Below, piece after piece: positions 1 through 35,964 of a stretch of 35,964 nucleotides of DNA. This DNA comes from a virus. A model generated the notes under the pieces. That model worked only from the letters and a program-made list of their open reading frames with translations, did not search any database and was not told the origin of the DNA. The translations under genes and the position numbers were made by a program. Positions within the stretch are counted from its first letter, which is position 1. Every line of letters starts with the position of its first letter. The DNA is taken from positions 1 through 35,964 of the IMG/VR virus record IMGVR_UViG_3300010885_040507. One strand, given 5' to 3'.

Positions 1-1
1 A

Positions 2-424
2 ATTACGTTTGAGACAAATGGAACAATGCGATTAACTTCTGCATTTAAGGAATACTTAACAGATTGGGCATTTGGTGGCGACGAGCGAGAAATTACATTT
101 AGTGTAAGTGCTAAACTTCCTTGTAGTGGTGAACCATGGGATGATGCAATTAAGCCAGAACGTGTTTGTGAATATGAACAAGTTGGCACAGCATATTTGA
201 AGTTTGTTATTGCCACAGAGGAAGACTTTAAAGATGCAGAACGTGCTATTGCTGAATATCGTAATGCAGGATTTTTAGGTCATGTGTACCTAATGCCTGT
301 AGGTGGAGTTGAAAGTGTTTACGCAATGAACAATCGCAATGTGGCATTGTTAGCAATGAAACATGGACTAAGATACAGTGATAGATTACAAGTTCCGCTT
401 TTTAAAAATGAGTGGGGTACTTAA
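2..424 (+). CDS. queE: 7-carboxy-7-deazaguanine synthase QueE, C-terminal part (5' end outside window)
   Basis: QueE is the radical-SAM enzyme that makes 7-carboxy-7-deazaguanine from carboxytetrahydropterin, on the way to preQ0. Phages use this pathway to replace or modify guanine in their DNA, and bacteria use it for queuosine. The frame is open to the left edge: before the first ATG (26) it reads ITFETNGT, the conserved ETNGT strand of QueE. The tail, RLQVPLFKNEWGT, matches the usual QueE ending (RxQ/H...GT). The radical-SAM CxxxCxxC motif should lie upstream and cannot be seen, so activity cannot be judged. The stop codon overlaps the next start (TAATG), so translation is probably coupled. 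QueC, QueD, FolE or a DNA-inserting transglycosylase would be expected further left if this is a DNA modification pathway. Family call is fairly sure; role in DNA modification is inference. Confidence 0.85.
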   Translation: MTFETNGTMRLTSAFKEYLTDWAFGGDEREITFSVSAKLPCSGEPWDDAIKPERVCEYEQVGTAYLKFVIATEEDFKDAERAIAEYRNAGFLGHVYLMPVGGVESVYAMNNRNVALLAMKHGLRYSDRLQVPLFKNEWGT

Positions 425-837
425 TGGGTATCTTAGATCAAGCAGTTATACCAATTACAGAAAAAACTATGAAACAATTTATTAAAAATCTATTTGGCAT
501 TAAAGATGCGGTGCCAATTAAAAAAGAAGAACCAGTAAAACTTTCCGCAAAAGAAATTGCTACCGCAAATAAAGAACCGTGGGTCGCTGTATTAGATACA
601 CATGTCAATAAAGATAATATTCGTAATGGCTTTTTTGAACTTGATTGGAATGAGTACTTTGTGTTACAATTAAAAGCTAATGGATACAAAGGCGAATCCG
701 AAGAAGCAGTAGTAGATGCTTGGTTTGGTGAACTATGTAGGAATGTCGGCAACGATTCGGGTGTTAATATGAATCAACGAACTGCTGGTTTTATTGATGT
801 AAACAATTTAGGTAATGGAAGAAGAGAGATTTCTTAA
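424..837 (+). CDS. Conserved hypothetical protein (T4-like marine phage type)
   Basis: A 137-residue protein of unknown function. The start chosen is the ATG at 424, which overlaps the queE stop; an in-frame GTG at 412 would add four residues inside queE and is less likely. The first 40 residues form a basic, lysine-rich segment. The rest is a compact domain rich in W, D and N, with motifs such as EPWVAVLDTHVN, NGFFELDWNEYFV and VNNLGNGRREIS. I recognise this as the style of a conserved small protein of T4-like marine myoviruses, but no function is known to me. No membrane segment or signal peptide is visible. Its stop overlaps the nuclease start (TAATG), so it sits in a coupled run with queE and the nuclease. 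Confidence 0.75.
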   Translation: MGILDQAVIPITEKTMKQFIKNLFGIKDAVPIKKEEPVKLSAKEIATANKEPWVAVLDTHVNKDNIRNGFFELDWNEYFVLQLKANGYKGESEEAVVDAWFGELCRNVGNDSGVNMNQRTAGFIDVNNLGNGRREIS

Positions 838-1829
838 TGACGCAAACATATATTCTTGTAGATACTGCAAATACATTTTTTCGAGCTCGTCATGCAACTC
901 GAGGCGATCTTAATGACAAGATTGGCATGAGTCTTGCTACGGTATTGGGCAGTGTTCGCAAAGCATGGAAAGACTTTAAAGGTGATCATGTCATCTTCTT
1001 TTTAGAAGGTCGCAGCTGGCGTAAGGACGTATATGCTCCCTATAAACGCCAGCGTACAGAAGCTCGTGCTGCCCAAAGTCCAAGAGAGGCAGAAGAAGAT
1101 CGTGTGTTTTGGGAAACATTTGACGAGTTTAAAGATTACGTTATCAATAAAACTAATTGCACAGTTTTACAGCATCCGCAATTAGAAGCAGATGATTTAA
1201 TTGCAGGTTGGATACAAAGTCATCCATCCGATATGCACGTTATCATTTCAACAGATGGGGACTTTGCACAACTTATCGCACCGAACGTGCGTCAATATAA
1301 TGGCGTGATGCAGATTACAACTACACATGAAGGATACTTTGATGAAAAGGGTAAGCCTGTTAAAGATAAAAAAACTAATGAGAAAAAAGACGCACCGGAC
1401 CCAACATGGTTACTTTTTGAGAAGTGTATGCGTGGCGACACCTCCGACAATATCTTTTCTGCTTATCCGGGAGTGCGTGAAAAAGGCACAAAAAATAAGG
1501 TTGGTCTCCGTGAAGCCTTTGGAGACCGAGTAAATAAAGGATTCGCGTGGAACAATCTCATGCTTCAGCGTTGGTCAGATCACGAGGGCAAAGAACATAG
1601 AGTGTTAGATGACTACAATCGTAATGTGGTGCTTTGTGATTTAACAGCGCAGCCAGATGATATTAAAACGTTAATCAAAGAAACCATTAATACAGCTACT
1701 ACAGCAGAAAAGAATATTTCCCAAGTTGGTATTAGATTGTTAAAATTATGTGCAGAATACGATCTAATTAAGATTAGTGAACAAGTACAAAGTTATGCAG
1801 AACCATTAAATGCAAGGTATATAGCATGA
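837..1829 (+). CDS. 5'-3' exonuclease / flap endonuclease of the T4 RNase H (FEN) type
   Basis: A 330-residue nuclease of the FEN family, which in T4 (gene rnh) removes RNA primers and 5' flaps during lagging-strand synthesis. The acidic metal-binding residues are in the expected order: D9 (LVDTANTFFRARHA), the LEADD block (E117, D119, D120), D140 and D142 (ISTDGDF), and D201 and D204 (RGDTSDN), the last next to the region that forms the helix-hairpin-helix DNA-binding element. The segment WRKDVYAPYKRQR (about residues 61 to 73) matches the basic arch of the family. The position usually held by Asp in the preceding strand appears here as Glu (FFLEG, E57). Length is close to T4 RNase H (305 aa). 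The start overlaps the previous stop (TAATG) and the stop overlaps the next start (ATGA). Likely active in phage replication. Confidence 0.87.
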   Translation: MTQTYILVDTANTFFRARHATRGDLNDKIGMSLATVLGSVRKAWKDFKGDHVIFFLEGRSWRKDVYAPYKRQRTEARAAQSPREAEEDRVFWETFDEFKDYVINKTNCTVLQHPQLEADDLIAGWIQSHPSDMHVIISTDGDFAQLIAPNVRQYNGVMQITTTHEGYFDEKGKPVKDKKTNEKKDAPDPTWLLFEKCMRGDTSDNIFSAYPGVREKGTKNKVGLREAFGDRVNKGFAWNNLMLQRWSDHEGKEHRVLDDYNRNVVLCDLTAQPDDIKTLIKETINTATTAEKNISQVGIRLLKLCAEYDLIKISEQVQSYAEPLNARYIA

Positions 1830-2290
1830 ACACCGTAATTTCAAAAGTACTAATACCAAATAAAGAATGGATCCTCGAAGACTCGGGCAAAAAGATAGGA
1901 TCTATTGCTAAAAATAAAAAAGACTATACTTTTTTACGCAACGGTCAAACATTTAATATTAAAAATTATAGAGATATCGTTGATAAATTAGATGTTATTA
2001 CTAAACACAATTTTGAAATAGATCCACTTACACATTTTATATACGATTATCCATGTAGTTCAAAACCGCATGATGCTGTATATGATATTAAAAAGAAATT
2101 GCCATTATTTGCTAAAAGTTCAAAAAGTAAAAGTCAATATTGTGCAGGGTATTATATAATTCAATTTCACAAAGGGTGGGTTAAGAGTTTTTGTCCAAAA
2201 TTAATTACGATAGATCGAAATCCAAATCGTGGTCCGTTTAAGAATGAAATAGAAATGAAAATTGCATTAGCCAGTGTTAATAAAGAATGA
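1826..2290 (+). CDS. Conserved hypothetical protein
   Basis: A 154-residue basic protein of unknown function. It begins with a short beta-rich stretch (KEWILEDSGKKIGSIAKNKK). Near the middle it has a conserved-looking run: IYDYPCSSKPHD, YDIKKKLPLFAKS, KSQYCAGYYIIQFHKGWV, and then SFCPKLITIDR. Three spaced cysteines (in PCSS, QYCAG and SFCPK) could bind a metal or be structural; this is a guess from spacing only. The pattern resembles a small protein family of T4-like marine phages without known function. The gene is translationally coupled on both sides by ATGA overlaps, placing it in the same unit as the 5' nuclease, which hints at an early or replication-associated role. Confidence 0.72.
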   Translation: MNTVISKVLIPNKEWILEDSGKKIGSIAKNKKDYTFLRNGQTFNIKNYRDIVDKLDVITKHNFEIDPLTHFIYDYPCSSKPHDAVYDIKKKLPLFAKSSKSKSQYCAGYYIIQFHKGWVKSFCPKLITIDRNPNRGPFKNEIEMKIALASVNKE

Positions 2291-2520
2291 AACCTATTAA
2301 TGTATTCCCTATAGAAGACTTTTTAGATAAAGCAAGAATTGCTAAAAAAAGTGGACAAAAATCGTTAACACTAACTGCTAAAGAATATAGTGATATGTAT
2401 GATAGTATCAGCATGGTAATGACTCGATTAACTGGAAAATTAGATCAAACATTATCTACTATTGTAGAAAATAAGGGTCCGGATAAAATTGAAATAAAAA
2501 TGGATGGTGGAAACTTCTAA
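2287..2520 (+). CDS. Small conserved hypothetical protein
   Basis: A 77-residue protein, start overlapping the previous stop as ATGA. It looks largely helical: residues 5 to 40 carry charged heptad-like spacing (FLDKARIAKKSG, AKEYSDMYDSISMVMTRLTGKLDQTL). It ends in a short basic and acidic tail (DKIEIKMDGGNF). No catalytic motif, membrane segment or signal peptide. Function unknown. Its position at the end of a coupled run, before a 41-nt gap with its own weak leader, suggests it is the last gene of the queE and nuclease translational cluster. Confidence 0.65.
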   Translation: MKPINVFPIEDFLDKARIAKKSGQKSLTLTAKEYSDMYDSISMVMTRLTGKLDQTLSTIVENKGPDKIEIKMDGGNF

Positions 2521-2561
2521 AATTTTAACTAAATATATGTATATTTGGAGATACGTATATC

Positions 2562-2861
2562 ATGAGCAGGCCAAAACCTAATGTGTTACTAGAAGTTACT
2601 AATAAAAAAACTTACAAAACCGAACAGGTGTTAGAGTCTGAAGCTATTTGGGCAGTATTTTATCAAAATAAACCAATCAATTTAAAAACCACTAGCATTG
2701 TTGCACATCAATTAAATCCAAAATATAAAAAGGTAAGTTTTTCCAATAGTGGACATGCCTTTAACTTAGCTGAAAAATTAAACAAACTTTTTAATACTCA
2801 AGACTTCTCCGTTTATAAATTAAATACTGGTGAAAAAGTCAATGATATCTCAGAAACATGA
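2562..2861 (+). CDS. Small hypothetical protein
   Basis: A 99-residue basic protein of unknown function. It is preceded by a 41-nt gap that holds GGAG (2547 to 2550), 11 nt before the ATG, a plausible but long-spaced ribosome binding site. The gap also has CTAAATA (2529 to 2535), which is near, but not identical to, the T4-type late promoter motif. The protein has a beta-rich N-terminal half (PNVLLEVTNKKTYKTEQV), the segment ESEAIWAVFYQNKPINLKT, then a helical segment (GHAFNLAEKLNKLFNT). No recognisable domain. Its end overlaps the next gene in another frame by 20 nt. Confidence 0.65.
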   Translation: MSRPKPNVLLEVTNKKTYKTEQVLESEAIWAVFYQNKPINLKTTSIVAHQLNPKYKKVSFSNSGHAFNLAEKLNKLFNTQDFSVYKLNTGEKVNDISET

Positions 2862-3234
2862 AATAACCAAAATAGTGTTAGAATCTAATGGGATTCTGTT
2901 TGACGAGAAAAAAATTAAACAAACTATACCACTTTGGTGGCATAACACTAGAACTAAAAGTAAAGGTGGACTCGGATTAACCGAGCAAGGCTTTGAGTGT
3001 TTAAAACGAGCAGATATAAAATATTACGAAGTTAAATTTGACGAACCCATTTTCTTTACAAATAAATTAGCAATATGGATAGATCAAAATCTTGAGTGTC
3101 CATATTACTTAACTTCTAAACAAATATACCTATTTGGAGAGAAAACCGCTGTTCAATTAGTTTTATTTTCCGGAAATATTGCTAAATTTCAAAGAGCAAA
3201 GGAAAGATTTACAGAAAAATTGCTTGACATATAA
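2842..3234 (+). CDS. Conserved hypothetical protein
   Basis: A 130-residue protein of unknown function. The ATG at 2842 is preferred; an in-frame GTG at 2830 would add four residues. Visible motifs are TIPLWWHNTRTKSKGGLGLT, FECLKRADIKYYEVKFDEPI, LECPYYLTSKQIYLFGEKTA and AVQLVLFSGNIAKFQRAKE, a mixed alpha/beta pattern. The WWHN...KGGLGLTEQGFE block has the look of a family recurring in T4-like marine phages as a hypothetical gene. The 3' end of this gene carries the -35 box of the promoter that serves the MoxR gene, so coding and regulatory sequence overlap here. No signal peptide or membrane segment. Confidence 0.7.
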   Translation: MISQKHEITKIVLESNGILFDEKKIKQTIPLWWHNTRTKSKGGLGLTEQGFECLKRADIKYYEVKFDEPIFFTNKLAIWIDQNLECPYYLTSKQIYLFGEKTAVQLVLFSGNIAKFQRAKERFTEKLLDI

Positions 3235-3252
3235 GAAGATCTTTGTTATACT
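3224..3252 (+). promoter_or_regulatory. Sigma70-type promoter upstream of the MoxR-like gene
   Basis: TTGACA (3224 to 3229) and TATACT (3247 to 3252) are separated by exactly 17 bp. This is a perfect -35 box, a one-mismatch -10 box and ideal spacing. The -35 box lies in the last codons of the upstream hypothetical gene. The start site should fall near 3259, giving a leader of about 40 nt before the ATG at 3300. It would be read by unmodified host RNA polymerase, suggesting immediate-early expression. Inferred from consensus only. Confidence 0.85.
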
Positions 3253-3299
3253 ATACACTGTAAATAACTTACTTCAACTGTTTTTTAGAAAGAAACACT

Positions 3300-4382
3300 A
3301 TGTCAGAAAAACTCTCCGCAAATCGTACTGTTAGCCCTAACGAAGCTAAAGCAGCCATCCGTAAATGCTTGAAAAAGCAACGTCCAGTGTTCATGTGGGG
3401 TCCCCCCGGAATTGGCAAAGCCGACATTGTTAAACAACTCGGTACTGAACAAAATCGAAATGTTATTGACGTTCGATTGAGTCTTTGGGAACCTACAGAC
3501 ATTAAAGGTATTCCTTTTTACAATAGTCAACTCGGTACTATGTCGTGGGCTCCTCCGTTAGAATTTCCTAGTGACCCAGAAGATACTTCTATTTTGTTCT
3601 TAGACGAACTTAACTCTGCGGCTCCTGCTACACAGGCAGCAGCATATCAACTTATTCTTAATCGTCGGGTTGGTACTTATCAACTACCAAAGGGCGTTAG
3701 TATTATTGCTGCTGGTAACCGCGAAACTGACAAAGGTGTTACTTATCGTATGCCTGCTCCGCTGGCAAATCGTTTCTTACATCTAGAACTTCGTTGCGAT
3801 TTTGAAGACTTCCATTCTTGGGCAGTACAAAATCGCATCCACGAACAAGTACTAGGTTATGTTGGTTTTGCTAAACAGGATTTGTACGATTTTGACCCAA
3901 AGAGCTCTAGTAAAGCATTTGCTACTCCCCGTTCTTGGGTATTTGTCAGCGAATTATTGGAAGAAGATGATGTTCCGGATAACACACTTACTGATCTAAT
4001 CTCAGGTGCTATTGGTGAAGGTCTTGCAATTAAGTTTATGGCACACCGTAAGGTTGCCAAGCAGATGCCTAACCCAACTGATGTGCTAGCAGGCAAGATC
4101 ACTAAATCTGCTATTAAAGAAATATCTGCAATGTACTCGCTAACTATTAGCTTGTGCTACGAACTTCAAGAAGCTGATCGCAAAAAAGTTAAAAACTGGG
4201 ATTCAATGGCAGACAATTTCTTCGGCTTTATGATGGATAATTTCCCAACTGAGCTAGTTGTTATGGGTGCCAAAGTTGCATTAACTGGATATCAATTACC
4301 GTTTGATGCCAGCAAATTAAAAAACTTTGATAAATTCCATGATAAGTATGGAAAATACATTATCCAAGCAATGGAAGGTTAA
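3300..4382 (+). CDS. MoxR-like AAA+ ATPase
   Basis: A 360-residue ATPase of the MoxR/dynein-related (AAA_5) class, which works as a hexameric chaperone-like motor, typically with a VWA-domain partner; the next gene is such a partner. Visible motifs are Walker A GPPGIGK (residues 34 to 40), Walker B ILFLDELN (98 to 105, with D102 and E103), sensor-1 AAGN (N140) and an arginine-finger candidate in LANRFLH (R158). The residue after the Walker A lysine is Ala (GKAD), where Thr or Ser normally helps coordinate magnesium; the family often has GKSD here. The C-terminal 150 residues are helical and carry no extra enzyme domain. The gene has its own sigma70-type promoter and ends directly on an intrinsic terminator, so it can be expressed alone. 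The ribosome binding site is weak (AGAAAGAAA). Target complex unknown. Confidence 0.88.
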   Translation: MSEKLSANRTVSPNEAKAAIRKCLKKQRPVFMWGPPGIGKADIVKQLGTEQNRNVIDVRLSLWEPTDIKGIPFYNSQLGTMSWAPPLEFPSDPEDTSILFLDELNSAAPATQAAAYQLILNRRVGTYQLPKGVSIIAAGNRETDKGVTYRMPAPLANRFLHLELRCDFEDFHSWAVQNRIHEQVLGYVGFAKQDLYDFDPKSSSKAFATPRSWVFVSELLEEDDVPDNTLTDLISGAIGEGLAIKFMAHRKVAKQMPNPTDVLAGKITKSAIKEISAMYSLTISLCYELQEADRKKVKNWDSMADNFFGFMMDNFPTELVVMGAKVALTGYQLPFDASKLKNFDKFHDKYGKYIIQAMEG

Positions 4383-4403
4383 AAAACCCCGTGAGGGGTT
4401 TTT
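4382..4403 (+). terminator. Intrinsic terminator after the MoxR-like gene
   Basis: AAAAACCCC (4382 to 4390), loop GTGA, GGGGTTTTT (4395 to 4403): a 9-bp perfect stem with a 4-nt loop whose 3' arm doubles as the U-run. It begins at the last base of the MoxR stop codon, so it should end most MoxR transcripts and separate them from the VWA gene. Confidence 0.85.
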
Positions 4404-4405
4404 AC

Positions 4406-4434
4406 TTGCTATTATGATAAATTTAATGTATAAT
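4406..4434 (+). promoter_or_regulatory. Sigma70-type promoter upstream of the HExxH/VWA gene
   Basis: TTGCTA (4406 to 4411) and a perfect TATAAT (4429 to 4434) with a 17-bp spacer. The -35 box begins 3 nt after the preceding terminator's T-run, so the MoxR and VWA genes are punctuated as separate units. A good ribosome binding site, AAAGGA (4451 to 4456), follows 6 nt before the ATG at 4463. Confidence 0.8.
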
Positions 4435-4462
4435 ATATATTCGAACACTAAAAGGATTTACT

Positions 4463-5734
4463 ATGTCTAAAGTAATGAAAGCAGAACGCCAAAAAAAGCA
4501 AGATTGGCTCAATAAAAAATTTACGCCTAATGAAAAAGCTAAAATTCTGGATAAATTGATTACTGCTAGAGTTGGCTTATTGCTTCGTCATCCTTTCTTT
4601 GGAAATTTAGCAACTCGTCTTAAAATGGTAGAAGCTGACACTTGGTGCAGTACGCTGGCCACAGATGGCAGGAACTTTTATTTCAATTATGGTTTTGTAA
4701 ACAAACTTACTCCCAAGGAAGCAGAGTTTGGATTTGCACACGAAGTATTACATAACGTATTTGATCACATGGGTCGACGCGATGGGCGAGATCCTGTATT
4801 ATCAAATATTGCCGCAGACTATGCCGCAAATCAAATTCTTAAAGACGAACGCATTGGTACAGTACCTAGTTTTATTAAAATTTTCCAAGACGACACATAT
4901 CGTGGAATGAGCTACGAACAAATTTATAATGACTTGTACGAAAAAGCAGAAAAGATCGATATTAATACTTTAGGTGAATTGCTAGACGAGCACTTAGACG
5001 ACAGTGACGGTGAAAACGGCCCTGGCGGCGACCAAGACGGTGAAGAAATTGACGGTAGTGGTAAAGTACGTCCAAAATTAACTGCTGAAGAAAAGAAACA
5101 GATCCGAGACGAGATTAAAGAAGCAACAATTGCTGCCGCACAGAATGCAGGCGCGGGCAAAGTGCCTGCAGGTATTCAACGTATGATTACAAATCTCACT
5201 GAACCTAAAATGGATTGGCGTCAGTTGTTACGTATGAACATTCAGAGTATTCTTAAAAGTAATTTTAGTTTCAGCAGACCTAATCGAAAATCACAACATT
5301 CGGGTGCAATTTTGCCCGGAATGATGAACGAAGAGACTATTGATGTTAGTATTGCTGTTGACATGAGCGGTAGTATCAGTGACAAAATGGCTAAAGACTT
5401 TCTAAGTGAAGTTAAAGGTATTATGGATGAATATGCTGATTTTAAATTAGACATTTGGTGTTTTGATACTGAAATATATAACTATGCTCAATTTACTGGA
5501 GACAATGCAGATGATATTAATGCATACGAATGTAAAGGTGGCGGTGGTACTGATTTTGATGCTAACTGGCAATTTATGAAAAATGAAGGCATTGAGCCAA
5601 AGCGATTTATTATGTTTACAGACGGGTATCCTTGCGGTAGTTGGGGTGATGAAGATTATTGTGAAACATTGTTTGTTATTCACGGAAACGAATCCATAAT
5701 TTCTCCATTCGGTCAAACTGCTTATTATAAATAA
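4463..5734 (+). CDS. HExxH (DUF2201-like) and VWA domain protein, partner of the MoxR-like ATPase
   Basis: A 423-residue two-domain protein. The N-terminal domain has HEVLHNVFDH (H93, E94, H97), a zinc-metallopeptidase-type HExxH. NIAADYAANQIL follows, with D119 as a possible third ligand, as in DUF2201-type proteins. An acidic, glycine-rich linker spans about residues 173 to 200. The C-terminal domain is a VWA fold with an intact metal site (MIDAS): DMSGS (D300, S302, S304), GGTD (T363) and FTDG (D387). Such proteins pair with MoxR ATPases, as ViaA pairs with RavA, and the MoxR gene lies just upstream. Whether the HExxH domain cuts proteins or is only structural is unknown. It has its own promoter and a strong ribosome binding site. 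No signal peptide, so probably cytoplasmic. The last codons, Tyr-Tyr-Lys-stop, contain TATAAATA. Confidence 0.87.
   Translation: MSKVMKAERQKKQDWLNKKFTPNEKAKILDKLITARVGLLLRHPFFGNLATRLKMVEADTWCSTLATDGRNFYFNYGFVNKLTPKEAEFGFAHEVLHNVFDHMGRRDGRDPVLSNIAADYAANQILKDERIGTVPSFIKIFQDDTYRGMSYEQIYNDLYEKAEKIDINTLGELLDEHLDDSDGENGPGGDQDGEEIDGSGKVRPKLTAEEKKQIRDEIKEATIAAAQNAGAGKVPAGIQRMITNLTEPKMDWRQLLRMNIQSILKSNFSFSRPNRKSQHSGAILPGMMNEETIDVSIAVDMSGSISDKMAKDFLSEVKGIMDEYADFKLDIWCFDTEIYNYAQFTGDNADDINAYECKGGGGTDFDANWQFMKNEGIEPKRFIMFTDGYPCGSWGDEDYCETLFVIHGNESIISPFGQTAYYK
5726..5733 (+). promoter_or_regulatory. Possible T4-type late promoter (TATAAATA)
   Basis: An exact TATAAATA, the T4 late promoter consensus, overlaps the end and stop codon of the VWA gene and lies 12 nt before the ATG of the next gene (5746). 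It may be coincidence, since the codons for Tyr-Tyr-Lys-stop can spell it in an AT-rich genome. The downstream gene lacks another obvious promoter. Confidence 0.4.
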
Positions 5735-5745
5735 AGTAGTATATA

Positions 5746-6027
5746 ATGTCGCTAAATAGAGGAACAGTAAATGCATTAAGTGTTTTAGGATTTAGAAAAT
5801 TATCTTTTATTCCGGAGCATTTTTCTAAAATTGCTATTCATAGTAGGATAGATATTACAGATGTAGAACATTGGATTGAATATAACTTAAACAGTAGGTA
5901 TTCAATTCAACAAAACTATGTTTTAAATAATTCTAGGAAAGTTCAGCAAGTAACAGAAATTGGTTTAGAAGATCCTAAAGAATTAACATTGCTGTCATTG
6001 GGCTGTCATTACTTACATATAAAATAA
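5746..6027 (+). CDS. Small hypothetical protein
   Basis: A 93-residue protein with no recognised family. It is basic and mixed in character. An N-terminal segment GTVNALSVLGFRKLSFIPEH is followed by DITDVEHWIEYNLNSRY, and it ends LSLGCHYLHIK. No convincing Shine-Dalgarno sequence precedes the ATG; TATAAATA lies 12 nt upstream of it. It is the most weakly supported coding gene of the plus-strand block, but it fills the space exactly between two well-supported genes in the same direction, with gaps of 11 and 12 nt, as expected in a packed phage genome. Confidence 0.6.
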   Translation: MSLNRGTVNALSVLGFRKLSFIPEHFSKIAIHSRIDITDVEHWIEYNLNSRYSIQQNYVLNNSRKVQQVTEIGLEDPKELTLLSLGCHYLHIK

Positions 6028-6039
6028 AGGAAATATAAA

Positions 6040-6258
6040 ATGGAAAATCAAGAAACTGCGCCAACAACTGAAACCCAACCTGCTCAACCAGAGTTAACAG
6101 TAACTGACTTAACAAATATTCGTTCACTCATTGATGTTGCTGTTCGTCGTGGAGCATTCGGTGCTTCTGAATTATCAGCAGTAGGTGCAACATTTGACAA
6201 ATTGAATGCGTTTGTAAATGCTGTCACTCCTCCTGCTGAACAAACACCTAAAGAATAA
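6040..6258 (+). CDS. Small conserved hypothetical protein (T4-like marine phage type)
   Basis: A 72-residue protein with a good ribosome binding site, AAAGGA (6026 to 6031), 8 nt before the ATG. The first 18 residues are a flexible segment rich in T, E, Q and P. The core, LTVTDLTNIRSLIDVAVRRG AFGASELSAVG as one run split here, looks like two or three helices. The tail is proline- and glutamate-rich. The core pattern (DL.NIR.IIDVA..RGAF.A.EL.AVG..F.KL..F) resembles a small hypothetical family common in T4-like marine myoviruses; function unknown to me. Next gene starts 12 nt downstream. Confidence 0.75.
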   Translation: MENQETAPTTETQPAQPELTVTDLTNIRSLIDVAVRRGAFGASELSAVGATFDKLNAFVNAVTPPAEQTPKE

Positions 6259-6269
6259 TAAGAAATAAT

Positions 6270-6866
6270 ATGTCTAAAAATACCAAACATGTAGGAAAGA
6301 TGAAAAATAATGCCGCAAGAATTGCGATAATATATAGAACACTTCCTGGTGATGCATCGAGCGCATTAGTGGTAGGGACTAATGGATTGCCAGATGCATA
6401 TCATGATTCATTAATGTCGTTACTCGAAAGTGATGCTGGGCAACAGGCTAATGAATTAGCAGATCTGTTATCTGTACGAAGATTCCCGGATGGGGGGCCA
6501 ATGCTAAGTTGGTTACATACTAACGGGCATTTGAAAAAAGTTCCAACTAATATGGTATTGATGACACAAAATGCAAAATCTCAAATTCAATTAGACGAAC
6601 TCAATACAATGATCGCTGAAACAAGAGGTGTTACTCTCGAGGAGCTAGCAATCACTGATGGTAATACTTTACCTAAAAAGAAAACAACAAACACAACCAC
6701 TAAAGAAATTGTGTTACCTAAAGATCCAGAAACAAATACTCTTCCAACAAATGCCTCAGATATGAGATCATTAGCTGACAAGTTATTTAAAGAAGCCCAA
6801 AATTTACGTAAACAGGCTGATGTTTTAGATCCTCCAAAGAAAAAAACTAAACCAGTAGAAGCTTAA
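6270..6866 (+). CDS. Conserved hypothetical protein
   Basis: A 198-residue protein. The N-terminal 110 residues look like a folded domain: KHVGKMKNNAARIAIIYRTL, PGDASSALVV, LPDAYHDSLMSLLES, FPDGGPMLSWLHTNGHLKKV and PTNMVLMTQNA. The rest is a low-complexity linker rich in T, K and P, followed by a C-terminal amphipathic helix (MRSLADKLFKEAQNLRKQAD) and a lysine-rich tail. The N-terminal pattern has the character of a hypothetical family found next to small genes in T4-like marine phages; I know of no function. The stop overlaps the thyA start (TAATG), so expression is probably coupled to thymidylate synthesis. Confidence 0.75.
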   Translation: MSKNTKHVGKMKNNAARIAIIYRTLPGDASSALVVGTNGLPDAYHDSLMSLLESDAGQQANELADLLSVRRFPDGGPMLSWLHTNGHLKKVPTNMVLMTQNAKSQIQLDELNTMIAETRGVTLEELAITDGNTLPKKKTTNTTTKEIVLPKDPETNTLPTNASDMRSLADKLFKEAQNLRKQADVLDPPKKKTKPVEA

Positions 6867-7753
6867 TGAGCAATCATCCTGAGTATGCATATCTCGATGC
6901 TCTTTTAGATATATTAGAAACTGGGGAGCATCGACCAGACAGAACAGGTGTTGGTACTATTAGTAAATTTGGTATGCAAATGCGATTTGATTTAACCGAA
7001 GGATTTCCTGCAATCACTACTAAAAAATTAGCATGGAAATCTGTTGTTAGTGAACTATTATGGTTTATTGAAGGCAGTGGAGATGAAAATCGTCTAAAAG
7101 AAATATTACACGGCGATAGGTATTCTGATAAAAAAACCATATGGACTGATAATGCCAACGCTCCATATTGGGTTAACAAAAAACTACAACGTCATGCCGG
7201 CGATCTAGGTCGCATCTACGGTGTTCAATGGCGGCGGTGGCGTAAGCCATTAATTCGTATCAACACTGTTGGACTTCAAAATTATGACCAATTGCTTGAA
7301 TTAATCTCAGGTATTAAAGATGATCCATACAGCAGACGACATATATTAACTGCATGGAATCCAGGAGAGATTGAATTAATGGCATTGCCTCCATGTCATG
7401 TTATGAGTCAATTTTATGTTAACAATGGCAAACTAAGTTGTCAAATGTATCAACGTAGTGCTGATTTTGGATTAGGTATCCCATTTAATATCGCAAGTTA
7501 CGCATTGTTTACCCATATGCTTGCACAAGTATGTAACTTAGAAGTAGGAGACTTAATTATTACAATTGGTGATGCTCACATTTATAATAATCACTTAGAA
7601 CAAGTAAAAGAACAGTTAGCTCGCAAACCATTCCCATTGCCTACATTGAAGTTGAATCCAGATATTAGTATTATTACAAATTTTGAAATGGAAGATATAG
7701 AGCTGATCGACTACAAAAGTCATCCTAATATCTCAATGCCAATGGCTGTATAA
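6866..7753 (+). CDS. thyA: Thymidylate synthase (ThyA type)
   Basis: Converts dUMP and methylene-tetrahydrofolate to dTMP and dihydrofolate, boosting thymidine supply for phage DNA synthesis. The 295-residue protein is full length and has the family signatures in order: DRTGVGTISKFG (R26), the conserved W/LLWFIEG region, GRIYGVQWRRW (116 to 126), SRRH (156 to 159), catalytic Cys in LPPCH (C177), QRSADFGLGIPFNI (196 to 209, with N208) and IGDAHIYNNH. All key residues are present, so it should be active. Its start overlaps the stop of the preceding gene. It ends in tandem TAATAA stops, with only 4 bp to the end of the convergent fibre gene. An AT-rich phage has an obvious need for this enzyme. 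Confidence 0.96.
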   Translation: MSNHPEYAYLDALLDILETGEHRPDRTGVGTISKFGMQMRFDLTEGFPAITTKKLAWKSVVSELLWFIEGSGDENRLKEILHGDRYSDKKTIWTDNANAPYWVNKKLQRHAGDLGRIYGVQWRRWRKPLIRINTVGLQNYDQLLELISGIKDDPYSRRHILTAWNPGEIELMALPPCHVMSQFYVNNGKLSCQMYQRSADFGLGIPFNIASYALFTHMLAQVCNLEVGDLIITIGDAHIYNNHLEQVKEQLARKPFPLPTLKLNPDISIITNFEMEDIELIDYKSHPNISMPMAV

Positions 7754-7757
7754 TAAC

Positions 7758-9035
7758 TTAAACGACTAATACTTCAATAACTCCAAAGCCCTCGGATTGA
7801 GTTCCTAGGGCTTTTCCTATGATAGCTCCACCAAATACATTGGAGGCAGCAATTCCATATCCAGGTATGCTACTAGTAACGATTAGATCACCCTGTTTAA
7901 TATGGCCCTGAACTTTGCACGGAACACGGCCTTTTAAGGCAATATAGGGGTGAGTTTCGTCGTTTCCGGCTTCAGAATTCATCATATATGCTGGATTTTT
8001 ACTCACTATGCCCGCTACCCTTGTATCAGCAAATGTTGCGGTAACAGTAACTTCTTTCTCTCCGCCAATTATCAAAACAGTTCCTACATCGTAGACTGCA
8101 TCTGCTTCATAACGTTCAGCCAAGTCTGCATAAAGTGCAGATGACGCAATAGTTGTTAAGATTTTAGTACTAGGATTATAAGTAATACCTGAATCGATGT
8201 AAGCTAGATTAGTAGAAGAACTTATAAAAGGTACGTTAAACGATACGTTAGTAATTGTGTTAACACCTATAATTCCTTTAGTATAAGTAGAAGTTGTTGA
8301 AAGTAATGAATTTAATGATTCTGCTGCGGTTCCCCAAAAATAACTACTAGTCGTTAATCCGGTTACTGCGGCTCTACTAGATCCAGTTATAGCATCTGCA
8401 CCAAATAAAGAAATACCTTTTACAATTTTTGTAAATCCAGGATTGCCGGCAGAAGGGGCTGTATAAGTAGGATAGTTTGGTGATTCTAAATAATCAGTAT
8501 ACATGTTATACGATTCACCAGATACTATAGCAACTACCGTATTATCTACTCCCACAATAGCTTTGATATTATATATCGGAATATCAGGAGATCGAATATC
8601 ATATTCAAAATCTCCTCGCCAAGTTGCTTTTAAATCAGCACCAGATAGTGGACCTATTAATCCGTATTCAGTACCTGTCCAGATTTTTAATTGAGCATTA
8701 ATAATATCATACCATAAATCGCCAATAGCTGGCGTAACATTTTTTGAAAGGTCCAATGAATCTATTATTATTGTAGGTACAGATCTCCAATGTAATGAAT
8801 CATAAACATTTAAAGATTTATATTCAGAATTATACCAAATTTGACCGTCAATTGGTTTAACTGGCGCAGTAGTATTTGAAAAATTTTCTAATAATTTTAA
8901 GAAATTTTCATTTTGTATTTCACCATACCCGGCATAATTTCTACCTAAAAATTGTAAATCTGTAGTTTGATCAATTGAAGCATCTTGTACCGTAGCAACA
9001 ACTATTCCATTTGTTTTATTAAGAATATATGGCAT
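7758..9035 (-). CDS. Tail fibre protein, fibre paralogue 3, with Peptidase_G2-like C-terminus
   Basis: A 425-residue fibre protein. Its N-terminus shares a module with the next two genes upstream: GRNYAGYGEIQNENFLKLLE, then GQIWYNSEYKSLNVYD, and later GDLWYDIINAQLKIW and LIGP. The middle is a threonine/serine-rich beta region. The C-terminal 120 residues read YADLAERYEADAVYDVGTVL, then VAGIVSKNPAYMMN, LKGRVPCKVQG, GDLIVTSSIPGYG and IGKAL. This pattern resembles the Peptidase_G2/intramolecular-chaperone type ends of other phage fibres, which can cut themselves off after trimer assembly. Whether this copy self-cleaves cannot be told. The ribosome binding site is good (AAAGGA before the ATG). 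It is the last gene of the virion block and converges on thyA. Confidence 0.8.
   Translation of the reverse strand: MPYILNKTNGIVVATVQDASIDQTTDLQFLGRNYAGYGEIQNENFLKLLENFSNTTAPVKPIDGQIWYNSEYKSLNVYDSLHWRSVPTIIIDSLDLSKNVTPAIGDLWYDIINAQLKIWTGTEYGLIGPLSGADLKATWRGDFEYDIRSPDIPIYNIKAIVGVDNTVVAIVSGESYNMYTDYLESPNYPTYTAPSAGNPGFTKIVKGISLFGADAITGSSRAAVTGLTTSSYFWGTAAESLNSLLSTTSTYTKGIIGVNTITNVSFNVPFISSSTNLAYIDSGITYNPSTKILTTIASSALYADLAERYEADAVYDVGTVLIIGGEKEVTVTATFADTRVAGIVSKNPAYMMNSEAGNDETHPYIALKGRVPCKVQGHIKQGDLIVTSSIPGYGIAASNVFGGAIIGKALGTQSEGFGVIEVLVV
7785..7815. terminator. Terminator-like hairpin at the thyA/fibre convergence
   Basis: AAAGCCCT (7785 to 7792) pairs with AGGGCTTT (7807 to 7814). After one mismatch, GGA (7794 to 7796) pairs with TCC (7803 to 7805), leaving a 6-nt loop. 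Read rightward it is followed by only four T's in total, so it could stop thyA transcripts about 30 nt past their stop codon. Read leftward the U-run is three bases, so it is weaker. It lies inside the coding sequence of the fibre gene. Confidence 0.5.
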
Positions 9036-9046
9036 CTTTTGTTCCT

Positions 9047-10447
9047 TTATGGTCTTACCGCAGTAATACTTAATTGTCTTGAATTGTTAGAACCGGCAAA
9101 TACAAAATTAACTGTGTAAGTTGCTGTTGTAATAGAAGGTTGAATTGTATTAGTAATCATAGTACTAGTAGTATATTCACCGGCAATATTTAATGTAGCT
9201 GTACCAGCAAAGGTATTAAATGGTGAAACTCCTGCATATGTAAATGTAGAGGAAGGTATGCCACCGGTGACTTTAACAAAGAAGTTAGTACCCACAGTTA
9301 CTGGATTTAAATATGATGTACTGGTTGAGCTTGTACTATCAGTTCTTATCACTTCATTCCATACGGTTGATTGTATATTAGTATAAGTTACTGTACTGGT
9401 CCACAACCATTTTACCTGAGTCGTAGACCCAAGTTTTAATAGAGTTTCTGTACCTGTCCATCGATAAGGTATTATTTCATTTGGTTCCCACCAAGGGTAT
9501 TGTTGCTGACTATATTTTTGATACAACGTAAAAAGTCTTACAGATGTTTCAGTATTATAACTACATATTACTTTTGCCTGAGAGCCCGGTCGATATGTCT
9601 GTATATCAAACATTTTTGCAAGATCTTTTGAAATAGCAAAATTTGCAGCATTGTATGCTATAAGATTTAAATTAGTCGACGTCCAGTCACCAGAAGTAGT
9701 AGTTGCAGTAGACGAGCCAAATGGAGTGATATTATAATTAGCTGTGAGGTCAATATTTGCATGACTCTTTACATCCCATCCATCAATGAGCAAGGTGCCT
9801 AATACTTCTAAATCATTAAGTATTGTTATTCCATTAACAACACGACTCGCTACTCCACTATATTGTCTGCTAGAATTAGGTAAAAGCAAAGCTGCATTAG
9901 CAGAAGACATCAAAAATGATGCAGTAGTAACTATACCAATAGTTGATCCATGTGCAAAAATAGAACCAACTCGTTGTGACACCCCAGTGTTATTATCTAT
10001 AATATTAGAAGATGTTGGAACTATTCCAAAAGTACCCAATAATCCAGATGTTGCAGGACCCACTAAATTAAAACTGTCACCATCCCATATTTTTAATTGG
10101 GTATTAATTGTATCATACCAAAAATCACCAATGGCAATTGTGGAAGTAGTAGGTGCCACTCCACTAACATGTGATCCGTATGTTGGCTGAAACGATACCC
10201 CATCATATACTGTTAATCTATGGTTAGTTTTATTATACCATAATTGCCCAACCAATGGACTAATCGGACTGATTGACGAGGTAGATGCAGAATTAGTTAA
10301 TAATTTAATAAAATTACTATTAATATATTCTCCATAATTATTAACATTTTTGCCCACTAATGTTAGGCTGGATGAGTAATTATCAATATCGCCCACTGCA
10401 ATATTTGATAAAACTGTTCCATCTGTATTATATATTGTATAGGACAT
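9047..10447 (-). CDS. Tail fibre protein, fibre paralogue 2
   Basis: A 466-residue structural protein with the same N-terminal module as its two neighbours: LTLVGKNVNNYGEYINSNFI, VGQLWYNKTNHRLTVYDG, then GDFWYDTINTQLKIWDG and LVGP. After about residue 150 it diverges: a Ser/Thr-rich beta region, a tyrosine- and tryptophan-rich segment (YSQQQYPWWEPNEIIPYRW), and an end that looks like an immunoglobulin-like beta sandwich (GTATLNIAGEYTTSTMITNT). No collar, chaperone or enzyme domain is seen at the C-terminus, so this end may be a receptor-facing domain of its own kind. No clear ribosome binding site; it starts one base after the preceding gene ends, so translation may depend on coupling. Confidence 0.75.
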   Translation of the reverse strand: MSYTIYNTDGTVLSNIAVGDIDNYSSSLTLVGKNVNNYGEYINSNFIKLLTNSASTSSISPISPLVGQLWYNKTNHRLTVYDGVSFQPTYGSHVSGVAPTTSTIAIGDFWYDTINTQLKIWDGDSFNLVGPATSGLLGTFGIVPTSSNIIDNNTGVSQRVGSIFAHGSTIGIVTTASFLMSSANAALLLPNSSRQYSGVASRVVNGITILNDLEVLGTLLIDGWDVKSHANIDLTANYNITPFGSSTATTTSGDWTSTNLNLIAYNAANFAISKDLAKMFDIQTYRPGSQAKVICSYNTETSVRLFTLYQKYSQQQYPWWEPNEIIPYRWTGTETLLKLGSTTQVKWLWTSTVTYTNIQSTVWNEVIRTDSTSSTSTSYLNPVTVGTNFFVKVTGGIPSSTFTYAGVSPFNTFAGTATLNIAGEYTTSTMITNTIQPSITTATYTVNFVFAGSNNSRQLSITAVRP

Positions 10448-10448
10448 T

Positions 10449-12221
10449 TTATATTTTTATATGGTAAAAAATTGATGAAGTTACTGATGCAGTTGTTGAA
10501 GTAGTAACATTTAGCAAATACGGAACCCTAAATGTTCCACCTGAGCCAACTCCGTATCTGGTTCCTATTACATTATATAAATTACCATAGGTACCCACTT
10601 GCTGATATGCGGTGCCGTCACATAATAAGAAAGAACTCGAAACAGTCGATGTTCCAGACGGAATGATCATACCTGTGTTCATTATTGCAGAATATATATC
10701 AGATAAAAAGTTTTTCTTGGAAATACTTTGAAGATCTGTTGCATTAGTAGAAGTATCTAAAACTAATAGTGTTTGATTTGCATTAGTAGTAGAAGTAGAT
10801 CCGCCAACCGGAGAATTAATAGCCGACCTATCTAATGTAGTTGTCATTGTTACAGATGTAGAACCGTTAAATCCTACTGCAAGTGTTGAGGTTGAATGTC
10901 CGGAAATTTGAAAATATCTAGTAGTTTCTAAGGTTGTTGCAGTTGTAACAGATCCAAAAATTCTAACATATGTAGTTGCACTACCTATATTTTTTACAAA
11001 TATTCGTTCAAACGGCATTGCTGCTGACCCAATTGCCTGTGTTTGTGTACTGGGAATAATATTAGCACCAACAGTTAATAAATTAGATATTGTTGTTAAC
11101 CCTAAAACATTTAAATTACCCGATACTGCTGCATTACCACCAATTGATGCAGATCCATCCAACGTTAATCCTATGGTACTTACTGATGAAGTTGTTATTC
11201 TTATATTATTTTTAAAAGTAGCAGTACCACCAACTGATAATACTACATTTTCAACTGTTGAAGTATTAATACCTATGTTACCGTATCCATTCGATCCATT
11301 GAAAACTATATAAGAGTTATTATTAATTCCTATTTTTAACGAAGATGATGAATTATTAAAATTGATAACAGCACCTGAATTAACTGTTGTATATAATTCT
11401 AATTCCTTGGCGGCAACTCCGGAGGTGCTGGGTCTTCTAACAAATAAACCTTGAGTAGATTCAACAATGAGTGATCCTCCTATTAGTTGTCTTTGAGAAG
11501 ACGGCCACGTGTTTTTTAAAACTTCGCTACCTTTAACTAGTACTCCATTTGAAATTTCCAAAGACGATGCTCTGTCTGCTAACCCATTAAATTTTGCAGA
11601 AATTTTATAATTAAGATTTATACCAATACTTAAACTAGAAAATCCATCAATAACTGTTCTAGGAGTAAACACATTATAAGATATTATCGATATAACTTTG
11701 CCATTAACCCAATTTAATAATACCGGAAACAACTCTCCAAAATTACTTTGTAATGTAACACTTTCGACACCTGTTTTAGCAATACCTGTAGACACAGACG
11801 GACCTACTAATTTCCATGTGTTACTATACCTAATAAAAACTTGAGTATTACCGGTATCGACCCAGACATCACCTTCTACAAGATTTACACCATATTCAAT
11901 ACTAGGATCATTTGCTTGTTGATATATTCCATTGGCGCTTGGCCAGCGGGCACTTGAAATTTTACCATTACTAATTCTTAATACACCCCGTGCAGGATTA
12001 CTAGTATCATACCATAGTTGACCTGCTATGGGACTTTCAGGAGCATTGGGACCAGCAAAATTTTCTAATAATTTTAGAAAATTCTGGGCCAGTATCTGTC
12101 CATATCCGGGATACCCTTGCCCAACTAAATTTAAACTAGTGCTATAATTATCAACTATAGGACCTTCAATAACTATGACATTAGTTTTGCCAGGATCAGA
12201 AAATTTAAGTGTATATGCCAT
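10449..12221 (-). CDS. Tail fibre protein with tail-collar domain, fibre paralogue 1
   Basis: A 590-residue fibre protein. The N-terminal module matches the two downstream paralogues: LNLVGQGYPGYGQILAQNFL, GQLWYDTSN, then GDVWVDTGNTQ and LVGPS. A long beta-structured shaft follows, rich in S, T, G and N, with segments such as NNIRITTSSVSTIGLTLDG. The last 75 residues form a phage tail-collar domain (PF07484-like): GMIIPSG, FLLCDGTAYQ, YNVIGTRYGVG and GTFRVPYL. In T4-like phages the collar domain is found in short tail fibre and similar proteins near the baseplate. The C-terminus ends in a Thr/Ser run and SIFYHIKI. Weak ribosome binding site (GGA about 10 nt before the ATG). Likely a trimeric fibre attached to the baseplate. 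Confidence 0.82.
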   Translation of the reverse strand: MAYTLKFSDPGKTNVIVIEGPIVDNYSTSLNLVGQGYPGYGQILAQNFLKLLENFAGPNAPESPIAGQLWYDTSNPARGVLRISNGKISSARWPSANGIYQQANDPSIEYGVNLVEGDVWVDTGNTQVFIRYSNTWKLVGPSVSTGIAKTGVESVTLQSNFGELFPVLLNWVNGKVISIISYNVFTPRTVIDGFSSLSIGINLNYKISAKFNGLADRASSLEISNGVLVKGSEVLKNTWPSSQRQLIGGSLIVESTQGLFVRRPSTSGVAAKELELYTTVNSGAVINFNNSSSSLKIGINNNSYIVFNGSNGYGNIGINTSTVENVVLSVGGTATFKNNIRITTSSVSTIGLTLDGSASIGGNAAVSGNLNVLGLTTISNLLTVGANIIPSTQTQAIGSAAMPFERIFVKNIGSATTYVRIFGSVTTATTLETTRYFQISGHSTSTLAVGFNGSTSVTMTTTLDRSAINSPVGGSTSTTNANQTLLVLDTSTNATDLQSISKKNFLSDIYSAIMNTGMIIPSGTSTVSSSFLLCDGTAYQQVGTYGNLYNVIGTRYGVGSGGTFRVPYLLNVTTSTTASVTSSIFYHIKI

Positions 12222-12223
12222 AA

Positions 12224-12889
12224 TTAAATTCCATTATTACTTAAACTTTGAATTCGTATAGTGTAATCAATTTGAATTAACCTATTCAAAGATTTTTGTA
12301 CAGGGTGAAAAATAACGTGAGTTAATAATAATCCTGAATTTGGTCCGGAAGAACTATAAGATTTTAAGCCTAGTTCATCAAATACATATGCATCATCAGA
12401 TAAAGTTGCATTATCAAACGCACGTTGATCACTCGGTTCTCCAAAATCCAGTAAACAACTTACTAAGACATCGGTATATGCAGTACCTGAAAGATGTCGA
12501 GTTTCCATAAAATTTCTTGCAGGATCTAATGAATACGACTGTCTAGCATCTACAGTTTTATAATAAGTTTGATTATATAATGCTGCAACATTACCTGTAC
12601 TATTAGGTGTTAGATATGTAATAATTCCGGTTGGATCGACTCGAGTTCCCCCGTTTCCAAATACCATTTCTCCAATACTACCTTCGTTTTGATTCGATAT
12701 ACTTTGTGCCAATGCAATAGAAAAATTTTCGTAATGGATAGCATTACGTTTATCAACATATACTTCTTTACTAACAGGATCAAATATTTTAATATGACCC
12801 TGAACACCAACTCCACCTACTTCGTTAGGTTTAGATTGCGGAGGTAGTGTAGTATCGGTCGACGAATTGCTCATGTTATTATCTTTCAT
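12224..12889 (-). CDS. Conserved virion structural protein (T4-like marine phage type)
   Basis: A 221-residue protein. The first 20 residues are a polar flexible leader. The rest is one conserved-looking domain: HIKIFDPVSKEVYVDKRNAI, HYENFSIALAQSI, FGNGGTRVDPTGIITYL, LYNQTYYKTVDAR, YTDVLVSCLLDFGEPSDQ, YVFDELGLKSY, then HVIFHPVQKSLNRLIQIDYT and IRIQSL. I recognise this as the style of a structural protein recurring in marine T4-like myoviruses; its location in the virion is not known to me. Start uncertain: ATG at 12889 or at 12874. A NATAAATA motif ends 5 nt before the first ATG, so a late transcript may start too close to use it and the 12874 start (216 residues) may be the real one. Confidence 0.78.
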   Translation of the reverse strand: MKDNNMSNSSTDTTLPPQSKPNEVGGVGVQGHIKIFDPVSKEVYVDKRNAIHYENFSIALAQSISNQNEGSIGEMVFGNGGTRVDPTGIITYLTPNSTGNVAALYNQTYYKTVDARQSYSLDPARNFMETRHLSGTAYTDVLVSCLLDFGEPSDQRAFDNATLSDDAYVFDELGLKSYSSSGPNSGLLLTHVIFHPVQKSLNRLIQIDYTIRIQSLSNNGI

Positions 12890-12894
12890 AATGA

Positions 12895-12902
12895 TATTTA
12901 TC
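12895..12902 (-). promoter_or_regulatory. Late promoter-like motif GATAAATA
   Basis: On the minus strand this reads GATAAATA, matching the NATAAATA form of the T4-type late promoter. It sits in a 32-nt gap after the S8 peptidase gene and could start a transcript for the conserved virion protein and the three fibre genes. Confidence 0.55.
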
Positions 12903-12921
12903 CATATAATTTATTCAGCAG

Positions 12922-14586
12922 TTAACTTCCATATCGGAAAATGTTTGTTCTTGGCCATTTTTGTCCAGTGTTAGGGGAAACACCCAAATTAACTTTTGGC
13001 CCAATAAATCCATTATCGGGTCTTTGTTTATAAAAATACAAATATCTATTTGGTGATCCTTGTAAATCAGTTGGATCAGATAGTCCTAGGTTATAACTAA
13101 AAATTTGTCCAGTTTTTGCAGTCGATGTAATGTATTTTAATGCATCGGATTGTGATGCCCGTGGATTTGTTTCTAGAAAACATGCCAAAACTCCCGTAAC
13201 TTGTGGACTTGCCATAGAAGTTCCTGATTTTTTTTGTATATAAAAATTAGTATTTCTACTATCAGGCACAGGGAATACATTAGTTGTAGTATTTACACTG
13301 CTCATTATCTGTTCTCCTGGAGCATATATATCTACTCTTGGACCACAATTACTATACGATAATTTTGAGTCAACTGCCCCGGCACTAATTGCTCCTACAC
13401 AAATAACACCGGGAAAAGCAGAAATTGAACCTCTATTATAATAAACCGTACTACCAAATGCAACATAATAATTATTATATTCATTAGATGCTATGGTACT
13501 ATATAATGATATTTTATGAGAACTATTGCCGGCCCCAGACACCACAATAACCCCCATTTGCATTAAATCATACAAATCCGCTTCAAGAGCTGCACTTCTT
13601 CGTAAGGTATTAATAAATCCTCCAGCATTATAAATTCCCCAATTAGTTAATTGATTAGAAGTAAATGGTCCGGTATATACAGTACCATTGTAGCTAACTG
13701 ATGTACAACTAGTTAAATTAAACGAATATGGTGTTGGCCCGTAACTGTGATTAGTTATTGTGGGATTTTTAATACCTGTAACAGGATTAATTAGTTTATT
13801 TGTATGCCAAACTTTAACATAATCTAAAAGATAATTACTGTTAACCGTATACGGGTTTATATTATAAATGTTAGAATCGTGTGCCCATCCTTGAGTATTC
13901 CCGGCTGTGGTCCCCGCAACATGGGCGCCGTGATCATTATTGGTATTAATATAAGGAGTATACTCGTAGGTAGCAATTTCCCCACCTGTTACTTGAGGAT
14001 TTAAACTAAACCAATTATATTGAGTAACTCTACTGCCACCTGTTCCGTCTACATTGACTGCATATTCTGGATGAGCAGGATTCATATGTCCATCTACAAT
14101 GATTACATCAACATTTTTTCCACTTGCTGTTACATTAATTAAAGTATTATAAAAATATTTTGTCGCACCATCTTTGCCCCAACCTGATCGTTGCACTCCT
14201 TCAACGCATCTTAGAAGTCCCCAATTTTTTGGAGAAACATTTGTATAATATACATCTGATTTATCCCATATTACAGGTGGAGCGCCTTCGGTCCATGTAG
14301 GAGTTAATGTTTCTTCACCTATATCTGTATGAGTATTTTCCAACGGAATTATTTTTGTTCCCTGTTCTTCCATGCTTAACTCCACAGCTAATACTCTAGG
14401 ATCTTGAGATAGTTGATATGCTTCTTGTTCAGTTAACATGTAATTTGTATTTCTACTTACAGGACGACGATGAGTTATATCCACTTCTCTATCGGGTATG
14501 AAAAGATTTCCGCCAGGTGTTTCCATATCCTTATAGAATCCGTCTAAGTCTTCAAAATTATGTAGAGTTATAACATATTCTTTCAT
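12922..14586 (-). CDS. Subtilisin-like (S8) serine peptidase in the virion gene cluster
   Basis: A 554-residue protein with a complete S8 catalytic set: Asp165 in VDVIIVDGHMNPAHPEY, His219 in NDHGAHVAGTTAGN, oxyanion Asn354 in SGAGNSSH, and Ser457 in KSGTSMASPQVTG. The first roughly 150 residues form a separate domain with RPVSRNTNYMLTEQEAYQLS and DPRVLAVELSMEEQ, which looks like the inhibitory propeptide-type domain of subtilases. No secretion signal is visible, consistent with a virion or assembly protein, not a secreted one. Placement between tail genes suggests it is carried on the baseplate or tail, or processes tail proteins during assembly. The ribosome binding site is weak and it starts one base after the previous stop, so it is probably translated by coupling. 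Family certain, role inferred. Confidence 0.9.
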   Translation of the reverse strand: MKEYVITLHNFEDLDGFYKDMETPGGNLFIPDREVDITHRRPVSRNTNYMLTEQEAYQLSQDPRVLAVELSMEEQGTKIIPLENTHTDIGEETLTPTWTEGAPPVIWDKSDVYYTNVSPKNWGLLRCVEGVQRSGWGKDGATKYFYNTLINVTASGKNVDVIIVDGHMNPAHPEYAVNVDGTGGSRVTQYNWFSLNPQVTGGEIATYEYTPYINTNNDHGAHVAGTTAGNTQGWAHDSNIYNINPYTVNSNYLLDYVKVWHTNKLINPVTGIKNPTITNHSYGPTPYSFNLTSCTSVSYNGTVYTGPFTSNQLTNWGIYNAGGFINTLRRSAALEADLYDLMQMGVIVVSGAGNSSHKISLYSTIASNEYNNYYVAFGSTVYYNRGSISAFPGVICVGAISAGAVDSKLSYSNCGPRVDIYAPGEQIMSSVNTTTNVFPVPDSRNTNFYIQKKSGTSMASPQVTGVLACFLETNPRASQSDALKYITSTAKTGQIFSYNLGLSDPTDLQGSPNRYLYFYKQRPDNGFIGPKVNLGVSPNTGQKWPRTNIFRYGS

Positions 14587-14587
14587 A

Positions 14588-15433
14588 TTAGGCTTCCAAT
14601 TGCAATAATGTTAGTGTTACATTGACAACTGCTGAGGAAGAATCTTTATTAGTAACTGACATATATAATGTAGTTGTTACCGGTGACTCACTATTGAATC
14701 CAAATACACCCGGAGTAATTAATTGAGTCAACGAGCCTGAAGTTGTGATAACTTCAGCAATAACACCAGTGCCCGGTAGTGCATCTGTTGCGTCAGTTCT
14801 AGTTAAATCATTAGTTCTAGCCGCTGTGCTGGAATAAATTCTAACCCAGGCAGGACGATCAGTAACAATGTTGGATAATAGATATGATTTATAAGCTACA
14901 ATTTGACAATATCCTGTAGTTCCGGAGGTTAAATTTCCCGTAGTTCCGACTAGATTTGATCTTGATGTTAACCCTAATCCCGTGCCAATTGACGCAGGTT
15001 GCCATTCGACTGCGGTTGAATTCCACAATAATGCTTGTCCATTAGTAGGAGTATATGTTCCTGTAGTATTAACGTCAATAAATTCGCTGATACTAGTTGC
15101 GGTATAAGCAAGGGGGGCTCCTACCAGTAATGAATAGGCGCCACTTGTGGATATTGCTGCACTGTTAACCCAAGTGGTATTATAATTATTACCATCTATT
15201 TTAGCTAATACTTGACCGGTAGAACCACCAACGGGTACTCCTAACCCATTAGTACCAGGAGTGCCAGGGGTGCCTGCGGCGCCTTTAAATGCAGCCGATG
15301 ATGACAGTTCCCTAATTATTTGAGTTCTAAGAGAACTCCAGGCAACTCGCCTAGTGAGGTTGTTATCCACTATAACAAATGTTGTAGCATTTGTTATAGT
15401 AGATAGCGTATTTAATAAAGTAATATTTGGCAT
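14588..15433 (-). CDS. Small tail fibre-like protein with collagen-like segment
   Basis: A 281-residue protein. The N-terminal 45 residues (ITLLNTLSTITNATTFVIVD ...) are followed by a short collagen-like Gly-X-Y run, GAAGTPGTPGTNG (about residues 51 to 63), and then by the common phage fibre motif GGSTGQVLAKIDGNNYNTTW. The C-terminal half is beta-rich (RPAWVRIYSSTAARTNDLTR, TPGVFGFNSESPVTTTLYMS) and probably forms the trimer head. This is typical of virion adaptor or fibre proteins of T4-like marine phages. It has one of the better ribosome binding sites of the block (AAGGA, about 8 nt before the ATG), embedded in the last codons of the giant gene, so it may be translated at a high level relative to that gene. 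Confidence 0.75.
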   Translation of the reverse strand: MPNITLLNTLSTITNATTFVIVDNNLTRRVAWSSLRTQIIRELSSSAAFKGAAGTPGTPGTNGLGVPVGGSTGQVLAKIDGNNYNTTWVNSAAISTSGAYSLLVGAPLAYTATSISEFIDVNTTGTYTPTNGQALLWNSTAVEWQPASIGTGLGLTSRSNLVGTTGNLTSGTTGYCQIVAYKSYLLSNIVTDRPAWVRIYSSTAARTNDLTRTDATDALPGTGVIAEVITTSGSLTQLITPGVFGFNSESPVTTTLYMSVTNKDSSSAVVNVTLTLLQLEA

Positions 15434-15434
15434 G

Positions 15435-18400
15435 TTAGTATCCTTCCAAGTTTTCGCCGTTTTCGTCAGTCAATGCAATACCATTGGCATAAAGTATTTT
15501 ATCCCCTCCATAGAAATACATATCCGGCAATGTAGCAGAACGTTGACGCAAGAATTGTGCTCTATTACCCCGTGTATCAATTGAATTTGAGTCACTGAAC
15601 AATGAGGTTGATGTATTTTCGTTCCATAATTTGCCTGTTCTCTGAATAACAGTTATTCGTGTACCTGTATTAATTGTTTCATTAATATTTAATATTAAAG
15701 TCTGTGTTGCAGTAATTATACTAAATTCAGGTAAAAGAGTAGTTATGCTATTTGGTTGGGCATAATACGAAACTGATTTATCATGGACGTCTAGTGAAGT
15801 TTTTCTTAATCGGCGACCGCCATAATAAACTTCTACTTGATCAATTGCTGCTGGAGGATTTACCATTGTACTGGTAGTTAACAATTGTATTCCGCTTGAG
15901 AAATTAGAAACTGAAGCAGGTAAAAATACTCCAGACACATCTCCCGATGAATTCACACTATAATTAGTAAGAGTGTTTGTTAATGTACTGATAATATATG
16001 TATTAGTGTTTGAACTATTGATATGTTGTATATTAATATTTTCTTCAGTATTAATTTTTTGATTAATACTTTGATCAATAACTGTTGTGTACTGATCTGA
16101 AAATTTAGCAGGCCCTGTTCCTAATGTGCCTCTTCTTAACCCACTTAGTACATTACCATCTTTAGCAGTGTATTCAATTCGTTCCCCGTCGAGTAATATA
16201 ACACCGGGTAATCTTAAAGTAGGATTAGGCTGGAATAAATGATCTCCATCTTCAACAAAAATTTGAGTATCAGTATATTGTAACGGTTGTGATAATCTAG
16301 TAGAAAAATATGTTGACAATCTTGAAAAATATTGACGATTGAACATATCGGAAAACATTCTATAACCTAGTATAAGTTGACCAACAGACGGAGGGTTTAC
16401 AACAGTAATAATAACATTAGCGTTGTTTCCTATTTCTATAGATTCAGCGAATACAATTGTTCTATAATCATCGAGCACTTTATAATCATAACCTGCAATT
16501 AACCACTGATTATTTGCTGTAATCCATACAAATGAGTCATTATATACTATGCCGCCCCTTAAAGAAACAGATCGTGCATTATTTAAAGTAAACCGTTCTG
16601 TTCTAATCATTGTATTATCATGGTCAGTAAATGAAGTTATTTTTACAGTACCTGTACTAATCGCCGATGTGAGATTTAATTGTGTACCAGTAATGATATA
16701 TTCATAATCCATTAATGGCATTACAGCTATTGCATCTCCATTAGTTATAGTGGGTAAAGCAAGTGTAAACGTTTGATTTATACCATTAATTGAAAAGTCA
16801 TATCCAGGACGAAGCTCTTCTCCATTTACAAATACTTTAACATTATCTAAATTATACACAGAAGGTCTGCTATTAACGGGGTCAATTGCAAAAGTCGTTA
16901 TGTTGTTAGAGATTTTGTAATAAGTTACCCATGGAGGTAATAACCTAGTTCTAGTTGATGTTGTTAAAATCTCAACTATTACTTTATCACTTACAGGTTG
17001 GACACTTCTAATTGTAGAATCAAGTGCAAACGTTGACGTTGACGTTGCAACTGTAAATAATTGTTCATGCACTCGATTAAATTTAGGAAGTAATCTATTA
17101 AAAAACCATGCTTCAACATCATATATATTCCCAGGTGTTAATCCCTGTAGTTGAACTGATGCTCGGTTGTTCGTTGATGATACCGGTTTTAATATATATC
17201 CAAAAGAATATCCTTGCCCAATAGCAGTAGACGGACCCACTTCAATGCCATTGAATAGAACATATACACTTCGTACATCATCAATATACAAAGAACTTTC
17301 AACTACAATGACCCAATTACCAGGATTAGCATTATCATAATCCGGAGTAGTTGATTTGAAATTACTATCGGTTGTTGCATCCGACCCGACTGTAATATAT
17401 GTATATCCCACACGTATATTATTTGGTTGAGCCGGTATTACTATTTCATCTCCTATAATAGAGTATTGTGTGTTCTTAGTAAAATTTTCAGAAGCTACCC
17501 TGTCAAATTTTATTCCATTACCGTATACTAAAAATCCAGCAGGAGTTTGATATAAAAAGTTTAATTTAGCTCTGGTATTAGATAAAGTTTTTCCTAAAAC
17601 TCCTATTACACCAGTCATTACAAATGGGTAGGAAGGAGTTGATACGGTATAAACATTAATACCCAATGCATCTCGAACCTGCCCCGGAACACATTCTTCT
17701 GGTGCATAACTATCTATAGCATTTAAAAAATTATTGCCATCAATAACAATATCTTCTGGTCTGTATCCTATTATTTTAGAATTGCTAAAGTCAGGAATTG
17801 AATCTGAGTTTATTAGGCTATCTAAATAACCATTTGTTCCCGGATTAGTTTTCCAAAATTCTAATTGTGTGGAACCATATATTGATACTTGTAAATTGCC
17901 AGATACCATAACAACGGATGGGTTTAAAGTATATACTGTTACTACTGCCCTATTTTTACCGTCAGTGGATGGTGTTATCTTGTATACAATAGGATTATTC
18001 CAAGGAGGCAATGGCCAAGTAGAATAATCTACGCTGCCGCCGGCAATTCTGTTATCTCCGCCCGGAGCACCAGTACTTACAATTGTAGAAGCAGTAGTAC
18101 TTAAAACAATTTTAGCTTCTTTTGCAGTATTATAATATACTCCAGTTTGGATAGTTATTGAAGATGTAGATGCCACTGTTACAGTATTAATATATTCTAA
18201 TAATCTACCATTTAACGGGATATTTTTAATAATACTTAGTAGTCTAAATGCAGGTGGTATTTTTGAAGCCGGTGCCTCGCCAGTTGATTCATAGTAATAT
18301 GGTATATTTGATACTGTTCCATTAGAATTATAATAAGGTTCGTCCCAAAATGCAGATGCTGTACTACTTACCGCATATCGTAAACGAGTAATAATTGTAT

Positions 18401-21400
18401 TATCATTAACAATCTGTTGTATCTCATATCCGGTACTAAATGAATCATCGAGGAACGCCTCTACGTCAGGAAGAGGCTGGGCACTATAATAAGTCGGTGT
18501 TCCCCAATATATAGGTGCGGTAGAAGTGATAATGATTCCACCGCCTGTTGTTTGCCCGGTAATTCGGGCCGGCGTATATAACCCTGTATTTGTAGGAATT
18601 CTTGTTAAATCTTTATTAAATATCGCTGGATCAAAGAGTTGCAGATAACTATATCCCATTCCGGAGACCACTGACGAAAATCCAGTTACTGTATTATCTG
18701 TTTTAATTGCTGTCCATGTTGAGGTAGTCCCACCTAATGACGAGCTAAAATATGGAAGAGGAATAGTTATTGACACTACTCCTGTGGTTGTAAAGTTAGT
18801 GTTAATTCTGATTCCACTGATTCCATTTCCATATAATCCACGTACCCCCGTTAATGATATGGAATCATTTACTTCGAGACTTGTACCAATCAATCCTGAA
18901 AGAACAATGGTCAATGTAGAATTAAAGGCTGTGCCGGATGAATATACCCTAATGGGATATAAGGTAGGAGCACCACTACTAAACGATATGCCATCTTGAA
19001 AAACTGTTGATATTGTTGTATTCTTTCTAAAATATTCACCAGGGTTGCTACCTACTACTGATAGTTGCATTCCGGCTACTAGCCCTGTTGAATCCGCTAG
19101 TTGGACACCTTCGTACCCTTGGTTCAACGGAGAAAGAAATGTATCTATTATTTTATAATCACTAATTGAATCATACCATGATATAGTATCATACGGAGTA
19201 TCTAGATTATCCCAATTTGAAGATTGGTTAAATGTAAGTCCTTGAACTACTGTACCAGGAAACTCTGCTCCAGAGATTAATAATGGTAATTCGTTACCTG
19301 GCATACTATCAGTAGGATCGTATAAGGCAGTTATTCTGTCAATGGCATTATATAATTTTATATTTTTAACATATGAAATTTTAAATACTTGACCAAACGA
19401 CGGAAGCTGATTTAAAAATATAAATTTAGCATAATGTCTAATTTCTTGAGGAGTTAACGAACTATTAACAACACTTGTATAATATCTATAGCGATGGTCT
19501 ACTGGTTTTTCTCCTTCCCAAGAATTTTTAGGAAACATTGCGGTAACATTGGTCGGGTTACTTTTAATGTCGGTTTGATAATATTCAATTGTATAATCTG
19601 TAGAAAATATTAATTTTCCATTAAGCAACGGAACAATTTGTGTTTTGTCTGCAGAAGGCAACCATGATAATGTGAATTTATTGGTTACACCGTCACAAAT
19701 AAATTCATCAGATGCATTTAAATCTGTTAAATCACCAACTAATGAAACTCTATCAAATTTCATACCAATAGTATTTTCTCTAACTGTATCATTAAGCATT
19801 ATTACTGATACTCTAGCAACATCGGTAACTGCTCCTCCACCCGTAATAGTTACGCTAGGTGCAGTTATATAACCACTACCTGGATTGGTAACTATTACTT
19901 CATATAGACTACCATTTCTAATATATGCATCTGCGGTTGCACCGGTTCCTGTATCACCTGTTGCGGAAACAATGGATACTATAGGTCGTTGTGTATAACC
20001 TGATCCTACATACCCAACCTTTATTAATCCTACATATAATTTATAATTATTATTCCAATCTTTCCAAGGAGTTGTGGTTATTAATCCTGTAGTAGCAGTT
20101 GATACAGGGACTATATCAAAAGAATTAGTTGTTCTGTTATAAACTGAAGGGAAATCAAAATCAGTTGTGGATAAATTGGCCTGTTCTAAATTGCTATATA
20201 TTGATGAGTAGCTTCTTATCTTAGTACGATACGGTTTAATTTCATTAATGTATTTTTCAAAATATAACTCATTGTTCAATTGATATACTGGATGTTGATT
20301 CAATAATCCGATATTATGTGTTACATTAATAAATGATGTTTTAAATGCCCAATCTAATAATTTTTGTTCAGTTAGGGCATACTTTACGGCAGTAAAAAAG
20401 AACAAATTCCAGTTTATTTTTAATTCATTAATAAAAATATTATCACGCAATGCCACAAGAATATAATATATTTCTAAGTCGGGAGTCTCATCATATGAAG
20501 TTTCATCAATATCAGATTTATCATATGCATATTTTCCTAAATTAAAATCCCATAATGTGTCAAGTAATTTAATTGTACCATTTTCTTTATATATAATATT
20601 ATATGAAGGTGTAAAATTTCCATTGTTGGATGTCTTTTCAAGTATAATAAATGAACCGTCACCTCCATTGTTAACTTGTACATAATTACCAACTTCAATA
20701 TCAGTAATAGAAGGTAGTGCAAATAAATCTGATATGGTGTAATTAACTGATTTAAATTTATTAAAAGTGTCAGATTGCCAATCAATTATTTTCCAAAATA
20801 AGGTAGTATTATATTGTTGAGTATGTACTTTAACCCAAGATCGTTTTGTATAATCAAAGGCGTGTTTTGTCCATTTATTTCCACTTGTACTATTAATTTT
20901 TACAATGGCAGTATGTGGTCTTACAATTGCACGTATAGGACCGCTAGGAAACTCATTTCCCGAATTAGTTATTGTAACTGAAACTAATTTTCCATAATTA
21001 TCTATTTCAGTTACAAATTCTGCGGAGATAGCACTATCTGTAAGTACAATAATTTTTGGAGAAATAATATATCCAAACCCCGGATCTGTAATAACTACAC
21101 TTTTTATTTTTCCATTATCTGCATAACAAATTATTTCAGCTTGTTTATATTTTATAGTATCTATTCCAAATAACGTATCAAGATCTTCAACTAATACATC
21201 ATATTCATAAGATGCTGCTACGGGGATTTCTTCTTTCTTATTAAGATTTTCAAACGAATAAATTCCAATAATTCTATTCTTTAACAATACAGAATTTACA
21301 AAAGATACTAAAGTACGTAATGCTTCTATTCTATTTTTAAATAATGTTTGTTGAGGTCTAATACCTATTCCATATCTATTTCTATCAGTTAATGATATAC

Positions 21401-24400
21401 TAGGAACAAGATTGCCTAAGGAGTCATGTCCTATTAGACTGTCAAATAATTTTTTCTCTAATAATGTATTAGGAACTGATTTGAAATCATTCTCATTTAA
21501 TAATACCCATTCCGTATGTTTTGGTATAATTGCATTATTATCAATTGCAATATTTGCATTAATTCTATCACCAATTAATAATGATTGTACATTAGCAAAT
21601 GCGATTGCATTGGTCGATAATATTTCTATGAATTTTAAACCATTAGATACTGGATCTGCAATATAACTAGCAACCTGATATCCACTTAATCTTCTATTTT
21701 TAATTCCAGGTAATGTAACCTTATTTTTAACCCAGAAATAATATACATTTTCAAAAGATCCTGTTACATTATTAAATAATTGTTTAATTGAAATTGCACT
21801 ATTGTTAACATACTTCGGTTGTCCACTAATACCATTAATTAATCCTTTATTAGTATCTGCCTGAGCTGCCCATTCACTGGGTAATAAATCTGATTTAACC
21901 CATTCATATACATCGATAGTTGCTCCTGGAAATAATTTACCCCAATTATTTTTTCTAAATATTTCATTGCCTTGTTCGTACCATTGATATTTTGCTGTGC
22001 TTAGATCCCACCATAGTTGGCCAATATGATCGTCTATCCAACTAGTTGCTGAATCAACAATTATTCCTGCAAACCCGATTGAATATGTTGCTGGATCAAA
22101 TGCTGCCCTATATGTTAATTCTTGATCAGCAAGTCCTGCAATTTTACCTTTTAAAGGATCAATAATATCTAAGTATTCTATAACTTCTTCTTTTAGGGTA
22201 TCAATTAATGAAATTCGATGTATTCCAGAAACATCAACTGTATCTTCCTGTTTTCTTAATAATTTCCAACTTTGGCTAGCTGTATTAATTTTATTAAAAA
22301 TATAAAATTTAGATTGATCAGTATTACTAACCACATCAGCTGCGGGAGCTCCAACAAAAACATTATCATTAGTAACTACTAACGAAAATCCATATTTACT
22401 GCCGGATATCGTTCCAACATCATTTAATTCATCTGCCTGAATAAATTTTTCACCAATTTTATTATATAGGTATACTGTTCCGCCATCGGGTACACTACCA
22501 TAAAATTTAGTTGATGAATTATCAAATGTAGTTTCGCCTATATTAGAATTTTTATCAAATGTTTGAGTTTTACTTCTATTCTTTCCCAGTGCTCCAACAC
22601 CGATAGTATTATTATCTTTACTAATAGATATAGAATAACCAAATTTTAAATCACTAGCTGGTAGTGGATTACTTATAATTTGATCTAATGTAAACGTTGC
22701 AGCCAATGCTGTTCGTTCCTCCATATGCTGAGCATAGTCTTCTGGATATAATGTATTATTTCGTACTATTAATTCATCAAAAAGACTTTTATCAGTATTA
22801 CTAAATGCAATATCAGACGTTATTGTAAATGCAAGTCCTGCTGATCCGTTATAGTTGAGTGCTGTAACAGTCAATATATGTGTGCCCTGAGTAACAGATA
22901 TTTCTCTACGAGTACCCGAAACTCCATATGCGTATGCAATTAATTCATTGTCCAAATACACAACTGCAAAATCATTAACGGATATTTCAAATATGAATGT
23001 ACCGGTTCGATTAAACATAACAGAGGTTGAAAAATGTAGCACTGGTGCGCCGTCTGCATTCCATACCGCATGTCTCTGCATAAAATCATTCCATGAATAA
23101 TCAGGATAGCCTGGACTTATTGGAGTTGTTGCTACAACAAATCCATAATCAGTATCTGTGCTTCGTCGAGCACCCCTTAGGCCGTCTGCTAATTGTCTAG
23201 AATCTAAAACATTAAACTTTGTTCCTAACCCATTTTCCATCCAATATCTAATGTCAAACTCGTTGGGATATAATTGTGCGTCAGGGTGATTTTGATATGC
23301 ACTAATTACTCTTGCCCTGGAATCTACTATAGGGGTTCCTTCATTTAATCCATCGTTAATAACTGCATCTACTGCTCGTTGTGCATCATAAATTGCTGCA
23401 TCTTCAGGATGCGCTGACCTATATGTAATCCAATATTGATTAAATCCTGCAAGGCCATTAGTCATCCAGTATAAAATTGTTGTTTCCCCATAATATACAG
23501 GAGCTAATAAATTTTCTGCAAGAGCCAATATAACTTGGGCACGAGATGCTACATACTCAACTATATTTCCCAAATTTTTATATATTGCAACTTTACCATA
23601 TGGCTCGTTGGAGTTCTTGGCATAAGGTGCAGAAATTAACATGTATGTTGCATCATTTGAAATTGCAATATCGTACCCAAATTTGCCATTTGCTCCGAAT
23701 GGGGAGTTAATAGTTTGTTCGAGCTGTAACTTATTATTATAAGTTTGTACTACTCCTCCCGTTGTAGATGCATTATATTCGGGCGCACTGATTGCAAACC
23801 CTCTAATACTGCCCACAATTTTATGACCCCAATTACTACCATTAGTTAATGTTACGGCAACAGAGGGGCGTACCGATAATACATTTGTTAAATGTGCAAA
23901 TCCTGTAATTGTTGCTGTTGAAGTTGCATTAGTTGCAGTTGTTAAATTTAATTTATAAGCAAAAACATATCCCGTAGAAGAACCAGGAGCACCTACTAAT
24001 AAAGTAGTCGAGGTTGTTGCAACAACTTGATTAATAGCAATTGAATAACCAAATTTGGAATTAGTTGCCGTAGTAGTCAATTGACCATACGGATTTACCA
24101 ACACAATGTTAACATCAATCTTTCCATGATCTTCAGATCTACTACTAATTTTAACTAATCCCTCATTTTCCCAAGACTTTATTGCACCAGTACCTGTGCT
24201 TAAAATTACAGTACCCGTGCCTATTGAATGCGAGCTAATTGAACTTGCTAACGGTGCACCGGTGATATATAACTTTTTACCTATATCGTATTGTAGAGCG
24301 TGACCAAAGTCACTAACATGAGTTGAGGAAGCATATGTTTTATCATTTGAATTTAGGACATAATCATATTGACGTTTCCATTCATTGTTTACTCGATTGT

Positions 24401-27400
24401 AAACTTTAACTCTGCCATAATTATACATTGCAGGCGTATGCCAGTTGGGTGATGACACCAGCAGTACTGGACTATCGTCAGATGCCCAAATAGACGATCC
24501 AAATTCTTGATCAAGTGGGGTACCTGCTGTGTTTACAACAGTTACCTTGTAATTTTTAATTTTTTCATAAACTTGCCATTTATTATCAGTACCACTATCG
24601 ATCCATATCTTATCACCTATATTAAATTTCAACAGGTCGCCAATTTCTGATAAGTGGGCAAGATTTGGATATCTAACATTTTCAAATCGATATAATCCAC
24701 CATAATTTATTAATTTAGCATTTTCAATACTAGTCAGCGAGGAGGCAACTGCAAATTGATTTATAGATGGAATAGCCGTAACGATATAAACCCCATTAAC
24801 TTGTTCATTAAATCTGACTACAGAAATAATGTCGCCTATAGTAAGATTATGATGTCCATCAGTAACAAATGTTATTTCGCTAGTCGGCGCACTGACAAAT
24901 ACTCCGGTTACTTTTGATAATTGTTTAGTATATCGATAAACTGCCCAGTCACTATTCTCTAAAAATCCTAGCCATACAGTAATCCCATCTTGTATCATGG
25001 CGTTATTTGCAATATCTAATAAACTGTTTTTACTATATGCTGTGGTTGTAACATCATCAAGGCGGACATAACCCGCAGTAGTTAATACTATATTGTTATT
25101 AATTAATGTTCCAGAAATGGACGGTATTGTATTAGCTGCAGAATAATCATCAGGAGTCAATAACAACTTTGAAGTTGTTACATAATTAATTAATGGATTA
25201 GCATCAACTGGAGTGTTATCAACAAATTTAACAACGTATGGATTTTCTAAAGCAGTTCCCTCAGGTAACGTAAATTCTATTTCATTATAAGTTTCAAAAC
25301 TTCCATAGTTTCCTATTCTAAATGCCCATTCTTCTTTATATGATAATTCTCCCTTATTACTAAATTGCTCTGCTTTTGACAGTTTATTAACTGCATTTTT
25401 AGTTCCTTTATCTTTTATAAATCCTTGATAAAATTTATATTGGCTAATAGGGTTAGAAAAAATATTATTTAAATAACTTCTAGGAGTATATCCAGTAAGA
25501 TGCTGTGCCAATCGTTGCTGACCAGAATCAAAATTATCAATATTTAAACTATAAAAATCTTCAAATTGATCTACCTTATAATCAAAATTAGGTAACAGTT
25601 TTGATATAGGTTTACTGGGCAACTGCGCCCATTTAGTAAAATTAAATTCTTTAGAAGAATCAATTTTTGTCAAAGACTGATAATATTTTCCATTATATCG
25701 CACAACTGCACCAGGTACGTATAGTTTATAAGATTGCCAATCAGTAATATTAACATCATCAAAAACAAACCCAGGACTGAATAAATCACCATTCCAGTTT
25801 TTAGTTCTAAATCCCGAAAGTTTAATACGTTGTTGTTTATAACCCGTAGTAATATCATATATAGTATCATTGAATACTGTATAATTATTAAAAACTAATG
25901 CATGTTCTTTTTGTACAGAATTTAATATTGCAAAAAATAATCCTTCATTAGCATCTGTAGTTTTAATGGTACAAACAGTATCTTCTCTAGACATAGTAAA
26001 TCTATCGATAGGATATGGTTTTCCGTCAGCTTTTAATAAATTATATTCGTATTTTTTACCAGATATATCATCCACTACAGAATTAGGAAAATTATATTTT
26101 AAACTATTTGCAAAAGGAGATAATGTAATTAAATTGCCATCTGCAAAATTTTGAGTAGTCCAATATAAAAATTCTTTGCCTGTAAATTTCCAATTTAAAA
26201 TTTCGTTGAGATCAGTATTAAAGTCATCAAAAATAAATCCTTGTTTTTCAAGAAATGCGCCATATCCTATGATTATATCATATACTTCTTGTACTGAAGA
26301 AAATACAGTACCATATGGAATTTTAACTATGACATTTTCAAATGATTTAGAATGTTGTGCAGATGCTCCCCCCGTAACTGGTAACTCTGGCAATTGCTGA
26401 TATAATGATAGATCAAATGATGTTTCTGCATTGTGCCCTATCTTAACTCTATAAAATCTATTATTATATCTTACTAATTGCCCTTGTTTATAATATCGTG
26501 TAGTAGATGAACTAGCAGATGTTATATCAACTGAGCTCAGGCCCGCATTAACATTGTTTACAACATTAGACCAATCAGTAAATTCTTCAGACACGCCGCC
26601 AACTTTAACTGCACCATCTACAGAAGTTTTTATCGGTTTTAATATTTCAAAATAAGGATTTTTAATATCGTATCCTTTAATTTTAAAATTACCATTAGAA
26701 CGTTGAACTATAATTCCGGATATTCTAGAAGTAGTAATGGGATTGCTAACATTTAAAATTAAAGAATAATCTTCCGACGGTAATATAACTCCAGGACTTG
26801 TTGATGTTGGATTAATTGAATCAATAATAATTTGCAATTTGTCTTTAGAAACAAATCCAGCCATCTTATGAAACAAATTAATATCAAGATAATCTATATC
26901 CTGTCTTAATTTTTTAATATAATGTTGATTATCTCGGCGACCATTTTCTGCAACATAAACTCCATAACCAGCAATCTGATTATCATTTTCGCCGTCAATT
27001 ATTAAATTTTTAAGATTTAAATAATTTGTATTATATATAACTTGACCTGCTGAATTTATTGTAGTTCTACTTAAATCATATTGTGTGGCACAAAATTGCA
27101 CAGGATTAAGAATAGCCAGTGCCGCACATACTGCAAATGGATAATTACTTGTTAATATGGTCCAAGAATTATCTACAGGCCCGCCGCTTCCAAATTTCCA
27201 GTTAGCAGTTTTATCAAAATATGTATTATCTAATGTTAACAGATTAATTAAATTTGGTAATAGATTTCCATTAACATCAACTGGAATAATATTTAATAGT
27301 CCTGGGCGAGCATAATTGGGAAGATACGTATTTGTTCCTCTAACATATCCATTTTGCAAATCAGTCCATAATAGTGTATTAGTTGATCTATACGGCGGAA

Positions 27401-30400
27401 ATCCGTAATATCGAGTCCACCAAGAGGGCCGATCAAAAAATCCAAGCATCCGAAAAGGGACCAAATTTGGACGCGGCGTCTCATAAAAATAGTACATAAA
27501 TCTAGTTATAGAGACAGGTTTCTTAAATATCTTATCAAGTGCTCCGTCATAATTCCAAGTTTCTTTACGTAGGGGATCAAATGTACTATTGGTTGTACTA
27601 TCTAAACCATACGTCCCTGCCCATGTAGAAAAATCAGCTTCAATTATTTTATTTAAATCATCTTGATTATAATTTAAATTTCTAAATATCCCAGGTTGTG
27701 CTGCAATGGAATCATAAATTTTATTATTAAATCTAACTTTAATATTATTATAAACACGTTTCTCATATTCTAAAATGATATTATCTCTATAATCTCCATA
27801 TGGTAGATAAAAAGAACCATCGTGTGCCAAAATAACGAATTGAGCAATAGTAGTGCTTACGCTTACACTTACAATTGCAGGAACGGTGGCAGGATACATT
27901 CCTAATTTAGAAGGAGTGGGGGGAATATAACATCCGGTTGTATCTAAATAGCAATCGATAGTTAATACGTCATTTACAGCCAATGGTACTATTATAGTTA
28001 TTGAATTAGTAGTATCATCAAACTGGTATTCATTTCTAGTACCAATTAATTGAATACCGTTACGATATACAATAACTGATTGAAAACTTAAACGATTAAT
28101 ATCAAAATTAAAATTAATCGGGTAAGAAACAATTGTAATATCAGTAATTGTAATAGTTCTTACAATTTTATTTTTTCCATATCCTAACATATCAGACGTT
28201 CGATATAAAGAATTAATATCTTTTCCGTCATTTATAATAGTTAATGCTAAATCAAGTGCATCAGATGGGGACAAGTTACTATCAATTTCTTTAATTACTC
28301 TTAAAAAATTTAATTTAAATTGTTGATAATCCTTACCAGCATTTCTTATTGCGTTTACTACATTATGTTCTTTTTTTCCAAAAAAGAATTGTGCAAATAC
28401 CAACGGGGTAGAGCTAATAACTAAGCGAGATCCGTATTTTGTGTAATTCGATATATCTCTTAAGTTATTAATAATACTACTACTGGTGTTATTGATCATT
28501 GTTGTCAAATGATCTGTTAATTCGCCCAATGTTAAACTATTTAAAGATTGATTTAATGGATTATGTGATAAACTAATAGGAGTTTCATAATATCCATTCT
28601 TATTAGGCATCTGGTCAGTAAAGATTTTTAATAATACAACATCATTAGCAGAAAATGTAGAAGATGTTGTTACGTTGACCTGTTTAGCTGATGAAACTAC
28701 TGTAATAGGAATTTTTACATTATTAATATATGCAAAAACAACTATATTTGTATTGATAGGTAAATCTAAACAAGTTAATGTTAATGTGTTTGTAGTAGCA
28801 ACAATTGTTTGAAATTCTATTATAGGAATTTTATGTTCAACTCCAGGAGCCCATATATTAACCAGTGTACCATTTAATTTTAAAAATGTATCTCCTGTTG
28901 AGACCGCGGAGGGTATATTATCTGTTGTAATTAATATAGTATCTGCTATAAAATAATTTTTAAACAGATAGCTATTACCATTAGTTTGATATTTTAATGG
29001 AAATCCTAATATAGTATCATTGTTTCCTGTTCCTATTTCATATCCAAAAATTTGATTTCCTGTAAAATTATTAGAATCATTAATTTCTGTATAACTAATC
29101 CCAGCAGCATTAAACAAATCAAATAAAGGTGGTTGATTTATTTTTGTATGTTGTTGTGCATATATCCATTTAGTTGAAATGTTATCAAAATGCCAACTGG
29201 TACCGGACAAAGTAGATCCTAATTTTACAGTTAACGAATTTGAATTTACTGGCGTACTATCTAGAATTAATTTTAATATTGGGATCGGGCCTGTTATATC
29301 AAAATTAACTTTATATATTTTTCCACGAACATCATAATTAGTGTCAGCATTAAAAATTATTCGATGCCCTTGTTGAAGCTGAATCCCATCAACATAATAT
29401 CCATAAGAATTATGTACTTGTGAAAATACATCAACTGTAGTAACATCAATCAAATCAACATTTTGAACACTTGTAATTCCAAAGTTATATAATTTTAAAT
29501 TTGCTCTAAATTCAATGATGGGACGTTTTGCGATAGTATCAAGTGGAATGATATTAGGTAAATTGTTTATTTCATTTGAAATTTTAATAATGTCTTTATG
29601 AAACCATCTATTATATTGTGACCAGGAATTCATGTCAACACTGGCTCTATTAATAGTAATATATTCAGGTGTCAACGGTACCGGTCTATCTGCATCAAAA
29701 GAATAATTATCAAAAGTAGAAGTGTCAAATGTTTCATTTAATACTGTGGATATTAGTCCGTATGATGATAAAGAATTAAACTCGATTAATATAATTGAAG
29801 ACCCGACTCCTTCTACTATATACTCTTTATTCCTATACTTTAATTCAACGTTGGAAGAAAATAAAAGTTTCATGCCATTACTTAATGCATATCCATTACT
29901 CATTACATATGATTGTTTTCCAATTATATTATTTTCAATTGTAAAATTTTCTAAATTACTAGGAAATTGAATAGCCACAGGCCCGATAGGTAGCCAACAA
30001 TAATTGTTAAAATTAACAAGTTTATCCCAATCAATTAATGGGTCAAAAGAATATGTGTTAGATTTAAATAATTTATTAAGATCGTTAGTTAATCCCCCCT
30101 GATTTTTTATTTCATTAATTAAGTCATCATATGCAATTACATCAGTTATATTATTAATTGAATCTTTTAAAACTAATGCAGGTTCGAGAGCATAGCTATT
30201 TCTTAATTCGGAAGTATCTGTTAGATAAGAATCAGTTAATGGATTATAACTTGGTGTTAATTTAGACCCCACGAACCCGTCAATTCGTTCAACTTGGGGC
30301 GTTTGAATTAATTGATCAATTGTACTGGCTAAAAATTTAGAATTTTTAGCAGTTCGCAAAAATTCTGGTAATAAATTAACTGATTTTTTATTGTCTGCCA

Positions 30401-30401
30401 T
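15435..30401 (-). CDS. Giant baseplate-region structural protein, 4,988 residues
   Basis: One uninterrupted reading frame of 14,967 nt, starting two bases after gp6 with GGA in good position. Approximate residue positions: an N-terminal domain (VNLLPEFLRTAKNSKFLAST; WDKLVNFNNYCWLP near 125); two CBM5/12-like chitin-binding motifs near 1305 (GQLVRYNNRFYRV) and 1562 (GAVVRYNGKYYQSL); FENVIVKIPYGTVF near 1351; FG-GAP blades between 2030 and 2680, interrupted by a repeat pair and a PA14-like domain (2285 to 2535); two GxGYxxxP modules (3108, 3464); EQKLLDWAFKTSFINVTHN near 3345 and YINEIKPYRTKIR near 3383; SYAPEECVPG near 4232; and LLDGERIEY...GLRRGTLGT near 4735. At least four NGxxLxxGxDY beta modules occur (about 780, 3587, 4524, 4627). 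It occupies the place of T4 genes 7 to 10. The blocks after residue 3000 resemble large structural proteins of marine T4-like phages. Function inferred: baseplate wedge or peripheral fibre. Confidence 0.85.
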   Translation of the reverse strand: MADNKKSVNLLPEFLRTAKNSKFLASTIDQLIQTPQVERIDGFVGSKLTPSYNPLTDSYLTDTSELRNSYALEPALVLKDSINNITDVIAYDDLINEIKNQGGLTNDLNKLFKSNTYSFDPLIDWDKLVNFNNYCWLPIGPVAIQFPSNLENFTIENNIIGKQSYVMSNGYALSNGMKLLFSSNVELKYRNKEYIVEGVGSSIILIEFNSLSSYGLISTVLNETFDTSTFDNYSFDADRPVPLTPEYITINRASVDMNSWSQYNRWFHKDIIKISNEINNLPNIIPLDTIAKRPIIEFRANLKLYNFGITSVQNVDLIDVTTVDVFSQVHNSYGYYVDGIQLQQGHRIIFNADTNYDVRGKIYKVNFDITGPIPILKLILDSTPVNSNSLTVKLGSTLSGTSWHFDNISTKWIYAQQHTKINQPPLFDLFNAAGISYTEINDSNNFTGNQIFGYEIGTGNNDTILGFPLKYQTNGNSYLFKNYFIADTILITTDNIPSAVSTGDTFLKLNGTLVNIWAPGVEHKIPIIEFQTIVATTNTLTLTCLDLPINTNIVVFAYINNVKIPITVVSSAKQVNVTTSSTFSANDVVLLKIFTDQMPNKNGYYETPISLSHNPLNQSLNSLTLGELTDHLTTMINNTSSSIINNLRDISNYTKYGSRLVISSTPLVFAQFFFGKKEHNVVNAIRNAGKDYQQFKLNFLRVIKEIDSNLSPSDALDLALTIINDGKDINSLYRTSDMLGYGKNKIVRTITITDITIVSYPINFNFDINRLSFQSVIVYRNGIQLIGTRNEYQFDDTTNSITIIVPLAVNDVLTIDCYLDTTGCYIPPTPSKLGMYPATVPAIVSVSVSTTIAQFVILAHDGSFYLPYGDYRDNIILEYEKRVYNNIKVRFNNKIYDSIAAQPGIFRNLNYNQDDLNKIIEADFSTWAGTYGLDSTTNSTFDPLRKETWNYDGALDKIFKKPVSITRFMYYFYETPRPNLVPFRMLGFFDRPSWWTRYYGFPPYRSTNTLLWTDLQNGYVRGTNTYLPNYARPGLLNIIPVDVNGNLLPNLINLLTLDNTYFDKTANWKFGSGGPVDNSWTILTSNYPFAVCAALAILNPVQFCATQYDLSRTTINSAGQVIYNTNYLNLKNLIIDGENDNQIAGYGVYVAENGRRDNQHYIKKLRQDIDYLDINLFHKMAGFVSKDKLQIIIDSINPTSTSPGVILPSEDYSLILNVSNPITTSRISGIIVQRSNGNFKIKGYDIKNPYFEILKPIKTSVDGAVKVGGVSEEFTDWSNVVNNVNAGLSSVDITSASSSTTRYYKQGQLVRYNNRFYRVKIGHNAETSFDLSLYQQLPELPVTGGASAQHSKSFENVIVKIPYGTVFSSVQEVYDIIIGYGAFLEKQGFIFDDFNTDLNEILNWKFTGKEFLYWTTQNFADGNLITLSPFANSLKYNFPNSVVDDISGKKYEYNLLKADGKPYPIDRFTMSREDTVCTIKTTDANEGLFFAILNSVQKEHALVFNNYTVFNDTIYDITTGYKQQRIKLSGFRTKNWNGDLFSPGFVFDDVNITDWQSYKLYVPGAVVRYNGKYYQSLTKIDSSKEFNFTKWAQLPSKPISKLLPNFDYKVDQFEDFYSLNIDNFDSGQQRLAQHLTGYTPRSYLNNIFSNPISQYKFYQGFIKDKGTKNAVNKLSKAEQFSNKGELSYKEEWAFRIGNYGSFETYNEIEFTLPEGTALENPYVVKFVDNTPVDANPLINYVTTSKLLLTPDDYSAANTIPSISGTLINNNIVLTTAGYVRLDDVTTTAYSKNSLLDIANNAMIQDGITVWLGFLENSDWAVYRYTKQLSKVTGVFVSAPTSEITFVTDGHHNLTIGDIISVVRFNEQVNGVYIVTAIPSINQFAVASSLTSIENAKLINYGGLYRFENVRYPNLAHLSEIGDLLKFNIGDKIWIDSGTDNKWQVYEKIKNYKVTVVNTAGTPLDQEFGSSIWASDDSPVLLVSSPNWHTPAMYNYGRVKVYNRVNNEWKRQYDYVLNSNDKTYASSTHVSDFGHALQYDIGKKLYITGAPLASSISSHSIGTGTVILSTGTGAIKSWENEGLVKISSRSEDHGKIDVNIVLVNPYGQLTTTATNSKFGYSIAINQVVATTSTTLLVGAPGSSTGYVFAYKLNLTTATNATSTATITGFAHLTNVLSVRPSVAVTLTNGSNWGHKIVGSIRGFAISAPEYNASTTGGVVQTYNNKLQLEQTINSPFGANGKFGYDIAISNDATYMLISAPYAKNSNEPYGKVAIYKNLGNIVEYVASRAQVILALAENLLAPVYYGETTILYWMTNGLAGFNQYWITYRSAHPEDAAIYDAQRAVDAVINDGLNEGTPIVDSRARVISAYQNHPDAQLYPNEFDIRYWMENGLGTKFNVLDSRQLADGLRGARRSTDTDYGFVVATTPISPGYPDYSWNDFMQRHAVWNADGAPVLHFSTSVMFNRTGTFIFEISVNDFAVVYLDNELIAYAYGVSGTRREISVTQGTHILTVTALNYNGSAGLAFTITSDIAFSNTDKSLFDELIVRNNTLYPEDYAQHMEERTALAATFTLDQIISNPLPASDLKFGYSISISKDNNTIGVGALGKNRSKTQTFDKNSNIGETTFDNSSTKFYGSVPDGGTVYLYNKIGEKFIQADELNDVGTISGSKYGFSLVVTNDNVFVGAPAADVVSNTDQSKFYIFNKINTASQSWKLLRKQEDTVDVSGIHRISLIDTLKEEVIEYLDIIDPLKGKIAGLADQELTYRAAFDPATYSIGFAGIIVDSATSWIDDHIGQLWWDLSTAKYQWYEQGNEIFRKNNWGKLFPGATIDVYEWVKSDLLPSEWAAQADTNKGLINGISGQPKYVNNSAISIKQLFNNVTGSFENVYYFWVKNKVTLPGIKNRRLSGYQVASYIADPVSNGLKFIEILSTNAIAFANVQSLLIGDRINANIAIDNNAIIPKHTEWVLLNENDFKSVPNTLLEKKLFDSLIGHDSLGNLVPSISLTDRNRYGIGIRPQQTLFKNRIEALRTLVSFVNSVLLKNRIIGIYSFENLNKKEEIPVAASYEYDVLVEDLDTLFGIDTIKYKQAEIICYADNGKIKSVVITDPGFGYIISPKIIVLTDSAISAEFVTEIDNYGKLVSVTITNSGNEFPSGPIRAIVRPHTAIVKINSTSGNKWTKHAFDYTKRSWVKVHTQQYNTTLFWKIIDWQSDTFNKFKSVNYTISDLFALPSITDIEVGNYVQVNNGGDGSFIILEKTSNNGNFTPSYNIIYKENGTIKLLDTLWDFNLGKYAYDKSDIDETSYDETPDLEIYYILVALRDNIFINELKINWNLFFFTAVKYALTEQKLLDWAFKTSFINVTHNIGLLNQHPVYQLNNELYFEKYINEIKPYRTKIRSYSSIYSNLEQANLSTTDFDFPSVYNRTTNSFDIVPVSTATTGLITTTPWKDWNNNYKLYVGLIKVGYVGSGYTQRPIVSIVSATGDTGTGATADAYIRNGSLYEVIVTNPGSGYITAPSVTITGGGAVTDVARVSVIMLNDTVRENTIGMKFDRVSLVGDLTDLNASDEFICDGVTNKFTLSWLPSADKTQIVPLLNGKLIFSTDYTIEYYQTDIKSNPTNVTAMFPKNSWEGEKPVDHRYRYYTSVVNSSLTPQEIRHYAKFIFLNQLPSFGQVFKISYVKNIKLYNAIDRITALYDPTDSMPGNELPLLISGAEFPGTVVQGLTFNQSSNWDNLDTPYDTISWYDSISDYKIIDTFLSPLNQGYEGVQLADSTGLVAGMQLSVVGSNPGEYFRKNTTISTVFQDGISFSSGAPTLYPIRVYSSGTAFNSTLTIVLSGLIGTSLEVNDSISLTGVRGLYGNGISGIRINTNFTTTGVVSITIPLPYFSSSLGGTTSTWTAIKTDNTVTGFSSVVSGMGYSYLQLFDPAIFNKDLTRIPTNTGLYTPARITGQTTGGGIIITSTAPIYWGTPTYYSAQPLPDVEAFLDDSFSTGYEIQQIVNDNTIITRLRYAVSSTASAFWDEPYYNSNGTVSNIPYYYESTGEAPASKIPPAFRLLSIIKNIPLNGRLLEYINTVTVASTSSITIQTGVYYNTAKEAKIVLSTTASTIVSTGAPGGDNRIAGGSVDYSTWPLPPWNNPIVYKITPSTDGKNRAVVTVYTLNPSVVMVSGNLQVSIYGSTQLEFWKTNPGTNGYLDSLINSDSIPDFSNSKIIGYRPEDIVIDGNNFLNAIDSYAPEECVPGQVRDALGINVYTVSTPSYPFVMTGVIGVLGKTLSNTRAKLNFLYQTPAGFLVYGNGIKFDRVASENFTKNTQYSIIGDEIVIPAQPNNIRVGYTYITVGSDATTDSNFKSTTPDYDNANPGNWVIVVESSLYIDDVRSVYVLFNGIEVGPSTAIGQGYSFGYILKPVSSTNNRASVQLQGLTPGNIYDVEAWFFNRLLPKFNRVHEQLFTVATSTSTFALDSTIRSVQPVSDKVIVEILTTSTRTRLLPPWVTYYKISNNITTFAIDPVNSRPSVYNLDNVKVFVNGEELRPGYDFSINGINQTFTLALPTITNGDAIAVMPLMDYEYIITGTQLNLTSAISTGTVKITSFTDHDNTMIRTERFTLNNARSVSLRGGIVYNDSFVWITANNQWLIAGYDYKVLDDYRTIVFAESIEIGNNANVIITVVNPPSVGQLILGYRMFSDMFNRQYFSRLSTYFSTRLSQPLQYTDTQIFVEDGDHLFQPNPTLRLPGVILLDGERIEYTAKDGNVLSGLRRGTLGTGPAKFSDQYTTVIDQSINQKINTEENINIQHINSSNTNTYIISTLTNTLTNYSVNSSGDVSGVFLPASVSNFSSGIQLLTTSTMVNPPAAIDQVEVYYGGRRLRKTSLDVHDKSVSYYAQPNSITTLLPEFSIITATQTLILNINETINTGTRITVIQRTGKLWNENTSTSLFSDSNSIDTRGNRAQFLRQRSATLPDMYFYGGDKILYANGIALTDENGENLEGY
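22255..24325 (-). other. FG-GAP beta-propeller region split by a PA14-like insertion (inside the giant gene)
   Basis: Six FG-GAP-type blades can be read in the giant protein, with the family's FGxS/A...VGAP spacing: DFGHALQYDIGKKLYITGAP, SKFGYSIAINQ...LLVGAP, WGHKIVGSIRGFAISAP, FGYDIAISND...LISAP, LKFGYSISISKD...VGALG and SKYGFSLVVTND...VGAP. Between blades four and five lie about 330 residues: two copies of an SRAxVI...YWMxNGL...FN repeat (23430 to 23546 and 23205 to 23321; period 225 nt) and a PA14-like beta domain (about 22797 to 23114). Integrin-like propellers and PA14 domains commonly bind glycans or proteins. Boundaries are approximate. Confidence 0.6.
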
Positions 30402-30403
30402 TT

Positions 30404-33400
30404 TTAAGTTCCGCTCGATGTTACAATTAATGATTGTGAATTTAATTGTGATGCGGTGATAGCATCAATTATTTCAATGTCTGAAACAGTCGCACTACTA
30501 ATAAAAATTTCATTAGACAAACATGTAATTTCGTATAGGCTACCAAAACTTCCAATGTTTTTAGGAGTAATGATAAAATTAGTTATATCAGGCGATAAGG
30601 AATTCATTACATACGTCGACAATTCACTAAAATAAAATGATTGCCCAAACTCCCAATTTTCAAGTACAAAAAATTCATTTATTGCGGTTAATATTCTAGT
30701 TTTTAAATCATTATCAGTAGTGGGCTTTTGTGAATTTCTTACTGCTTTAAATTTAGCTTGTAAACTATTTGACGCATTAGATCCAAACAATATCTTATAT
30801 TTTACTGAATGAAAAATAATCTCATCGCTTATTGATTTTATTGGCTCTAAATATTCTAAATAATTTTGTTCTAATTCGCTACTAGTAGGGGTTAAAGGTT
30901 CAGTGGGTATATTTCCCAATAACCAACTTCTAATTGCATTATCATATCCGGTAGTTAATACATAAATGTCCATGATATTTGATTTGCTAGGATCTACTCT
31001 ACGAGTGGAACTACTATTATGAACATATTGAAAACTTAAACCGCTGCGTCCTACTCGAGCAAAATATTGATTAGTATATACTAATTGTTGCAATGTGTTT
31101 GACCAATACTTAACTACGTTTAGTGTGGGATTATAAAAATAAAATAAATCTCCATCAGCAACTGCATTTGAACTGTTTATAACAGCTATTTTATAGGTAA
31201 AAAAATCTGATTCTGTATCAAAAGACAGTATTCCGTCAACTAACGTATATCGCAAGCCGTTTGTTGTTTTTTTAAAATACACAAAATTAGTTTTAGCATT
31301 ACTAACCAAATCAACATGCTCGGGATTAACAATACTAGTGAAGGCATCGGGATCTTCTATTTGTCCTGTATTATTATAATTATAGAAACTTACTTTTACT
31401 TTGTTAGGCTCTACATATCCGTCTGGTTCAATTATCGGGCCATCTATTTGCCACTCATAATTTAATCCAATATTACTAGAAAAACTGTTACCTTGCAACC
31501 AAATACCTGAGATATTTCTATAAACATTATTAATCTTTGCATTAACATTGATATAGTAATCCCCATTATTAGCAGTAACAGCAGCAGAAGGAGCGCCTGA
31601 CCCACTTAACCAAGCTCTATTTGATTGTGGTTGTGGGTTAGTTTCAAGAACTACAATTTTATCTTTAATAATGGAATTGGTAGAAAAATCATAATTTATA
31701 GAACTAGTATCTATATAGAAAGATGTATCGGACGAACTTTCAAATATAAAATCTAAATTTCTATAACGGACTTTATAATTTTTTCCTGTCCAAACAAATG
31801 CAATTATCCAACTACTGTCCAATCCCACATCGTCAACATTACCTTGAACAGATAAATTAAAATCATTTATAAGATTTAAATTAGAATTTAAAATTATTTC
31901 CCATTGTCTAGAACTAACATTTATAGTTAAACCAAAATTGCGTTGTCCCATGCATAAATTGACAATTTCAGTCTCAATTGAATTATTTAATATTTGAACA
32001 AATTTTGGAATTACTTCCACTGGAATTGCGCCCGAGGGGATGCGTGATGAAAGAATTACAGGACCAGTTCCGTTGTCTAGTTTGCCGGCTCCATTATTAC
32101 TGCCATCACCGATAACTTGATAAACAGAGGTCCACACATAATCTTTACCGCCATTGGGTACTATCCCGGATACAGGAATTGATATTAAATTATTATTTTG
32201 ATCAAAATATTTTCCGGAAGTAGGAATAAATTTAATTAATGATCCCGGTAATGCATATCGTAAACCAACATCTGAGTAATCCCCAATAGACACAGGACTT
32301 GCAATTGTTTTAAAATACCCGCTACTTTGACCGGGAGTTTTATTAATTTCCATCCAGGATAGTTGTAATGACACCAATGAAGGATTACTATAATTATTAA
32401 AATAAAACGATCGCAAGGCAGGGGCTGCTACTATGGGTGCTAACTTATTTTTAACCACTGCAAGTACTTGATTTTTGCTAGTAAATTCAAATTCAAAATA
32501 TGATTCTGACGGTTCTTGATATAAAATACCATCATTAGCAAATATATTAGTTTTACTATAATTTCCGGTTATGTCTGATAAATCAAAATATTTGCTCAAC
32601 CCACTACTGACTCTATTAATGCTTTTTATCTTTAATATATCAGTACCTGCACTTAACGGAGCAATATTGTAATCTTCTCCAGTAATCATTCTATTTTGCA
32701 AATAATAGTTTTGAGGTGCTTTAGTTTGAATGCTAGCGTTGCTTTCTGGTCCTGCACTATTATTAACAGTGTATTGTAAACTAAGTGTTAATTGCAAATT
32801 ATGAGATTGTCCTAATGAATTAGTATATGGCAGCTGAATAACAACTCCACTCATTTGTTCAGGTTTAATTACATATGCTTTACCATTACTTTGTCTGTAA
32901 AATAATTTAAAATTACCTTTAGGTAAATCACCAAATACTCCATCTGCAAAATTCAAATCTATTTGATCATTATCTCTAGGGCTGATTGCATAAATGGTTC
33001 GTAAATCTTTATTGAGACTATTATATATAACATTATTGTTGTTGGATGTTGTAGGAACATCTGTCCATAGCGTTGAATAGTTACCTTTTGCATCCAATTG
33101 CCATAACCAAACGTCAGTATCATTAATATCAGGGGTATTAATACCTACAATTTCATTTGGAACTGGATTATCTAATGAGAATGAAACAAGACTCATAGTG
33201 CCTTGTTTAAACATGGTAAAAAATCCTGTGTCAGGACTACCTGTTCCTTGATTGTCATTTTTATAAACAAAACTAAATGCACTACCTGGTTTAGGAGGTG
33301 CTTCATATATGTAGGTATTATTGTTAAAAGTACATGGAGTTACTTCAAATCCCATAGATACTCCATCAATATTTTTATTATAAGTGAATAACGGAACATC

Positions 33401-33973
33401 TGTTGTTGAATTATTAAAATAATATTGTTCTGTTAATATACCATTTAGTGTTTTTCTATCAGCAGGATTTCCAAAATTAGAATTCATTGTAGAATTTATT
33501 ATATTAATAAATTGCTGATACCAATTGGAATTAGTAGCATCATTCCAGCCAATTGTGGTATTGGCCAAGTTAGTTCCGTTTGAATCAATTACACTATCAG
33601 TTGTTGCTATTGCTGTAATTTTTAAAAACCCAGTCGAAGGAACATTTCTCTTTGGGCGGTAACTAATTAATTGTGCAAGTCGTAATATACTATCTCGACG
33701 TTGTGCAGTTTCTAAAAAGTTTTCACGGGCATTTAAATCAATACGAAAACTTAAATTTTGTCCTAGATATGCAATAAGATCAATTAATGCAATATATTCA
33801 CTACTATCAATAAAATCATTAAAATCTTCAGGATAATTTTCCTGAAGATAAGATATCATAGTGCGTTTTAATGTTTCAAAGTCGTAACTTTTAAAATCAG
33901 CATTGCGAAATGATTGGTATAGCTTTGTCCAATCCTCGCCGGCTAATAGTTTTGTGTTGGTTGAAGGAATCAT
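30404..33973 (-). CDS. 6: Baseplate wedge protein gp6-like, enlarged
   Basis: A 1,189-residue homologue of T4 gp6, the wedge protein that forms the inner baseplate ring with gp25 and gp53 and controls the switch to contraction. The N-terminal 120 residues carry the highly conserved block: FKSYDFETLKRTMISYLQEN, YPEDFNDFIDSSEYIALIDL, IAYLGQNLSFRIDLNAREN, FLETAQRRDSILRLAQLISY, then RPKRN. The C-terminal end (VKYKILFGSNASNSLQAKFK, TRILTAINEFFVLENWEFGQ, SFYFSELSTYVMNSLSPDIT) is the dimerising part typical of gp6/J-like proteins. T4 gp6 is 660 residues, so about 500 residues are added in the middle, where the sequence is beta-rich and asparagine/serine-heavy. Gene order gp25, gp6 is as in T4. No clear Shine-Dalgarno sequence; AATAAATA lies 18 nt upstream. 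Confidence 0.92.
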   Translation of the reverse strand: MIPSTNTKLLAGEDWTKLYQSFRNADFKSYDFETLKRTMISYLQENYPEDFNDFIDSSEYIALIDLIAYLGQNLSFRIDLNARENFLETAQRRDSILRLAQLISYRPKRNVPSTGFLKITAIATTDSVIDSNGTNLANTTIGWNDATNSNWYQQFINIINSTMNSNFGNPADRKTLNGILTEQYYFNNSTTDVPLFTYNKNIDGVSMGFEVTPCTFNNNTYIYEAPPKPGSAFSFVYKNDNQGTGSPDTGFFTMFKQGTMSLVSFSLDNPVPNEIVGINTPDINDTDVWLWQLDAKGNYSTLWTDVPTTSNNNNVIYNSLNKDLRTIYAISPRDNDQIDLNFADGVFGDLPKGNFKLFYRQSNGKAYVIKPEQMSGVVIQLPYTNSLGQSHNLQLTLSLQYTVNNSAGPESNASIQTKAPQNYYLQNRMITGEDYNIAPLSAGTDILKIKSINRVSSGLSKYFDLSDITGNYSKTNIFANDGILYQEPSESYFEFEFTSKNQVLAVVKNKLAPIVAAPALRSFYFNNYSNPSLVSLQLSWMEINKTPGQSSGYFKTIASPVSIGDYSDVGLRYALPGSLIKFIPTSGKYFDQNNNLISIPVSGIVPNGGKDYVWTSVYQVIGDGSNNGAGKLDNGTGPVILSSRIPSGAIPVEVIPKFVQILNNSIETEIVNLCMGQRNFGLTINVSSRQWEIILNSNLNLINDFNLSVQGNVDDVGLDSSWIIAFVWTGKNYKVRYRNLDFIFESSSDTSFYIDTSSINYDFSTNSIIKDKIVVLETNPQPQSNRAWLSGSGAPSAAVTANNGDYYINVNAKINNVYRNISGIWLQGNSFSSNIGLNYEWQIDGPIIEPDGYVEPNKVKVSFYNYNNTGQIEDPDAFTSIVNPEHVDLVSNAKTNFVYFKKTTNGLRYTLVDGILSFDTESDFFTYKIAVINSSNAVADGDLFYFYNPTLNVVKYWSNTLQQLVYTNQYFARVGRSGLSFQYVHNSSSTRRVDPSKSNIMDIYVLTTGYDNAIRSWLLGNIPTEPLTPTSSELEQNYLEYLEPIKSISDEIIFHSVKYKILFGSNASNSLQAKFKAVRNSQKPTTDNDLKTRILTAINEFFVLENWEFGQSFYFSELSTYVMNSLSPDITNFIITPKNIGSFGSLYEITCLSNEIFISSATVSDIEIIDAITASQLNSQSLIVTSSGT

Positions 33974-33991
33974 AATTTATTGTAGATACCA

Positions 33992-33999
33992 TATTTATT
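33992..33999 (-). promoter_or_regulatory. Late promoter-like motif AATAAATA upstream of gp6
   Basis: On the minus strand, AATAAATA matches the NATAAATA late promoter form of T4-like phages. It lies in the 46-nt gap between gp25 and gp6, with 18 nt between the motif and the gp6 ATG, a plausible distance for a short leader. Confidence 0.6.
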
Positions 34000-34019
34000 G
34001 AAATAATTAACCATATATA

Positions 34020-34457
34020 TTATTGTGCCGTTAACCCAATTTTTTGATCAAACATTAATTTTAATGTAGATGTTTGATCAGTATTACGCATACTGAGAGC
34101 AACTTCAATCAAAAAACCTCTTTCATATTCATTAACTTGTATTTGAGTAGGATATACTCTGGGATCAAAATTACAAATTTCACGAATATCGTTAGTTAAT
34201 AAATTTTTAATTTCGGGAGTTAATGGTTCCATTAATATATCCCATATGATTGTACCAAATTTAGGATTCATTAATCGCTGTCCCTTTCGGGTATTAAAAT
34301 GATTTAGCAAATCTTGTTTGATTAAATCAAAATCATATAATTTAGATCCTCTGTTGTCTGGATTTGTCGTGCTAAATCCTTTATAATAATGTGTTAAACT
34401 ATTAGTATGTTGACTGTTATAATCAGTTACATTAATTTCTAAATTCTTATAAGGCAT
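34020..34457 (-). CDS. 25: Baseplate wedge protein gp25-like
   Basis: A 145-residue member of the gp25/GPW family, the sheath-initiating wedge protein found in all contractile tails (T4 gp25, 132 residues; type VI secretion TssE). Diagnostic sequence: SKLYDFDLIKQDLLNHFNTR, KGQRLMNPKFGTIIWDILME, PLTPEIKNLLTNDIREIC, FDPRV, then a beta-strand pair FLIEVALSMRNTDQTSTLKL. The name lysozyme is sometimes attached to this family, but there is no catalytic evidence here. The gene lies between the spike and gp6, the T4 order. NATAAATA lies 4 nt upstream of the ATG, which would give a leaderless transcript if used; translation may otherwise rely on read-through from the spike gene, 10 nt away. Confidence 0.93.
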   Translation of the reverse strand: MPYKNLEINVTDYNSQHTNSLTHYYKGFSTTNPDNRGSKLYDFDLIKQDLLNHFNTRKGQRLMNPKFGTIIWDILMEPLTPEIKNLLTNDIREICNFDPRVYPTQIQVNEYERGFLIEVALSMRNTDQTSTLKLMFDQKIGLTAQ

Positions 34458-34461
34458 GATG

Positions 34462-34469
34462 TATTTATT
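34462..34469 (-). promoter_or_regulatory. Late promoter-like motif AATAAATA upstream of gp25
   Basis: Minus-strand AATAAATA overlaps the stop codon of the spike gene and ends 4 nt before the gp25 ATG. It fits the NATAAATA late form, but the distance leaves no room for a leader, so it is either fortuitous or drives a leaderless transcript. Confidence 0.45.
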
Positions 34470-35964
34470 ATCCGCCAGAACCAGTCTTTATAGGGTTTCC
34501 ACTGCCATCGACTAAAATGCCGCCGGCACCTGTACCCACTGTTTTACTTTGTAGTTGCCCAAGGAAACATTCATAAAATCCTTTTTTCTTAGCATATATA
34601 TCAGGGGTACAAAATCCCACTGCATGTATTGCTTTTTCAACATAATCAGGAGCAGTTTGTGCTGCTTTACATCTATCTAACATATACTTAACGCTAACTT
34701 CAGCTGCTATAGTTGGGTCATTTAATAATTTTGGATTAGATAATAAATCTTGACTAATCATAGCACCGTATCTAGCATAATTACTTCTACCAGTTAATTG
34801 AATATATCCTCGACCTATAAAATTGCCGCCGTCACCCGGTTGTGTGTTTCCTAACCCCTTACCTTTTGATGTTGTATAACCATACAAAAATTCAGGTAAT
34901 GAATTATTGGGATTTCCTGCATATTTCTGTGCAAGATCTTTATCTCCTTTAAACACGCTGGGAAATACTTGTAACAATCTATCAGCAGAATAATTAAATC
35001 CCTCTTCTACTAACTTCCAACGACATTCTCCTCCTGCAATACCCAACAATGCAGCCACTGCATTTGGACTTGTAATTCCGTATTTGGCACATGCCGCTTT
35101 AAGGGCGCCGATGCCTGCCTGGGCACCTGCTGCATTAATATCTTTAGCATATTCCGGCGAACATGTTCCTGGAATAACTTCAGCTGAATTGGCAGGTTCT
35201 TGTTTACCAACGGCGGGATTGGGGGGAATGCCAGCGGCACTTCTATCTGCTAATGTAACATCTGTAGCTTCTGATGAGTATTTTATTGGGTCAATATTTT
35301 CATGTTGGGGCCAAGGTTCGTGTGTTGGCACACGTTGCATGATAGTTTTAATTGTTCCTGTATTATAGAATTTTGCATCACTCCATCCATATGGAACTTG
35401 TTTATCTGGTAAACTGAATATAGGAAGTTTAGGCGGAACATCTGCAGAACTTGCTATGTTAGGTGCTGCTGCACTGGGTCCGTTTAAGTGAATATTTGAC
35501 CCCGATACTAGTATATTACTATTTGCACCCAGATTAAGAACCCCTGCGGTACCTACATTAATATTACCTTCAGCAGCTATACTGAAGACGCCCTGTGCTG
35601 CTAAATTAACAATAGCACCTGACTCAAGTTCATAATTTGACCCAATTGTTATGTTTGCAGTATCTCCTATTGTTTCATTATGTGATCCCCTAACAGCAAT
35701 TTTTTGATCTCCATCGACTACTAGGTAGTTATATCCAGTAACATTAGTTTCCATGTTTTTTCCGGCAAATACATTTATGTTACGGCCTGCTTCAAAATTG
35801 ATATCTCTATCTGCTCTAAAATTAAAATCTTGTTTAGTATGGATACTAACACTATCAGTGGCAAAAATATCAATTTTTCCATTTGAAGTTAATTCAATCC
35901 AAGCAGTGCCCTTACTGTTACCTATGTAAATTAAATCATGACTGTTGTGCATTAATATTTGATG
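34468..35964 (-). CDS. 5: Baseplate central spike, gp5-like beta-helix fused to GH19 chitinase-like domain (5' end outside window)
   Basis: The frame is open to the right edge (HQIL before the first visible Met), so the N-terminal OB-fold of gp5 is outside the window. From that Met, residues 1 to 160 are the gp5/VgrG-like triple-stranded beta-helix: DLIYIGNSKGTAWIELTSNG, DINFEAGRNINVFAGKNM, NYLVVDGDQ and SNIHLNGP. Residues 160 to 260 are a proline-rich linker. Residues 270 to 465 are a GH19-type glycosidase: GGECRWKLVEEGFNYSADRL, with E309 as probable catalytic acid and E317 as its probable partner, LQVFPSVF, GLGN, GDGGNFIGRGYIQLTGRSNY (about 373 to 392) and LLSNPKLL. It probably cuts peptidoglycan glycan strands as the tail tip crosses the wall; T4 gp5 uses an unrelated lysozyme domain placed before the helix. 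The end is glycine-rich. Enzyme family is clear; substrate inferred. Confidence 0.88.
   Translation of the reverse strand, partial: HQILMHNSHDLIYIGNSKGTAWIELTSNGKIDIFATDSVSIHTKQDFNFRADRDINFEAGRNINVFAGKNMETNVTGYNYLVVDGDQKIAVRGSHNETIGDTANITIGSNYELESGAIVNLAAQGVFSIAAEGNINVGTAGVLNLGANSNILVSGSNIHLNGPSAAAPNIASSADVPPKLPIFSLPDKQVPYGWSDAKFYNTGTIKTIMQRVPTHEPWPQHENIDPIKYSSEATDVTLADRSAAGIPPNPAVGKQEPANSAEVIPGTCSPEYAKDINAAGAQAGIGALKAACAKYGITSPNAVAALLGIAGGECRWKLVEEGFNYSADRLLQVFPSVFKGDKDLAQKYAGNPNNSLPEFLYGYTTSKGKGLGNTQPGDGGNFIGRGYIQLTGRSNYARYGAMISQDLLSNPKLLNDPTIAAEVSVKYMLDRCKAAQTAPDYVEKAIHAVGFCTPDIYAKKKGFYECFLGQLQSKTVGTGAGGILVDGSGNPIKTGSGG

Follow-up and report, generated by a model that had tools for sequence, protein, structure and literature searches.

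The window, a linear IMG/VR fragment of 35,964 bases, is dominated by a single minus-strand gene for a 4,988-residue protein. This giant is probably the baseplate-wedge scaffold, in the position of T4 gp7, of a jumbo myovirus of the RaK2/PA5oct type, and it would carry at its C terminus an optional peptide for docking a fibre. The frame (15435-30401) begins with ATG, has no internal stop in the ORF listing or the translation, encodes a protein with a computed mass of 555.6 kDa and takes up 14,967 of the 35,964 bases, or 41.6%. Two nucleotides separate it from gp6 (30404-33973) and one from the next gene (14588-15433). An earlier note had described a single frame of about 42% of the window with these 2-base and 1-base gaps, all of which the ORF list and translation confirm. 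It had also called the product several times longer than any T4 baseplate protein, which holds against T4 gp7, at 1,032 aa the longest compared. Chance origin of so long an open frame is excluded. The giant and its neighbours are listed below, where the slot is the region between the giant and the 221-aa gene.

34468-35952: gp5-type hub protein
34020-34457, minus strand: gp25-type wedge protein
30404-33973, minus strand: gp6-type baseplate wedge protein, 1,189 aa (profile comparison among the bases for this)
15435-30401, minus strand: giant protein, 4,988 aa (PHROG 10938), proposed gp7-position wedge scaffold (ORF, profile, relatives)
14588-15433, minus strand: slot fibre, 281 aa, with an N-terminal anchor (MPNITLL..FVIVDNNLTRR..)
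12922-14586, minus strand: subtilase (Peptidase_S8), belonging to the same slot as the 281-aa fibre
12224-12889, minus strand: conserved 221-aa partner (PHROG 11259), the slot's far end

Downstream, the giant is thus followed by the 281-aa protein, in which a short collagen-like GxxGxx stretch can be seen by eye, then by the subtilase, the 221-aa protein and three fibre-type proteins, one of which has a T4 gp12-like collar domain (fibre region 7758-12221). A profile sequence search of the PDB with the 221-aa partner gave a best match of only E 0.27.

The giant is a long member of a known but little-studied family and is neither an artefact nor a one-off. It is matched by PHROG 10938, a 'virion structural protein' family, with an E value of 1.2e-275 over four stretches, the best of them at residues 573-1549. 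The members of this family include RaK2 ORF070, 121Q gp582, PA5oct gp355, Atu_ph07 gp180 and proteins of SCTP-2-type phages. Searching with residues 1-3,000 by tblastn matched 57 phage records; among the 40 matches listed, 38 come from records 286-490 kb long, and the other two, which are short, come from Klebsiella phages whose matches resemble that of RaK2. A DNA megablast gave no match, and a search of bacterial and archaeal genomes with residues 1-1180, which reaches close relatives only, found no relative. The isolate giants are each a single ORF, of 3,857 aa in PA5oct, 4,555 in Phosso, 4,449 in Atu_ph07, 3,807 in SCTP-2, 3,326 in RaK2, 3,771 in Vibrio 2.275.O and 3,323 (as annotated) in 121Q. 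In all seven records, this frame comes directly after gp6 or after a gene occupying gp6's place.

Scanning IMG/VR confirmed 587 relatives at least; the best 80 of them and the seven isolates make up the 87 relatives examined. The ORF is single and complete in 63 of the 87 (3,326-5,149 aa, median 4,573), is cut by a contig end in 23 and is broken by a frame change in one (L063). Among the 63 complete ORFs, only that of L040 (5,149 aa) is longer than the window's giant. Gene order is equally constant: the giant lies directly after gp6 in 74 of the 75 loci with an intact giant start, the exception being L004 (SCTP-2), where no gp6 was recognised, and the distance between the two ranges from -22 to +113 nt in the 74 loci showing both. 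The earlier note would have been refuted by an assembly join of separate genes, or by homologues split by stops at the same points. Split homologues were sought in the 87 loci, and no relative is split at a module border. A join made in sequencing or assembly is vanishingly improbable. The L063 relative, split over two frames, could be cited in its favour, but there one frame change occurs and the reading goes on in another frame, with no gene border, and the 63 complete single ORFs come from isolates and uncultivated contigs alike and refute a join. The window's giant shares with the PHROG 10938 isolates its single ORF directly after gp6 and its conserved cores at residues 1-1960 and 2740-3450. 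Unlike the seven isolates (3,323-4,555 aa), it is longer, contains a helical/PA14-like insert and has the C-terminal peptide and slot fibre that they lack.

Proteins of this family have been detected in virions. The PA5oct record annotates gp355 with 'ESI-MS/MS'. In phAPEC6, gp245 (381.88 kDa) lies next to the baseplate wedge gp244 and was found with 17 unique peptides and 7.6% coverage (PMC7247149, as far as available), and in CBB, CBB_236 lies next to the baseplate wedge CBB_237 and was found with 21 peptides and 7.72% coverage (PMC5259590, as far as available). Both are taken to be giants by their place and, for gp245, also by size, rather than by alignment. Published comment is scarce. In the parts of the text that were available, the Atu_ph07 paper (PMC6102473) does not name gp180, and the giant is not discussed in the papers on RaK2 (PMC3622015), Alcyoneusvirus adsorption (PMC10253068), MIJ3 (PMC6892783) or freshwater jumbo phages (PMC9723584), nor in a jumbo-phage overview (PMC13282480). 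A term search of the available text of another overview (PMC7824862) gave no match. No discussion of the giant's function was found in the literature searched, a partial body in which subscription journals are poorly covered.

T4 and its relatives K571 and G2, both T4-like phages, have the gene order gp6-gp7-gp8-gp9-gp10-gp11-gp12, so that a gene directly after gp6 sits in the gp7 place of all three. The proteins that T4 encodes there were looked for in seven jumbo genomes, one of which is a Vibrio record labelled as a partial genome. Although gp53 is matched in all seven (in two over the curated cut-off), gp7 (PHROG 964) and gp8 (PF09215) are matched in none, the gp9/10 N-terminal domain (PF07880) in none over the cut-off, with two weak matches, and gp11 in none over the cut-off, with one weak match containing stops; T4 scores with each of these models. 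In the window's giant, whole or in slices, Pfam likewise gave no match to the gp9/10 N-terminal domain. A P2-type analogue of gp7 (Tail_P2_I) reached the cut-off in none of the seven jumbo genomes, with one weak match containing stops, and this test says little because T4 itself is negative and unrelated control genomes ring.

Seven slices of the giant and nine neighbour families were compared by hhalign with nine T4 families, making 144 comparisons. The positive controls scored 95.6 (gp6-gp6), 95.4 (gp5-gp5) and 98.1 (collar-gp12). Against gp7, the probability was at most 2.3% for the 16 profiles and at most 0.4 for the giant's slices. The only non-control pair above 20 among the 144 was the C-terminal slice of the giant with gp10 (residues 4515-4726, probability 67, E 5.2e-5), an alignment that pairs two consecutive modules of the giant with residues 185-432 of T4 gp10. 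By profile and by gene order, then, the giant has the gp7 place and some gp10-like modules but no demonstrable descent from gp7. Both it and T4 gp7 (PHROG 964) are large and both follow gp6, whereas the giant is about five times longer and shares no sequence or profile similarity with gp7. Its C-terminal part may, like T4 gp10, have two tandem small beta modules of the D2/D3 type, whereas the gp9/10 N-terminal domain of T4 gp10 is not found in it.

These results only partly sustain the earlier note's proposal that one protein replaces gp7 to gp10. That gp7-gp11 go unrecognised in the seven jumbo genomes agrees with it, as do the docking-type modules for the gp10 part; homology to gp7 and a gp9/10 N-terminal domain over the cut-off are missing. 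The further suggestion of a fused wedge plus fibre fares similarly. The giant is one intact protein of the baseplate region in the gp7 place, but separate fibre genes remain (7758-12221 and 14588-15433), so it is not simply a wedge plus a fibre in one chain. A fused wedge is plausible, with support from position and from the missing T4 proteins and not from homology.

The anatomy of the giant was laid out from an alignment of 63 sequences, that is, the window and 62 others, with the L063 fragment included and two exact duplicates left out. The chain opens with a continuous conserved core at residues 1-1960 and then varies in length at 1960-2750; a second core (2740-3450), a variable region (3600-4200), a moderately conserved region (4200-4790) and a variable end complete it. 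The features recognised along the chain are the following.

24522-30401, minus strand: conserved core, residues 1-1960 (alignment)
28584-28826, minus strand: docking-type (XD/T4gp10-like) module, residues 526-606 (fold comparison, HMM)
27942-28175, minus strand: docking-type module, residues 743-820 (fold comparison, HMM)
26445-26492, minus strand: first CBM5/12 (chitin-binding-type) motif, residues 1304-1319 (by eye from a profile match)
25668-25739, minus strand: second CBM5/12 match, residues 1555-1578
22152-24524, minus strand: length-variable stretch, residues 1960-2750, with an FG-GAP repeat (propeller-type) at 2237-2266
23130-23504, minus strand: helical repeat insert, residues 2300-2424, common to L009 and L027
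22821-23129, minus strand: PA14-like insert, residues 2425-2527 (E 4e-6 to a cyanophage protein)
20052-22184, minus strand: second conserved core, residues 2740-3450 (alignment and prediction)
19722-20006, minus strand: GxGYxxxP repeats, residues 3466-3560
16407-17018, minus strand: two more modules of docking type (residues 4462-4569 and 4601-4665), in the region aligned with T4 gp10 185-432

Structure prediction gave a pLDDT of 85.8 and a pTM of 0.82 for residues 1-1180, and 83.7 and 0.56 for residues 2740-3450. The modules at 526-606 and 743-820 matched phage tail-protein modules in VIA with Z of 7-8.2, with clean rows at rmsd 1.8-2.9 over 59-70 residues; for both modules, a Z of 7-8 is a level that the tool itself calls common background. 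As modelled, they appear to resemble CBA120 TSP4 and T7-type adaptors. HMMs built from the two modules both find residues 4462-4569, and one of them also finds the other module. Taken with the gp10 alignment, this suggests that T4gp10-like fibre-docking modules may be present in the giant. A PDB profile search with residues 1255-1960 returned, for the most part, modules of the CBM5/12 type from chitin-active enzymes (best E 1.5e-4), while the other profiles of the giant, of four in all, found nothing at E 0.1 or better in a PDB sequence search. Foldseek against the PDB found no match at 1e-3 for the models of 1-1180 and 2740-3450, and in VIA no row reached Z 5 for residues 2740-3450, a result that is no proof that the fold is new. 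The strong BFVD matches belong to the family itself or to unnamed entries, one of which has 750 aa, and fibre and adaptor proteins rank after them. Pfam gave nothing over the cut-off for the N-terminal 150-residue pieces and the module slices.

Lineage-specific variation can be seen in the propeller region. L040 carries additional FG-GAP repeats, and the window's insert is otherwise absent from the full-length set, apart from its helical part in L009 and L027. Further along the chain, PHROG 460 (named head closure Hc2) matches residues 3361-3524, an additional GxGY motif lies at residue 3108, and in two relatives repeats within the giant are matched by the gp8 profile PHROG 438, at 7 places in Phosso and at 8 in Atu_ph07. 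Conserved blocks of marine T4-like phages, which the earlier note placed along the C-terminal half, therefore come down to one repeat type (PHROG 460, and PHROG 438 in relatives). Its picture of the rest as a chain of binding modules is right for some modules but does not extend to the cores at 1-1960 and 2740-3450, which have no convincing PDB match besides the CBM5/12-type one.

At its very end, the giant carries a short stretch that could receive a fibre.

15438-15512, minus strand: C-terminal 25 residues, proposed docking peptide (..IALTDENGENLEGY)

The slot is empty in most loci and elsewhere holds a fibre gene (the ones scanned have collagen, collar, chaperone or lyase domains); a subtilase is present in 8 of the 70 loci showing the slot. 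When an anchor-type slot fibre is present (consensus MPNITQLP..T..T.FVVVDN...KR..Y..L), the giant ends with about 25 extra residues like IALTDENGENLEGY, of the type ..LTDENGxPLEGY. When the 221-aa gene is directly next, the typical end of the giant lies close to a sequence such as LPDKYYYG or LPE. Peptide and anchor were scored by iterated HMMs in the window and in the 76 loci whose sequence includes the end of the giant, 77 rows in all. Both are present in 20 rows, the peptide only in none, the anchor only in six and neither in 51 (Fisher p 1.6e-13, which ignores kinship). With the seeds left out, the counts become 15, 0, 6 and 51 (p 4.7e-11, again ignoring kinship). The six anchor-only loci (L026, L036, L046, L065, L072 and L075) have, by eye, divergent tail extensions, which do not reach the peptide threshold. 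Residues 2740-3450 served for a FastTree tree of 76 of the 77 rows (L063 left out), for which the program gave a long-branch warning; this tree places at least 11 changes of the anchor on supported branches. In 11 independent pairs, the peptide agrees with the anchor in eight, opposes it in none and shows no difference in three (p 0.0078); counting the six divergent tails as peptides on inspection by eye gives 11, 0 and 0 (p 0.00098). Slot genes other than fibres come without the peptide, namely a GIY-YIG/NUMOD3 (endonuclease-like) gene in L003 and a nitroreductase-like gene in L028. In L051, both the start of the fibre and the tail of the giant are of another kind.

A second set was obtained by scanning for the 221-aa family. 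Of its 80 loci, 74 show the giant's 3' end, and 22 were dropped as lying on the same contig or being >90% identical over the last 200 residues, leaving 52. With the models frozen, eight loci have both elements, none the peptide only, two the anchor only (L142 and L176) and 42 neither (p 6e-8). More than 300 nt separate the giant from the 221-aa gene in 12 of the 52, and by eye all 12 have an extended end; L173 and L180, with such ends by eye, pass neither frozen model. Of 22 longer records, seven contain a match to the anchor model, each at the slot after the giant by coordinate arithmetic, and the other 15 contain none, the seven isolates and T4 among them. Three single-sequence queries for the anchor in isolates gave chance rows or none. 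One longer record, G005, has a second anchor match away from the giant's slot (E 1.3e-6). Two collagen fibres stand there in tandem, the second found by the model and the first recognised by eye, and the gene before them encodes a 909-aa protein that ends GIIITDSDGNALLVE (tail model E 0.0031) and has no credible similarity to the giant (best E 2.5).

The association was also approached from the anchor side, where 30 of 67 loci were examined (out of one set of 58, the 21 whose match reaches the anchor, plus 9 of 9). A full N-terminal anchor is present in 24 of the 30, and a giant with the peptide lies directly upstream in all 24; eight of these loci lie on contigs that were counted above, and some of the rest are near-copies. 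Four loci from other phages (L222, L224, L229 and L231) have a related KISEL-type anchor and an upstream gene without the peptide, and two (L219 and L253) are not anchor-like and have no upstream gene visible. The anchor resembles what we take to be a widespread ISELP-type start of phage fibres, of which four loci were found here. A short conserved peptide that co-occurs with a partner gene, one mark of an anchor/conserved-peptide system, is thus found in this family. From this co-occurrence in sequence, peptide and anchor may form a portable docking pair.

In the scaffold model, the conserved N-terminal core would join the gp25-gp6 wedge, and a long chain would run outward from it, carrying T4gp10/XD docking modules, modules of the chitin-binding type, an FG-GAP propeller into which lineage-specific inserts are set, and the second core. 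One chain would then take on the organising role that in T4 is divided among gp7 to gp11. The last 25 or so residues would act as an optional docking peptide, a seat for the small anchor at the N terminus of the next gene's exchangeable fibre, with peptide and fibre gained and lost together. We infer the place in the baseplate, the gp7-like role and the physical contact between peptide and anchor. A broader version, which we hold tentatively and at somewhat less than even chances, is that of a portable two-part connector, made of a C-terminal peptide of about 25 residues on the giant or another scaffold and a fibre anchor of about 45 residues, with the giant as a wedge-to-fibre chassis that merges gp7-gp11. 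In the published model of branched receptor-binding complexes, a short peptide sits on the incoming protein and a T4gp10-like module on the anchored one (PMC6872550, as far as available), and the available part of the phi-Kp24 paper likewise invokes T4gp10-like docking (PMC9700779). Branched tailspikes such as CBA120 TSP4 and the RaK2 fibres carry T4gp10-like (XD) docking modules themselves, whereas in the window such modules would be on the baseplate giant. The peptide arrangement proposed here is also the reverse of the published one, with the peptide on the scaffold's C terminus and a folded anchor on the fibre. This peptide/anchor pairing is new as far as the literature searched, itself partly available, can tell, as none was found there.

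Several observations weigh against these proposals and give other readings some room. For the scaffold, they are the lack of detectable gp7 homology, the lack of a fold match for the cores and docking-module Z scores at the level of common background. The giant could instead be a peripheral fibre, whisker or hair protein that is merely encoded after gp6, with some other, unrecognised protein (e.g., the 221-aa partner) in the gp7 role. Carbohydrate-binding-type, propeller and PA14-like modules would suit a surface protein, the absent gp7 homology fits as well, and whiskers are reported on the tail of the jumbo relatives CBB (PMC5259590) and phAPEC6 (PMC7247149), each source being available in part. 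We nevertheless consider this unlikely, as residues 1-1960 and 2740-3450 are conserved family-wide, unlike variable fibres, the giant keeps its place after gp6 in 74 of 75 loci, and separate fibre genes adjoin it. Less probable still is a precursor cleaved into several virion proteins, possibly by a protease of the phage, which would leave the virion without any 555-kDa molecule. The low peptide coverage published for relatives (7.6%, PMC7247149; 7.72%, PMC5259590; both partly available) and the subtilase encoded nearby in the window could be read in this way, but large low-copy proteins also give low coverage, and with a subtilase in just 8 of the 70 loci showing the slot, the family does not need one.

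For the docking pair, the points of difficulty are the eight anchor loci below the peptide threshold, the KISEL-type anchors without an upstream peptide, and L051. The peptide might have no binding function at all and simply hitch-hike, if the recombination that brings in a fibre gene replaces the giant's last codons; peptide and fibre are adjacent in the DNA, so one exchange can move both. This has a real but minor share of the probability. A recognisable peptide pattern is kept over at least 11 separate changes, non-fibre slot genes bring no peptide, and a similar ending stands on the unrelated 909-aa protein before anchor-type fibres, all of which speak against it.

Throughout a large lineage of jumbo phages, a virion protein of 3,300-5,100 residues recurs beside gp6, in a family so far filed merely as 'virion structural protein' or 'hypothetical'. 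If the giant is indeed the wedge scaffold, this would explain why recognisable gp7-gp11 are absent and would name a direct target for cryo-EM, in isolates that can be cultured on laboratory E. coli. Should peptide and anchor bind, a simple rule would follow for recognising fibre genes in metagenomes and matching them to their baseplate. If the connector reading is also true, fibres in these phages would be exchanged by the joint gain and loss of peptide and anchor.

Features considered here in the window and its relatives are as follows.

Window 26-7753, + strand: genes on the opposite strand to the giant baseplate-region protein, with PHROG names.
Window 12224-12889: 221-aa protein, very conserved.
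Window 12922-14586: subtilase matching Peptidase_S8 at E 9.5e-23, encoded in the slot that follows the giant.
Window 34468-35952: gp5-type hub protein with a GH19 chitinase/endolysin domain match (Pfam E 1.1e-6; PHROG 181 E 4.8e-36).
Window giant residues 2300-2424 and residues 127-535 of the L027 giant fragment: module of helical repeats, located within the propeller region.
L200:15803-18532 and L199:2536-8018 (record G005): 909-aa protein and two tandem collagen fibres.

Variation within the giant family includes the length-variable propeller region, where the helical repeat occurs in several copies in L027, about two in the window and one in L009. The giant of another relative (L040:6205-21654), which has four FG-GAP stretches in this region, reaches 5,149 aa and exceeds that of the window in length, and in a further relative a single frame change at L063:13070-13110, either biological or a sequencing error, breaks the frame. 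Upstream of the giant, Salicola phage SCTP-2 has an ORF of 9,291 bases (L004:8627-17917) where no gp6 relative was recognised; this ORF is possibly another fused baseplate gene. The hub also differs from its T4 counterpart, as gp5 of T4 has a lysozyme at the place where the window's protein matches the GH19 domain.

Downstream of the giant, the subtilase was seen in 8 of the 70 loci that show the slot, and in seven of these 8 it is accompanied by a protein related to the 281-aa slot fibre of the window. In G005, two collagen fibres with anchor-type starts (the short N-terminal start of some slot fibres) lie in tandem immediately after the 909-aa protein, which is dissimilar to the giant and has the C-terminal end GIIITDSDGNALLVE. 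For the genes on the opposite strand, PHROG names point to, among others, a QueE-like radical SAM fragment, an exonuclease, an ATPase, an HNH endonuclease and a thymidylate synthase.

Beyond the slot, the 221-aa protein has a mean column identity of 72% across 15 sequences and is found as a single copy in all 11 giant-bearing records searched, while a search of T4 found none. This protein is a good candidate core partner in the baseplate.
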